Under the pieces are notes generated by a model. It was not told the origin of the DNA. It saw nothing but the letters and a program-made list of their open reading frames with translations, and did no database searches. 64,000 nucleotides of DNA from Fontimonas thermophila (GTDB lineage: Bacteria > Pseudomonadota > Gammaproteobacteria > Nevskiales > Nevskiaceae): positions 62,001 through 126,000 of the forward strand of contig NZ_FOOC01000001.1 of assembly GCF_900113085.1 (NCBI RefSeq), read 5' to 3'. The translations under genes and the position numbers were made by a program. Positions 1-64,000 of the stretch are shown one piece after another (positions within the stretch are counted from its first letter, which is position 1; each line of letters begins with the position of its first letter).

Positions 1-3000
1 ATTCGCGGCGCGCCTCGGGCGGATGCACGCGCGTGTCCTTGTGCGGGCCGGAGGCGCCGGTTTCGCGCTGGCTCCAGAGCGTCACCGCGCCGGTCTCGCG
101 ATCGAGCATGCGCATCACCGCATGGGTGATGTCGCCATTGATGATCTCCTCGCCCCAGACCCATTCGGGGTGCACGCCGAAGATCACCCAGTTCGCGAGC
201 GGTTTCGGCTGCGCTGGGTCGGAGACGTCGTCGAAGCGCACGACGCTGATCTGCTGCGTCGTGTAGTCATAGGGCTGGCCGGCAGGGGTGCCGTCCTGGC
301 CGACCTTGGGACCGTAGGTGTGCGAAGTCACGTCGTTGGAGTGCACGGTGATGCCACCCATGCGCACCGGCTTCATCGTCGCCACCGCCTCGATCAGCGC
401 ATCGCGCATCTGCGTGGCCATGTAGTCGTAGAAGCGCAGATCCATCACGTCCTGGAAGATCCAGGTGCCCCACCCCGGCGTCGAGTAAAACGGCGAGGTA
501 GGCTGTGCGAAGCCGTCATCGCGAGATTGGCCCCGGTCAAACGGGTGAGCGGCCCGGACTTGGCACCGGATGCGACCAGCGCATCGTGCTCCTCGAGCAA
601 CTGCGCGACACGGCGCTGCAGCAAGTCGTTGGGGAGATAAAGATCGTTGGCGACGATGCCGACGCGGCGGCCGTCCCCATCTTCGATGACCAGCGCGCGC
701 GTCGTGATACGTGTGCCGAGAATGTCGGCGCCGACTTTCTTGACCGAATGTCCGTAGGGATCGAATCCCGCGTTGCGCGCGATGCCGGCGCCGGTGGCGG
801 AGAACTGGCCGGCCGAGGCGCCCAGATGCCAGCTCGCATCGCGCACCGCGACCCCGGCACGCGAGGGTCCGGCCGGCACCGGCGGCGGTGGGGCGCCGGC
901 AAGCGCGGCGAGCTGCTCGCCGACCGCGCGTGACACCGTTTCAAGCCCGGCGCATAGCGCCTCGGGTGCACCCTGGGCGCGACAGCGCGCGACGACACCG
1001 GCGGCCGGGCTGGCGAGAAACTCTGCCGGCGACGGCGCGACGAGATCGGTGGCGGGATATTCCGCCGGCGCAGCCAGGCCGTCGAAGGCGGTCAGCAGCG
1101 CGCATTCAGGGTGCTGGTTGGCGATACCGAAGCCCAAGTCGGCGGCGGCATTCTGCAGTGTGCAGACCAGATGCCGGCCGATCGTCGGCGACACCATCAG
1201 CGTCCAGTGATCGGGGCAGGCACCGTCGACGTCCTGGCCCAGACCCTCAAGCAGCGCCTCCTCGGGACAGCCGCCGAGATAGAACGCGCCCTCGCGGAAG
1301 GTCTGCGCATACTGCTCCGGCGTGTACAGCATGTAGCCGAGGAAATCGTTGGCCGCACCGAGCAGGAAGTTTGCGCGCGCGCCGGTGATGCCGCCGCAAT
1401 CGGTGTCTGCTTCGATACCTTGCGGCAACGTCGCGCAGTCGCGCAGCGCATAGTGCAGTTGCGGGAAGGGCTCGCCCGGCATCGTGCCGATGAAGACATC
1501 GCCGATACGGATCGCCGACGCATATGTGCCGATGACCTGGCCCGTGACCCACGGCGGCGTGTCGGCGCGCTCGATCGACAGGCTGCCGCCCGCACCCGGC
1601 ACGTCGACGCGCGGAGCATAGTTGGCGAGCAGGATCGGCTGGGCGAGCGGCTCGCGCACGAACACCGTCTTCACGGCAACGGTGTCGCCGGCGACTTCGC
1701 TGCGCGCCGCGAACGCCGCATCGAGCAGGCTGCGCAGCCGCTGCCGGGCTTCGGCCTCGCGCGCGACGTTGTCGCCGGACTTGTTCCAGTCCATCGCGCC
1801 GAGCGCACCGACCAGGCCCAGGCCGACACCGCCGCTGGTGCGCTGCGCGATCTCCGCCGCCCAGGCGGTCCAGTCACCCGTAGCCGTGGTATTGGCGCTG
1901 GACAGCACGGTGGCGTGCGGCGCGTAGTTCATCAGCGTGGCGATCCGGCGCCCGCCGCGGTCCTCGGCGAACAGCACGCGGAACTCGCGGTCGGGGTCGT
2001 CGGTGGGCGGGCCCGCGTAAGACCCCGCGGTCGGCGGCCCCTGCACGCTGCCGACGTACAGCCGCGCCGGAACGCGCTGGACATAAGCCTCGACACCGGC
2101 CTGCACCGCGGCCTCGGCGAGAATCGCCATGTACAGCGGCGACACGCCGCCCCAGATGCCGATCGTGTCCGGCCCCTGGTGCGAATGATCCGAGGTCACG
2201 ATGATCTGATCCGCCGGCACCACGGCCCGGCCATAGCGCGCGTGCAGCCGCTGCGCGATGCGCTGACGGATGTCGTAAATGCCATTGGGCCCATTGCCGG
2301 CCTTGTAGGCGGCGAAGTACCCGACATTGGTGGTTTTGACGAGGATGACGGTATTGCCGTCGGCGGCGCTGGAGATCGCCACCGCGCCGACGACGAGCGG
2401 ATCGTGCTCGGCGAACGCCTTGCGCTCACAGAACACATCGTAGCCGCCGAGACAGACCGAGCCGGGTAATGGCAGGAACGAGGCCGGCCGCTCGGCGGCT
2501 CCCACCTCGAACGGCAGCGGCGGCAGAGGGCCGACTTCGACCTGCGCATGGCCCGCTATCCCGTCGAGCGTCGCGGTGATCTGCGTCGTGCCGACGGCGT
2601 GGCCGCTGACCTGCCCCGCCGTAACCGTGGCGATCGCCGGGTCGGCGCTGGTCCATACTGCCTGTGCAGTACGGTCGGTCTGGGTGCCGTCCGAGTACTG
2701 CGCGGTGGCGGCGAGCGCTGCCTGCGCGCCGACCACGAGCCGCAACGGCGACGGGGTGACGATCACGGCCTGCAGCACCGGCGGGGTCACCGTCAGCGTG
2801 GCCGTCGCCTGCCGTCCGGACGCGCTCGCGGTGATCTGTACGACACCCTCTTGGATGCCGGTCGCAAGCCCGGCATCGTCGATGGTCGCGCGCGCGGGCT
2901 CGCTGCTCGACCAGGTCACCCCGCGACGCAGATCTTCCTGAGTACCATCCGCATAGGTCGCGCGGGCGACGAATGCCTGGGTCAGGCCGACCGGCACCTC

Positions 3001-3405
3001 GGCGGTCGCCGGGTGGATCTCGAGCGCGGTCAGCGGCGGCGGCACGACGGTGAGAAAGGCCACTGCTTCCCGCTGCCGGTAACGCGCGCGGATCTCGGTC
3101 TGCCCGGCCGCGAGCGCGGTGGCGATCCCCTGCGCATCGATCCGGGCCACGCTGGGCACCGAGCTGGTCCAGACAACGGCTGATGCATCCACGCGCTCAC
3201 GCGTACCATTGGCGAGCACCGCGGTCAGCGTGTAGGCCTGGGTCTGGCCGCGTTCGATCTGGGCCTGGTCCGGGCTCAGCTCCAGGCGCTGCAACGCGCG
3301 GTCAGTGTCCGGCGAACGCGGCGCGCCGCCGCCACAGCCCGCGAGCAGGGCGAGGCTCGCGCACAGCAGACCGATCGCCCCCCAAGCGCACCTCATCACG
3401 GTCAT
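1..3405 (-). pseudogene. Giant lipoprotein with BIG2-like repeats and two ceramidase-like modules; frameshifted and partial
   Basis: This is a secreted lipoprotein gene that continues past the left edge. The start at 3405 has GGAGG seven bases upstream and opens a lipoprotein signal ending LAGC (Cys24). Residues about 40-290 hold three BIG2-like Ig repeats with the recurring W-S-S/A-D-P/V-A pattern. A first ceramidase-like module follows from about residue 293, with the metal-site-like HSHQGPD (His407, His409). A second module starts near residue 850. At plus position 500/501 one base appears to be missing: restoring a T turns the sequence after TASHS into H-T-S-P-F-Y-S-T-P-G-W, and that frame stays open to base 1. 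As given, translation stops at 445 after unrelated residues. It could be a true pseudogene, a phase-variable or slippage site, or an assembly error. The family assignment is from recalled motifs of neutral/alkaline ceramidases. The substrate is unknown. Confidence 0.72.
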
Positions 3406-3442
3406 CGGCATTCCTCCGCCCACCCCGGCGCACGCATCCGGC

Positions 3443-6400
3443 TCAAGGCACCGGCACCACCTGCGGCAGCAACGGGAAGCGCGCGACATTGGCATACGGT
3501 TCGGCCACGTTCTGCGGACGCGCCGTCGGCACCGCGAACTGCCACTGCTCGCCGTCGATCTCGGTCGAGGCCAGCGGCGTGAACAGGTTGTCGGAATCGT
3601 GGGTCGCAAAGAAGTGCAACCCGTGCGCGCCGTGTGCACCCTGCCGCCGCAGGCAGTCGGCAAAGGTGCGTCCGGAATGGTCGAGGGCGCGCCCGGCCGC
3701 AGCGTCGTAGGCCCTGGGAACGGCGCCGCCGTTCCAGGTGTAGCTCTCGCCGGGATAGGGCCGCGGCACCGGATCGTCGCCGGTACCGTCGTCGAGGCAG
3801 GCATCGTCGCGGTAATACGGCACGACCAGCGGATTGAGCAGCGAAGTCGCACCGCGGATCAGGAAGGTATAGACCAGCGAACCGGCGTCGCCCTTGCCGG
3901 ACACCTGCTCCCAGTTGTCGAACGCCAGCGGCAGGTTGAAGGTCGGATCGGCGGTATCGAAAAACGCCGGACAACGGCCGTTGACGCTCGGCGGAATCAC
4001 GCCGCTTTCCGCCGGACACATGCCGTTGACCGGCGCAAAGCCATCGACATTGCCGACATCGTCGTTGACGCCGTCGATCGGCACACCCTGCGGACGCAGC
4101 ACCGTGTAATAGCGTCCGCCGGGCACGCCGGCGGCGGCCTCGGCCGACGTCGGCACCATGGCGCTGCGGTTGTAATCCCAGGACGTGTACAGCCCGTCCG
4201 GCGGGATCGGGTGCACGCGCACGCGGTAACGGTACGTGACGGCATCGCGGTAGAAGGTCTCGGTCTTGGTGACGTTGGTCCCGGAGTCGGCGCCCCAGAC
4301 CTCGCGGATGCAGCGCACCGGCCCGCAGCGCTCGCCGAGCAGGGTGGAATTGCCTTCCCAGTTGACCTGCTCGTCCTCAAAACCGACCAGCGAGATCACC
4401 GAATCCGGTGACTGCTGGAAAGCGCGCCCCTTCCAGCGGTCGATCAGGTCCGGACGCCGGTCCCAATAATCCGGGCTGGCGCGCAATGCCGCACTGTCGG
4501 AAGGACCGCGCACGCGCAGGTCGCGCACCATCCAGCGGCCGGATGCGCTCCATCGGTAGGTGTCGGTGGTCACCGTCACGCCATCGCGCGGGAAGCGGTC
4601 GGTGGACGGGCAGAGATACTTGCCACTGGCGAAATCGAAGCCACAGGCGGCATCGTTGCCGTGATAGGCCTCGAGCGAGGCGACGCAGACCGTGCCGGCG
4701 AGATTCGGCCCATACCCAGTGTTGCTGGTGCCGAGCTTCTCCGGATCATCGTCACGGAACAAATGGCGGTCGATCCACGCATCGGCATCGGCATTGCGCA
4801 CGTAGCGCACATAGTGCGCACCCTTGAATGCCGAGCCGCCGTCCTTGAGAAAGAGATAGACGTAGCGCCGCGCCGTCGGGTCGAGCGGATCGACGAGCGC
4901 GATCTGCTGCCCGGGTGTGCTGCGCACGCCGGGCGGGCGCGCGCCGGCTGGCGCCAGCCCACCGGCATCGGCGGCCATGAAGACGATCTCGTCATCGGCA
5001 TCGAGCCCCGGTACCGGATCGGCCGTCGGCCAGGTCTTGCCGCTGTGCGTCTCGTAGGCGCGGGTGCAATCGCCCTCGGTCATCGCCCAGGATTCGGTGT
5101 CCCAGACGTAGCTGAGCTCGGGGTCGGTGCCGGAGTAGGTCGAAAAATCGCTGTTGCCATTGGCGAGGAAATACGGCATGCGCTCGTCGACCTGCACCGG
5201 GATTTCGGTCCATGCGCCGTCGCGCCAGGCAAAAGCGGCGATGTCGCCGACGGGCACGCCCGCGCGGACGAAACCGGCAAGCGGGTAGAGCAGGGTGCCG
5301 TTGTGCGCATCGCGCACCCCATCGCCGGTGACCGCCGCGCCGGACGGATAGGGATTGGCCACCCCCTGCGCAGGCGGCACTGCCCAGGTGGCGAGCAGTG
5401 CGCCGGGGACGACGACGGGTTCGACCTCGCGCCGCGCGGACGCCGCCTGCACCACCGTCTCCGGCACCCCCTGCGCGAGCCCGAGCAGGTCTTCCGGCGT
5501 CGTGCTCTGAGCCAGGCGCGCCAAGTCGGCGCCGAGCGTGGTCAGCGTGGTCTGCAACGCGGTCTGCGCCGTGCCGAGATCGCCGGCGAGCAGTGCATCG
5601 ATCAGAACATGTCCGTTGCTGCCCAGCCGCGCCAGCAGGCCGGTGAGTCCCTCGCCGGCGCCGACGACGCCGGTGCCGCCACTGCCGGCCGCCGGGGCGC
5701 CGGTGATGATCACCGCCGGACAACCGCCGGTGTCGCTGGCGAATTCGTCGATCGTCGCCGGATCGATCAGCCGCGCGGTGCTGTCGCCGGCAGTGGCCTG
5801 CGTGCGCAGCAGGAAATGCGACATCTGGCAGCGCGCCTGCACGTCCCGGCGCGGGCACTCGTGCGGATCGTCGCCGGCATCTGTCCCCGGCGGCACGTTG
5901 CCCACCGGCGGCGGCGCGGTGTGATAACCGGCGCAGCGCCGGTCCTGGCCGCCGTTCCACGGCTCGTCCCAGTACACCAGCGCCGAACCGCGCTGCTGCG
6001 CCGGATCGCGGTAGTCCAGCGGCACAAGCCCGAAGAATTCGTCGTTGTCCGGATGCCGCTCTGGACTCACCCGCCGGCGATCCACCGGCGCGCCGATCGT
6101 GCGCGCCATGACGTCCGCGCTCCACATCGTGACCTGGTGGTCGCCGAAGGCCGGGTGCAACAACACCGCGTTGTCGGGCCCCGCCAGGGCGCTGTTGTCG
6201 GTCAGGTGATGGGCATAGCCATTGTTCTCGGAACGATCCCACAGCATCTGGATCAGCCCGAAGTTGAGCACGCGGTCGAGGTCGTCCGGATACGACAGAT
6301 ACAGCGGGATCGAGTAGAGCGTGAAATCGGTACTGCGGGTCAGCAGCGTCGAGTAATTCATGCCGAGCACGCCGAGCACGCCGCGGTTGATGTCCTTGGA

Positions 6401-9400
6401 TGCGGCGACCAGAACGCCGCCGAGAATTCCGCCCTGGGAATTGCCGTGGTAGAACACCTCGCGCCGGTCGAACACCGGCTGGCCGTTGACCTGGAAAGCC
6501 GGATCGGCAGCCAAGCCATCCGGATGGACGAGCAGCCGCGCCAGATACATCTGGTTGAGCATGCCCTGCTGGGAGGCGTCCGGGATCACCGGGAAGTTGG
6601 ACAAGTCGACCAGCACGCTGGCGACATTGGGCAGATCGCCGCTGGCAAAGCCGAACCAATCGGCGGCGCAGGTCATCAGCCCGTAGCGATTGCCGAAGTC
6701 ACTGGCCTGCCCGTTGGCCTCGCCTTGCCCGCCAAGCAGGCCATGGCCATAGAGCGTGGGCCGCACGACATGGACCTGCGTGGCCGCGGCCATCGAGGAA
6801 GCCCCGCCGACCGCCGCGCGCGGAATATTGCAGGTGAAGGTGAAGCTGAGCTCGCCGGTCGGATCCGGCAGACCATCACCGTACGGGCTGCCCTGCGGAT
6901 CGGCCGGATTGAGCCGGTCCGCCGGATTGTAATAGAGCCGGTTCGGCGGCAGGCTCGCCGTCGAGGTCAGCCCGAGGGCATCGGCGAGATCGCCGACGCC
7001 GGGGATGCCGCAGTTGCCGCCGGTCAGCGCCTGACACTGATCGGCCAGCGACGACAGCCGATCGAGCAGTTCCTGCCGGGCATCGAGCGGAGAGGGGTCG
7101 GCCGGCACGACGAAACTCGGCACGCGGATCGTGCCGCGCACGCGGCGCACGGTGCTGCCGCTGGCGAAATCCTCGATCGAAGTGATCGAATAGCGCGGCG
7201 CACGGCCGGCCGGATAGTCGGCATCGCCCGGAGCCGATCCGCGCACGTCCCCGAGCGCGGCGAAGGCCCGGTCGCGCATCGCCTTGAGCCGTGCGACCTT
7301 GTTCTGGGCGCTGGCAGTGGTGAAGTCCCAGGCGAGGTAGAGGCTGGCATCGCGCGCGATGCCGGCCTTGTCCAAATCCGCGAACACCGGCTCGAGCGCC
7401 GCGCAGCGCTGGCGCAGCATTGCAAGCCCGGTGGGCAGGCGGTCGCGGCAGACCGTGAACGCCGCACCGGCGGGAATCGGCCGGTCGGCGTCATCGCGCA
7501 GATGGCGCAGCACGACCACGTAACGATGCCCTTCTTCGAAATTCTTCGCCGGCCGGATGATCAGCGCCGCGCGCTTGCCCTTGAGCGATGGCGTCGCTTG
7601 GTCGATGACACCGGGAATCAGTTTGCCGGCATTGAGGTCGATCTCGGCCCAGATCAAATGGCGGCGCGGCACGGCATAGGGCGCATCGACCGGCCCGGTA
7701 TCGAGCACGAGGATGGGCGCATCCGGATCGTCGTAGCGGCTCAGGTCGGTCAGCGACACCGCGCCCTTGACCGGCCCGTAGGGTTGCCCCTGCGCGTCTT
7801 TCTCGGTGCCCAGGTTGGGCACATAGACGGTGATCGGCTGGCCCGGCGAGTAACCGTCGTTGCGGTTCCACTCGCTGGGGTCGATCGGCTTGCCGGCGCT
7901 GTTGCGCGGCATTGCCAGCGGATGGAAGGCGATGCGCCGGCCGGTTCCGCCCTGATCGCGCGCCTGCGGGCTGCCCGGCGGCGCGGTGACCGTGAAATGG
8001 TCGTTCGGGAAAGGAAACAGACAGTGAGACGGGTCGAGCATGTCGCAGCCGGCGAGCGCCGCGAGCAGCGCATCACCGGCGAGGGCGGCATCGGCGGTCC
8101 CTGGTGTCGCCGACGGCAGCTGGGCGCAGATCGCATCGGGCAGACCCGCATCCCGGCAGGCGTCTGCCAGATCGCGCTGCGGATCGATCAGCGCGCAGAA
8201 AGATTCTGGCGCACCGGCCTCGCGGCAGCGCTGGGCATAAGAACGCTGGATGTAGTCGAGGCGCTGGGCGATGTCGGTGAGCAGGCAATCCGGCGACGCC
8301 GGATCGGCGCAGGCGCGCAGATACCCGGGCAGATATTCCTCAACCGGTGCCTCGAACAGCGGGATGTAACCCTGCATGCGCAGCAGCGGTGCGGTCAGCG
8401 GCCCGAGCGAGACGAACTCTTCGTAGCCGGTGAACGGCACGAGAAAACCGGCCTCGCCGGACGGATCGATGTAGCTGAATTCCTCCTCGGGGATGATGTA
8501 GCCGAAGGAGTTCTGTGTCAGCCCGAGCAGCATCACCGCGGCCCCGGGGTTGGCGTGCGCGGCGAGCCGGCGGATGTACTGACCGAACGTGTTCGTCGCC
8601 TCGCCGGGGATGGTCGCGATCTCCAGCCCGCCGGCGCCACCGATGGTGATGCGCGTGACCAGGGTCTCCGCGGTCGGCGTGATCTGGCCAAGCTCGGTGG
8701 ACACCGTGCCCAGCGCGGTGCCAAGACCCGGGATCGCACTCACCGGTGCCGGCGTGAAGTCGTAGTAGCGGTTGAAGGAACCGAGGGCGCCGGCGGCGAC
8801 AAAGGCCGGATTGGTGACCGGCAGCACGACGGTGACGTTGCGCACGGCCAGCGTCGGCGCCAGTGCCCGTTCCGCCTGCGCCGCGGCGAAGTCCGCCAGA
8901 TCGTGGCCACGGCAGCGCACGCGCTCGTAACTGTCCGGGTCGGACACCGTGCAGCGCCCGCCGGACGGCGAGGCATCCGCGATCGGGCCGTTGTAATAAA
9001 GCGCCACGCCGCCGTCCTGCTCGAGCCGCCGCATCGCGCCATAGATGTAATCGGCATGGGGCACGCGCGGGTCTTCACCGGTGCCGATGCTGGTCGGATG
9101 CGCGGCGTATTGCAGCACCTGGGCGATGATCGCGCCGGCTTTGTCGCGCACGACGAGCAGGGTCACGGCATCGTCGGCGTCCGCCGCCGGATCGACGCGC
9201 GGACGCCGGTAATTGTTGAACTCCGAGGTGCGGCCCACGCGCACGCTCAGGTCCGCCGGCTGCAGCGCGAGCAGCGCCGCGCGCGTCGCATCGGCGGCCT
9301 GCGCATAGAGCCGGTGGACGATCCAGTCCTGCGGCACGCCACCCCACAAGCCTTGCAAATCAGGGCCGGCATGGCTGTGGGTCTGGCCGAAGACGATGTG

Positions 9401-11065
9401 ATCGGCGGCAACGCAGGCCTGCACCGCACAGCTCGCCTGGACCAGCGCCTGGCGCAGCTCGCGCTGGATCACGTTACCGGCGCCGATCGCGTCGAGCATG
9501 ACGAACAGCACCCGCGTATCGCCGTTTTGCACGGCGAGCACGCGCACGAAGATTTCCTCGTCCTCGTCGCGGAAACGGCTGTGATGGACGCGCGCGCCGG
9601 CCGGCTCGGTGAGATTGTCCCCGAACTGCGCGAATGGATCGGGGAAGTTCTGCAGCGGATTGATGCCAAAACCGCCGAGATGGAATTTCTGCAGCTTGGA
9701 GCCGGCGAAAAAGCGCGGCTCGACGATACCGTCGATCTGCGCCTGTGTCGGCGTGACGCTGCGCTTGGCGGCGCCGGCACAGAACGTGCCGGGCGCGCAG
9801 GCCGGTGCCACCGCATTGCGCACGGTCACATCGACCACATCGCTGGCGCTCGCGCCCTGCGCATCGGTGACGGTCAGCCGGAAGCTCAAGACCGTGTCGG
9901 CATCGACTGCAGGCGCCACGAACGTGGGCGTGGCCGTCGCCGCGCCGTCGAGGGCCACATCCGGCCCGGCGGTCTGGCTCCAGGCATAGCTCAGCGCGCC
10001 GTTCTCCGGATCGAAGCTGCCGCGGCCGTCGAGGGTTACGCTCGCCCCCTCGTCGACGGTCTGGTCGGGCCCGGCATCGGCGACCGGCGGCTGGTTGGCC
10101 GGCGTCACCGGACGCACGGTCACGACCACTTCGTCCGGGGCCGACTGCGCGCCGGCGTCGTCGGTCACCCGCAGCGTAAAGCGCAGTGCGGTATCGGCGG
10201 TGACGTCCGGCGCGGTGAACTGCGGCTGCGCGGTGTCGGCACCGCTGAGGGTCACCGCCGGGCCGGCGCTCTGCATCCAGGCATAAGCGGTGATCCGTCC
10301 GTCCGGATCGGCACTGCCACGGCCATCGAGGGTGACGGTGGTCCCGGCATCGACGGTCTGGTCGGGTCCGGCATCGGCGATCGGCATCTGGTTCTGTCCG
10401 GGCGGGCTGACGACGACGTTGACGTCGTCCGCAGCGCGCGCACCGGCATCGTCGGTGACCGTCAGGCGGAACGCCAGCGTGGTGGGCGCGCTGACCGTCG
10501 GCGCGGTGAACGAGGCGCTGGGTTGATCGGCGCCGGTCAGGCTCACCGCCGGTCCGTCGAGCTGGGTCCAGGCATAGGCGACGATGGTGCCGTCGGCATC
10601 GCTCGCCGTGCCGGTGAGGGTGACCTGCGCGCCGGACACGACGCTCTGGTCGGCGCCGGCATCGACGGTCGGCGCGAGATTGTCGCCGGCGCGGTCGATC
10701 ACCGTTATCCGGACCTCGTCGGCGGCGCTTTTACCGGCGTCGTCGGTGACCTTCAGGCGGAACACCAGCTCGGTGTTGGCGTTGACCTGCGGCGTGAAAA
10801 ACCGCGCCTGCGCACTTCCCGCATCCTGCAGCACGACGGCGGGGCCGGCCTGCTGGGTCCAGGCATAGGCGGTGATCCGGCCGTCGGCATCGCGGCTGCC
10901 CCGGCCATCGAGGACGACCTCGACGCCCTCGCCGACGCTGCGGTCGGCACCGGCATCGGCGATCGGCGGCTGGTTGCCAGGGGATCCCCCCGATCCGCCG
11001 CCGCAGGCGGCGAGCAGCAGGGCCAGCGACAGCATCCCGGCCAGGCGGGTCGATACGGGCGGCAT
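3443..11065 (-). CDS. Giant modular lipoprotein: PKD-like domains, ceramidase-like module, GxSxG hydrolase-like module
   Basis: This predicted surface or secreted lipoprotein has 2540 residues. The start at 11065 is preceded by GGAGGAGAG and begins a signal peptide with lipobox LAAC (Cys21) and a Gly/Ser linker. Four PKD-like domains lie at about 33-122, 131-219, 228-317 and 327-416, each with ADAG, LDGRGS-type and YAW motifs. A neutral-ceramidase-like module begins near 431, with THSHAGPD (His563, His565) and a candidate nucleophile in DASP (Ser699). A second region starts near 1005 and carries GNSQGG (Ser1543), an alpha/beta-hydrolase nucleophile elbow. From about 1878 to the end is a module I do not recognise. 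The next gene follows after 37 bases on the same strand, so the two are probably cotranscribed. Likely roles are sphingolipid, ceramide or other amide/ester lipid breakdown, but activity is inference. The long open frames on the opposite strand here are codon-bias shadows. Confidence 0.85.
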   Translation of the reverse strand: MPPVSTRLAGMLSLALLLAACGGGSGGSPGNQPPIADAGADRSVGEGVEVVLDGRGSRDADGRITAYAWTQQAGPAVVLQDAGSAQARFFTPQVNANTELVFRLKVTDDAGKSAADEVRITVIDRAGDNLAPTVDAGADQSVVSGAQVTLTGTASDADGTIVAYAWTQLDGPAVSLTGADQPSASFTAPTVSAPTTLAFRLTVTDDAGARAADDVNVVVSPPGQNQMPIADAGPDQTVDAGTTVTLDGRGSADPDGRITAYAWMQSAGPAVTLSGADTAQPQFTAPDVTADTALRFTLRVTDDAGAQSAPDEVVVTVRPVTPANQPPVADAGPDQTVDEGASVTLDGRGSFDPENGALSYAWSQTAGPDVALDGAATATPTFVAPAVDADTVLSFRLTVTDAQGASASDVVDVTVRNAVAPACAPGTFCAGAAKRSVTPTQAQIDGIVEPRFFAGSKLQKFHLGGFGINPLQNFPDPFAQFGDNLTEPAGARVHHSRFRDEDEEIFVRVLAVQNGDTRVLFVMLDAIGAGNVIQRELRQALVQASCAVQACVAADHIVFGQTHSHAGPDLQGLWGGVPQDWIVHRLYAQAADATRAALLALQPADLSVRVGRTSEFNNYRRPRVDPAADADDAVTLLVVRDKAGAIIAQVLQYAAHPTSIGTGEDPRVPHADYIYGAMRRLEQDGGVALYYNGPIADASPSGGRCTVSDPDSYERVRCRGHDLADFAAAQAERALAPTLAVRNVTVVLPVTNPAFVAAGALGSFNRYYDFTPAPVSAIPGLGTALGTVSTELGQITPTAETLVTRITIGGAGGLEIATIPGEATNTFGQYIRRLAAHANPGAAVMLLGLTQNSFGYIIPEEEFSYIDPSGEAGFLVPFTGYEEFVSLGPLTAPLLRMQGYIPLFEAPVEEYLPGYLRACADPASPDCLLTDIAQRLDYIQRSYAQRCREAGAPESFCALIDPQRDLADACRDAGLPDAICAQLPSATPGTADAALAGDALLAALAGCDMLDPSHCLFPFPNDHFTVTAPPGSPQARDQGGTGRRIAFHPLAMPRNSAGKPIDPSEWNRNDGYSPGQPITVYVPNLGTEKDAQGQPYGPVKGAVSLTDLSRYDDPDAPILVLDTGPVDAPYAVPRRHLIWAEIDLNAGKLIPGVIDQATPSLKGKRAALIIRPAKNFEEGHRYVVVLRHLRDDADRPIPAGAAFTVCRDRLPTGLAMLRQRCAALEPVFADLDKAGIARDASLYLAWDFTTASAQNKVARLKAMRDRAFAALGDVRGSAPGDADYPAGRAPRYSITSIEDFASGSTVRRVRGTIRVPSFVVPADPSPLDARQELLDRLSSLADQCQALTGGNCGIPGVGDLADALGLTSTASLPPNRLYYNPADRLNPADPQGSPYGDGLPDPTGELSFTFTCNIPRAAVGGASSMAAATQVHVVRPTLYGHGLLGGQGEANGQASDFGNRYGLMTCAADWFGFASGDLPNVASVLVDLSNFPVIPDASQQGMLNQMYLARLLVHPDGLAADPAFQVNGQPVFDRREVFYHGNSQGGILGGVLVAASKDINRGVLGVLGMNYSTLLTRSTDFTLYSIPLYLSYPDDLDRVLNFGLIQMLWDRSENNGYAHHLTDNSALAGPDNAVLLHPAFGDHQVTMWSADVMARTIGAPVDRRRVSPERHPDNDEFFGLVPLDYRDPAQQRGSALVYWDEPWNGGQDRRCAGYHTAPPPVGNVPPGTDAGDDPHECPRRDVQARCQMSHFLLRTQATAGDSTARLIDPATIDEFASDTGGCPAVIITGAPAAGSGGTGVVGAGEGLTGLLARLGSNGHVLIDALLAGDLGTAQTALQTTLTTLGADLARLAQSTTPEDLLGLAQGVPETVVQAASARREVEPVVVPGALLATWAVPPAQGVANPYPSGAAVTGDGVRDAHNGTLLYPLAGFVRAGVPVGDIAAFAWRDGAWTEIPVQVDERMPYFLANGNSDFSTYSGTDPELSYVWDTESWAMTEGDCTRAYETHSGKTWPTADPVPGLDADDEIVFMAADAGGLAPAGARPPGVRSTPGQQIALVDPLDPTARRYVYLFLKDGGSAFKGAHYVRYVRNADADAWIDRHLFRDDDPEKLGTSNTGYGPNLAGTVCVASLEAYHGNDAACGFDFASGKYLCPSTDRFPRDGVTVTTDTYRWSASGRWMVRDLRVRGPSDSAALRASPDYWDRRPDLIDRWKGRAFQQSPDSVISLVGFEDEQVNWEGNSTLLGERCGPVRCIREVWGADSGTNVTKTETFYRDAVTYRYRVRVHPIPPDGLYTSWDYNRSAMVPTSAEAAAGVPGGRYYTVLRPQGVPIDGVNDDVGNVDGFAPVNGMCPAESGVIPPSVNGRCPAFFDTADPTFNLPLAFDNWEQVSGKGDAGSLVYTFLIRGATSLLNPLVVPYYRDDACLDDGTGDDPVPRPYPGESYTWNGGAVPRAYDAAAGRALDHSGRTFADCLRRQGAHGAHGLHFFATHDSDNLFTPLASTEIDGEQWQFAVPTARPQNVAEPYANVARFPLLPQVVPVP

Positions 11066-11096
11066 CACGGTTGTTCTCTCCTCCACCGGTCTTTTG

Positions 11097-11114
11097 GACC
11101 GACCGGTCATTCTA
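11097..11114 (-). promoter_or_regulatory. Putative -10 box with adjoining imperfect palindrome
   Basis: On the minus strand TAGAAT (11114-11109) resembles a sigma-70 -10 box. Directly downstream lies the imperfect palindrome read on the plus strand as GACCGACCGGTC (11097-11108), and a second ACCGGTC sits at 11085-11091, just before the ribosome binding site of the giant lipoprotein gene. Such GACCGA/CCGGTC half-sites resemble operators of TetR-type repressors, and the position would suit repression. I see no convincing -35 box and no regulator gene in the window. Confidence 0.4.
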
Positions 11115-11226
11115 GAAAATGCCCGGCAGCAATCCGGATAGTAAAAATAACGGTCCGCCGCCGGCGATCGGCGCGGCCGGCGCCGATCTTGCGGCGCAGC
11201 ATGAGCAGGCGTAAGGTGCGCGCCGC

Positions 11227-12603
11227 ATGAAAATCATCATTCTCGGGGCGGGCCAAGTCGGATCGACGCTGGCCGAGAATCTCGCCAGCGAACAGAACGA
11301 CGTCACCGTCGTCGATCTGCGCCCAGCCGCCCTCGAAGACCTCCAGGAACGTCTCGACATCCGCACGGTCGTGGGCCATGCGGCCTACCCGAGCACGTTG
11401 CGTCAGGCCGGCGCCGACGACGCCGACATGATCATCGCCGTCACCAGCAGCGACGAGACCAACATGCTGGCCTGCCAGATCGCTAACACACTGTTCAATA
11501 CGCCGACCAAGATCGCGCGTGTGCGGGCGACGGAATATCTCAAGGAAGACCGGCTGTTCGGCCCCGATGCCCTGCCGGTGGACATGCGCATCTCGCCGGA
11601 ACAGCTGGTCACCGACCTGATCCGCCGCCTGATCGAATATCCCGGCGCGCTGCAGGTCGTCGAATTCGCCGACGGCAAGGTGCGCCTGGTCGGCGTCAAG
11701 GCCTACTACGGCGGGCCGCTGGTGTCGCGCCAGCTGCGCGAGCTGCCGGCCCATCTGCCCGGCATTGATGCCCGCGTCGCGGCGATCTACCGCCGCGGCC
11801 GACCGATCATTCCAGAAGGTGATACCGTCATCGAGGCCGAAGACGAGGTGTTCTTCGTCGCCGCGCGCGATCACATCCCCAAGATCATCGCCGAGCTGCG
11901 CCGTCTGGACAAACCGGTCAAGCGCGTCATGCTCGCCGGCGGCGGCAATATCGGCCTGCGCCTCGCGCGGGCGCTGGAAACGAGCAAGATCCAGGTCAAG
12001 ATCATCGAGAAATCCAAAGAGCGCGCGCACCTGCTCTCCGAGCAGCTCGAGCACAGCATCGTGCTCATCGGCGACGCCGCCAACGAATCGCTGCTGCGCG
12101 AGGAAAACATCGAGGATGTGGACGTCTTCTGCGCGATCACCAACGACGACGAGGCCAACATCCTGTCGGCGATGCTGGCCAAGCGCCTGGGTGCGCGCAA
12201 GGCCATGTGCCTGATCAACCGCGTGTCGTATGTGGACCTGGTCGAGGGCGGCAGCATCGACATCGCGATCTCGCCGCAGAGCTCCACGGTCTCCGCCCTG
12301 CTCGCCCGCGTGCGCCGCGGCGACGTGGTCAAGGTCCACAGCCTGCGCCGCGGCGCCGCCGAAGCGATCGAGGCCGTCGCCCACGGCGACCGCCACAACT
12401 CCAAGGTGGTGGGCCGCCGCCTCGACGAAATCAAACTGCCGCCGGGCACGACGATCGGCGCGATCGTGCGCGGCGACGAGGTCATCATCGCGCATCACGA
12501 CACCGTGATCGAGGCGGAAGATCACGTGATCCTGTTCATCGTGGACAAAAAGCGCGTGAAAGACGTCGAAAAACTGTTCCAGGTCGGCCTCAGCTTCTTC
12601 TGA
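11227..12603 (+). CDS. trkA: Trk system potassium uptake protein TrkA
   Basis: TrkA is the cytoplasmic NAD-binding regulatory subunit of the Trk potassium importer. It binds the membrane channel TrkH and gates it. The 458-residue protein has the usual duplicated plan. The first RCK domain starts with a Rossmann motif (ILGAGQVG, residues 5-12) and the second repeats it around residue 237 (LAGGGNIG). Each is followed by a TrkA-C-like subdomain. The length matches the family. The stop codon overlaps the trkH start (TGATG), so the two subunits are translationally coupled. The gene diverges from the giant lipoprotein gene across about 160 bases. A weak AAGG lies upstream of the ATG. Confidence 0.96.
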
Positions 12604-14093
12604 TGCGCTCGCTTGCGTTACCAGCATCGCTGTTCGCCACCCACCGCTTCGCCGCGGTGCAGCGGGTCACCGGCGTTTTGCTGATGCTGTTCTCGATGAC
12701 GATGCTGCCACCGCTGCTGATCAGCTTGATCCGTGACGAGGGCGTGGCCTATGCCTTCGCCGAAGGTCTGGCTCTGACGCTGCTCACCGGTGTTGCCGTC
12801 TGGTGGCCGGTGCGGCATGCCGAAACCGAACTCAAGACACGCGACGGCTTTCTCGTCGTCGTGCTGTTCTGGGTGGTGCTGTCGACTTTCGGCGCCATTC
12901 CGTTCTACGTCACGCATACCGGCTGGCCGAGCTTCGTCGATGCGATGTTCGAATCGACCTCGGGGCTGACGACGACCGGCGCGACCGTGGCCACCGGGCT
13001 CGATACGATGCCGTGGGCAATCCTGTTCTACCGCGCGCAATTGCACTGGCTCGGCGGCATGGGCGTCATCGTGCTCGCCGTCGCCCTGCTGCCGATGCTC
13101 GGCATCGGTGGCATGCAGTTGTTCCGCGCGGAAACGCCGGGGCCGATGAAAGACGCCAAGCTGACACCGCGCATCGCCGGCACCGCGCGCGCGCTGTGGT
13201 TGGTGTACGTGATGATCACGCTGGTCTGTGCCTGGGTGTACTGGCTGGTCGGAATGCCGTTGTTCGACGCGATCTGCCATGCGATGTCGACGATCTCCAC
13301 CGGCGGCTTCGCCAACCACGACGCCAGCATCGGCCATTACCAGAGCCTGGCAATCGAAATCGCGGTGATGGTGTTCTTGCTCGTCGGCGCCATGAACTTC
13401 GCCCTACACTTCGTCGCCTGGCGCAGCCGCTCCCTGCTCGTCTATCTGCGCGATCCGGAGTTCCGCGCTTTTGCCGTGACGGTGCTCGTGCTCTCGGCTC
13501 TGGTATGTGTGCCGCTGTGGCTGTCCGGCACGTACGATTCGTTCGGCACCGCGCTGCGCATGGGCATGTTCCAACTGATCGCTTATGCGACGACGGCTGG
13601 ATTTGCGACCGCCGATCCGACACCATGGCCGGCCTACGTGCCGCTGCTGATCGTGTTGTCCGGATTCATGGTGGGCTGCGCGGGCTCGACCGCCGGCGGG
13701 GTCAAGATGACCCGCCTGGTGCTGTTCATGAAACAGGCCATGCGCGAAATGCAGCGTCTGCTGCACCCCAACGCGACCATCCCGCTCAAACTCGGCGGCA
13801 AAACCGTGCCCGACGACATCGTGTATGCCGTCGGCGGATTCTTCTCGGTGTATGTCGGCCTGACCATTTTGCTGACTTTCGTCATGATCGGCACCGGACT
13901 CGATCCGGTCACTGCGTTCTCGGCCGTCGCCGCCTGCATCAACAACGTAGGTCCGGGGCTAGGTTCGGTCAATGCGACAATGGCGGGCGTCAGCGTCTTC
14001 GGCAAATGGGTGCTGATCGTCACGATGATCATCGGCCGCCTGGAGATCTTCACCTTCCTGATCGTGTTCACCCCCGGTTTCTGGCGCCGGTGA
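12603..14093 (+). CDS. trkH: Trk system potassium transporter, membrane subunit TrkH
   Basis: TrkH is the integral-membrane, ion-conducting subunit of the Trk potassium uptake system. The start at 12603 overlaps the trkA stop by one base and gives 496 residues, close to the E. coli TrkH length. The frame is open further upstream, but only this start leaves trkA intact and begins at the first membrane region. The four pore-loop signatures are visible in order: LTTTGAT, STGGF, TAGF and NNVGPG. They correspond to the four selectivity-filter repeats of the SKT superfamily. Several hydrophobic helices separate them. It works with the TrkA encoded immediately upstream. Confidence 0.95.
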
Positions 14094-14169
14094 TACCCCG
14101 GCGTGGCGGCTCAAACCAAGTCCGCATAAGCTGCGCCTGCCCCATTTTTCCACCCGGTCCGGATCTGCC

Positions 14170-15111
14170 GTGAGCGTCTTCACCAAAGTCAGTCATGCCG
14201 AGTTGCGCGAGTTCCTGAGGCAGTATCCGGTCGGTGAGCTGATTGGCTTCACCGGCATCGGCGAGGGTGTGGAGAACACGAACTACTTCGTCGATACCAG
14301 CGACGGGCGCTGGGTGCTGACACTGTTCGAGCGCCTCAACTACGAGGATCTGCCGTTTTTCCTCGGGCTGATGGAACACTTGTCCGCACATGGCTTTCCG
14401 AGCGCGATGCCGCTGCGCACGCACAGCGGGCAGAATCTGACCATGCTCAACGGCAAGCCGGCGGCGCTGGTGCGCAGACTCAATGGCCAAAGCGTGCTGT
14501 TTCCGGATCTCGAGCAGTGCCGGCAGGTGGGCCGCGCGCTCGGCGAGATGCACATGATCGGTCTGTCCTACCCTGGCCGCTGCGTCAACCCGCGCGGCGC
14601 AGCCTGGCGCGCACAGACCGGCCGCCTGCTCGCGCAGAACACGAGCGACCCGGCAATCCGCGCGCTAATCGAGGACGAGCTCGCCGCACAGGCCGGGCTT
14701 GATCTCGCCAGTCTGCCGCAAGGTGTGATCCACGCCGATCTGTTTCGCGACAATGTGCTGTTCGTCGAGGATCGGCTGACCGGCGTGATCGACTTCTACT
14801 ACGCCTGCACCGATGCGCTGGCCTACGACCTCGCCGTCACCCTCAATGACTGGTGCTTCGAACCCGACGGCACGCTCAATCCGGCGCGCTGGCAGGCGCT
14901 GACCGCGGCCTATCGCGCGCGCCGCGAACTCACCGATGCCGAGCGCGCGGCCTGGCCGCTGCTGTTGCGCGCCGCGGCCCTGCGCTTCTGGCTGTCGCGG
15001 TTGTACGACTGGACGTTCCCGCGCAGCGGCGACGTCGTCCACGTCAAAGACCCGGAACAGTACCGGCGCATCCTCGTCCATCACCGCGAGCACGCACCGC
15101 CGGCGCTCTAG
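14170..15111 (+). CDS. thrB: Homoserine kinase, APH-fold type
   Basis: This enzyme phosphorylates L-homoserine with ATP in threonine biosynthesis. The 313-residue protein matches the kinase type used by pseudomonads and relatives, with an aminoglycoside-phosphotransferase fold, and not the GHMP kinase of E. coli. The N-terminal region contains the ENTNYFVDT stretch typical of the family. The catalytic loop is seen as VIHADLFRDN and is followed by the metal-binding GVIDFYYA. The start codon is GTG at 14170. The gene follows trkH by 76 bases on the same strand and ends before a convergent small lipoprotein gene. Confidence 0.93.
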   Translation: MSVFTKVSHAELREFLRQYPVGELIGFTGIGEGVENTNYFVDTSDGRWVLTLFERLNYEDLPFFLGLMEHLSAHGFPSAMPLRTHSGQNLTMLNGKPAALVRRLNGQSVLFPDLEQCRQVGRALGEMHMIGLSYPGRCVNPRGAAWRAQTGRLLAQNTSDPAIRALIEDELAAQAGLDLASLPQGVIHADLFRDNVLFVEDRLTGVIDFYYACTDALAYDLAVTLNDWCFEPDGTLNPARWQALTAAYRARRELTDAERAAWPLLLRAAALRFWLSRLYDWTFPRSGDVVHVKDPEQYRRILVHHREHAPPAL

Positions 15112-15149
15112 CAGGCCGCTCCCAAACGCAGCGAGAATGACCCGCTGCA

Positions 15150-15164
15150 GCCGTTTTCAACGGC
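15150..15164. terminator. Short hairpin between convergent genes
   Basis: GCCGTT (15150-15155) and AACGGC (15159-15164) form a perfect six-base stem with a TTC loop, partly extendable with a bulge. It lies in the 68-base gap between the ends of thrB and the small lipoprotein gene. There is no T-run, so use as a terminator is uncertain. Confidence 0.35.
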
Positions 15165-15179
15165 TTGCTGGCGGCATCG

Positions 15180-15413
15180 CTACGGCTGGGCGTCCAGCTC
15201 CGCGTCGAGCCGGTCTTTGCGCTGATCGTTGGCCTCGAGCGCGGCATCGACTTTGTCGCCGACCGCATCGCCGGCATAGCCGATGGCCTCGGTGTTGCGG
15301 ATCGTGCGCGTCTCCTCGCGGCCTTCGGCCTTGCCGCGCTCCGGCGCAGGTTCGGGACGGCCGCAGGCACCGAGCAGTCCGGCGAAGAGCAATACCGTAA
15401 AACCCGTGCGCAT
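15180..15413 (-). CDS. Small putative lipoprotein (77 aa)
   Basis: This is a short envelope protein of unknown function. The start at 15413 has GGAGA seven bases upstream and opens a signal sequence ending LLGAC (Cys17), a plausible lipobox. The mature part is very polar and rich in Glu, Arg, Asp and Ala. It contains a likely amphipathic helix (AGDAVGDKVDAALEANDQ) and could form a coiled coil. The frame is open further upstream, but that extension has no signal peptide and would overlap the divergent transporter promoter. I do not recognise the family. It is convergent with thrB. Confidence 0.6.
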   Translation of the reverse strand: MRTGFTVLLFAGLLGACGRPEPAPERGKAEGREETRTIRNTEAIGYAGDAVGDKVDAALEANDQRKDRLDAELDAQP

Positions 15414-15513
15414 GGCGTTCTCCGATGTTGGGGTTGTGAGTCTAGCGCGCCGCGCACCGGCTGCCGCACAATCGCCCGGCACCGGCGAGTGCGCCGGCAG
15501 GAGTGTTGAGGGA

Positions 15514-16806
15514 ATGAGCGTGTCCACGACGACCGGCGCCGGCCATTCGCCGCGGCGCGTACTGTTCGCGAGCCTGATCGGCACGACGATCGAGTTCTTC
15601 GACTTCTACATCTATGCCACGGCGGCGGTGCTCGTCTTCCCCAAGCTGTTTTTCCCGGCGGATGATCCGACCTCGTCGATGCTGCAATCGTTTGCGACGT
15701 TTGCGATCGCGTTTTTCGCACGTCCGCTCGGCTCGGCGCTGTTCGGCCATTTCGGCGACCGTATCGGTCGCAAGGCCACTCTCGTCGCCGCGCTGCTGAC
15801 GATGGGGATCTCGACGGTGGTCATCGGCCTGCTGCCGACGTACGCCCAGATCGGCGTCGCCGCGCCACTTTTGCTCGCATTGTGCCGCTTCGGCCAGGGA
15901 CTCGGGCTCGGCGGCGAATGGGGGGGCGCCGTGCTGCTCGCCACCGAGAACGCACCACCGGGCAAACGCGCCTGGTACGGCATGTTTCCGCAGCTCGGCG
16001 CGCCGCTGGGCTTCATCTGTTCGAGCGGCGTCTTTTTGATCCTGTCGGAGACGCTCAGCGATGCGCAGTTCTTCACGTGGGGCTGGCGCATCCCGTTCAT
16101 CGCCAGCAGTGTCCTCGTGCTCGTCGGCCTGTGGGTGCGCCTGCGCATCGCCGAGACGCCGGTGTTCGCGCAAGCGCTCAAAACCCATGCGCCGGTGCGT
16201 CTGCCCATGCTCAAGGTGGTGCGCGAACATGGCCGCGCGCTAGTGCTCGGCACGGTGATCGCGCTCGCGACTTTCGTACTGTTCTACCTGATGACCGTGT
16301 TCGCGCTGACCTGGGGCACGACCGCGCTCGGCTATACCCGCGAGCAATTCCTGGTCATGCAGCTATTCGGCATATTGTTTTTCGCCCTGACCATTCCGCT
16401 GTCGGCAAAACTCGCCGACCGGCACGGCCGCCGCCGCACCTTGCTATGGGTCAGCGCGGCGATCGCGGCCTTCGGGTTTGTGCTCGCGCCGCTGCTGAGC
16501 GCGGGCACGGGCGGGGTGCTCGCCGCGCTCGCACTGGGCCTGGCGCTGATGGGCTATACCTATGGCCCGCTCGGCACGGTGCTCTCGGAGTTGTACCCGA
16601 CCACGGTGCGTTATACGGGCGCCTCGCTGAGCTTCAATCTCGCCGGAATCTTCGGTGCCTCGCTGGCGCCGTACATCGCCACCTGGCTGGCCCAGACCCA
16701 GGGGCTGGCATTCGTCGGCTATTACCTGAGCATCGCTGCGCTGCTCAGTTTTGGCGCGCTGTGGATCTCGCGCGAGACCAGGGATCTGGATCTGGCCCAC
16801 ACCTGA
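15514..16806 (+). CDS. MFS transporter, metabolite:H+ symporter (MHS) type
   Basis: This inner-membrane transporter of the major facilitator superfamily has 430 residues and 12 predicted helices. The opening EFFDFYIYATAAVLVFPKLFF and the loop GHFGDRIGRK are hallmarks of the MHS family, which imports organic acids, osmolytes such as proline/betaine, or aromatic acids with protons. A second conserved loop, ADRHGRRR, lies between helices 8 and 9. The start at 15514 was chosen because the preceding residues in frame are polar and lie over the opposite-strand lipoprotein gene. A second MFS gene follows after ten bases. The substrate cannot be assigned from sequence. Confidence 0.88.
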   Translation: MSVSTTTGAGHSPRRVLFASLIGTTIEFFDFYIYATAAVLVFPKLFFPADDPTSSMLQSFATFAIAFFARPLGSALFGHFGDRIGRKATLVAALLTMGISTVVIGLLPTYAQIGVAAPLLLALCRFGQGLGLGGEWGGAVLLATENAPPGKRAWYGMFPQLGAPLGFICSSGVFLILSETLSDAQFFTWGWRIPFIASSVLVLVGLWVRLRIAETPVFAQALKTHAPVRLPMLKVVREHGRALVLGTVIALATFVLFYLMTVFALTWGTTALGYTREQFLVMQLFGILFFALTIPLSAKLADRHGRRRTLLWVSAAIAAFGFVLAPLLSAGTGGVLAALALGLALMGYTYGPLGTVLSELYPTTVRYTGASLSFNLAGIFGASLAPYIATWLAQTQGLAFVGYYLSIAALLSFGALWISRETRDLDLAHT

Positions 16807-16816
16807 TGAGAGATCC

Positions 16817-18118
16817 ATGCTCGGATTGACGCGCTACCAGTGGACCGTGCTCGCTGCGGCCTGGCTCGGCTGGGGCTTCGATCTGTTCGACAGCATCCTG
16901 TTCAACTTCGTCGCGCCCAACTGTGTGCCGACCCTGCTCGATCTGCCGATCGGCTCGCCCGAGGCCAAGCAGGCCACCTTGTACTGGACCGGCATTCTCA
17001 CCGCGCTGCTGCTCCTGGGTTGGGCCGCCGGCGGCATTCTGTTCGGCTACGTCGGCGACCGCATCGGACGCACGCGCACGATGCAGATCACGATCGCGAT
17101 GTACGCACTCGGCACGGCGGCGTGCGCATTCGCGCCGAGCATCGAATGGCTGCTCGTGTTCCGCCTGATCGCCGCGCTGGGCATTGGCGGCGAATGGGCC
17201 GCCGGCGCCGCGATGGTCGCCGAGGTGATGCCCGAAAACCGCCGCATCGAAGCCGGCGCGCTGCTCTACACCTCCGCCGCCTTCGGTACGACGCTGGCGA
17301 CCGTCGTGAACTTCGTCATCGCCGGCTGGTGGCTCGCCGACCAGCCGGAAATATCCTGGCGCTACGTTTTTCTCTGCGGCCTGCTGCCGGCGCTGGTGAT
17401 TCTCATCATCCGCCTGTTCCTGAAAGAACCGGAGCGCTGGGTGCAGGCACGCGCGCAAACCGCGCCGCCGCGCTTGCGCGAGCTGTTCACGCCGCAGCAT
17501 CTGCGCGCCACGCGCAGTGGGCTGATGATGGCATTGATCGCGCTGATCACCTGGTGGAGCTGCAATGCCTTTCTGCCGACGTTCGTCACCGCGCTCGCGC
17601 AGACGCATGCGGCGGCCACCGGTCTGGAGCGCGCCGCGATGCTGCGCCTCACCGAGGACTGGAAATTCACCGCAACGATGGCGTTCAACCTCGGCGGCCT
17701 GATCGGCACGCTGCTGACCGTTCCGGTGGCCAAGCACCTGGGCCGGCGGCCGATGTTCGCGCTGTATTTCGCCGCTTCGATCGGCGCGATCCTGCTGACC
17801 TTTGGCACCGACGTCCCCCCGCAGATGCGGCTGTACTTCTACTTCGCGATCGGGCTGTCGGTGTTCGGCGTCTTCGGCAGCTTCACCTACTATCTGCCGG
17901 AGCTGTTCCCGACACGCCTGCGCGCCACCGGTGCCGGCTTCTGCTACAACGCCGGCCGCGTCATTGCCGCCGTCGGCCCGTTCGTCGTCGGCGCGATCGC
18001 CGCCCGTGGCGCCGGTACCGCGGTCGAGGTGCTGGTCTGGGTCGCAGTGATTCCGGCCATCGGCCTGTTGTTGATGCCCTGGGTCGTCGAAACCCGCGGA
18101 CGCCCGCTGCCGGATTAG
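16817..18118 (+). CDS. MFS transporter, possible carboxylate/sugar symporter
   Basis: This is a second major-facilitator transporter of 433 residues, just downstream of the MHS-type transporter and probably cotranscribed with it. The N-terminus (WLGWGFDLFDSILFNFVAPN) and the GYVGDRIGRTR loop place it near the sialate/carboxylate or general sugar-porter groups. LGIGGEWAAGAAMVAE is a conserved helix-5 segment. The start at 16817 has GAGAG nearby. Two different MFS genes in tandem suggest related substrates or uptake and export of one pathway, but no catabolic enzyme is adjacent. Its end is 18 bases from a convergent thioesterase gene. Confidence 0.85.
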   Translation: MLGLTRYQWTVLAAAWLGWGFDLFDSILFNFVAPNCVPTLLDLPIGSPEAKQATLYWTGILTALLLLGWAAGGILFGYVGDRIGRTRTMQITIAMYALGTAACAFAPSIEWLLVFRLIAALGIGGEWAAGAAMVAEVMPENRRIEAGALLYTSAAFGTTLATVVNFVIAGWWLADQPEISWRYVFLCGLLPALVILIIRLFLKEPERWVQARAQTAPPRLRELFTPQHLRATRSGLMMALIALITWWSCNAFLPTFVTALAQTHAAATGLERAAMLRLTEDWKFTATMAFNLGGLIGTLLTVPVAKHLGRRPMFALYFAASIGAILLTFGTDVPPQMRLYFYFAIGLSVFGVFGSFTYYLPELFPTRLRATGAGFCYNAGRVIAAVGPFVVGAIAARGAGTAVEVLVWVAVIPAIGLLLMPWVVETRGRPLPD

Positions 18119-18136
18119 GGCTCGGGGACCGACGCC

Positions 18137-18562
18137 TCACAAACCCGCGGGCAGTGCGTAACTGCCGGTCGCATGCGCCACGATCGCGCCTGGCGCGGCG
18201 CTGGTCGAGAGCGTCGCCTCCATCACCGCGAGCCGCCGTCCGAGCTTGAGCAGCCTCGCCTCGCCGATGACGTCGCCGAGCGCGGCCCTGCTGAGAAAAT
18301 GGATGTTCATGTCGGCGGTCACCGCCATCAGCGCCGGCCCGAGGTGGGCGAGCACCAGCGCATACATGGCGGTATCGGCGACCGTGAACAGTGTCGGACC
18401 GGAAATCACGTTGCCGGGCCGCACCATGCTGTCGCGAAACGGGATGCGCACGCGCGCATAGCCTGCGCGCACCTCCTCGACGACAACACCGCCCTTGGCC
18501 GCTGCAGACAGTCCGGCGCGGATCAGCGCCTGCACCCCTGCCGCATCGAGTTTCAGTTCCAC
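18137..18562 (-). CDS. PaaI-type hotdog thioesterase
   Basis: This is a predicted acyl-CoA thioesterase of the single-domain hotdog fold, about 141 residues. The central helix region ISGPTLFTVADTAMYALVLA and the strand TADMNIHFLSRA are typical of PaaI/YbgC-like enzymes that hydrolyse aryl- or acyl-CoA esters. GTG codons at 18565 and 18562 are both possible starts. The second lies five bases after GAGGGGG and is preferred. The start overlaps the end of the upstream TSUP gene by ten bases, so the EF-hand, TSUP and thioesterase genes form one coupled unit. The physiological substrate is unknown. Confidence 0.8.
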   Translation of the reverse strand: MELKLDAAGVQALIRAGLSAAAKGGVVVEEVRAGYARVRIPFRDSMVRPGNVISGPTLFTVADTAMYALVLAHLGPALMAVTADMNIHFLSRAALGDVIGEARLLKLGRRLAVMEATLSTSAAPGAIVAHATGSYALPAGL

Positions 18563-19293
18563 CACAACCCCCTCATGCCGTCGTAGGCGAGCTTGATCGA
18601 AAGCACGATCAGAATCCACTTGAACAAAGCCGCGAACTGCACCTCGCTGAGCCGGCCGTTGAGACGCTTGCCGAGGGCGGTTCCGGCAATCACGGCGCCG
18701 CACAGCAAGGCCAGGAGCAGCGGTTGCGCCAGCGCGGAAAAGCCGACGAATCCGTAAACCACGACACGCAGTGCATGGCCCAGCGTCTGGGTCAGCGCGA
18801 GCGTGCCGATCGTGGTTTCCTTGCGCCACTCCGGCCGGAAGAACAGGCGGCCGACGAACAGGCCCGTCGCGCCGACGAACATGCCGAGACTGCCATTGAG
18901 CAGGCCGGCGAGCGTGAACGCCGGCCGCGGCGGCAGCGCCGCTACGCCGGCGCGCGTGGGCAGCAGCGACGCCAGAATCAAACCCGAAAGCACGAGGCGG
19001 ACGAGATCGGCATCGGCGTGTTCGACGAACGGCGCGACCAGCAGCATTGCCGGCAGCGCGGCGAGCGAAAACCAGCCGGCGGCGTGCCACTCGACATGGC
19101 GCAGATAAGCCAGTGTGCGCGCGCTGTTGGCCACGCATTGCACCGCGGCGAACAGGGGCACGGCCTGCGCCGGCGCCATGCCGGCGGCATAGAGCACGCC
19201 GATCAGAATGGTGCCGCCGCCCAGCCCGGCGACACCGGAGAGCGTCGCGCTCAAAAAGGCGACGAGCACGATCGCAGCATCGATCGCCGACAT
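18553..19293 (-). CDS. TSUP family (TauE/SafE) membrane permease
   Basis: This is a predicted inner-membrane transporter of 246 residues with about eight hydrophobic helices in two halves. Members of the TSUP family move sulfur-containing organic anions such as sulfite, sulfoacetate or taurine derivatives. The first half begins VAFLSATLSGVAGLGGGTILIGVL, the Gly-rich first-repeat signature. The second half repeats it around AGLLNGSLGMFVGATG. The ATG at 19293 overlaps the stop of the EF-hand gene (ATGA), which decides the start. It in turn overlaps the thioesterase gene. The substrate is unknown. Confidence 0.88.
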   Translation of the reverse strand: MSAIDAAIVLVAFLSATLSGVAGLGGGTILIGVLYAAGMAPAQAVPLFAAVQCVANSARTLAYLRHVEWHAAGWFSLAALPAMLLVAPFVEHADADLVRLVLSGLILASLLPTRAGVAALPPRPAFTLAGLLNGSLGMFVGATGLFVGRLFFRPEWRKETTIGTLALTQTLGHALRVVVYGFVGFSALAQPLLLALLCGAVIAGTALGKRLNGRLSEVQFAALFKWILIVLSIKLAYDGMRGLWWN

Positions 19294-19595
19294 CAACGAT
19301 CCCGCGGTACGTCCGGCGGCGGCGCGCGCAGCACGCGCTGCCACTCGAGCCAGCTACGTAGCTCGCCGGCGCTGATCCGGCCATTGCCGTCGGTATCGAT
19401 GTCGGCGAAATACGGCAGCAGTTGCGCCATGCCGGATTCGACCTCCGCGCGGGTCAGATTCTCGTCGTGGTCGCGATCGGCGGCGTTGAACGCCGGGCGC
19501 AGCGGGTCGAGCGCATCGGATCGGCGCTCGCCGTAACGGGGCGTGCACGCGGCGGATGCGGCAATGGCGGCGACAACAAGCGGCAGAAGGCGCAT
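19293..19595 (-). CDS. EF-hand calcium-binding lipoprotein-like protein
   Basis: This small exported protein of 100 residues has two EF-hand loops. The N-terminus is a signal sequence ending ASAAC, so lipidation or ordinary cleavage is possible. The first loop, DRDHDENLTRAE, has acids at positions 1, 3, 5 and 12 but lacks the usual Gly at 6. The second, DTDGNGRISAGE, is canonical. It therefore probably binds Ca2+ in the periplasm. It is the first gene of a three-gene overlapping unit with a TSUP transporter and a thioesterase. No clear Shine-Dalgarno sequence is visible before the ATG at 19595. The cellular role is unknown. Confidence 0.8.
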   Translation of the reverse strand: MRLLPLVVAAIAASAACTPRYGERRSDALDPLRPAFNAADRDHDENLTRAEVESGMAQLLPYFADIDTDGNGRISAGELRSWLEWQRVLRAPPPDVPRDR

Positions 19596-19625
19596 AGACC
19601 GCTTAGTGTGCCAGCGGCCTTGCCT

Positions 19626-20807
19626 TCACAACACCAGCGTCGTCGCCAGCACCAGCATCAAGCCCATGCCGAGCACGTCGGTGGCCGTGGTCAGAAAAAT
19701 GCTGCTCGCCGTCGCCGGATCGGCGCCCAGACGCCGCAGTGTCACCGGCACGAGCACGCCGAAGATGCCACTGCCGGTGCACGCGCCCGTCATTGCGAGC
19801 ACGATGGTCAGCGCCAGCATCGGCGCATCCGGCGCACCGGTGCGGGTCGCGTACAGCCACATCGCGATGCCGGCGACGAGACCGACGAGCACGCCATTGA
19901 GCGCGCCGAGCGCAGCCTCCTTGCGCAGCAGCTTGCCGATCGGATACGTGTCGAGATCGCCGAGCGTGAGCCCGCGCAGCGTGATCGCCAGCGCCTGGCA
20001 GCCGGTGTTGCCGCTCTGGCCGGCGAGCACGGGCAGAAACGCAGCGAGCGCGACGATGCGGGTGATCGTGTCTTCGAACATCCCGACGACGAAAGCCGCG
20101 AGAAACGCCGTCAGCAGATTGAGCTGCAGCCACGGATGGCGCATGCGGAAGGCCTGCCAGAGACGCGTGTGGACACGCTCGTCCTTGTCGACACCGACCA
20201 TCTGGCCGGACTGCGCGGTGATCTCGATGGCCTGGCGCTCGAACAGCCGCCAGCCACGCACCAGACCGACGAGGCGCCGCTCGGCGTCCACCACCGGATA
20301 AACCGGGTAATGACGGTGCACCGCCGCCCGGATCGCTTCGCCGGCCGGCATCCGGGCATGCAATGCAAACGGATCGGGCAGCATCACCTCGGTCAGCGAC
20401 TGCTCCGGACGTGCCAGCAACAGATCGCGGATCACGACGAGGCCGGTGAGCCGGCCGTCGGCATCCGTCGTGTAGAGATAAGTGATCTGGCGCGCATGGT
20501 CGGCGGCGCGCAGGTATTCGATCGCATCCTGCACCGTCGCCGTCTCCAGGATGTCCCCGAGCACCGGCTCCATCAGGTCGGCGACGCGCTCGGGGATCTC
20601 CAAATCGATCCATGCCGACGGCGAAGCCTGCGGCCGCAGATGCGGCGGCAGATACTCGACGATGTGTTGCATCAACTTGCGCGGCAGGTGCGCGAGCACG
20701 GCGGCCACCGTCTCCGGGCGCTCGCGTGCCAGCACGGCGGCGGCGTCCAGGGGCACACGCGCACTGACCGTGCGGACCAACTCCTCGATGCGCTGCGATT
20801 GATCCAT
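19626..20807 (-). CDS. mgtE: Magnesium transporter MgtE
   Basis: MgtE is an inner-membrane Mg2+ channel gated by cytoplasmic Mg2+. The 393-residue protein has an N-terminal superhelical domain (with RPETVAAVLAHLP), two CBS motifs (about residues 80-195) and a five-helix membrane domain from about 225. The membrane domain has the family signatures LAGQSGNTGCQALAITLRG and TDVLGMGL. It is shorter than typical MgtE (about 450 residues) because the N-domain is reduced. The ATG at 20807 has GGGAGG upstream on the minus strand. No M-box-like leader was seen in the 139 bases upstream. Confidence 0.92.
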   Translation of the reverse strand: MDQSQRIEELVRTVSARVPLDAAAVLARERPETVAAVLAHLPRKLMQHIVEYLPPHLRPQASPSAWIDLEIPERVADLMEPVLGDILETATVQDAIEYLRAADHARQITYLYTTDADGRLTGLVVIRDLLLARPEQSLTEVMLPDPFALHARMPAGEAIRAAVHRHYPVYPVVDAERRLVGLVRGWRLFERQAIEITAQSGQMVGVDKDERVHTRLWQAFRMRHPWLQLNLLTAFLAAFVVGMFEDTITRIVALAAFLPVLAGQSGNTGCQALAITLRGLTLGDLDTYPIGKLLRKEAALGALNGVLVGLVAGIAMWLYATRTGAPDAPMLALTIVLAMTGACTGSGIFGVLVPVTLRRLGADPATASSIFLTTATDVLGMGLMLVLATTLVL

Positions 20808-20946
20808 GACCCCGCCTCCCCGCGTTTGCCGCCATTATGGCCAGTAACAGCGGCCGCGCGGACCGCCAGTCAGTGACCCGCTTGTTGGGACGTAACCTGT
20901 ATCGATCGGCAGGCAGGCGAAAACGGCGACCGGTGCTCGTTTCAGT

Positions 20947-21693
20947 CTAGAAGCGGTAATGCACGCCCAGGTTCACGACCGGCCAGTAGCGCAGATCCTT
21001 GATCTCGTTCTCGACGTTCTGCCGTTCCCGCTCAAGCTCGGTGCGGAACGTCTGCGCGCGCGCATCGTCCGGATCGTTGACGTCGAAGCCCGAAGGCCCA
21101 GCGGGATTGCAGGGCAGTATCGTCGAATCGCAGGCACGTCCCTGCGCAGCCAGTCGCACCTGCGGGCGGTCCGCGAACATGACCCCGACATCGAAACTCA
21201 AACCCAGCCCCTTGCCCGCCGACGTGCCGCCCCATCCCAGCCCGACATAGGGCGCGACACGGCCGAGGTCGATATCGCCGTCGAGACGGCCGGTTGCGGT
21301 GTACGTGCTGTTACCGATCTGGTACTGCGTGTTGTCGGCGCGCGTAACCAGCCCGATGTCCGGGGCTGCGCCGTGCACGCCGGCACCGATCCGGAAACCG
21401 CCGCGCCAGGGCCGGTACTCGAGCAACGCGAACGCCGATCCGAATTCGATCTCGGCGTCGTAATCGATGCCGTCCTCCTCGGTGCTTCCGCTGACGCGCC
21501 CGAAGGCATAGCCCACGCGCAGATCGAGCCACGGACGAAGTTCGCGCACGTAATCGACGGCGATGCCGACCGTACCCAGACGCAGGCCCAGCCCCTGCCC
21601 GGCCTCCTGCGCATTTGCCTGTGCCCAGGCGCCGCTCCACGTGCAACCCAGCGCAGCGGCCAGGATCATCGACTGTCCAAACCGTACACGCAT
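20947..21693 (-). CDS. Putative outer-membrane beta-barrel protein
   Basis: This 248-residue exported protein has a signal peptide ending AWAQA. The mature part shows alternating polar/aromatic strands and ends in HYRF, the C-terminal aromatic expected for insertion by the Bam machinery. It contains segments such as RVAPYVGLGWG that recur in small porin-like or OmpW/opacity-type barrels. One insert (about residues 200-235) is rich in Glu, Arg and Asp and may form a helix or long loop. I cannot name a family. It lies 38 bases downstream of another envelope protein on the same strand, and the two may share a transcript. Confidence 0.7.
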   Translation of the reverse strand: MRVRFGQSMILAAALGCTWSGAWAQANAQEAGQGLGLRLGTVGIAVDYVRELRPWLDLRVGYAFGRVSGSTEEDGIDYDAEIEFGSAFALLEYRPWRGGFRIGAGVHGAAPDIGLVTRADNTQYQIGNSTYTATGRLDGDIDLGRVAPYVGLGWGGTSAGKGLGLSFDVGVMFADRPQVRLAAQGRACDSTILPCNPAGPSGFDVNDPDDARAQTFRTELERERQNVENEIKDLRYWPVVNLGVHYRF

Positions 21694-21731
21694 CTGTCGT
21701 TCTTCCCGTCCTCAAAAGCCCCGGCGCACGG

Positions 21732-22715
21732 TCAATCCGCGCCCCAATCGGCGGCAACGTGGATGACGAAATCCGGTGAAGAGCGCGTCAGCGCGTCCTC
21801 TTGCACGGCGAGCCACCACTGCCCCGCCGCCCCACGATAGCGCACGCCGAACACGACCTGGCCGCCGGCGCGCGACAGCGCATCGAGCGCGCTGCCATCA
21901 TAGAGCGCGCCGTGCGCATAAACCTGCACGCCCGCATCGAGCACATCGGTCAGGGCATAGCCCAGCGAAACCCACCCAAAGGGCACGCGCGTGCGTTGCT
22001 GCGCCTTGAGCGGGCCGTCGGCGCGCAGAGCTGCGCCGCCGCCGGCGATCGCGCCCCGCCACCGTCCGGCCCGATCCAGCGCATAGCCCCGCTCATACCA
22101 GAGCGATCCCCCCAGCCCTCCGCCGAGCAAGCGGTCCGCGTCGGCGGTCGGCAACTGCACCAGCGCCCGCCAGCACCCTGCCGTGCCGATGCAGCGCGCG
22201 GTGCTCAAGCGCAGATCCCCGATGCCATCGTCGCTGCCGCCGACATCGAACACCGTCACCCCATCGCGGACATAGCGATACCGGTACTCGTCCTGCGCGA
22301 TCTGTTCGCGGCCGCCATTGGGCAGGCCGAACCATTCATGCCAGTGCTCGATCACCGCATCGAGCACCCCGCCGCCGGTGACGAGCAGCGGCAGCTCCAC
22401 GCCAATCACGGCATCGTCCCACGCCCAGCGCCGGCTCAATCCCAGGCGCAAAGCCTCGCCATCGAGCCGCACCTGCTCACCGCCGGCCTGCTCGAGCACG
22501 GTCTCATTGGTCCAGTCGAGCACGACGGCCATGCCCGCGTGTGGCGCGAAGGCCGCCGGCGCCGGCAGCGGCGCATGCCGGGCGAGCGCTGCCTGATTGA
22601 ACGCGGCGAAGACGAACGGCTCGCGCGCCTGCGCTGCAGTCGCACCGGCGAGCATGCTCCCCATCGCGCAGACCATCCAAACGAAACGCGCACGGCGGTA
22701 CACGGCATCCCCCAT
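21732..22715 (-). CDS. DUF3187-like exported protein
   Basis: This protein of about 327 residues has a signal peptide ending GATAAQA and resembles the DUF3187 family of putative outer-membrane proteins. The start at 22715 is preferred because it puts the hydrophobic segment at residues 10-25. The frame is open 22 codons further up with no extra support. Features include a duplicated Trp/Tyr-rich strand pattern, LVQLPTADADRLLGGG and a Trp-rich end (QWWLAVQEDA) consistent with a beta-barrel. The family assignment is by recall of its layout and is moderately sure. The function is unknown. Confidence 0.65.
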   Translation of the reverse strand: MGDAVYRRARFVWMVCAMGSMLAGATAAQAREPFVFAAFNQAALARHAPLPAPAAFAPHAGMAVVLDWTNETVLEQAGGEQVRLDGEALRLGLSRRWAWDDAVIGVELPLLVTGGGVLDAVIEHWHEWFGLPNGGREQIAQDEYRYRYVRDGVTVFDVGGSDDGIGDLRLSTARCIGTAGCWRALVQLPTADADRLLGGGLGGSLWYERGYALDRAGRWRGAIAGGGAALRADGPLKAQQRTRVPFGWVSLGYALTDVLDAGVQVYAHGALYDGSALDALSRAGGQVVFGVRYRGAAGQWWLAVQEDALTRSSPDFVIHVAADWGAD

Positions 22716-22841
22716 ATCCGGAATCGCGGGTATTGTGCCGTGTTGGCCACCGGGACGTCGGCTGCTTCTAAGCCCGGCCATGCCAGCCCAGCCCTCTTCT
22801 GCTAGGATCGCTGCCCTGCCTCACGCTGTGCGCCCCGAGCC

Positions 22842-23915
22842 ATGCGTTTTGTCACCGAAAACACCCGGATCAAATCGGTCCGCGAAGTCTCCACCCCGGC
22901 CGAAATCCAGGCCGAGCTGCCGCTGTCCGATGCCGCATCGAAAACCACGTTCGACACGCGCCGCGAGATCCAGGACATCCTCTACGGCCGCGACGACCGC
23001 CTGTTGGTGATCGTCGGCCCCTGCTCGATCCACGACCCCGACGCCGCGCTCGACTACGCGCGCCGCCTCGCCCCGCTGCGCGAGCAGCTCGCACGCCATC
23101 TGCTGATCGTGATGCGCGTGTACTTCGAAAAACCGCGCACGACGGTCGGCTGGAAAGGCCTGATCAACGATCCCGATCTCGACGACAGCTTCGACATCAA
23201 CAAAGGCCTGCGCCTGGCCCGCAAGCTGTTGCTGCAGCTCAACGAGATGGGAGTTCCAGCCGGCGTCGAATATCTCGACATCCTCACCCCGCAATACCTC
23301 ACCGATCTGGTCAGCTGGGGCGCGATCGGCGCACGCACCACCGAATCGCAACTGCACCGCGAACTGGCCTCGGCGCTGTCCTGCCCGGTCGGCTTCAAGA
23401 ATGGCACCGAGGGTAGCGTCAAGGTCGCGGTCGATGCCGTCCTCTCCGCCGCCCATCCGCACCGCTTCCTGTCCCTGACCCAGCAGGGCCACGTCGCCAT
23501 CTTCGAAACCACCGGCAACCAGGACTGCCACATCATCCTGCGCGGCGGCAGCGCCGGTACCAACTACGACGCCAAGAGCGTCGATGCCGCCTGCGCCGCC
23601 CTGCTCAAGGCCAACTTGCGGCCGCAGGTGATGATCGATTTCTCCCACGCCAATTCCAACAAGCAGCACAAGCGCCAGATCACCGTCGGCCACGACGTCG
23701 CCCACCAGATCGCTGGCGGCGACCATCGCATCATCGGCGTGATGATCGAATCCCATCTCGTCGAAGGCCGCCAGGACATCCGCCCGCGTGAACAGATGAC
23801 CTACGGCCAGTCCGTCACCGACGCCTGTATCAACTGGGACGACACCGCCGAACTGCTGCGCCACCTCGCCCACGCCGTCGAGCAGCGCCGCCTGCGGCAC
23901 GCCCGCTCGGCCTGA
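22842..23915 (+). CDS. aroG: 3-deoxy-7-phosphoheptulonate synthase (DAHP synthase), class I
   Basis: This enzyme condenses phosphoenolpyruvate and erythrose 4-phosphate, the first step of the shikimate pathway. The 357-residue protein is a class I (AroFGH-type) enzyme. Visible signatures include VIVGPCSIHDP, MRVYFEKPRTT, GWKGLINDP, GARTTESQ, GFKNGT, ILRGG and the metal-binding region MIDFSHANS. The length matches E. coli AroF/G/H. Which amino acid feeds back on it cannot be told. An extended -10-like TGCTAGGAT lies at 22800-22808. Two later shikimate genes, aroK and aroB, occur elsewhere in the window. Confidence 0.95.
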   Translation: MRFVTENTRIKSVREVSTPAEIQAELPLSDAASKTTFDTRREIQDILYGRDDRLLVIVGPCSIHDPDAALDYARRLAPLREQLARHLLIVMRVYFEKPRTTVGWKGLINDPDLDDSFDINKGLRLARKLLLQLNEMGVPAGVEYLDILTPQYLTDLVSWGAIGARTTESQLHRELASALSCPVGFKNGTEGSVKVAVDAVLSAAHPHRFLSLTQQGHVAIFETTGNQDCHIILRGGSAGTNYDAKSVDAACAALLKANLRPQVMIDFSHANSNKQHKRQITVGHDVAHQIAGGDHRIIGVMIESHLVEGRQDIRPREQMTYGQSVTDACINWDDTAELLRHLAHAVEQRRLRHARSA

Positions 23916-23992
23916 CCTGCGCCACGCGCGACGGCGCACATCAGTACCGGAGACACCCACCACATCCCCGCGGTCGATGCCGGTCGGGGAAC

Positions 23993-24018
23993 CGCCCCGC
24001 CCACTGGCCGGCGGGGCG
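23993..24018. terminator. GC-rich hairpin between convergent genes
   Basis: CGCCCCGCC (23993-24001) and GGCGGGGCG (24010-24018) form a perfect nine-base stem with an eight-base loop. It sits between the convergent ends of the DAHP synthase and fatty acyl-CoA reductase genes. It lacks a T-run on either side, so it is a candidate bidirectional transcription stop, not a classical intrinsic terminator. Confidence 0.5.
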
Positions 24019-24030
24019 AACAATACCGCC

Positions 24031-26013
24031 TCAGAAGTACTCGCCCTTGAACAGGTTGGCGAAAACCACTTGCTCCAGCGTCGGTTTGCCGCCTTCCTTG
24101 CGGCCCTTGGCGGCGGCCGAGGACGGAAACAACTGGAAGCCTTTGTTGAGGATGTAATCGTTGACCTTGGGCCAGAGCGCGTAGCTGATTGCCGCCGCCG
24201 TACCCAGGGGCGTGGCGATCGACTTGGGCTTTTCGAGAATCGCCCGCATGACCGTGTCGGCCGCTTTCTCCGGGCTCCACGTCGGCACGTAGTCGTAGAG
24301 CTTGGTCGGCGCGATCATCGGCGTGCGCACCAGCGGCATGTAAATGGCGGTGACTTCGATGTTGAGGTGCTTGACCTCGGCAGACAGGCAGCGGCCGAAG
24401 GCATCGAGTGCAGCCTTGCTCGCGACATACGCAGAAAAACGCGCGGCGTTGGCCAGCACGCCGATCGAGCTGATGTTGACGATATGGCCGGATTTGCGTT
24501 TGGCCATCATCGGCAGGAAGTTGAGGATCATGCGCACGGCGCCAAAGTAGTTGAGCTGCATCGTGCGCTCGAAGTCATGGAAGCGATCCAGCGACTCCAT
24601 GACCGCGCGCCGGATCGACCGGCCGGCATTGTTGATCAGGATATCGACGTGATCGAAATCCGCGAGAATCTTCTGCGCACAGGCGTCGATGGCCTGCATG
24701 TCGTTAAGGTCGCAGGGATAGACATGCGCCTCCCCGCCCATTTTCTCGATGATTTTTTGTGTGGCCTCGAGCTTTTCGCGCGTGCGCGCGACGAGAATCA
24801 CCTTGGCACCGGAAGCCGCGAGTTTCTTGGCGACGGCAAAGCCGATGCCCGAGGAGGCACCGGTGACGACGGCCACCTTGCCGGCGAGCTTTTGCACCGC
24901 CTGCGCTGGAACCTTGACGTCGAGGTCGAGGTGCAGCTCCCAGTATTGCCAGAGCTTGTCGGCGTAATCACGGATGTCGGGGCAGCTGATGCCAGAACCC
25001 TTGAGCGCCTTGCGCGCATTCTTGTCGTCGAATACGGCCTGGTTGCTGATGTATCCGAGCACCGACACCGGCACGCCGATCGCGCGCGAGATCCGCCGCT
25101 GCACCGCGGGAGGAATACGCTCGCTGATCCGGCTCGTGATCTGCTTGACCGCCGGCGGCACCGGCGGCAGTTCCAGTTTTTTGGCGAAATTCGGGCCGTG
25201 TGCCGCCTCGAAAAAGATTTGCAGCAGCTCACCCACCGTGGGCGAACGCGACTGGATCAGGCAGAAGGTTTCGCCATCGTGCCCGTCGAGATGCGCGATG
25301 TAATCGATCGCCTTGGCCACGTAATCGACCGGCGCGATCGGCACCCGGCCGCCCTCCACGCCCAGCAGCGGCAGCCATTTGGGCACGGTATAGCTGATTT
25401 TCTGGATGGTCTTGAAGAAGTAGTAGGGTCCGTCGATCTTGTCCATCTCGCCGGTCTCGGAATGACCGACGACGGCGCCCGGACGGTAGATGCGAAACGG
25501 CACGCGCGCTTCCTCGCGCACGATTTTTTCGGACTCGAACTTGGTGCGGAAATACGGGTGCCCCAGCCGCTGGCCTTCATCGAACATGTCCTCCGTGAAG
25601 CGGCCGACGAAGTCGCCGCCGGCGACCGCGACACTGGAGACGTGATGCAGGCGCACCTTGCCGCCGAGATCGTTGCAGAAGGCAACGAGATTGCGCGTCC
25701 CTTCGTTGTTGATGCGATCTCCGGTCTCGTCGTCCATGTTCATGTCATAGACGGCGGCCAGGTGGAAAACGTGGTCGATCTGCCCCTTGAGCTTTTTGAA
25801 ATCGGCGGCGGAGACCAAGCCTGGCGTGGTGATGTCGCCGTAGACCGGATGCAGCTTGTCACCGGCTTCGCCGTAACGCGCCTTGAGCACCTCGAACTTG
25901 TCGCGCGAGGATTCGCGCACGAGGACATAAACCTTGGCGTTTTCGCGCCTGAGCAGCTGCTCGAGCAAAAATTTGCCGATGAAGCCGGTGGCGCCGGTGA
26001 CGAAGTAGTTCAT
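24031..26013 (-). CDS. Fatty acyl-CoA reductase (alcohol-forming), two-domain Marinobacter type
   Basis: This is a predicted NADPH-dependent enzyme that reduces fatty acyl-CoA or acyl-ACP to aldehyde and on to fatty alcohol, as needed for wax esters. The 660 residues match the two-domain reductases of Marinobacter in length, layout and many recalled motifs. The N-terminal male-sterility-type reductase half begins VTGATGFIG and has the YFRTK (YxxxK) active-site motif and the stretch YRPGAVVGHSETGEMDKIDG. The C-terminal half is a classical SDR with TGASSGIG, NNAGRSIRR and YVASKAALDAF. It stands alone; no wax ester synthase is in the window. This is the strongest link to a storage-lipid or hydrocarbon lifestyle. 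Confidence 0.9.
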   Translation of the reverse strand: MNYFVTGATGFIGKFLLEQLLRRENAKVYVLVRESSRDKFEVLKARYGEAGDKLHPVYGDITTPGLVSAADFKKLKGQIDHVFHLAAVYDMNMDDETGDRINNEGTRNLVAFCNDLGGKVRLHHVSSVAVAGGDFVGRFTEDMFDEGQRLGHPYFRTKFESEKIVREEARVPFRIYRPGAVVGHSETGEMDKIDGPYYFFKTIQKISYTVPKWLPLLGVEGGRVPIAPVDYVAKAIDYIAHLDGHDGETFCLIQSRSPTVGELLQIFFEAAHGPNFAKKLELPPVPPAVKQITSRISERIPPAVQRRISRAIGVPVSVLGYISNQAVFDDKNARKALKGSGISCPDIRDYADKLWQYWELHLDLDVKVPAQAVQKLAGKVAVVTGASSGIGFAVAKKLAASGAKVILVARTREKLEATQKIIEKMGGEAHVYPCDLNDMQAIDACAQKILADFDHVDILINNAGRSIRRAVMESLDRFHDFERTMQLNYFGAVRMILNFLPMMAKRKSGHIVNISSIGVLANAARFSAYVASKAALDAFGRCLSAEVKHLNIEVTAIYMPLVRTPMIAPTKLYDYVPTWSPEKAADTVMRAILEKPKSIATPLGTAAAISYALWPKVNDYILNKGFQLFPSSAAAKGRKEGGKPTLEQVVFANLFKGEYF

Positions 26014-26386
26014 GTCCTGCTCCCGAGTGGTTCTTATCGGCCGATCATCTTACACGCACCGGCAGGCGATGGCGCCGCGTGAAGTCTTCCGCGTTTGTGT
26101 CGTCAGGTCATCTAGCTGTCGCTCCTGGCGCAAGCGCCAGGGCATGCGCAGCCTGACCCACCGACTGAGGCCGATACACTGCCTGCCAGCAGGTCGCCGT
26201 GCGGGAAGGCATATGTGATTCACCACAAACGCCCTCCAGTGTGTCGGCCCGTGCGCGCGCCGGCACGCACAACAACACCATCGCGAGCGCTCTCATCGGT
26301 TCTCTCCCCCGTCCCCATTGGCCCAGTCTAGCCGCAAAACCCACGGCCGGGGCGAATCGCCGTGCACAGGGTGCCCGAGGGGGGCC
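26014..26386. other. 373-base gap between fatty acyl-CoA reductase and HIT genes
   Basis: The stretch holds the upstream region of the reductase gene (about 95 bases, with no clear promoter) and one possible small secreted-protein gene on the minus strand at 26108-26296. It also holds a perfect 18-base palindrome, CCTGGCGC-AA-GCGCCAGG, at 26124-26141 inside the end of that small frame. No tRNA, rRNA or known RNA motif was recognised. Confidence 0.5.
26108..26296 (-). CDS. Possible small secreted protein (62 aa)
   Basis: A short frame starting at 26296 has GGGGGAGAG a few bases upstream and encodes a signal-peptide-like N-terminus (MRALAMVLLCVPARARA) with a plausible Ala-x-Ala cleavage site. 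The remaining 45 residues contain two Cys (in GVCGE and TCWQ), which could form a disulfide. It is downstream of and on the same strand as the HIT gene, separated by 90 bases. I do not recognise it. Because it is short and its 3' part contains a palindrome, it may be a chance frame. Confidence 0.35.
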   Translation of the reverse strand: MRALAMVLLCVPARARADTLEGVCGESHMPSRTATCWQAVYRPQSVGQAAHALALAPGATAR

Positions 26387-26809
26387 TTACGGCGGCTGCA
26401 CGGCGAGGTGCTCGCGCAGCAGCGCAACGCGCGCGGCGAGCGCATCCTCGCCATAGGGCTGCGCCGGCAGATGCCCCCAGACCGGTGCCGGCCAGGCCGG
26501 GTCGTCGGTCCGGCGCACGATGTGGTGCAGATGCAGCTGGGGCACGATGTTGCCGAGTGCGGCGACATTGAGCTTGTGCCCGGCGAACAGGCGCATCAGC
26601 GTGCGGCCGAGTTGCACCGATTCCTGCATCAGGACCTGCAGATCGGCGGGCGCCAGCTCGTAGAGTTCGCGCAGATTCGGCCGCCGCGGCACCAGAATCA
26701 CCCACGGATAATGGGCATCGTTCATCAGCAGCACCCGGCTCAGTGGCCAGTCACCGAGCACGACGGTGTCGGCGGCAAGACGCTCGTGTAAACCGAATTC
26801 GGTGGTCAT
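26387..26809 (-). CDS. HIT-family protein
   Basis: This 140-residue histidine-triad superfamily protein probably hydrolyses or transfers nucleotides, as in dinucleotide hydrolases or HINT enzymes. The C-terminal third has QLHLHHIV, where the first His of the usual HxHxHxx triad is replaced by Gln, as in a subgroup of HIT proteins. Other typical parts are the strand WVILVPRRPNLREL and a helix with LGRTLMRLF. The gene is divergent from an SDR-like gene with 47 bases between the starts, and an eight-base inverted repeat lies in that gap. The substrate is unknown. Confidence 0.82.
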   Translation of the reverse strand: MTTEFGLHERLAADTVVLGDWPLSRVLLMNDAHYPWVILVPRRPNLRELYELAPADLQVLMQESVQLGRTLMRLFAGHKLNVAALGNIVPQLHLHHIVRRTDDPAWPAPVWGHLPAQPYGEDALAARVALLREHLAVQPP

Positions 26810-26856
26810 GGCGTAGGATGGAACCCAGATTCTCTGCGCATCCTACATCCGTTGCC

Positions 26857-27504
26857 ATGACCCGTACCGCACTCGTCGCCGGACCGACCGGCCTCGTCGG
26901 CCACAAGCTGGTGCAGCGCCTGCTGCGCGATCCCGCCTATGGCGAGGTGCGCGCGCTGTCGCGGCGCGCCCTCGGACTGTCGCATCCCCGGCTGCGCGTC
27001 ATCGAAACCACATACGAGCATCTCGCTGCGCTGGGCGATGCGCTCAGCGTGGACGACGTGTTCTGCTGTCTGGGCACGACGCTGCGCAAAGCCGGCTCCC
27101 GCGCTGCCTTCGAGGATGTGGATTACCGCATGGTCGTGGAACTGGCCCATGCCAGCCGCGCCGCGGGTGCGCGCCGTTTTCTCGTGGTGTCGGCAGTCGG
27201 CGCCTCCGAACATTCCGCGGTGTTCTATTCGCGGGTCAAAGGCCGCATGGAAGCGGCGGTGTCGGCGATCGACTTCGAAGCCGTGCACATCGTGCGGCCC
27301 TCGCTGCTGCTCGGCGAGCGTGCCGAAGCGCGGCCCGCCGAAGCGCTGGCGCAGAAACTGATGCCGGCCGTCGCGCCGCTTTTGCGCGGACCGCTGGCGA
27401 AATACCACCCCGTTTCTGCGGATGAGGTCGCCGCGGCATTGGCGCGCCTCGCCTTGCGCGGCGATCGCGGCGTGCACGTGCATCACTGGCCGTTCACGGT
27501 CTGA
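26857..27504 (+). CDS. NAD(P)-binding SDR-like protein (TIP30/YwnB-like)
   Basis: This is an atypical short-chain dehydrogenase-like protein of 215 residues. It begins with a Rossmann motif VAGPTGLVGHKLVQ. LGTTLRKAGSRAAF and VSAVGASEHSAVFYSRVKG resemble the oxidoreductase HTATIP2/TIP30 family, where YxxxK is found as YSRVK here. In bacteria these are often annotated as NAD(P)H-binding or quinone-related proteins with unknown substrates. The start at 26857 was chosen because it begins the Rossmann strand directly, while the upstream extension overlaps the divergent HIT gene. Confidence 0.8.
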   Translation: MTRTALVAGPTGLVGHKLVQRLLRDPAYGEVRALSRRALGLSHPRLRVIETTYEHLAALGDALSVDDVFCCLGTTLRKAGSRAAFEDVDYRMVVELAHASRAAGARRFLVVSAVGASEHSAVFYSRVKGRMEAAVSAIDFEAVHIVRPSLLLGERAEARPAEALAQKLMPAVAPLLRGPLAKYHPVSADEVAAALARLALRGDRGVHVHHWPFTV

Positions 27505-27578
27505 ATCCCCGTGCGCGCAGCGCAGGTACCGCACTCTACGCGGCTTGCGTCGCGCGATCCTCGATCCAGCGTGGACGA

Positions 27579-28241
27579 TCAGGCCGGCGGACCGGGCACG
27601 ACATACAGCAGCACTGCGAAGAAATGCAGCACGCTGCCGGCGAGCACGAACAGATGCCAGATCGCGTGGTGATAGCGCAGACGCTCCCAGGCGTAGAACG
27701 CAACACCGACGCTATAGACGAGCCCGCCGGCGAGCACCAGGGCGATGCCGCCGGGCGCGAGGTTCTTCCACAGCGGCTCGATGGCGAGGATCCCGCACCA
27801 GCCCATGCCGAGATAAATCGCCAGCGACACTTTCTCGAAACGGCCGGTCGCAAGGATCTTGAACGCAATGCCGGCAACGGCGAGCGCCCAGATCAGCGCG
27901 AACAGACTCCAGCCCCAGCGCCCACCCAGCGTCACCAGGGTGAAGGGCGTGTAAGTGCCGGCGATCAAGAGATAAATCAGCGAGTGGTCGATCACGCGCA
28001 GCACGCGCTTGGCGCGCGGCAGCGGGATGCTGTGATACAGCGTCGAAGCCGTGTACATCAGCACCAGCGTCGCGCCGAAGACACTGGCGGCGACGATGTG
28101 CAGCGGACCGCCGTAGAGTGCGGCGCGCGCCACCAGCACCGTGAGTCCGACGATGGACAGCACGATCCCCAGCCCATGCGTAATGGCATGGGCGATTTCC
28201 TCACCGATCGAATACAGCTTGTCGGGGACGTGCACCCCCAT
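27579..28241 (-). CDS. Hemolysin III family (PAQR-like) membrane protein
   Basis: This seven-helix membrane protein belongs to the hemolysin III/YqfA branch of the PAQR superfamily. The 220 residues include the metal-site motifs SxxxH in TASTLYHS, IDHSLIYLLIAGTYTPF and the C-terminal HHAIWHLFVL, the His residues that bind zinc in this superfamily. The biological role in bacteria is uncertain; YqfA affects membrane energetics. The ATG at 28241 is preferred over a TTG at 28280. The gene follows nfeD by a short gap on the same strand and could share its transcript. Confidence 0.87.
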   Translation of the reverse strand: MGVHVPDKLYSIGEEIAHAITHGLGIVLSIVGLTVLVARAALYGGPLHIVAASVFGATLVLMYTASTLYHSIPLPRAKRVLRVIDHSLIYLLIAGTYTPFTLVTLGGRWGWSLFALIWALAVAGIAFKILATGRFEKVSLAIYLGMGWCGILAIEPLWKNLAPGGIALVLAGGLVYSVGVAFYAWERLRYHHAIWHLFVLAGSVLHFFAVLLYVVPGPPA

Positions 28242-28287
28242 GATCTCGCGGGTCTGCGCACGTCCGAGACCGCGGCGCAATGACTCG

Positions 28288-28722
28288 CTAATCGGCTTTC
28301 TCCACTCTCAAGGTCGTGCCGTCGGCGGCGACGACGCGCACCTGGGTGCCGGCCGGCGCATCCGGTCCGGTGATCCGCCACTGGGTATCGTCCACCCGCA
28401 GCTTGCCGACGCCGTTGACCACCGGCTCAGTGAGCGTGAACACGCGTCCGACGTAGGACTGGCCGCGCCGGTTGAGCATCGGCTTGTCGCTTTCGAAGGA
28501 CAGCGGCTTAAGCCGCCGCCACGCGAGCACGGCAACGACGGACAGCACGCCCCAAAGCACGAATGCCATCTCCCAGCCCATCCCCGGCAGCAGCCAGGAT
28601 GCCGCACCGACGGCGACTGCGGCGATGCCGATCCACAACAGGATGAACCCGGTCGGCAGGAACATCTCCAGCGCGAGCAGGCCAAAGCCGAGCACGAGCC
28701 AGTGCCAGTATTGGATGCTCAT
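28288..28722 (-). CDS. nfeD: NfeD family membrane protein
   Basis: This is a partner of stomatin-like proteins at the membrane. The 144-residue protein is the short form: several transmembrane helices (residues about 5-68) followed by an OB-fold NfeD C-terminal domain (GQSYVGRVFTLTEPVVNGVGKLRVDDTQWRI). Its start overlaps the stop of the upstream SPFH gene by four bases, the usual arrangement of an NfeD-stomatin pair. It lacks the serine-protease domain of long NfeD proteins. The pair is thought to organise membrane microdomains and protein quality control. Confidence 0.9.
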   Translation of the reverse strand: MSIQYWHWLVLGFGLLALEMFLPTGFILLWIGIAAVAVGAASWLLPGMGWEMAFVLWGVLSVVAVLAWRRLKPLSFESDKPMLNRRGQSYVGRVFTLTEPVVNGVGKLRVDDTQWRITGPDAPAGTQVRVVAADGTTLRVEKAD

Positions 28723-29669
28723 GACGCCGCCTTGCCACCGGCTTTCTTGGCCAGTTCGGCGATGCCGCCGAGCGCGCCGATGACGTTGGCGGCCTCGAGC
28801 GGCATCAGCACGAGTTTTTCGTTCGGGCTGGTGGCGATGCGCGTCAGTGCCTCGACGTATTTGGACGCGACGAAATAGTTGATCGCCTGCAGATCGCCCT
28901 TGGCGATCGCCTGCGACACCAGCATCGTGGCCCGCGCCTCGGCCTCGGCCTGGCGCTCGCGTGCCTCGGCATCGCGGAACGCGGCCTCTTTGCGGCCCTC
29001 GGCCTCGAGGATCTGTTCCTGCTTGCGCGCTTCCGCGGCGAGGATCTGCGCCTGACGTTCGCCTTCGGCCTTGAGGATCGCCGCCTGCCGCAGGCCCTCG
29101 GCCTCGAGCACGTTGGCGCGCTTGTCGCGCTCGGCCTTCATCTGCCGCGCCATCGCATTGACCAGATCGGCGGGCGGTCGGATGTCCTTGATCTCAATGC
29201 GCGTGACCTTAACCCCCCACGGCGTCGTCGCCTCATCGACGACGGACAGCAGCTTGGCGTTGATGTGGTCGCGCTGGGAGAGCAGTTCGTCCAGATCCAT
29301 CGAACCCATGACCGTGCGCAGATTGGTCATCGTCAACTGCATGATCGCGATTTCCAGATGCTGCACCTCGTAGGCAGCCTTGGCGGTGTCGAGCACCTGG
29401 AAGAAAACCACGCCATCGACGCCGACCATCGCATTGTCCTTGGTGATCACCTCCTGCGACGGCACATCGAGCACCTGCTCCATCACCGACAGCCTGCGGC
29501 CGATGCGGTCGACATAGGGCACCAGCCAGTGGAAGCCGGGTTCGAAGGTGGCGCGATAGCGGCCGAAGCGTTCGACCGTGTATTCCATGCCTTGCGGCAC
29601 GATGACCACGCCTTTCCAGGCGGTGACGAGCAGAAAAATACCGAATGCGACCGCAACGAGAGTTCCCAT
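28719..29669 (-). CDS. qmcA: SPFH/stomatin-like protein QmcA
   Basis: This 316-residue band-7 (SPFH) protein is anchored by one N-terminal helix and likely forms large oligomers at the membrane with NfeD. The SPFH domain covers about residues 20-180, with the characteristic PQGMEYTVERFGRYRATFEPG and MTNLRTVMGSMDLDELLSQRD. It is followed by a long Ala/Glu/Lys coiled-coil (about 185-265) with repeated LEAEG/KAEGERQAQIL units. The length agrees with E. coli QmcA (YbbK). It overlaps nfeD by four bases. Confidence 0.93.
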   Translation of the reverse strand: MGTLVAVAFGIFLLVTAWKGVVIVPQGMEYTVERFGRYRATFEPGFHWLVPYVDRIGRRLSVMEQVLDVPSQEVITKDNAMVGVDGVVFFQVLDTAKAAYEVQHLEIAIMQLTMTNLRTVMGSMDLDELLSQRDHINAKLLSVVDEATTPWGVKVTRIEIKDIRPPADLVNAMARQMKAERDKRANVLEAEGLRQAAILKAEGERQAQILAAEARKQEQILEAEGRKEAAFRDAEARERQAEAEARATMLVSQAIAKGDLQAINYFVASKYVEALTRIATSPNEKLVLMPLEAANVIGALGGIAELAKKAGGKAAS

Positions 29670-29722
29670 GGCCCAACTCCGATTGGACGGACCGGAATTC
29701 TAACGACAGCAGCCGTCCGCTC

Positions 29723-30145
29723 TCATGCCGCCGCAGCCATCTGCGCCTGGGCCATTTGCCGGATGCGTTCGACCATCGCGTAGAAGCCGTTGCGCCGGTT
29801 CATCGAGATGTGGTTTTCCAGGCCCAGGCGCTCGAATAGCCCAGAGACGTCGGTCGCCAGAATCTCTTGCGCGGTCTTGCCGGACAGCAGGCCGAACAGC
29901 AGTGCGATCAAACCCTTGACGATGTGGGCATCGGAATCGCCGAGGAATTCCAGGCGCGGCGGCGTCCCCGGCACGACGCGGTGCGTGAGCCAGACCTGGG
30001 ACATACAGCCGCGCACCTTGTTGGTCTCGGTGCGCTCTGCTTCCGGCAGCGGCGGCAGCTTGCGGCCGAGTTCGATCAAGTAGCGATAGCGCTCTTCCCA
30101 GTCGCCGAGCAGTTCGAAGGTTTCGATCAGTTCCTGTGTGTCCAT
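29723..30145 (-). CDS. sufE: SufE-family cysteine desulfuration protein
   Basis: SufE accepts sulfane sulfur from a cysteine desulfurase such as SufS or CsdA and passes it to iron-sulfur cluster scaffolds. The 140-residue protein has the persulfide Cys47 in the conserved VRGCMSQVW motif, after a helix-rich N-terminus ([20 protein letters not shown]). The C-terminal part ends with [14 protein letters not shown], also conserved. The start at 30145 gives the family length; the frame is open further upstream. No suf operon is adjacent. It is divergent from rph. Confidence 0.92.
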
Positions 30146-30243
30146 GGCGCATAGCCTACGCCGCACCGGGTCGGCGCGCATGCGGCCGGCAGACCCTGCG
30201 GAACCGATGCGCGGCACACGGCCTCGCCGCGGATCTGCGCCGA

Positions 30244-30249
30244 TATAAT
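30244..30249 (+). promoter_or_regulatory. Putative sigma-70 -10 box upstream of rph
   Basis: A perfect TATAAT lies 27 bases before the rph start codon in otherwise GC-rich sequence. No good -35 box is found at the usual distance (30221-30226 is GCCTCG), so strength and use are uncertain. Confidence 0.4.
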
Positions 30250-30276
30250 CGGCGCCCGCCCCTCAGCTCCCTGCCC

Positions 30277-30987
30277 ATGCGTCCATCCGGCCGTTCGCCC
30301 GCACAACTGCGTCCCGTCCGCATCGAACGGGGTTACACCAAGCATGCGCCCGGCTCGGTGCTGGTCAGCTTCGGCGATACGCGCGTGCTGTGCACCGCCA
30401 GCGTCGAGGAGCGCGCACCGGCCTGGAAGAAGGAAGGCGGCTGGGTCACGGCCGAGTACGGCATGCTTCCCGGTGCCACCCACGAACGTTCGCGCCGAGA
30501 GGCCGCCGTCGGCAAGCAAAGCGGGCGTACACAGGAAATCCAGCGCCTGATCGGCCGCGCCCTGCGCGCCTGCGTGGACCTCGATGCGCTCGGCAATTAC
30601 ACGTTGACCATCGACTGCGACGTGCTGCAGGCCGATGGCGGCACACGTACGGCGGCGATCACCGGCGGCTATGTCGCGCTCGCCGATGCGCTGGCGACGA
30701 TGCGCGCCCGTGGCCTGATCAAACGCGATCCGCTGTTCGGCCAGGTCGCCGCCGTGTCGGTCGGCATCTACCGCGGCACACCGGTGCTCGATCTCGACTA
30801 TGCCGAGGATGCCGACTGCGAGTGCGACATGAACGTGGTCATGAATGAGGCCGGCCGTTTCGTCGAGATCCAGGGCACGGCCGAGGGCCACGCCTTCAGC
30901 CGCCAGGAGCTCGATGCGCTGCTCGAACTGGCCGGCGGCGGCATCCGGGAACTGATCGAGGCACAGCGCCGGGCCCTCTCCGGCTAG
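30277..30987 (+). CDS. rph: Ribonuclease PH
   Basis: RNase PH is a phosphate-dependent 3'-5' exoribonuclease that trims tRNA precursors and helps degrade structured RNA. The 236-residue protein matches the family length. It begins [14 protein letters not shown] and contains the signatures [55 protein letters not shown] and [18 protein letters not shown]. The start at 30277 lies 27 bases after a TATAAT. It heads the run rph-rdgB-hemW, with rdgB only four bases downstream. Confidence 0.96.
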
Positions 30988-30991
30988 GCTC

Positions 30992-31597
30992 ATGCCGTCC
31001 CCGTTCCACGACGTCGTCCTCGCCAGCCGCAATACCGGCAAGCTCGCCGAGATGCAGGCCTTGCTCGATCCACTCGGGCTGCGCCTGCGGCCGGTCGCCG
31101 AGTTCACGGCCGAGGCCGCGGACGAACCGGCGCCGAGTTTCGTCGAGAATGCGCTGCTCAAGGCCCGCCATGCCGCACGCGTTTCGGGCCTGCCGGCGAT
31201 CGCCGACGATTCTGGCCTCGAGGTCGAGGCGCTGGCAGGCGTCCCCGGCGTCCGCTCGGCCCGCTATGCCGGCCCGGCGGCCAGCGATGCCGATAACAAT
31301 GCCCTTCTGCTGCGCGCGCTCGCCGGCATTCCCGAAGACCGCCGCGGTGCCCGCTTCGTCTGCGTGATGGTTCTGCTGCGCCACGCCGACGACCCCGTGC
31401 CATTGATCGCGCAGGGCATCTGGCGCGGGCGTATCCTCGATGCGCCGCGCGGGAACCGCGGCTTTGGTTACGACCCCCTGTTCTTCGTCCCCGAATACGG
31501 GTGCAGCGCGGCCGAACTCGACCCGGCGGTGAAGAATCGCATTTCGCACCGGGCCCAGGCGGCGGCGCAGCTGCTCGCCCAGCTTCGCCCGCGATGA
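30992..31597 (+). CDS. rdgB: XTP/dITP pyrophosphatase RdgB
   Basis: RdgB is a house-cleaning enzyme that hydrolyses non-canonical purine nucleoside triphosphates (dITP, XTP) to monophosphates and pyrophosphate. The 201-residue protein shows the family motifs LASRNTGKLAEM near the N-terminus, SFVENALLKARHAA, ADDSGLEVEAL, GVRSARYAGP and the C-terminal GFGYDPLFFVP and RISHRAQA. It sits between rph and hemW, and its stop overlaps the hemW start (ATGA). Confidence 0.96.
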   Translation: MPSPFHDVVLASRNTGKLAEMQALLDPLGLRLRPVAEFTAEAADEPAPSFVENALLKARHAARVSGLPAIADDSGLEVEALAGVPGVRSARYAGPAASDADNNALLLRALAGIPEDRRGARFVCVMVLLRHADDPVPLIAQGIWRGRILDAPRGNRGFGYDPLFFVPEYGCSAAELDPAVKNRISHRAQAAAQLLAQLRPR

Positions 31598-32757
31598 GCC
31601 TGCCGACGCCGCCACTGGCGCTGTATGTGCATTTCCCCTGGTGCATCCGCAAATGCCCGTATTGCGACTTCAACTCGCATCCGTTGCGCGGCGAACTGCC
31701 CGAGCATGCGTATGTAAACGCCCTGCTGCGTGATCTCGACTACGAGCTGCAATCCGTGCCGATCCCTGCCGCTGCGCCCCCGCTCGTCTCCATCTTCATG
31801 GGCGGCGGCACGCCCAGCCTGTTCTCCGCGCAGGAGATCGGGTCGCTGCTGGATGGCTTGAGCCGGCGGCTCGCCTTTGCGCCGGACATCGAGATCACGC
31901 TCGAAGCCAACCCCGGCACGGCGGAAGCACAGCGCTTCTGTGGCTACCGCGCCGCCGGGATCAACCGCCTGTCGCTGGGCATCCAAAGCCTCGACGATGC
32001 GCAACTGCGCCGTCTGGGCCGCATCCACGGCAGCGCCGAGGCGGTGCAGGCCTTCCAGATGGCCCGTGCCGCCGGGTTCGACAACATCAACCTGGATCTG
32101 ATGTACGCGCTGCCGCAGCAGACGCCGCAGGATGCGGCGACGGATCTGCGCACGCTGCTCGCGCTCGCCCCGGAGCACGTCTCCTACTACCAGCTCACGC
32201 TCGAGCCGAACACCGAATTCGCTCTGCGCCCGCCACCGCTGCCCGACGAAGACGACGCCTGGGCGATGCACGAACAGGGGCTCGCCCTGCTCGATGCCGC
32301 CGGCTACACCCAGTACGAGATCTCCGCCCACGCACGGCCTGGAAAACCGTCCCGCCACAATGTGAATTACTGGATGTTCGGCGATTACCTGGGGATCGGC
32401 GCCGGCGCCCACGGCAAGCGCACACTCGCCGACGGGCGCATCCTGCGCCGTGCCCGCCACAAACACCCCAAGACCTATCTGCAGCATGCTGGCACTGTGG
32501 CGGCGATCCAGGAGGAGCGGACCGTCGCACCGACGGATCTGCCCTTTGAGTTTCTGATGAACGCCTTGCGCCTGCGCGACGGTTTTCCCATCGCCGAGTT
32601 CACGGCGCGCACCGGCCTGGCATGGGACGAGCGCATCCACGGGTTGCGCGAGGCCCGCGCGCGGGGCCTGCTCGAGGAAACCCCCGAGCGCGTCCGTGCC
32701 AGTCCGCTGGGATGGCGTCATCTCAACGCAGTGCTGCGGCTGTTCCTGGACGCCTGA
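31594..32757 (+). CDS. hemW: Radical SAM protein HemW (heme chaperone)
   Basis: HemW is a radical-SAM family protein that binds heme and delivers it to respiratory enzymes; it was formerly annotated as an oxygen-independent coproporphyrinogen oxidase. The 387-residue protein carries the cluster motif Cys17-x3-Cys21-x2-Cys24 (WCIRKCPYCDF), then GGGTPSL, EANPGT, GINRLSLGIQS and NLDLMYALP. The extra fourth Cys typical of HemN is absent after CDF, which favours HemW. The ATG at 31594 overlaps the rdgB stop by four bases, which decides the start. Confidence 0.94.
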   Translation: MSLPTPPLALYVHFPWCIRKCPYCDFNSHPLRGELPEHAYVNALLRDLDYELQSVPIPAAAPPLVSIFMGGGTPSLFSAQEIGSLLDGLSRRLAFAPDIEITLEANPGTAEAQRFCGYRAAGINRLSLGIQSLDDAQLRRLGRIHGSAEAVQAFQMARAAGFDNINLDLMYALPQQTPQDAATDLRTLLALAPEHVSYYQLTLEPNTEFALRPPPLPDEDDAWAMHEQGLALLDAAGYTQYEISAHARPGKPSRHNVNYWMFGDYLGIGAGAHGKRTLADGRILRRARHKHPKTYLQHAGTVAAIQEERTVAPTDLPFEFLMNALRLRDGFPIAEFTARTGLAWDERIHGLREARARGLLEETPERVRASPLGWRHLNAVLRLFLDA

Positions 32758-32845
32758 ACCGCAGCCGCCGCTTGCGGCCGGATGCCGACTTCCTTAAACT
32801 GCGCGCCCTTTCGCGTTTTGCGGCCCCAAGCCGATTGGTGTTCCG

Positions 32846-33058
32846 ATGAAAGAAGGCATCCACCCGAACTACAAGGAAGTGACCGTGCAGTGCAGTTGCG
32901 GCAATTCCTTCAAGACCCGTTCGACGGTCGGCAAGGATGTCCTGCACATCGAAGTGTGCTCGGCCTGCCATCCGTTCTACACCGGCAAGCAGAAGATCGT
33001 CGACACCGGCGGTCGCGTCGACAAATTCAAGAAGCGCTACGGCAAAGCCGCCGCCTGA
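32846..33058 (+). CDS. rpmE: 50S ribosomal protein L31 (zinc-binding type)
   Basis: L31 is a small protein of the large ribosomal subunit that helps bridge to the small subunit. The 70-residue protein is the Cys-containing, zinc-binding form. Cys16, Cys18, Cys38 and Cys41 are the expected ligands (QCSCGN and [13 protein letters not shown]). It ends in a basic stretch ([10 protein letters not shown]). A weak promoter-like pair (TTGCGG at 32772-32777 and TTAAAC at 32794-32799, 16-base spacer) lies upstream. A strong intrinsic terminator lies 24 bases after the stop, so it is probably monocistronic. Confidence 0.96.
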
Positions 33059-33081
33059 CCGGCAAATGCCCACGGGCAGAC

Positions 33082-33112
33082 AAGGCCGCGCACTGCGCGG
33101 CCTTGCTGTTTT
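33082..33112 (+). terminator. Rho-independent terminator after rpmE
   Basis: AAGGCCGCGC (33082-33091) and GCGCGGCCTT (33095-33104) form a perfect ten-base stem with an ACT loop, followed by GCTGTTTT. This is a classical intrinsic terminator and the clearest in the window. Confidence 0.9.
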
Positions 33113-33180
33113 CGGGGCACGCAGGCAAGATGCCGCCCCTTCGCGACACCGCGCAACCAGGCAGAAGGCACTGCGCAGCC

Positions 33181-34448
33181 ATGACCGCATCCCGCAAACA
33201 GGCAGCCCTCGACTACCATGCGCTGCCGCGCCCCGGAAAGCTGGGCATTTCGATCACCAAGCCGGTGTCCGGCCCCGCCGATCTGTCGCTCGCGTACACA
33301 CCGGGCGTCGCCGAGCCGGTGCTGGAAATCCAGGCCGATCCGGAAGCCGCCTACCGCTACACCGCCAAGAGCAACCTCGTCGCCGTGATCTCCAACGGCA
33401 CCGCGGTGCTCGGCCTGGGCAACTGCGGCGCGCTGGCGTCCAAGCCGGTGATGGAAGGCAAGGCGGTGCTGTTCAAGAAATTCGCCGACATCGATGTCTT
33501 CGACATCGAGATCGATGCCGCCGAACCGCAGGCCTTCATCGACACCGTCGCCCGCATTGCACCGACGTTTGGCGGCATCAACCTCGAGGACATCGCCGCC
33601 CCGGCCTGCTTTGAGATCGAGGAGGCGCTGATCGAGCGCTGCGACATCCCGGTATTCCACGACGATCAGCACGGCACGGCCATCGTCATGGCGGCCGCAT
33701 TGCTCAATGCGCTGGATCTACAAGGCAAACGGATCGAGGACGCGCGCATCGTCTGCTGCGGCGCCGGCGCCGCCGGCATTGCCTCGATGCGCCTGGCCAT
33801 CGAGCTCGGCGCGCGCCGGGAGAACCTGTGGCTGGTGGATCGCAAAGGTGTGATCCACACCGGCCGTGACGACTATGCGACGTTGAACAAGGAAAAGCGC
33901 GAGTTCGCCACCCCGCCGACGGAGCGGCGCACGCTCGCCGGTGCGCTCGCCGGTGCCGACGTCTTCATCGGCGTATCCGGCCCCGGGCTGATGAAGCCCG
34001 AATGGCTGATGCTGATGAACGAGCGGCCGATCGTCTTTGCGCTGTCCAACCCGGTCCCGGAAATCCTGCCTGAAGAAGCCTGGGCGGTACGCAAGGACTT
34101 GATCATGGCCACCGGCCGCAGCGATTACCCGAACCAGGTCAACAACGTCTTGTGTTTCCCCTTCCTGTTCCGCGGCGCGCTCGACGTGCGCGCACGCCGC
34201 ATCACCCGTGAGATGAAAATCGCCGCGGTGCGGGCGCTCGCCGCGCTCGCGCGCGAGCCCGTGCCCAAGGAAATGCTGGAAGCCTACGGGCAAAAATCGC
34301 TATCCTTCGGCCCGGAATACATCATTCCCAAACCGCTCGACCCCCGCCTGCGCGAGTGCGTGGCGTCGGCGGTGGCCCGCGCGGCCGTCCTCAGTGGCGC
34401 CGCCAAGCAGCCATACCCTCCGCATTATCCGAGTCAAGGGGATATCCG

Positions 34449-34452
<4 letters not shown>
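33181..34452 (+). CDS. Malic enzyme (short form, no phosphotransacetylase domain)
   Basis: This enzyme oxidatively decarboxylates malate to pyruvate with NAD(P)+. The 423-residue protein corresponds to the catalytic region of bacterial malic enzymes and lacks the C-terminal phosphotransacetylase-like domain of MaeB. Visible motifs are [53 protein letters not shown], the NAD(P)-binding [10 protein letters not shown] and [10 protein letters not shown]. The cofactor cannot be fixed with confidence. Its last codon and stop overlap the citrate synthase start (ATGA), an unusual coupling. The start at 33181 is the first ATG after the rpmE terminator. Confidence 0.93.
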
Positions 34453-35744
<1,292 letters not shown>

Positions 35745-35787
35745 ACCGAAAACACACCGGGCCGTTTGTTTTCGCGCAACAGTCCGC

Positions 35788-35811
35788 ATCCGCCGGTGCA
35801 CGCTGGCGGAT
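35788..35811. terminator. Hairpin after gltA, convergent gap
   Basis: ATCCGCC (35788-35794) and GGCGGAT (35805-35811) form a seven-base stem with a ten-base loop, touching the stop codon of the minus-strand gene. Possible bidirectional terminator without a T-run. Confidence 0.4.
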
Positions 35812-36399
35812 TCAGGGGCCCGCAAGCCGCTCGGCTTCTGCCAGGTCGATGCGCCGGTAGGGCCGGCCGTCGAAGGGATTGATCGGTGCGCGCCGGATCT
35901 CGTCCACCGGGAACACGGCGACATCGACGCCGATTCCACCGAATTCCAGGCGCAGCAACGGAACCCTCTGCTCACCGCCATGGGGATAGCAGTACCGGCG
36001 TTCTCCCTGCTCGAAAGCGACTCCGCGGTCGATCAGCTCGACATCGATTTCCTCGACGGCATCGCAGAACACATGGAGCTGCACACGGTGCGCGGGGGTG
36101 ATGGCGCCGCTGATGGTGGCGCCGACCAGTCGCGGCGAGTGGCGGGCAAACAGCCGCAACGCCGCCACCGCGGTGGCCCGCATCCGGGCCAGTTGGCGCC
36201 GGTAGGCATCACCGCCAAACAGGCGTTGATACTCGACGACGGCGTCCTGGACCGCAGCATTGTCGGGCAATGGCGTGCCGGGTGGCAGACCCAGCCGCTG
36301 CACGGCCTTGCGCTTGGCCAGGCCGTAATCGATCAAGTGTTCGACACAAATGATGCGCGCGGCTTCTTCGGCAATGCCGCGGCGATCATGCGCGATCAT
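35812..36399 (-). CDS. Conserved-looking hypothetical protein, possibly nucleotidyltransferase-like
   Basis: This 195-residue soluble protein is of unknown function. The ATG at 36399 has GGAGA six bases upstream. The first half is helical and Arg/Ala-rich (EHLIDYGLAKRKAVQRLGLP). The middle reads LFARHSPRLVGATISGAITPAHRVQLHVFCDAVEEIDVELIDRG. The LVGAT-SG strand followed by a His/Asp-containing strand loosely recalls nucleotidyltransferase-fold proteins, but no clear GS-x10-DxD motif is present. The end (EIRRAPINPFDGRPYRRIDLAEAERL) could bind nucleic acid. It follows mrcA by 33 bases, with a hairpin in between. The name is therefore tentative. Confidence 0.7.
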   Translation of the reverse strand: MIAHDRRGIAEEAARIICVEHLIDYGLAKRKAVQRLGLPPGTPLPDNAAVQDAVVEYQRLFGGDAYRRQLARMRATAVAALRLFARHSPRLVGATISGAITPAHRVQLHVFCDAVEEIDVELIDRGVAFEQGERRYCYPHGGEQRVPLLRLEFGGIGVDVAVFPVDEIRRAPINPFDGRPYRRIDLAEAERLAGP

Positions 36400-36411
36400 G
36401 GCAAATCTCCA

Positions 36412-36434
36412 GATACCCGAGCCGTTCGGGTATC
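36412..36434 (-). terminator. Hairpin overlapping the mrcA stop codon
   Basis: GATACCCGA (36412-36420) and TCGGGTATC (36426-36434) make a perfect nine-base stem with a five-base loop. On the minus strand it begins inside the mrcA stop codon and ends 12 bases before the next start codon. No T-run follows, so it may act as an attenuator or mRNA-stability element. Confidence 0.5.
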
Positions 36435-38823
36435 AGAATAAATCCTGCAGCTCGCTGCCTTCCTGCCGGTGCTGCTGGGCCTGCTCCTGCAACTCGGGAA
36501 CGCGTTCCTCAGGGACGGTTTCGAAGATCGCATCCGGATCGCCGATCGCGGCCAGCCGCCCCGTCTGCGGGTCGATGCGCACATTCACGAGCCCCGGCGG
36601 ACGCGGCAGCGTCTCCTCCGCAACGCCCTTGAGCGCCACGCGCATGAAGTCGATCCAGGCCGGCAGCGCCGCGCGACCGCCGACCTCGCCGCGGCCCAAC
36701 GGTGTGGGCTGATCGAAACCGACCCAGACCACGGCGACCAGATGCCGCTGGAAGCCGTTGAACCAGGCGTCGGTCTCGTCGTTGCTGGTCCCGGTCTTGC
36801 CGGCGAGATCCCGGCGGCCCAGCTCGGCGACTTTCGCAGCGGTACCGCGCACGGTGACATCGCGCAGGATGTCGGTGACCATCCACACCGTGCGTGGATC
36901 GACGGCCTGGGGGGCACGCAGACCGTCCTGCTCTGTCTCCGCGGGCGGGGTGGGTGTCGCTGTCTGGGCAGGGTCTTGCTCCAGGGCTTGCTCCAGACAC
37001 TGTGGACAGGCGCGCTTGGGCTGGGCGCGGAACAGGATTTGGCCGCGGGCGTCGTGGATCTCGGCGATGAAGTAAGGGTCGATGACGAAACCGCCGTTGG
37101 CGAGCGTGGCGTAGCCGCGGGCCATCTCTAGAGGCGTGAACACGGCGCTGCCCAAGGCCATGGTCAGGTCGTTGGGCAGCCGCTCCTGCGGCAGACCAAA
37201 GCGCGGGATGAACGTGCGCGCGTTTTCGATGCCAATCGCCTGCAGCAGCCGGATCGAAACGAGATTGCGCGACTGCACCAGCGCCTCGCGCAGGCGCATC
37301 GGGCCCTTGATGTCGCCGCCGTAGTTCTCCGGACGCCAGCTCGATTCGAGTTGCGGATCGTCGAACACCACCGGCGCATCGAGCACCACGGACGCCGGCG
37401 TAAAACCGTGCTCAAAAGCCGCCGCATAGAGAAAAGGCTTGAACCCGGAACCAGCCTGGCGGCGTGCCTGAACCGCGCGGTTGAACTTGCCGGCAAAGAA
37501 ATCGAAGCCGCCGACCAGCGCCTGGATCGCCCCGTCGTCCGGATCGAGCGCCACGAATGCACCCTGCACCTGCGGAAGCTGTGCGAGCCGGTAGCCGCCC
37601 TCGACCGCCTGCAGACGCACCACGTCGCCGGGAACGAGCGCGTTTTTGTCGTCAAGCCGCGCCCATTCGAAGGCACGCCGCGGAAGGCGCACCGTACCGC
37701 TGCTGGTCAGCAGCGTCAGCTGCTCGGGGTGGAATTCGACGACGACCGCCGGCACCAACCCCCCGACCGGCGTGAAGCGGTCGAACACCTCGCGTAGCGG
37801 ACCGTCGGCACCCACCTGCAGCCACGCCGCGGGAATCCGCGCCTCCGCGCCCCGGAAACCGTGACGCTGGTCGTACTCGAGCAAGGCCTTGCGCAGAGCG
37901 GCATTGGCTGCGGCCTGGCGCGCCGAATCGATCGTCGTGACCACGGTAAAACCGCGGCTGTAGGCGTCCTCGCCGTATTCGGCGACGAGTTCGGCGCGCA
38001 CCATTTCCGCGACATAGTCGGCCTCGACATCGACCTTGGCCCGGTAGGGATGGACGAGGATGGGCTCGGCAACCGCCGCCTGGTATTCGGATTCGGAAAT
38101 CCGGCCCAGCTCGCGCATGCGCCGCAGCACGTAGTCGCGGCGTTCGCGCGCACGCTCGCGATTGGCGATCGGGTTGTCGCGCGAGGGCGCCTTCGGCAGA
38201 CCGGCGATGAGGGCCATCTCGGCGAGATTGAGTGCATCGACTGGCTTGCCAAAATAGACGAGCGCCGCCGCGCCGACGCCGTAGGCGCGCTCGCCGAGAA
38301 AAATCTTGTTCAAGTAGATCTCGAGGATCTCCTGCTTGCTGAGCTCGCGCTCCATGCGCAGGGCAAGCAGGATTTCCTTGAACTTGCGCGTGAAGGTGCG
38401 TTCGCTGGTCAGAAAGACATTGCGGGCGAGCTGCATCGTGATGGTACTGCCGCCCTGGGTTTTCTCGCCGGTGACCGCGTACTTGAGCGCAGCGCGCACA
38501 AGGCCCTGCCAATCGACGCCGGGATGGTCGAAGAAGCGGTCATCCTCCGCGGCGAGGAAGGCCTCGACGAGGCGCGGCGGCAACTGGTCGTAGCGCAGCA
38601 ACGCGCGCCGCTCGATGCCGAACTCGCCGAGCAGCTTGCCATCGCGGCTGTACACCCGCAGCGGCAATGCGAGCTGCAACTCGCGCAGGCTCTGCACCGA
38701 CGGCAACTCGCGGCCGAGATGGGCGGCCACCAGCAGCACCGCGGACATGCCGGCCACGAGCAACAGCCCCAGAACTGCGAAAAGCCAGGCCCACAGGCGC
38801 CGGCCGGTCGATACATGCGTCAT
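36433..38823 (-). CDS. mrcA: Penicillin-binding protein 1A (bifunctional)
   Basis: PBP1A polymerises glycan strands and cross-links them during peptidoglycan synthesis. The 796-residue protein has an N-terminal membrane anchor (about residues 10-33), a GT51 transglycosylase domain with EDDRFFDHPG and GGSTITMQLARN, an OB-like insertion, and a transpeptidase domain. The transpeptidase motifs are GSGFKP (catalytic Ser459 of SxxK), SRN (SxN) and KTGT. Its place next to, and divergent from, pilMNOPQ is the arrangement seen in pseudomonads and relatives. The start overlaps no other gene. The C-terminus is acidic and Gln-rich. Confidence 0.95.
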   Translation of the reverse strand: MTHVSTGRRLWAWLFAVLGLLLVAGMSAVLLVAAHLGRELPSVQSLRELQLALPLRVYSRDGKLLGEFGIERRALLRYDQLPPRLVEAFLAAEDDRFFDHPGVDWQGLVRAALKYAVTGEKTQGGSTITMQLARNVFLTSERTFTRKFKEILLALRMERELSKQEILEIYLNKIFLGERAYGVGAAALVYFGKPVDALNLAEMALIAGLPKAPSRDNPIANRERARERRDYVLRRMRELGRISESEYQAAVAEPILVHPYRAKVDVEADYVAEMVRAELVAEYGEDAYSRGFTVVTTIDSARQAAANAALRKALLEYDQRHGFRGAEARIPAAWLQVGADGPLREVFDRFTPVGGLVPAVVVEFHPEQLTLLTSSGTVRLPRRAFEWARLDDKNALVPGDVVRLQAVEGGYRLAQLPQVQGAFVALDPDDGAIQALVGGFDFFAGKFNRAVQARRQAGSGFKPFLYAAAFEHGFTPASVVLDAPVVFDDPQLESSWRPENYGGDIKGPMRLREALVQSRNLVSIRLLQAIGIENARTFIPRFGLPQERLPNDLTMALGSAVFTPLEMARGYATLANGGFVIDPYFIAEIHDARGQILFRAQPKRACPQCLEQALEQDPAQTATPTPPAETEQDGLRAPQAVDPRTVWMVTDILRDVTVRGTAAKVAELGRRDLAGKTGTSNDETDAWFNGFQRHLVAVVWVGFDQPTPLGRGEVGGRAALPAWIDFMRVALKGVAEETLPRPPGLVNVRIDPQTGRLAAIGDPDAIFETVPEERVPELQEQAQQHRQEGSELQDLF

Positions 38824-38898
38824 CGGCGGTACCGGAGATCGAAATTTGCTGCGCTAATGTTTGCAGTTTGATCAGTCAGTTGCCGCATTAAGTTGCAG

Positions 38899-38926
38899 TT
38901 GCGCACGAGCAATAGTGCGCTATAGT
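38899..38926 (+). promoter_or_regulatory. Putative sigma-70 promoter for pilMNOPQ
   Basis: TTGCGC (38899-38904) and TATAGT (38921-38926) are separated by 16 bases in an AT-richer divergent region, 60 bases before the chosen pilM start. It is the best promoter-like pair between mrcA and pilM. Confidence 0.5.
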
Positions 38927-38985
38927 AGGCCGCGATGCGGGAAGCGTCTTCCATCCCGCGGGGGAATGTCAACGAAGGGGCGCTG

Positions 38986-40074
38986 ATGGCCATCTTGCAA
39001 TCGCTGTTCGGCGGGCAGAGCCCGCAGCTCGTCGGGCTGGACATCGGCTCCAGCGCGGTCAAGCTGCTTGAGCTGTCGCGCAAGGGGACGCGTTACCACG
39101 TCGAGGCCTATGCCGTGGAACCGCTGCCGCCCAATGCGATGAACGACAAGCAGATCGCCGATATCAAGCTCGTCGGCGAGGCGATCGGCCGTGCCGTCAA
39201 CCGCGCCGGCACGCGCACGCGCCAGGCGGCGATCGCCGTTTCCGGGCCGTCGGTGATCACCAAGGTCATCGAGATGCCCAAATCGCTGTCCGGCGACGAG
39301 ATGGAAGAACAGATCCGGGCGGAGGCCGATCAGTACATTCCCTATCCGGTCGACGAGGTGAGCCTCGACTTCGAAGTGCTCGGCCCCAGTGCCAAGAATG
39401 CCGAGATGGTGGAGGTCGTCCTCGCCGCCTGCCGGCGCGAGCAGGTCGAGCAACTGTGCGCGGCGATCGAACTCGCCGGACTCAAGCCCAAGGTCGTGGA
39501 CGTGCAGGCCTACGCGCTGGAGAATGCCTGTCAGTTCATCGAACACCAGATGCCCGATGGCGGGCGCCAGAAAACCGTGGCGATCGTCGACATGGGCGCG
39601 GCGACGACCTCGGTGCTCGTGTTGCACGACCGCAAGGCGATCTACACCCGTGACCAAAGCTTCGGCGGCCGACAGCTGACCGAGGACATCATGCGCACCT
39701 ACGGCATGTCCTACGAAGAGGCGATCAAGGCCAAGCGCAGCGGCAAGCTGCCCGAGGGCTACGACACCGAAGTCCTGGCGCATTTCGTCTCCGACATGGC
39801 GCAGCAGATCGACCGCTCCCTGCAATTCTTTTTCTCCGCGGTCACGCAGTACAGCTCGATCGACCAGATCATCCTCGCCGGTGGCTGCGCCCAGATCGCC
39901 GGCGTCGACGCCCGTATCCAGGAGCGCCTCCAGATCCCGACCGCCGTGGCGCGTCCATTCGCGAAAATGAGCGTGGCCTCGCGCGCCAAACCCGCGAACC
40001 TGGCCCAGGACGAGCCCTCGCTGCTCACGGCCTGCGGCCTTGCCTTCCGCGCCTTCGACGAGGAGAAGACATGA
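38986..40074 (+). CDS. pilM: Type IV pilus inner-membrane platform protein PilM
   Basis: PilM is an actin-like cytoplasmic protein that binds the N-terminus of PilN and links the pilus motor to the alignment subcomplex. The 362-residue protein has an actin/FtsA-like fold, with the phosphate motif GLDIGSSAVKLLELS near the start and AIVDMGAATTSVLVL in the middle. The C-terminal SIDQIILAGGCAQIAGVD is the adenosine motif. The start at 38986 begins the family N-terminus (MAILQSLFG) after GAAGGGG. The frame is open 17 codons further up without support. It is first in pilMNOPQ. Confidence 0.95.
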   Translation: MAILQSLFGGQSPQLVGLDIGSSAVKLLELSRKGTRYHVEAYAVEPLPPNAMNDKQIADIKLVGEAIGRAVNRAGTRTRQAAIAVSGPSVITKVIEMPKSLSGDEMEEQIRAEADQYIPYPVDEVSLDFEVLGPSAKNAEMVEVVLAACRREQVEQLCAAIELAGLKPKVVDVQAYALENACQFIEHQMPDGGRQKTVAIVDMGAATTSVLVLHDRKAIYTRDQSFGGRQLTEDIMRTYGMSYEEAIKAKRSGKLPEGYDTEVLAHFVSDMAQQIDRSLQFFFSAVTQYSSIDQIILAGGCAQIAGVDARIQERLQIPTAVARPFAKMSVASRAKPANLAQDEPSLLTACGLAFRAFDEEKT

Positions 40075-40105
40075 GCTTCGCAAGCCCCGCGTGCGAGGAC
40101 GCGCC

Positions 40106-40714
40106 ATGACGACGCACATCAACCTTTTGGACTGGCGCCGCGAACGCCGCGAGCGCCGCAAGCGCGAGTTCGTCGCCACCCTGGGGCTGGGCATCGCGGC
40201 TGCCGCCGGCCTCGTGCTCGCCGGCTGGATGCTGGCCAACGGCGAGCTCGAGTACCAGCACACCCGCAACGAATTCCTGCGCGGCCAGATCCGGGAAATG
40301 GATCAAAGGATCAAGGAAATCCAGGAACTCGAGCGGGTGCGCGCGAATCTGCTCGCCCGCATGCGCGTGATCGAAGAGCTGCAGGCGAGCCGTTCGGCCA
40401 GCGTGCATTTCTTCGACGAACTCGTGAATACGCTGCCCGAGGGGGTGAGCCTGACCGGCGTCAAGCAGCAAGGTGACCAGGTCAGCCTCGATGGCGTCGC
40501 CGAGTCCAACGGCCGCATCTCCACCTACATGAAGAATCTCGACGCCTCGCCGTGGTTCACCGATCCGCGGCTGATCGTGATCAAGACCAGCGAGAGCGGC
40601 CAGCGCCGCAAGGCGTCGTTCCAGCTCCAGGTCAGGCGCCTGACCTCACCCGAAGCCTCCCGTGCGGTGGACGCACCCGCCGAAGCCTCGACCGCGGCAG
40701 GGGTGAGCCCATGA
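40106..40714 (+). CDS. pilN: Type IV pilus assembly protein PilN
   Basis: PilN is a single-pass inner-membrane protein whose short cytoplasmic tail binds PilM and whose periplasmic part pairs with PilO. The 202-residue protein starts with the conserved INLLDWRRERRERRKREF PilM-binding tail. A hydrophobic helix follows (about residues 27-46), then a coiled coil and a ferredoxin-like periplasmic domain. The start at 40106 exposes this tail. Its stop overlaps the pilO start (ATGA). Confidence 0.94.
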   Translation: MTTHINLLDWRRERRERRKREFVATLGLGIAAAAGLVLAGWMLANGELEYQHTRNEFLRGQIREMDQRIKEIQELERVRANLLARMRVIEELQASRSASVHFFDELVNTLPEGVSLTGVKQQGDQVSLDGVAESNGRISTYMKNLDASPWFTDPRLIVIKTSESGQRRKASFQLQVRRLTSPEASRAVDAPAEASTAAGVSP

Positions 40715-41352
40715 ACTTCCAGCAGATCCTCCAGCAACTGCAGACGCTCGACGTCAACAATCCCGGCGCCTGGCCAGCGTGGGCACGCATCGGCGCGGCC
40801 GTCCTCGCCGCAGTCGTCCTGATCGCGTTCGGCGGCTTTGCCCTGATCAAACCGGTCTATGAAGAAGTGCAGATCGCCCGCGAACAGGAGCAGGCGCTGC
40901 GCCAGGAGTTCGAAAACAAGCAGAAAAAAGTCGCAGCACTGGATGCCTACCGCGAACAGCTCGCCGAGATGGAGCGGTCGTTCGGCGCCATGCTCAAACA
41001 GTTGCCGAGCAAGGCCGAGGTCGCCAACCTGCTCAACGACATCTCACAGACCCGCGTCGCCGCCGGACTCGAAGAAGAGCTGTTCGAGCCGCAAAGCGAG
41101 ATCCCACGCGAGTTCTACGCGGCGATCCCGAACCGGATCGTCGTCATCGGTGAATATCACGAGATGGGCAACTTCGTCAGCGCCATTGCCGCACTGCCGC
41201 GCATCGTCACCATCGAGGACGTCGAGATCCGGCCATCCGGCGGCAAGGGGCCGACGAGCGCCACCCGTCTGCGCATGACGGCGACGGCGCAGACCTATCG
41301 CTATCTCGAGGACGACGAAACGACATCCGCATCCGCCGGGGGAGGCCGTTGA
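40711..41352 (+). CDS. pilO: Type IV pilus assembly protein PilO
   Basis: PilO forms heterodimers with PilN in the periplasm and contacts PilP. The 213-residue protein has a short cytoplasmic N-terminus, one membrane helix (about 27-47), a long coiled coil (EEVQIAREQEQALRQEFENK) and a C-terminal ferredoxin-like domain with IPNRIVVIGEYHEMGNFVSAIAALPRIVTI. The ATG at 40711 overlaps the pilN stop by four bases. The pilP start follows one base after the stop. Confidence 0.94.
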   Translation: MNFQQILQQLQTLDVNNPGAWPAWARIGAAVLAAVVLIAFGGFALIKPVYEEVQIAREQEQALRQEFENKQKKVAALDAYREQLAEMERSFGAMLKQLPSKAEVANLLNDISQTRVAAGLEEELFEPQSEIPREFYAAIPNRIVVIGEYHEMGNFVSAIAALPRIVTIEDVEIRPSGGKGPTSATRLRMTATAQTYRYLEDDETTSASAGGGR

Positions 41353-41353
41353 G

Positions 41354-41857
41354 ATGAATCGCATCGCCGCCCCATTGTGGCTCGGTCTGTCGCTGCTACT
41401 GCCTGCGTGCAGCAGCGACATGTCGGACCTCGAGCAGTACGCCGCCGAGGTGAAATCGCGCAAGTCCACCGCGATCGAACCGATCCCGCAGATCAAGCAG
41501 TACGAGGCCTTCGTCTATGAGGCAGGCAACCGGCGCGATCCGTTCACGGAAGTCGTTGCCGAGAGCCGCACGGCTTCGGGGCCGCGTCCGGACCTGCACC
41601 GCAACAAGGAGCCGCTCGAGGAATTCCCGCTCGATGCCTTGCGCATGACCGGCACGATCCGGACGAAATCGGGCGTGTTCGCGCTCGTGCTCGCGCCGGA
41701 TGGAATCGTCCATCGTGTCACCGTCAAGAATTACATGGGCCAGAACTACGGGCAGATCGTGTCGATCTCGGAGTCGGAGATTCGCCTGCAGGAACTCGTG
41801 CCCGACGGCTTCGGTGGCTGGACGCAACGCGAAGCGACGCTGATATTGACCGAGTAG
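41354..41857 (+). CDS. pilP: Type IV pilus lipoprotein PilP
   Basis: PilP is an inner-membrane lipoprotein that connects PilN/PilO to the secretin PilQ. The 167-residue protein has a signal with lipobox LPAC (Cys19), a disordered linker that includes the PilNO-binding stretch, and a beta-rich HR domain (LDALRMTGTIRTKSGVFALVLAPDG and VKNYMGQNYGQIVSI). It is the fourth gene of the operon and is followed by pilQ. Confidence 0.94.
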   Translation: MNRIAAPLWLGLSLLLPACSSDMSDLEQYAAEVKSRKSTAIEPIPQIKQYEAFVYEAGNRRDPFTEVVAESRTASGPRPDLHRNKEPLEEFPLDALRMTGTIRTKSGVFALVLAPDGIVHRVTVKNYMGQNYGQIVSISESEIRLQELVPDGFGGWTQREATLILTE

Positions 41858-41889
41858 GCGAGGGTCCAGAGATGCCAGGGAGTTTTCAC

Positions 41890-43959
41890 ATGTTCGAGTT
41901 CACCGCCGCCGTTTCGCGCAAGCTCCTCACAGCCCTGTCGCTGCTCATCATCGCGGGCAGCGCCACCGCGCAGACCGACCGCGCGCTGCAGAGAATCGAC
42001 TTCACCTCGCTGGAGAACGGCCGCGTGCTGATGACGCTGACGCTGTCGGCGCCGGCACCGCAACCTTCCGTCTTCACCGTCGACAAACCGGCGCGGCTGT
42101 CGGTGGATTTGCCGGATACGCGCATGGCGCTCGCCGAACGCTACCAGCGCGTCAACGTCGGCAACGTGCGCGCGGTGGCGAGCGCCGAATCACGCGGACG
42201 CACGCGTGTGGTCGTCGAACTCGCCCAAACGGCGAGCTACGACGTGCAGACCGACGGCAACAAAGTGCTGATCCGCCTGGGCGGGGGGACCGTCGCCGCG
42301 CCGCAGCCCGCACCGACGCTGGCCCAGCGCGGCACCGGCCGCATCGCGAGCGTCGATTTCCGCCGCGGCGAAAAGGGCGAAGGCCGCGTGCTGCTGCGCC
42401 TGACCGATCCCAAGGCGGTCGCCGACGTGCGCGCAGAAGCGGGCAAGATCGTCGCCGTGTTCAAGAACACGGCGGTCGCCGAGGCACTGGCCAAACGCCT
42501 CGACGTACTCGATTTCGCAACACCGGTGAAATTCGTGGACATCCGGCCAGAAGGCGCCGACACACAGGTCGTGATCACCCCGGTCGCCGGCCAGGAGTTC
42601 GAGCAGGTGGCCTATCAGTCCGGCGATTTGTTCACCATCGAGCTGCAGCCGCTGACCCAGGCCCAGATCGAGCAGCGCAAGAAAGCCGAGCCGCAGTTCA
42701 CCGGCGAGCGCATCAGCCTGTCGTTCCAGAACGTGGACGTGCGCGCCCTGCTGCAGATCATCGCCGACGTCGCCGGGACCAACATGGTGATCAGCGATTC
42801 GGTCAAGGGTCAGATCGCGATGCGCCTGGAGAACGTGCCCTGGGACCAAGCACTCGACATCATCCTGCGTACCAAAGGGCTGGCCATGCGCCAGCAGGGC
42901 AATGTCATGCTGGTCGCCCCGGTGGAAGAAATCGCCACGCGCGAAAAGCTCGAGCTGGAGGCGGAAAAGCAGAAGACCGAGCTGGCGCCGCTGCGCTCCG
43001 AAATCATCCAGGTCAACTATGCCAAGGCCACCGATTTGCGTGCGCTGCTGTCCAGCGGCGAGACCTCGCTGCTGTCGGACCGCGGGCGCGTCACCGTCGA
43101 TGAACGCACCAACACGCTGCTGGTGCTGGAGACGCGCGAGAAGCTCGATGAGATCCGCGCCCTGGTCGAGCGCCTGGACATCCCGGTGCGGCAGGTGCTG
43201 ATCGAATCGCGCATCGTCATCGCCAGCGAAGACTTCGCGCGCGACATCGGGACACGCTTCGGGGTCAGCACGATCGGCACGGTGGGGAACACCACGATCG
43301 GCCAATCCGGCTCCAATACCGGTTCGCGCGACGTCGTCGCCGGCAATACCCCATCGGTGCTCGACAACTACATCGTCAACCTGCCGGTGGTTGGCAACGC
43401 ACCGCGCATAGCCTGGACCATCCTGGGATCGGATTTCCTGGTCGATCTCGAACTCAGCGCCCTGCAGACCGAAAATCGCGGCGAGGTCATCTCCAGCCCG
43501 CGCGTAGTGACCGCCAACGGCAAGCAGGCGGTGATCGAACAGGGTCGCGAGATTCCCTACCAGTCGTCGAGCGGCAATCAGGGCGTGCAGACCGAATTCA
43601 AGAAGGCCGTGCTGTCGCTGACGGTCACGCCGCAAATCACCCCGGACAACCGCGTGGTCCTGGATCTGTCGGTCACCAACGATTCGCAGGGCGAGGACGT
43701 AAACACCGGCGTGGGTTCGGCCCCGGCGATCGACACGCGCCGGCTCGACACGCAGGTGCTGATCAAAAGCGGCGAGACCGTCGTGCTCGGCGGCGTGTTC
43801 CAGGACGAAAGCAGCAAATCGGCCTCCAAGGTGCCGCTGCTCGGCGACGTGCCGATCCTCGGCCGGCTGTTCCGCAGCGATGGCTCCTCGCGCAACAAGC
43901 GCGAACTGCTGATCTTCGTCACCCCGCGCGTGCTGCAGGAAGGCCTGAACGTGAAGTGA
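41890..43959 (+). CDS. pilQ: Type IV pilus secretin PilQ
   Basis: PilQ forms the outer-membrane channel through which the pilus passes. The protein has 689 residues from 41890, or 695 from an in-frame ATG at 41872; both starts have good ribosome binding sites. A signal peptide ends GSATAQ. Two AMIN domains (about 30-110 and 150-230) bind peptidoglycan. They are followed by the STN/N0 domain ([22 protein letters not shown]), an N1/KH domain and the secretin pore domain ending [16 protein letters not shown]. It completes pilMNOPQ and is followed by aroK, an order widely conserved in gammaproteobacteria. Confidence 0.95.
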
Positions 43960-43999
43960 TCCGGGTGGCGCTGCGCAAGGGCGTGGCGCCACGACAGCG

Positions 44000-44530
44000 A
44001 TGGCCGTGCATCCGAACATCTACCTGGTCGGACCGATGGGTGCCGGCAAGACGACGATCGGTCGGCGTCTGGCCGCCGCCCGCGGCATGGACTTCGTCGA
44101 CTCCGATCACGAGATCGAAGCGCGCACCGGGGTCGATATTCCGTACATCTTCGAAAAAGAAGGCGAGGCCGGTTTCCGGCGGCGCGAGAAACAAATCATC
44201 GAGGAACTCAGCGCGCGGCAGAACATCGTGCTGGCCACTGGCGGCGGCGCGATTCTCGATCCCGACAACCGCCGCGTGCTCGCCGCCCGCGGCACCGTGA
44301 TCTACCTGCATGCGAGTGTCGCGCAACAGCTCGTCCGTACCGCGCGCGCCAGCAACCGCCCACTGCTGCAGCAGGCCACGGACCGCCGCGCGGTGCTCGA
44401 ACAGTTGCTGCGCATCCGCGATCCGCTGTACCGTGAGATCGCCGACCTCGTCGTCGAAACCGATCATCGCAGCGCCCGCGCCGTGATCCGCGAAATCGAG
44501 GCCTTTCTGGATCGGCCCAAGGCGGAGTGA
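44000..44530 (+). CDS. aroK: Shikimate kinase
   Basis: AroK phosphorylates shikimate at the 3-OH in aromatic amino acid synthesis. The 176-residue protein has the P-loop GPMGAGKTT (residues 11-19), the shikimate-binding Asp in [10 protein letters not shown], Arg in [10 protein letters not shown], the GGGAIL loop and the lid Arg in ASNRPLL. It sits between pilQ and aroB as in E. coli and pseudomonads. A seven-base stem (43965-43971 with 43986-43992) lies just before the start codon. Confidence 0.95.
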
Positions 44531-44603
44531 GCCCGCTTCCGCCCTACCTGCGGCACCGCATCGCGCATACACTGCGCACCCTGATCCTGCTACGACGCAT
44601 CCG

Positions 44604-45716
44604 ATGCAAACCCTTAACGTCGCGCTCGGCGACCGCAGCTACCCGATTCACATCGGTCCGGGCCTGCTCGGCCAGACCCAATGGTGGGACAGCGTCCGCG
44701 CCCGGCCGCTGCGGCTGATCACCGACGATCACGTCGCCCGTCATTACCTGGCCCCGCTGCGCACGCTGCTGGGCCTCGACGAGGCGGCGGTCCGCATCCT
44801 CACGGCAGGCGAATCGCAGAAGAGCTGGGAACAGGCCGGAGCGATCCTCGACTGGCTGCTGCAGACACATCTGCCGCGCGACGGCTGTTTGATCGCGCTC
44901 GGCGGCGGCGTCATCGGTGATCTGGTCGGATTCTGCGCCGCGATCTACCAACGCGGCATCGATTTCGTACAGGTACCGACGACCCTGCTGGCGCAGGTGG
45001 ATTCCTCGGTGGGCGGCAAAACCGGCATCAATCACCCGCGCGGCAAGAACATGATCGGTGCCTTCCACCAGCCGCGCCTGGTCCTCGCCGACACCGACAC
45101 GCTCAAGACCCTGCCGCGGCGCGAGCTGCTCGCCGGCATCGCCGAAATCATCAAGTACGGCATGCTCGGCGACCGCGCCTTTTTCGACTGGATCGAAGCC
45201 CAACTCGACGCCCTGCTCGCCCTCGACGCCGAGGCCATCACGTACGCGGTGCATCACAGTTGCCGGATGAAAGCCGAGATCGTCGCGCGCGACGAACGGG
45301 AAAGCGGCCCGCGCGCGCTGCTCAATCTGGGGCATACGTTCGGGCACGCCATCGAAACCCATACCGGCTACGGCGCATGGCTGCACGGCGAGGCGGTGGC
45401 GACCGGGCTGTGCATGGCGGCCGATCTGTCGGCCCGCCTGGGCTGGATCGCACCGGATGATGCGCAGCGCTGCATCGCGCTGGTCGCGCGCGCCGGATTG
45501 CCGACGGTGCCACCGGCCGGAATGACGCCGGGCGACTTTCTGCAGCGGATGGCCCTCGACAAGAAGGTCGCGCACGGCAAGCTGCGTCTGGTGCTGCTGC
45601 GCGCGATCGGCGAGGCCGTGGTCACCGCCGATTTCGATCCGGCCAAGCTCGGCGAGACACTGGCATCCTTCTGTTCGCCGCAGGCTGATCCCCGAGTCCG
45701 GACGCCCGCACCGTGA
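44604..45716 (+). CDS. aroB: 3-dehydroquinate synthase
   Basis: AroB converts DAHP to 3-dehydroquinate using bound NAD+ and a divalent metal. The 370-residue protein has the NAD-binding GGGVIGDLVGFCAA, the phosphate-binding VPTTLLAQVDSSVGGKTGINHP and the metal-ligand motif LNLGHTFGHAIE. It lies 73 bases downstream of aroK. Its end overlaps the dgt start (GTGA). A DAHP synthase gene for the preceding step is about 20 kb away in the same window. Confidence 0.95.
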   Translation: MQTLNVALGDRSYPIHIGPGLLGQTQWWDSVRARPLRLITDDHVARHYLAPLRTLLGLDEAAVRILTAGESQKSWEQAGAILDWLLQTHLPRDGCLIALGGGVIGDLVGFCAAIYQRGIDFVQVPTTLLAQVDSSVGGKTGINHPRGKNMIGAFHQPRLVLADTDTLKTLPRRELLAGIAEIIKYGMLGDRAFFDWIEAQLDALLALDAEAITYAVHHSCRMKAEIVARDERESGPRALLNLGHTFGHAIETHTGYGAWLHGEAVATGLCMAADLSARLGWIAPDDAQRCIALVARAGLPTVPPAGMTPGDFLQRMALDKKVAHGKLRLVLLRAIGEAVVTADFDPAKLGETLASFCSPQADPRVRTPAP

Positions 45717-46861
45717 ACCTCGCCCCTTACGCCGCCGACGACCGGCGTTCGCGTGGACGCCGGCACCCGGAGCCCGCGCCGGGTCATCGCAGCGAGTACC
45801 AGCGCGACCGCGACCGCATCATCCACTCCGCCGCGTTCCGCCGCCTCGAATACAAGACCCAGGTGTTCATCAACCACGAGGGGGATTTGTTCCGCACGCG
45901 GCTGACGCATTCGATCGAAGTCGCGCAGATCGCGCGCACGATGGCGCGCACGCTCGGACTCAACGAGGACTTGTGCGAAGCGGTATCGCTGGCCCACGAC
46001 CTGGGCCACACACCCTTCGGCCACGCCGGCCAGGACGCGCTCAATGCCTGCATGAAGCCTTACGGCGGCTTCGAACACAACGCGCAGTCGCTGCGCGTGG
46101 TCGACGAGCTGGAGGACAAGTACGCGGAATTCCGCGGGCTGAACCTGATGTTCGACACGCGCGAGGGCATTCTCAAACACTGCTCCGTGGCGCGGGCGCG
46201 GACGCTCGGCGACGTCGGCGAGCGCTTCCTCAAGCGCACCCAGCCCAGCCTCGAGGCCCAGCTCGCCAATCGCGCCGACGAGATCGCCTACAACAACCAC
46301 GACATCGACGACGGCTTGCGTGCGCGTCTGCTCACCCTCGAGCAGTTGCGCGAGGTGCCGCTGTTCCGTCGCCACCACGATGAAGTGCTCAAACGCTACG
46401 GGTCGATCCATCCCAAGCAGCAGCGCCACGAAACGACACGCCGCATCATCAACACGCTGGTCGTGGACCTCACCGAAACCTCGCGCCGCGCGCTCGCCGA
46501 AAGCGGGGTCCGCGACATCGAGGACGTGCGCGCGCTGCACAAACCGCTGATCGCGTTCAGCGCGGAAACCGAGGCCGAAAACGAAGCGCTCAAACGCTTC
46601 CTGCGCGAACACCTCTACAACCACCCGCAGGTGCACCGGATCATGACCAAGGCGCGGCGCGTGGTGACCGAGTTGTTCCATGCGTTTTTCGAGGATCCGC
46701 GCCTGATGCCGCCGGATTTCTTCGACGCGGCGCAGCGCCTGGCGGCCGAGGCCGGCGAGGCCGGGCGCGCGCGCGCCGTCGCCGACTACATCGCCGGGAT
46801 GACGGACCGCTATGCCCTCGATGAATACGAGCGGCTATTCGATCCGCGGCGGCTGCGCTGA
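45713..46861 (+). CDS. dgt: Deoxyguanosinetriphosphate triphosphohydrolase-like protein
   Basis: This HD-domain enzyme hydrolyses dNTPs to nucleosides and triphosphate. The 382-residue protein is the shorter dGTPase-like form. The HD signature is seen as RLTHSIEVAQIA, then AVSLAHDLGHTPFGHAGQ, with a further downstream region NRADEIAYNNHDIDDG. The start is GTG at 45713, overlapping the aroB stop by four bases, so it is translationally coupled to shikimate genes. Its role in nucleotide balance or phage defence is known for some relatives but not tested here. Confidence 0.92.
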   Translation: MNLAPYAADDRRSRGRRHPEPAPGHRSEYQRDRDRIIHSAAFRRLEYKTQVFINHEGDLFRTRLTHSIEVAQIARTMARTLGLNEDLCEAVSLAHDLGHTPFGHAGQDALNACMKPYGGFEHNAQSLRVVDELEDKYAEFRGLNLMFDTREGILKHCSVARARTLGDVGERFLKRTQPSLEAQLANRADEIAYNNHDIDDGLRARLLTLEQLREVPLFRRHHDEVLKRYGSIHPKQQRHETTRRIINTLVVDLTETSRRALAESGVRDIEDVRALHKPLIAFSAETEAENEALKRFLREHLYNHPQVHRIMTKARRVVTELFHAFFEDPRLMPPDFFDAAQRLAAEAGEAGRARAVADYIAGMTDRYALDEYERLFDPRRLR

Positions 46862-46869
46862 GATGCCCG

Positions 46870-47295
46870 CTAGGGCCGGAACCAGTCCTCCGTGCGCACC
46901 CCGCTGGCACCGGCATACAGGCCCGGCGTGCGCGTCACCAGCACCATCTCGTTGACCGCGGCGATTGCCGCCTGCTCGCCTTCGGTGCGCGTCCACGGCC
47001 GCCCCTGCCGCTCGCGCCGCGGCATCTCGCGCGCCAGCCAGATCGCGGCCTCGCGGTCGAAGGGCAGCACCGGCAGACCGCTGCCGAGCAATTCGTGGGC
47101 AAAGGCGGCGAGCTGGGTGCGCCGCGGCCCCTCCGGTAGCGTCTCGACGCCGCGCACCAGAGCGTAAGCCGTCGCCGCGGCGATCGCCGAGACGGTCTCG
47201 TGCTGGCGGAACCGGGTCAGCACCTGGCGGTTGCCGGCCGGGCGGGTCAGCTCGGCGAGCACCGCGAGATCGAGCAGATAGATCCGGCGCGCCAT
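46870..47295 (-). CDS. PIN-domain toxin, VapC-like, with substituted acidic residues
   Basis: This is the predicted toxin of a type II toxin-antitoxin pair, 141 residues. PIN-domain RNases usually cut tRNA or rRNA with four acidic residues. Here the first Asp is present (YLLDLAVLAEL, Asp9), and PFDREAA and IAAVNEMVLVTRT match the family layout. The usual Asn after Asp9 is Ala. The acidic residue of the ELxxG region appears replaced. The third position is Glu, and the last Asp of TRNxxDF is not found. The domain may be weak or inactive. The start at 47295 follows the antitoxin stop by seven bases. Confidence 0.78.
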   Translation of the reverse strand: MARRIYLLDLAVLAELTRPAGNRQVLTRFRQHETVSAIAAATAYALVRGVETLPEGPRRTQLAAFAHELLGSGLPVLPFDREAAIWLAREMPRRERQGRPWTRTEGEQAAIAAVNEMVLVTRTPGLYAGASGVRTEDWFRP

Positions 47296-47302
47296 CGATG
47301 CT

Positions 47303-47554
47303 TTAACCCCAGCGCGCCAGCTCCTCGGCGCTGATGCCCTCGAAATCGGCCGGCAGCCGCAACCGCCAGGCCTGCAGCCAGCTGCCGAAATCGGCCGCCG
47401 CGGCGGCGGCGCGCAGGCGCGTGTACTCGGCCTCGCCGAGCAGCACCACCACCGGTCGGCCGCGGCGGCTGATCGCCACCGGCCGACCCTCCTCGGCCTC
47501 ACGCACCAAGGCCGTCAGGGTGTCCTTGGCCTGAGCAATGGAAACCGTCTTCAT
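47303..47554 (-). CDS. Phd/YefM-family antitoxin
   Basis: This is the predicted antitoxin for the downstream PIN protein. The 83-residue protein starts with the Phd/YefM DNA-binding domain (MKTVSIAQAKDTLTALVREAEEG, then PVAISRRGRPVVVLLGEAEYTRL). It ends with a toxin-binding segment rich in Leu, Trp and acidic residues. It is the first gene of the pair. Upstream are a promoter-like pair and two tandem 12-base repeats suitable for autorepression by the antitoxin or the complex. The pair is inserted between dgt and gltB. Confidence 0.85.
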   Translation of the reverse strand: MKTVSIAQAKDTLTALVREAEEGRPVAISRRGRPVVVLLGEAEYTRLRAAAAAADFGSWLQAWRLRLPADFEGISAEELARWG

Positions 47555-47561
47555 CCGCGCA

Positions 47562-47585
47562 AGATGGCCATTTAGATGGCCATTT
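47562..47585. repeat. Two tandem 12-base repeats, candidate antitoxin operator
   Basis: AGATGGCCATTT occurs twice head to tail (47562-47573 and 47574-47585), and each copy contains the palindrome ATGGCCAT. The repeats lie between the antitoxin start codon and its likely -10 box and partly overlap that box, the expected place for an autoregulated antitoxin operator. Confidence 0.7.
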
Positions 47586-47612
47586 ATATGACAACTTAAC
47601 GGTATGAATCAA
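47583..47612 (-). promoter_or_regulatory. Putative promoter of the toxin-antitoxin operon
   Basis: On the minus strand TTGATT (47612-47607) and TATAAA (47588-47583) are 18 bases apart. The -10 box overlaps the second operator repeat. The spot is AT-rich compared with its surroundings. Confidence 0.6.
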
Positions 47613-47749
47613 TTGGAAGAATTTGCATGAAGCCGGCTTTGGCGGGACAAAGATTTGCGCTGGTGACGGCCGCGGCCCACACTGTGCGGCCCGCCATCCG
47701 GGCGGGTTCTGCTGCGCGGCCGTCGCCGCGCCGTTTTGGGAGCGAGCCG

Positions 47750-53691
<5,942 letters not shown>

Positions 53692-53736
53692 GCCACCACC
53701 TGGGACGACCGCCGCCCGAATCCTGTGCGAAGATGC

Positions 53737-53765
53737 GCGCCGTTGCGCAAGACCCGCAACGGCGC
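53737..53765 (+). terminator. Perfect 11-base hairpin after gltD
   Basis: GCGCCGTTGCG (53737-53747) and CGCAACGGCGC (53755-53765) pair perfectly with a seven-base loop. It lies 46 bases after the gltD stop and 26 bases before the next start codon. It is followed by C-rich sequence with no T-run, so it may terminate poorly or act as an attenuator or RNA-stability element. Confidence 0.55.
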
Positions 53766-53791
53766 CCCCCGGACATGGAGCGATCGGAGCG

Positions 53792-54652
53792 ATGGCCGAG
53801 AAACGTGCTGACTGGCTGGAACCGCCCCTGTGGTGGAAGAAATGGCGGCCGCTGCGCTGGCTGGCCGGCGCTGCCGTCGTTGCACTCGTATATGCGTGGC
53901 TGAGCGAGGACTCGGAAAAACCCACCGCTGCGCCGGCCGAGGTCGCCGCGCCGTCCGCTCCCGCACCGCACGTCGCCCCGCCGCAGGAGGCAGCCATCAG
54001 CACCGTGGCCCGCGAATCCGCACCGACCCCTGCGGTGACCACGGCGGCTGCGGCCGTCCCCGCTGCCCCATCCGAACCGACCCACCCCGCCGAGGAAGCC
54101 TTCATCTACGAGGAAGATGAAGCACCGCCGGCGGCGGATTCCGAACTTGCCGCGTTCACACGCGTAGAACCCGATCCGGTGCGTCTGCTCGGCAGCTACA
54201 AGAGCTATATGGGCGTCGATGAAGTCGTTTACGGCCTCGAGCAGGCCGGCTTCAAGCCGATCGTCGAATCCCACCACACGGCGGTTCCGGCGGGCGTGCC
54301 GCCGCGCGCGCTCGATGTCGTCACCGTCCACCAGTTCCGGCACTGGGGCGTGCAGGGGCAACTGGAGCTGCAGTTCTTCAACGACCGCCTGTATCAGACC
54401 GAATTCGAGCCCGAAGATCCCGAGCGCTACCTCGCCGCGCAGCGCCGCGAGCTGCCGCAGCTTGCGCGACAACGCTCGGGACGCGCCGAGCTGATCGACG
54501 GTCACTTGCGCATCGCCAGCAGCCTGGATCTCGCGGTCAGCGAGATCGGCCGGAAGCTGCGCACGCGACCCTTCATCCTCTGGCAGGACCGCCGCCTGAT
54601 CCGGCAGCGCGACGAGTGGGACCGGCGTTTCGCCGCCGCCATTGCGCGCTGA
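53792..54652 (+). CDS. Membrane-anchored hypothetical protein (286 aa)
   Basis: This is an uncharacterised protein with a likely periplasmic C-terminus. It has a basic, Trp-rich N-terminus (WLEPPLWWKKWRPLRW), one membrane helix (about residues 23-39) and an Ala/Pro-rich linker (about 45-110). The C-terminal alpha/beta domain of about 170 residues contains LLGSYKSYMGVDEVVYGLEQAGF and WGVQGQLELQFFNDRLYQTEFEPED. Nothing in it matches a family I can name. It follows gltD by 100 bases with a hairpin between. The layout resembles SPOR- or TonB-like tethered proteins, but no SPOR motif was seen. Confidence 0.75.
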   Translation: MAEKRADWLEPPLWWKKWRPLRWLAGAAVVALVYAWLSEDSEKPTAAPAEVAAPSAPAPHVAPPQEAAISTVARESAPTPAVTTAAAAVPAAPSEPTHPAEEAFIYEEDEAPPAADSELAAFTRVEPDPVRLLGSYKSYMGVDEVVYGLEQAGFKPIVESHHTAVPAGVPPRALDVVTVHQFRHWGVQGQLELQFFNDRLYQTEFEPEDPERYLAAQRRELPQLARQRSGRAELIDGHLRIASSLDLAVSEIGRKLRTRPFILWQDRRLIRQRDEWDRRFAAAIAR

Positions 54653-54694
54653 TCCGGCACCCGGACGGCCGGCCCCGGCGCCGCGCCGTGGCGG

Positions 54695-55177
54695 TCAGTG
54701 ATGGTGACCGCCCGGTCCGTGGACGTGGCCGTGGCTGAGCTCTTCGTCGGTCGCGGCGCGGACGTCGGTCACCTCGACCGCGAAGTTCAGATGCTCGCCG
54801 GCGAGCGGATGATTGCCATCGACGGTGACCATGTCGCCGGCGACGCGGGTGACGACGACCCGCATCGGCCCCCGGCTGCTCTGCGCCTGAAAGGTCATGC
54901 CCGGGCGAATGTCGGTGATACCCTGGAAGGCGCGGCGCGGAACCTGCTGTACGAGCTGCTCGTCGCGTTCGCCGTAGCCGTCGGCCGGTGCGACCCGGAC
55001 CTGCAGCTTGTCGCCGGGTTGCTTGCCGGTCAATGCGTTCTCGAGGCCAGGGATGATGTTGCCATAGCCGTGCAGGTAGGCGAGCGGCTCCCCGCCCTGC
55101 GAACTGTCGAGAACTTCGCCGGCGTCATTGGTGAGCGTGTAGTGAATATAGACGACACGCTGGGGTGCGATTTCCAT
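54695..55177 (-). CDS. slyD: FKBP-type peptidyl-prolyl isomerase, SlyD-like
   Basis: This is a prolyl isomerase and chaperone with a metal-binding tail. The 160-residue protein has the FKBP core split by an IF chaperone insert, as in SlyD (YIHYTLTNDAGEVLDSS, GYGNIIPGLENALTGKQPGD, then the insert around YGERDEQLVQQVPRRAF). The tail is short and His-rich (SHGHVHGPGGHHH) and could bind nickel or zinc. In E. coli, SlyD helps NiFe-hydrogenase maturation. It is divergent from an RND efflux operon. A long-loop inverted repeat lies upstream. Confidence 0.9.
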   Translation of the reverse strand: MEIAPQRVVYIHYTLTNDAGEVLDSSQGGEPLAYLHGYGNIIPGLENALTGKQPGDKLQVRVAPADGYGERDEQLVQQVPRRAFQGITDIRPGMTFQAQSSRGPMRVVVTRVAGDMVTVDGNHPLAGEHLNFAVEVTDVRAATDEELSHGHVHGPGGHHH

Positions 55178-55191
55178 GGAGATTTTCCGTT

Positions 55192-55229
55192 GTGCGGGCG
55201 CTCATGCTAGCAGGATGCAACGCCCGCAC
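55192..55229. repeat. Inverted repeat in the slyD upstream region
   Basis: GTGCGGGCG (55192-55200) and CGCCCGCAC (55221-55229) are a perfect nine-base inverted repeat with a 20-base spacer, starting 15 bases upstream of the slyD start. It could be a regulator site or a transcript hairpin. On the plus strand GCTTTT follows. Confidence 0.45.
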
Positions 55230-55413
55230 GCTTTTCCGGCCCCATCCATCCAAGCGCCGGGCCCGGCACCGCGGGTCGCGCAGGTGGCGGTTTGTGCCAA
55301 CTTGCGGTGAACATGGACATTACGGCGCGCAAGGCCCGCCCGATCCGTCTCCGACCGCCGTGCGGGCACTTTCGGAAAAGAACAAAATCAATGATCTACA
55401 AACATTCTGCGGC

Positions 55414-55429
55414 TGGCATGCATCTTGAT
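55414..55429 (+). promoter_or_regulatory. Sigma-54-like promoter upstream of the efflux operon
   Basis: TGGCATGCATCTTGAT agrees with the -24/-12 consensus TGGCAC-G-N4-TTGCW except for T instead of C at -22 and A instead of the -12 C. It ends 32 bases before the adaptor start codon, a normal distance for a transcription start. The -12 mismatch makes this tentative. Confidence 0.4.
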
Positions 55430-55461
55430 CGGTGCGGCCCGAATACCACTGGAGCGAGGTC

Positions 55462-56553
55462 ATGAACAGGCATTGTGTCGGCGCATTCGCGCTCGGGCTG
55501 GCCGGCCTTCTGGCCGCGTGCAGCGACGGCCGGGCGCAGGACAAGGACAAGAAGAAAGAGCAGGCGAGTATCCCGGTCGAGGTCGCCACGGCACGGATCG
55601 GGCCGATCGAAGCCGCCTACCGCGGCACGACGACGCTCGAGGCGGAGAATGAGGCAACGGTCACCGCCAAGACCGGCGGCGTCATCGAGCAGGTGCTGGT
55701 CGAAGAAGGCGAGCGGGTCCACGCCGGACAGGTGCTCGCCCGGCTCGAGTCCGAGCGGCTGCGCCTCGAAGTCGCGCGCGCCAAGGCCGCGCTCGACAAG
55801 CTGGAGCAGGACTACCAGCGCAACGCCTCGGTGTTCCAGCGCAACCTGGTCTCGCGGGAGGCTTTCGAACGCATCAAGTTCGAACTCGATGGCGCGCGCG
55901 CGGCCTACGATCTCGCCCGCCTGGCCTTGCGTGAGGCGGACATCCGCGCCCCCTTCGAGGGCGTCGTCGCGCAGCGCCACATCAAGGTCGGCAACACGAT
56001 CCAACCGGGCAGCCCGGCGTTTCGCATCACCCGCATGGACCGGCTGCAGGCACCGATCTACGTGCCCGAGCGCGACATCCACAAGCTGGCCGTGGGTCAG
56101 CCGGCGAGTCTGAGCGTCGATGCCTGGCCGGGCCGGATCTTTGCCGGCCGGATCCTGCGCATCAACCCCGTCGTCGATGCCGCCTCGGGAACGGTCAAGG
56201 TCACCGTCGCGATGGCCGAAGGCCAGGCCGAGCTCAAGCCCGGCATGTTCGGGCGCATCGAGATCCGCTACGACCGCCATGACGCCGCGCTGCTGATTCC
56301 CAAGGACGCGGTGCTGACCGAGGATGCGCAGTACGCGGTGTTCGTCGTCGCGGACGGCCGCGCGCGCCGCCGCGCCATCCAGGTCGGTTATAGCGACGAG
56401 CGCCACTACGAGGTGCTCTCCGGCCTTGCCGCCGGCGAGCAGGTCGTCGTCACCGGGCAGGCCCGCCTCAAGGACGACAGCCGGGTCGAGATCGTCAAGG
56501 CGGACGGTGCCGCGGGCGCCGCATCCGCAGCGGATGCACGCCGCCAGGGTTGA
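55462..56553 (+). CDS. RND efflux periplasmic adaptor (lipoprotein)
   Basis: This is the membrane fusion subunit of a tripartite efflux system. The 363-residue protein has a lipoprotein signal ending LLAAC (about residue 21) and a charged Lys-rich linker. The HlyD-like core has a biotinyl-lipoyl half-motif (VEEGERVHAGQVLARLES), a coiled-coil hairpin (LARLALREADIRAPFEGVVAQRHIKVGNTIQPGS) and a beta-barrel domain. The start at 55462 has GGAGCGAGG upstream. Two RND permease genes follow in the same direction. A sigma-54-like element lies upstream. No outer-membrane factor gene is seen in the window. The substrate is unknown. Confidence 0.9.
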   Translation: MNRHCVGAFALGLAGLLAACSDGRAQDKDKKKEQASIPVEVATARIGPIEAAYRGTTTLEAENEATVTAKTGGVIEQVLVEEGERVHAGQVLARLESERLRLEVARAKAALDKLEQDYQRNASVFQRNLVSREAFERIKFELDGARAAYDLARLALREADIRAPFEGVVAQRHIKVGNTIQPGSPAFRITRMDRLQAPIYVPERDIHKLAVGQPASLSVDAWPGRIFAGRILRINPVVDAASGTVKVTVAMAEGQAELKPGMFGRIEIRYDRHDAALLIPKDAVLTEDAQYAVFVVADGRARRRAIQVGYSDERHYEVLSGLAAGEQVVVTGQARLKDDSRVEIVKADGAAGAASAADARRQG

Positions 56554-56580
56554 ACATCCTTCGGCACGGGCCGGCACGCG

Positions 56581-56625
56581 GGCCCAGGGGTCAAAAAGTG
56601 CGCGCACGGCGCGCATCCCTGGGCC
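56581..56625 (+). repeat. Nested inverted repeat between adaptor and first RND gene
   Basis: The outer arms GGCCCAGGG (56581-56589) and CCCTGGGCC (56617-56625) are perfectly complementary. The inner arms TGCGCGC (56599-56605) and GCGCGCA (56609-56615) form a second perfect stem with an ACG loop. The left spacer is A-rich and nine bases long, the right only one base, so an RNA form would be a hairpin with a large bulge. It lies in the 116-base gap between cotranscribed genes. Confidence 0.6.
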
Positions 56626-56669
56626 ACCTTCGACTGACAGGCAACGGCATGGTTGCGGGGACGGAATAG

Positions 56670-59600
56670 ATGAGATTCATCGAGCTGTGCACACGCAGGC
56701 CGGTTGCGATCAGCATGCTGACCTTCGCGGTGTTGCTGTTCGGACTGGTTTCGCAGTCGCGCCTTGCGCTGACACTGCTGCCGGATCTGTCGTATCCGAC
56801 GCTGACCATCCGCACCGAACTGCCGGGCGGCGCGCCCGAAGAAGTCGAGACCCTGCTGTCCAAACCGATCGAGGAGGCTCTCGGCATCGTCCGTAACGTG
56901 CGCCAGGTGCGCTCGGTATCGCTCGCCGAACGCAGCGACGTGACGCTGGAGTTCAACTGGGGCACGCCGATGGATTTCGCGGTCCTCGACGTGCGCGAGA
57001 AGCTCGATGCACTGGAATTGCCCCGCGAATCGGGCCGCCCGGTCGTGCTGCGCTTCGACCCGAGCCAGGAACCGATCATGCGCTACGGGCTTGCACTCAA
57101 GTCGGCCGACCCAACCGTGGCCGATGAAGCGACGCTCAAGCGGCTGCGCCGGATCGCCGAGGACCTCGTGCAAAAACCGATGGAGGGCGTCGACGGCGTC
57201 GCCGCGGTCAAGATCGCCGGTGGACTCGAAGACGAGGTGCAGGTGCTGGTCGATATGACCCGCCTCGCCCAATTCGGCCTGACGCTCGAACAGGTCGCCG
57301 GGCGGCTCGCCGCCGAGAACGCCAACATCTCCGGCGGCCGGATCGAACAGGGCACGTCCAGCTACCTGGTGCGCACGCTCAACCAGTTCGGCTCGCTCGA
57401 AGAGATGCGCACCACCATTGTCGCGACGCGCAGTGACCGCCCGATCTATCTCGACGACGTCGCCGAAATCCGGCAGGGCGCCAAACGGCGTGAAGCGATC
57501 ATCCGCATCGATGGCGGAGAAGCCGTCGAGATCTCGATGTACAAGGAGGGCGATGCCAACACGGTCGCCGTCGCCCAACGCATCAAGGAGCGTGTCGAAC
57601 GACTCGTCAAGGAGTTGCCGCCGGATCTTGCGATACAACCGCTCTACGACCAGTCGCTGTTCATCCAGCACGCCATCGATGAGGTCAAGAGCGCCGCCAT
57701 CGAGGGGGGCGTACTCGCCATCCTCATTCTCTACCTGTTCCTGCGCAACGCCTGGACCACGGCGATCGTCGCGGTCGCGATTCCGATCTCGGTGATCGCG
57801 ACCTTCAACGTCATGTACGGTGCGGGGCTGTCGCTGAACATCATGTCGCTGGGCGGCATCGCGCTGGCGATCGGCATGCTCGTCGATGACGCCATCGTCG
57901 TCCTCGAAAACATCCATCGCCAGCAGGAACTGGGGCTGCCGCCGCACGCGGCTGCGGTCACCGGCACGGCGCAGGTGGCCGGTGCCGTCACCGCATCGAC
58001 GCTGACGACGGTGGCCGTGTTCTTTCCGATGGTGTTCGTGCAAGGCATCGCCGGGCAGTTGTTCGCCGACCAGGCGCTGGTGGTCAGCGGCGCGCTGATG
58101 TTCTCGCTGCTGGTGGCCCTGACCCTGATTCCGATGCTGGCCGCGCGCGCCAGCGGACGGGCGATGTCACCGCCGGTGCGCGCGGATACGCCCACACCAG
58201 TGCCGCTGCGCAGCGGCCTGGCGCGGATACGCCACGGCACGCTGGAGATCCTGCCGTCGCTGCTGCTGTGGCCGTTCGTGCAACTGGCACGCCTTGGCAG
58301 CCTCATTCTCGGCGTGGCGCTGTCCCCGCTGGCGGCACAGTGGCAACGCGCGTTCGGGCGGTTCGAACAGCGCTATCTGCATCTGCTCGAATGGTCGCTC
58401 GCCCACCGCGGCGCGGTGCTCGCGCTCGCCGGCCTGCTATTTGCGCTGTCGCTGGCCCTGCTGCCGCGCATCGGCGTCGAATTGATCCCGCCGTTCAACC
58501 AGGGAGAGTTTCGCGCCGAGCTGCAACTGCCACCGGGCACGCCGCTGGAACACACCGACGCCGTGCTCGCCGACGTCTCGCGCACGCTGCGCGACGACTC
58601 CGATCTGCATGGCTGGGTAGCCACGTACTACACCGTCGCCGGCACCGGCAACCGTCTCGATGCCAATCCCGAAACCGGCGGCGAGAACTTCGGCACGATC
58701 AACATCGTGCTCGGGCCGACCGCTTTTGCACGCGAAACCGAGGTGATCGCGCGCCTCTCGCAACGGCTGGACCGCGTGCCCGGGGCAAGCTATCGCTATT
58801 CGCGGCCGACGTTGTTCACGCTCAAGACGCCGCTGGAGATCGAATTCGCGGGCTACGACCTCGCGGAGCTGGAGCGTGCGTCCGAAGCCTTGCGCACACG
58901 CCTGCTCGCCTCCGACCGCTTCACCGAGGTCGGCAGCACCCGCGCGCCCGGGCATCCCGAGATCCAGGTGCGATTCGACCAGGAACGCGCCGCCCGCCTG
59001 GGACTCGATACCGCGGTGCTCGCCGAACGCGTCGCGCATCTGGTGCACGGCCGCGTCGCCACGCGCTACCGCATCGGCGACCGCGAAATCGACGTGCTCG
59101 TGCGTGGCGGTGAGGATACGCGCGCCAGCCTCGAAGCGCTGCGCAACATGAGCGTGAATCCGGAATCACCGCAACCGGTGCGCCTGTCGTCGATCGCCGA
59201 GATACGGCTCGCAACCGGGCCCAGCGAGATCCGTCGCGTCGACCAGCAACGCGTGATCGTGGTCTCGGCCAACATCGCCCACGGCGACCTGGGCGAGGCG
59301 ATATCGGAAATCGAATCGATGCTCGAAGCCTTGCCGTTGCCGGAAGGCCTGACCACCCGCATCGCCGGCCAGAGCGAGGAAATGAAGCTGTCGTTCCGCT
59401 CGCTGACGATGGCGCTCGCGCTCGCGATTTTTCTCGTCTACCTGGTGATGGCGGCGCAGTTCGAGTCGCTGCTGCACCCTTTCGTCATTCTGTTCACGAT
59501 CCCACTCGCGGCGATCGGCGCGATTGTGTCGCTGTACGTCACCGGCTCGGTGATCAACGTCGTTGCGCTGATCGGCATGATCGTGCTCGCCGGCATCGTC

Positions 59601-59939
59601 GTGAAAAACGGTATCGTCCTCATCGATTTGGTCAACCAACTGCGCGCGCAGGGTCACGCAGTTCGTGCGGCCATCCTCGACGCCGGCCGCTCACGCCTGC
59701 GGCCGATCCTGATGACCACATTGACGACGGTGCTCGGCCTGCTGCCGATGGCAATCGGCACCGGCGAAGGTGCCGAAGTGCGCCAGCCGATGGCGATCAC
59801 CGTGATCGGCGGGCTCACGGTTTCGACGCTGCTGACGCTGGTCGTCATTCCCGTGGTGTATGCGCTGGTCGTGCGCGAGCCAGGCGCAGATCCCGCAATC
59901 CCTGATCGCGCAACAGACGCGCACGGAAGCGGGCAATGA
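56670..59939 (+). CDS. RND efflux permease 1 (proton-relay residues intact)
   Basis: This is an inner-membrane proton-driven exporter of the RND (AcrB-like) superfamily, 1089 residues with 12 helices and two large periplasmic loops. The first helix follows TRRPVAISML, as is typical. The transmembrane-4 relay pair is intact as VDDAIVV (Asp406, Asp407), and the transmembrane-10 Lys is present as VVKNGIV (Lys979), matching AcrB Asp407/Asp408/Lys940. A roughly 60-residue insert with Pro/Arg content follows helix 6. The stop overlaps the next RND gene by four bases. It probably forms a heterotrimer with it. Confidence 0.92.
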   Translation: MRFIELCTRRPVAISMLTFAVLLFGLVSQSRLALTLLPDLSYPTLTIRTELPGGAPEEVETLLSKPIEEALGIVRNVRQVRSVSLAERSDVTLEFNWGTPMDFAVLDVREKLDALELPRESGRPVVLRFDPSQEPIMRYGLALKSADPTVADEATLKRLRRIAEDLVQKPMEGVDGVAAVKIAGGLEDEVQVLVDMTRLAQFGLTLEQVAGRLAAENANISGGRIEQGTSSYLVRTLNQFGSLEEMRTTIVATRSDRPIYLDDVAEIRQGAKRREAIIRIDGGEAVEISMYKEGDANTVAVAQRIKERVERLVKELPPDLAIQPLYDQSLFIQHAIDEVKSAAIEGGVLAILILYLFLRNAWTTAIVAVAIPISVIATFNVMYGAGLSLNIMSLGGIALAIGMLVDDAIVVLENIHRQQELGLPPHAAAVTGTAQVAGAVTASTLTTVAVFFPMVFVQGIAGQLFADQALVVSGALMFSLLVALTLIPMLAARASGRAMSPPVRADTPTPVPLRSGLARIRHGTLEILPSLLLWPFVQLARLGSLILGVALSPLAAQWQRAFGRFEQRYLHLLEWSLAHRGAVLALAGLLFALSLALLPRIGVELIPPFNQGEFRAELQLPPGTPLEHTDAVLADVSRTLRDDSDLHGWVATYYTVAGTGNRLDANPETGGENFGTINIVLGPTAFARETEVIARLSQRLDRVPGASYRYSRPTLFTLKTPLEIEFAGYDLAELERASEALRTRLLASDRFTEVGSTRAPGHPEIQVRFDQERAARLGLDTAVLAERVAHLVHGRVATRYRIGDREIDVLVRGGEDTRASLEALRNMSVNPESPQPVRLSSIAEIRLATGPSEIRRVDQQRVIVVSANIAHGDLGEAISEIESMLEALPLPEGLTTRIAGQSEEMKLSFRSLTMALALAIFLVYLVMAAQFESLLHPFVILFTIPLAAIGAIVSLYVTGSVINVVALIGMIVLAGIVVKNGIVLIDLVNQLRAQGHAVRAAILDAGRSRLRPILMTTLTTVLGLLPMAIGTGEGAEVRQPMAITVIGGLTVSTLLTLVVIPVVYALVVREPGADPAIPDRATDAHGSGQ

Positions 59940-62900
59940 GCCTCACCCAACTGTCGCTGAGGCGGCCGGTCACGGTCGTGATGTTCTTCGTGTGTCTGTC
60001 CGTGATCGGCTTGATCGCCGGCCAGCGCCTGCCGCTCGAATTCCTCCCGGACATCGAGTTTCCCGGCCTGCTCGTCGAAATCCCGTACCGCAACTCCACG
60101 CCCGAGGAGGTGGAACGGCGGATCACGCGTCCGGTCGAGGAGGCGCTCGCCACCCTGTCCGGCATCGAGAACATGCACTCGGAGTCTTCCGACGCCGGCG
60201 CGCAGATTTTCATCCGCTTCGATTGGGGTCAGGACCTGGCGATCAAGGGGGTCGAGGCCCGCGACAAGATCGACGCCATCCGCAACAGCCTGCCGCCCGA
60301 CATCGAGCGGATCCAGATCCGCAAATTCGAAGCAGGCAGCATCCCGGTGCTGACCTTGCGTGTATCCGCCGAGCGCGACCTCTCCGGCGCCTACGACATG
60401 CTCGAACGCAATCTCAAGCGCCGCATCGAACGCCTACCCGGTGTCGCGCGCGTCGAACTCTACGGCGTCGAGCCCAAGGAGGTGCGCATCGAACTCGCCG
60501 CAAGCCGCATCGCCGCCCACGGCATCGACGTGCGCCAGCTCGCAGAAACGCTGCGGCGGGCGAATTTCGCGCAGACCGCCGGTGATCTCATCGAGAACGA
60601 CACGCGCTGGTTCGTCAGACTCGAAGGGCGTTTGCCGACACTGGCGCACATCCGCGACCTGGTCATCGACCGCAGCGGTCTGCGCCTGGGCGATATCGCC
60701 GAGGTGACCTACGCCGATCCGGTGCGTACGTACGGCCGCCATCTCGACGGCCGTTACGCGATCGGCATCAATGTATTCAAAGAGACCGGTGCCAACATGG
60801 TCGATGTCGCCGATCGCGCGCTCGCCGAGATCGACGCGGTGCGGGCACTACCGGAAATGGCCGGCATCACCCTCTACGTGATGGACAACACCGCACAGAG
60901 CGTGCGCGACTCGCTCAACGATCTGACCGAGGCAGGTCTCGTCGGCGCATTGCTGTCGATTGCGATCCTCTACCTGTTCCTGCGCGACTGGCGCAGCACG
61001 CTCATCGTCTCCTGCGCGGTGCCATTGTCGCTGGTGATCACGCTCGCCGCGATGTATTTCCTCGACATCAGCTTGAACATCCTCAGCCTGATGGGCTTGA
61101 TGCTGTCGGTCGGGATGCTGGTCGACAATGCGGTGGTCGTCACCGAGTCGATCTTCAAGGCGCGCGGCGAATGCCAAGACGCAAAAGCGGCGACCATAAC
61201 CGGTGTCGATGGCGTCGCGCTCGCCGTGTCGCTGGGCACTTTGACCACGGCGATCGTCTTCCTGCCCAACGTTTTTGGCGTACAGAACGAGATCACGGTT
61301 TATCTCACGCACGTCGCCATCACGATCTGCGTCGCGCTCGGCGCATCGCTGCTGATCGCGCTGACGCTGATCCCACAGCTGACGACGCGCATTCCGATCG
61401 CAACGCAGACGCGCGCGGCCTGGATGGAACATCTCGCGGCGCGCTATGTGCGCGTGCTCGAATGGACCTTGCGCCATCCCGGCAAGACCGGCGTATTCAT
61501 CCTCGGCGTGCTCGCCAGCGTCGCCGTGCCGGCGAGCCTGGTCAAAACGGACATGTTCCCGCAGGACAGCGGCAAACGCCTGGTGCTGCGCTACAACCTC
61601 AGCGGCGTCTACCGGCTCGACAAGGTCGAGGAGGCGGTGAACACGATCGAGGGCTACCTGCTCGCGAACAAGGCGCGCTTCGAAATCGAATCGGTCTATT
61701 CATATTTCGATCTGAGCCGCGCCGATACCAGCATCATCCTGCTCCCCAAGGAACAACGCCGGCAGACCACGCGCCAGATCAAGGATGCGATCCGCAGCGA
61801 GCTGCCCAAGATCGCGATCGGCGAGCCGAGCTTCGAGGAAAACCGCCAAGGCTCGGGCGAGCGTCTGTCGATACAAATTCTCGGTGAATCCAGCGATCGT
61901 CTGGGTGAGATCGCGCGCGAGATGGAACGCGTCGTACGCAGCGTGCCCGGCTTGACCGACGTCCGGCTGAGAGCGAAGGCGCAGGACTGGGAAGTGCGTA
62001 TCCGCATCGATCGTGACAAGGCGCGTCTCTATGGGCTATCGAGCCAGCATGTCGCCGACGTCGTCGCCGCCGCGATGCGCGGCGTGCCGCTGCGCCCGTA
62101 CCGCACGTCGACCGGGGAGGTGGATCTGCGTCTGGAACTGCGCCGCGCCGACCGGCTGGATCTCGACGCTCTGCGCGCCTTGCCGGTGATCACGCCCGGC
62201 GGCGAGCGTGTCGCGCTCGCCGCAGTCGCGCAGCTGTCGGTCAGCGCGGCTCCGGGAACGATCGAGCGCGAAGACCGGCATACCGCGTTGACCATCGAAT
62301 TCGGTACCGTCGATGGAGTCACTGCCGAAGAGGCTCAGCAACGCGTCGAAGCGACGCTTTCCGGACTGCAGCTGCCGCCGGGCTACAGTTGGCGCTACGG
62401 CAAAGCCTTCGACGAGGAGCAGGAGAGCATGCGGACCATGGTCCAGAACATGCTGCTCGCGGCAGCCTGCATCTACATCGTCATGGCCGCACTGTTCGAA
62501 TCGATCCTCGCACCCAGCGCGATCATCACCGGCATCCTGTTCTCGTACGTCGGCGTCTATTGGTTTTTCCTCGTCACCGGCACCGACTTCTCGTTCATGG
62601 CCCTGATCGGCATGCTGGTGCTGATGGGCATCGTCGTCAACAACGGCATCGTCCTCGTCGATCACGTGAATCAGTTGCGCGCAGCCGGCCAGGAGCGCCG
62701 CCAGGCACTGATCCAAGGCTCGCGCGACCGCCTGCGGCCGATTCTGATGACGGCGGCGACGACGGTGCTGGGCATGGTGCCGCTGGCGCTGGGCGATGCA
62801 ACGGTCGGCGGCGAAGGGCCGGCCTATTACCCGATGGCGCGCGCGATCATCGGCGGCCTGGTCTTTGCCACCTTCGTCTCGCTGCTCGTACTGCCGACGA

Positions 62901-63028
62901 TTTATCTCGCGCTCGAGGATCTCGGACACTGGGGACAGCGCGTGCTGCACCGCGCGCGCCGATGGCCGGGTGTGCGCGCGGTCGCGCAGTCCCGCACCCC
63001 CGGCGCGATGTCGCAGCTGTACGATTGA
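59936..63028 (+). CDS. RND efflux permease 2 (relay residues substituted)
   Basis: This is a second RND permease of 1030 residues, overlapping the first by four bases (ATGA). The overall plan is normal, including LSLRRPVTVVMF at the start and helix-4 LSVGMLVDNAVVV. The second relay Asp is Asn398 (VDN in place of VDD), and the transmembrane-10 Lys is Asn902 (VVNNGIV). In AcrB the equivalent residues Asp408 and Lys940 are needed for proton translocation. The subunit may therefore depend on permease 1 for energy, as suggested for heteromeric pumps such as MdtBC. The substrate is unknown. Confidence 0.92.
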   Translation: MSLTQLSLRRPVTVVMFFVCLSVIGLIAGQRLPLEFLPDIEFPGLLVEIPYRNSTPEEVERRITRPVEEALATLSGIENMHSESSDAGAQIFIRFDWGQDLAIKGVEARDKIDAIRNSLPPDIERIQIRKFEAGSIPVLTLRVSAERDLSGAYDMLERNLKRRIERLPGVARVELYGVEPKEVRIELAASRIAAHGIDVRQLAETLRRANFAQTAGDLIENDTRWFVRLEGRLPTLAHIRDLVIDRSGLRLGDIAEVTYADPVRTYGRHLDGRYAIGINVFKETGANMVDVADRALAEIDAVRALPEMAGITLYVMDNTAQSVRDSLNDLTEAGLVGALLSIAILYLFLRDWRSTLIVSCAVPLSLVITLAAMYFLDISLNILSLMGLMLSVGMLVDNAVVVTESIFKARGECQDAKAATITGVDGVALAVSLGTLTTAIVFLPNVFGVQNEITVYLTHVAITICVALGASLLIALTLIPQLTTRIPIATQTRAAWMEHLAARYVRVLEWTLRHPGKTGVFILGVLASVAVPASLVKTDMFPQDSGKRLVLRYNLSGVYRLDKVEEAVNTIEGYLLANKARFEIESVYSYFDLSRADTSIILLPKEQRRQTTRQIKDAIRSELPKIAIGEPSFEENRQGSGERLSIQILGESSDRLGEIAREMERVVRSVPGLTDVRLRAKAQDWEVRIRIDRDKARLYGLSSQHVADVVAAAMRGVPLRPYRTSTGEVDLRLELRRADRLDLDALRALPVITPGGERVALAAVAQLSVSAAPGTIEREDRHTALTIEFGTVDGVTAEEAQQRVEATLSGLQLPPGYSWRYGKAFDEEQESMRTMVQNMLLAAACIYIVMAALFESILAPSAIITGILFSYVGVYWFFLVTGTDFSFMALIGMLVLMGIVVNNGIVLVDHVNQLRAAGQERRQALIQGSRDRLRPILMTAATTVLGMVPLALGDATVGGEGPAYYPMARAIIGGLVFATFVSLLVLPTIYLALEDLGHWGQRVLHRARRWPGVRAVAQSRTPGAMSQLYD

Positions 63029-63053
63029 ACCTCCGGCATCGCAACGTCGCCCC

Positions 63054-64000
63054 ATGATCCAGAAACTGCTGCTTGGCGCCGCAGCTTCACTGCTGCTGCT
63101 GCTCGCCATTCTGATGCTCCGCACCGCGCAGCTCGACGCACAGGATGCGCTGGCGCCGCCAATCTCACGTATCGAACTCGACGACATGGCGCTGGCCGAG
63201 CGGCTGGCGCGCGCGATCCGTATCCCGACGATCACCCGCCCGGAAACCCCAATCGACCCCAGTGCCTTTGCCGAGTTGCACGGGCTGCTTGCGGCGCAGT
63301 TTCCGCGCGTGCATGCGCAGCTGGCGGTCGAGCGCGTCGGGGATTTCAGTCTGCTGTACCGCTGGGACGGCCGTGACCGGACGCTCAAACCGGCGCTGTT
63401 CGCCGCGCACCAGGACGTCGTACCGGTGGAACCGGGGACCGAACCGCGCTGGACCCACCCTCCATTCTCCGGCGCGATCGCCGATGGCCATGTCTGGGGC
63501 CGCGGCACGCTCGACGACAAATCCAGCCTCATCGCCCAGCTCGAGGCGGTCGAATACCTGCTGGCGCAAGGCTTCCGCCCGCAGCGCACACTCTACTTCG
63601 CCTACGGCCACGACGAGGAAACCGGCGGCGCAGCCGGCGCCGCGCAGATTGCGCGCCTGCTCGGCGCACGCGGCGTGCGGTTCGCCTTCACCCTCGATGA
63701 AGGCAGCGCGATCACCCAGGGCATCATCGCTGGCATCGATCGCCCGGTCGCCGCGATCATGGTCGGCGAGAAGGGCTATGTGACCTTCCGCCTGACCGCG
63801 CGCGGGCGCGGCGGCCACGCCTCCACCCCGAGCGCCGAGGCAGCGATTCCGCGCCTGGCGCGCGCCCTGGCACGGCTCGATGCACGCCCGCTGCCGGCGC
63901 GTCTGACGGAGCCGGTCGCCGACATGCTGGCGCGGCTTGCGCCATACATGCCTTATCCGCAGCGCCTGGTGATCGCCAACCGCGATGTATTCGAACCGCT
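63054..64000 (+). CDS. M20-family metallopeptidase, membrane-anchored (partial)
   Basis: This is a zinc-dependent exopeptidase or amidohydrolase of the M20 family, resembling carboxypeptidase S, and it runs off the right edge after 315 residues. An N-terminal hydrophobic helix (about residues 4-25) suggests a periplasm-facing anchor. Metal-binding motifs are AHQDVVP, GRGTLDDKSSL and GHDEETGG, in the normal order. A dimerisation domain begins near GEKGYVTFRLTARGRGGHAS. It starts 26 bases after the RND operon on the same strand and may be cotranscribed with it, though no functional link is evident. Confidence 0.88.
   Translation, partial: MIQKLLLGAAASLLLLLAILMLRTAQLDAQDALAPPISRIELDDMALAERLARAIRIPTITRPETPIDPSAFAELHGLLAAQFPRVHAQLAVERVGDFSLLYRWDGRDRTLKPALFAAHQDVVPVEPGTEPRWTHPPFSGAIADGHVWGRGTLDDKSSLIAQLEAVEYLLAQGFRPQRTLYFAYGHDEETGGAAGAAQIARLLGARGVRFAFTLDEGSAITQGIIAGIDRPVAAIMVGEKGYVTFRLTARGRGGHASTPSAEAAIPRLARALARLDARPLPARLTEPVADMLARLAPYMPYPQRLVIANRDVFEP

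Follow-up and report, generated by a model that had tools for sequence, protein, structure and literature searches.

We asked what a single lipoprotein of 2540 residues might do with several enzyme-like modules assembled in one chain. Its gene lies in a 64,000-nucleotide stretch of DNA from Fontimonas thermophila, which belongs with the Nevskiales; this stretch is called the window below. On the minus strand, the frame runs open from the ATG at 11065 to the stop at 3443, 2540 codons with no interruption, as the initial annotation had claimed for the run from lipobox to stop, without giving the strand. An upstream in-frame ATG at 11110 would give 2555 residues. Residues are numbered here as in P0001, which begins 15 codons before the ATG at 11065 and thus adds 15 to the numbers used in that annotation. 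The minus frame has GC contents of.70/.52/.85 at the three codon positions, and its protein aligns over its length with full-length homologues at 59-72% identity; this pattern and this alignment identify the minus strand as the coding one. A plus-strand open reading frame of 2189 residues is spurious, since codon pattern and homology both favour the minus strand, and a chimeric assembly was ruled out because the same fusion is found in independent genomes. The gene and its N-terminal part comprise the following features:

Positions 3443-11065, minus strand: whole coding sequence of the 2540-residue lipoprotein (P0001 residues 16-2555), from the open frame, the coding codon pattern and homologues.
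Positions 11078-11084, minus strand: Shine-Dalgarno-like GGAGGAG in the sequence, 12 nt upstream of the ATG at 11065, a good ribosome-binding site.
Positions 11003-11014, minus strand: lipobox LAAC in the sequence (residues 33-36), following a hydrophobic stretch and ending in Cys36, then Gly.
Positions 9809-10972, minus strand: four PKD domains, residues 47-434, from Pfam K319L-like_PKD.

The N-terminal signal and the lipobox cysteine are those of a bacterial lipoprotein. According to the +2 rule of Lol sorting, a glycine after the lipobox cysteine suits the outer membrane, which would be the destination of P0001, and the chain is probably tethered to the cell exterior. The four PKD-like repeats reported earlier are borne out by the Pfam K319L-like_PKD model, which matches in four stretches with E=2.4e-76 (252 bits, for a cut-off of 27).

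Beyond the spacers, the chain divides into three modules, CER, HYD and CTD, whose limits (435-1005, 1006-1805 and 1809-2555) were set by homology boundaries. The motifs quoted in the initial annotation are all present (THSHAGPD at 577, DASP at 712 and GNSQGG at 1556), and they are not chance occurrences because they are kept in relatives. The first module is ceramidase-like:

Positions 8096-9808, minus strand: CER, residues 435-1005, from Pfam Ceramidase_alk and profile comparison with 4wgk and 2zws.
Positions 9377-9379, minus strand: His578 (HxH), presumed Zn ligand, invariant in 18/18 sequences and aligned to THTH of 4wgk.
Positions 9098-9100, minus strand: His671 (HPTS), presumed Zn ligand, invariant in 18/18 and aligned to HPVS of 4wgk.
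Positions 8969-8971, minus strand: Ser714 (DASP), kept in 17/18, putatively equivalent to the serine in the GDVSP motif of neutral ceramidases, on motif similarity judged by eye.
Positions 8600-8602, minus strand: Glu837 (PGE), presumed Zn ligand, invariant in 18/18 and aligned to PGE of 4wgk in a segment weak alone.
Positions 8498-8500, minus strand: Tyr871 (GYI), presumed Zn ligand or catalytic tyrosine, invariant in 18/18 and aligned to HYITT of 4wgk in a segment weak alone.

A search with PF04734 (Ceramidase_alk), proposed earlier as a check, fell below the cut-off of 32.1 bits for the window protein, with 18.8 bits for the whole chain and 25.8 bits (E=5.2e-6) for isolated CER, and it found no matches across the window's own genome because CER is too divergent for that model. 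The family as a whole fared better: 16 of 18 CER relatives match the model (E up to 0.1, best 5.6e-11), and a profile built from the 18 relatives matched, in the PDB, 4wgk (human neutral ceramidase, E=1.8e-7) and 2zws (from Pseudomonas, E=0.002), with almost no others. The alignment to 4wgk places THSH on THTH, HPTS on HPVS, PGE on PGE and GYI on the HYI of HYITT, although the second segment (PGE, GYI) is weak by itself. The two histidines, the glutamate and the tyrosine of a zinc site thus have candidates at the motif positions, H578, H671, E837 and Y871, the last two in that weaker half; their assignment presumes the ligand identities that we take to hold in known neutral ceramidases. The serine motif reads NGPIADASP, with the serine present in 17/18, and resembles by eye the NLGDVSP motif, whose serine lies at the base of the ASAH2 pocket; in that enzyme His196, Arg257, Tyr579 and Tyr591 were proposed as catalytic (PMC6952831). 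CER shares with CerN (2zws) and ASAH2 (4wgk) a profile match over the N-terminal half and the HxH, HP(T/V)S, PGE and GY/HY motifs. It differs from them in scoring under the Pfam cut-off in the window protein, in showing no match to the C-terminal domain that neutral ceramidases usually have, and in being one module of a giant lipoprotein rather than a secreted enzyme of about 650 residues. The matches, sub-threshold in the window protein itself, make a convincing case across the family that CER would be a divergent neutral-ceramidase catalytic domain. Our literature search on Nevskiales ceramidases and on multicatalytic ceramidase chains returned nothing relevant.

The second module carries the features below:

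Positions 5696-8095, minus strand: HYD, residues 1006-1805, predicted alpha/beta-hydrolase fold, from AlphaFold, Foldseek and VIA-align.
Positions 6437-6439, minus strand: Ser1558, in the nucleophile elbow GNSQGG, conserved in 18/18.
Positions 6140-6142, minus strand: Asp1657 (GDHQV), candidate triad acid, conserved in 18/18.
Positions 5861-5863, minus strand: His1750 (DPH), candidate triad histidine, conserved in 18/18 and placed in a low-pLDDT region.

HYD found no fitting model in Pfam and no matches in a profile search of the PDB. Its AlphaFold model, of moderate confidence (pLDDT 68, pTM 0.77), aligns in VIA-align with the CE7 acetyl esterase 5fdf_A (Z 17.1, 289 residues aligned, 3.9 A), CE15 esterases coming just behind, and Foldseek agrees on the alpha/beta-hydrolase fold. 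The best fold matches are therefore acetyl xylan and glucuronoyl esterases (Z 16-17), to which no sequence similarity was found; the fold gives the superfamily only. These models support HYD as an alpha/beta hydrolase. The hydrolase assignment made earlier stands as a predicted fold and lacks a family model; together with the CER family profile matches, it upholds the claim of two different hydrolase-type centres in one chain. Like HYD, VolA/Pla-1 (TIGR03502, PF12262) is a lipoprotein alpha/beta hydrolase. Among the HYD relatives, one reaches E=0.0036 with TIGR03502 and one 0.0063 with PF12262 (Lipase_bact_N), both far under cut-off; the window HYD does not match TIGR03502, for which one relative scores 15.5 bits against a required 383.9. 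HYD differs from VolA/Pla-1 in being joined to other enzymes and in lacking a dedicated model. Such weak matches of single relatives suggest a possible kinship with these surface lipoprotein phospholipases, of which VolA provides a precedent as a surface-exposed lysophospholipase lipoprotein (PMC5500766).

The third module had been noticed only in part, as a stretch (1878-2540) listed for structure prediction; that it is a module separate from the hydrolase was missed:

Positions 3446-5686, minus strand: CTD, residues 1809-2555, predicted mutarotase-like supersandwich, from AlphaFold, VIA-align and conservation.

Searches of Pfam and NCBIfam with CTD gave no fitting model, and the PDB profile search gave chance matches to peptide deformylase only. 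The AlphaFold model (pLDDT 82, pTM 0.87) is best matched by the galactose mutarotase-like supersandwich of aldose epimerases, the C-terminal part of GH38 and PL26 lyases. VIA-align superposes 247 of the 747 residues on 1snz (Z 13.8, 3.7 A), and the match to PL26 lyases (Z 12.3, 316 aligned, 4.1 A) covers more of CTD. The identity to these domains is about 10%, with extra N-terminal helices and insertions in CTD and no shared catalytic residues identified. CTD is the most conserved of the three modules: 44/44 sequences share without any change, among other stretches, RWKGRAFQ, GFEDEQVNWE, WGADSGTN, RVHPIP and DDGTGD. This conservation suggests catalysis in preference to simple binding, even if a purely binding CTD could be envisaged, and the predicted fold suggests a possible role on sugars. 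CTD alone is common in Frankiales, other actinobacteria and Deltaproteobacteria bins, and it also occurs in a Chloroflexi bin. Distant relatives (about 28% identity) are found in Ruminiclostridium and Hydrogenedentes (L103:8843-11305, L104, L105, L113); the CTD family is therefore much wider.

On balance, we somewhat favour the view that P0001 is a multi-enzyme outer-membrane lipoprotein that dismantles, at the cell surface, lipids that are N-acylated and probably glycosylated too. The lipid-anchored N-terminus and the four PKD spacers would hold CER, HYD and CTD in one chain. Acting as a zinc amidase like the neutral ceramidases, CER would hydrolyse the N-acyl linkage in a lipid that resembles ceramide, while HYD would cleave acyl esters and CTD would either bind the sugar part or process it; what is released would then enter beta-oxidation. 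The neutral ceramidase CerN of P. aeruginosa, controlled by the sphingosine-sensing AraC-family regulator SphR (PMC5150637, PMC3900636), offers by analogy a working precedent for ceramidase-based lipid use. The initial annotation had already spoken of a cell-surface lipid-degrading machine; this idea gains support from the co-occurrence of the modules, from neighbouring genes and from the fused and split relatives, while the machine is still something that we infer.

A ceramidase-like module and an alpha/beta hydrolase are ordinary parts; unusual are their assembly, as was noted earlier, the modular family to which P0001 leads, and the conserved CTD. P0001 is not unique, since other lipoproteins of its family likewise combine several hydrolases from shuffled modules. 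All three modules are joined in one chain in Nevskiales, Salinisphaerales, Algiphilus, an Ectothiorhodospiraceae bin, Moraxellaceae bins and Perlucidibaca. In the congener Sinimarinibacterium sp. CAU 1509 (G003), CER and CTD are two adjacent genes beside the same divergent trkA, and HYD is on another contig. Other genomes hold CER-CTD chains, PKD-CTD proteins and giant chains, among them a Stagnimonas chain of 6247 residues (PKD, CER, HYD, S15-like hydrolase, HYD, ceramidase-like, CTD, ceramidase-like) and a Spongiibacteraceae frame of at least 6804 residues, these lengths being those of open frames, some of which are ended by contig or locus limits. Frames of 6,200-6,800 codons with several hydrolase modules (CER, HYD, S15-like, CTD) were seen at L061:8315-27058, L096:6563-26975 and L123. 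A CER tree of 30 tips requires 5 changes of fusion state, and well-supported branches force at least 4 of them. A clearer ceramidase-like protein, of the P0003 type (Pfam E=5.4e-12), adjoins CER or CTD genes in congeners (L037:7489-10506, L053:16441-19395), and no such protein was found after P0001 in the window.

Does this shuffling reflect joint action or mere co-anchoring? P0001 might be a general surface scavenger, its independent lipid, peptide and ester hydrolases serving broad digestion of cell debris and their fusion only anchoring and expressing them together. Such a scavenger would account for the longer relatives, which add a Peptidase_S15-like alpha/beta hydrolase, a further copy of HYD and more ceramidase-like modules, and for the varying module order. 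Against it, genomes with CTD fall almost strictly among those with CER, and these among those with HYD, a nesting that speaks for a joint function, and we consider this explanation unlikely, if the best of the alternatives. Among 85 genomes of the order, CER is present in 28, HYD in 33 and CTD in 17. HYD accompanies CER in 28/28 genomes (hypergeometric 1e-17, uncorrected for relatedness), and the CTD genomes hold HYD in 17/17 and CER in 16/17, counts likewise uncorrected. Among 184 other genomes sampled from the class, the window's own genome excluded, CER occurs in 3 and HYD in 4, and all 3 CER genomes, which belong to different families, have HYD (p=4e-6, relatedness uncorrected). CER and HYD lie on different contigs in two of these three genomes, and modules at separate loci are nevertheless co-inherited (e.g. 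G039, G097 and G043). Joint action of the modules would agree with this distribution.

The genes around the modules may bear on the substrate. Next to P0001 lies a second lipoprotein gene:

Positions 445-3411, minus strand: P0002, lipoprotein with Big_2 repeats and two ceramidase-like modules, starting 31 bp after the P0001 stop, with its frame broken near 500.

The break falls inside an HxH-type motif of the second ceramidase-like module, and P0002 continues to the left of the window. A programmed frameshift was ruled out because the gene of the congener G003 is one intact frame of 1910 residues; the break is either a sequencing error or a recent mutation. On the other side, trkA-trkH potassium uptake genes (11227-12603 and 12207-14093, plus strand) are divergent from the lipoprotein gene, and their place beside the CER locus is conserved in several genera. 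Farther away in the window, two consecutive RND (AcrB-type) transporter genes overlap by 4 bases (56670-63028, plus strand). In 7 genomes of two families, GH92 mannosidases are encoded no farther than about 8 kb from CER, and an AraC-family regulator adjoins CER in 4 congeners. GH92 was not found in the window's genome, and the AraC gene of the relatives is not at the window's locus, the nearest AraC-family match (35% identity) being elsewhere in the genome; we therefore rejected both as fixed partners, and the glycolipid reading rests on relatives. CTD genes neighbour thiolases in actinobacterial bins and, in Perlucidibaca, lie downstream of two acyl-CoA dehydrogenase genes. One Deltaproteobacteria bin has a penicillin-amidase frame that overlaps its CTD frame, both being on one strand (L092:6480-9812 and 9017-12634); the two may belong to a fused gene whose frame is broken, or to an operon.

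Alternatively, P0001 could face the periplasm and remodel or recycle the cell's own envelope lipids (N-acyl lipids, acyl chains of lipoproteins) rather than external ones. The lipobox signals the outer membrane and not the leaflet, and no lipid transporter is fused or adjacent in the window, as this alternative would have it. The use of nutrients is a better fit than housekeeping, however, for the PKD/Big-type spacers, for the patchy presence among close relatives (CER in 28/85) and for the association with GH92 and AraC genes, and we regard a periplasmic function as improbable. It seems very improbable that any of the modules has lost its catalytic function and acts in binding or as a structural element instead: the equivalent of Ser714 is an alanine in one relative and the first ceramidase-like module of P0002 (CERb1) appears by eye to be without the serine motif, but the presumed metal ligands and the GNSQGG, Asp and His candidates are all invariant in 18/18.

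We return to an enzyme that would take apart complex lipids at the cell surface. We tentatively propose, as a bolder step that may well prove too large, that P0001 stands for a class of hydrolase megaenzymes not described before, each of them a single chain of about 2,100 to over 6,800 residues that is anchored at the surface and built from shuffled ceramidase-like, esterase-like, S15-like and mutarotase-like modules. Such a chain would act on glycosylated N-acyl lipids as a "lipid-digesting cellulosome on one chain", in which CTD would be a new enzyme family. CTD is a good target in the search for new enzymes, with dozens of residues invariant across proteobacteria, actinobacteria and deltaproteobacterial bins and no Pfam or NCBIfam model. 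Little is known of how bacteria break down environmental sphingolipids, and with the modules fused in some relatives and split in others, their link in function can be tested directly. Polysaccharides are known to be broken down by single chains that carry several enzymes; a chain of the P0001 type, if our proposal is true, would be the counterpart for complex lipids.
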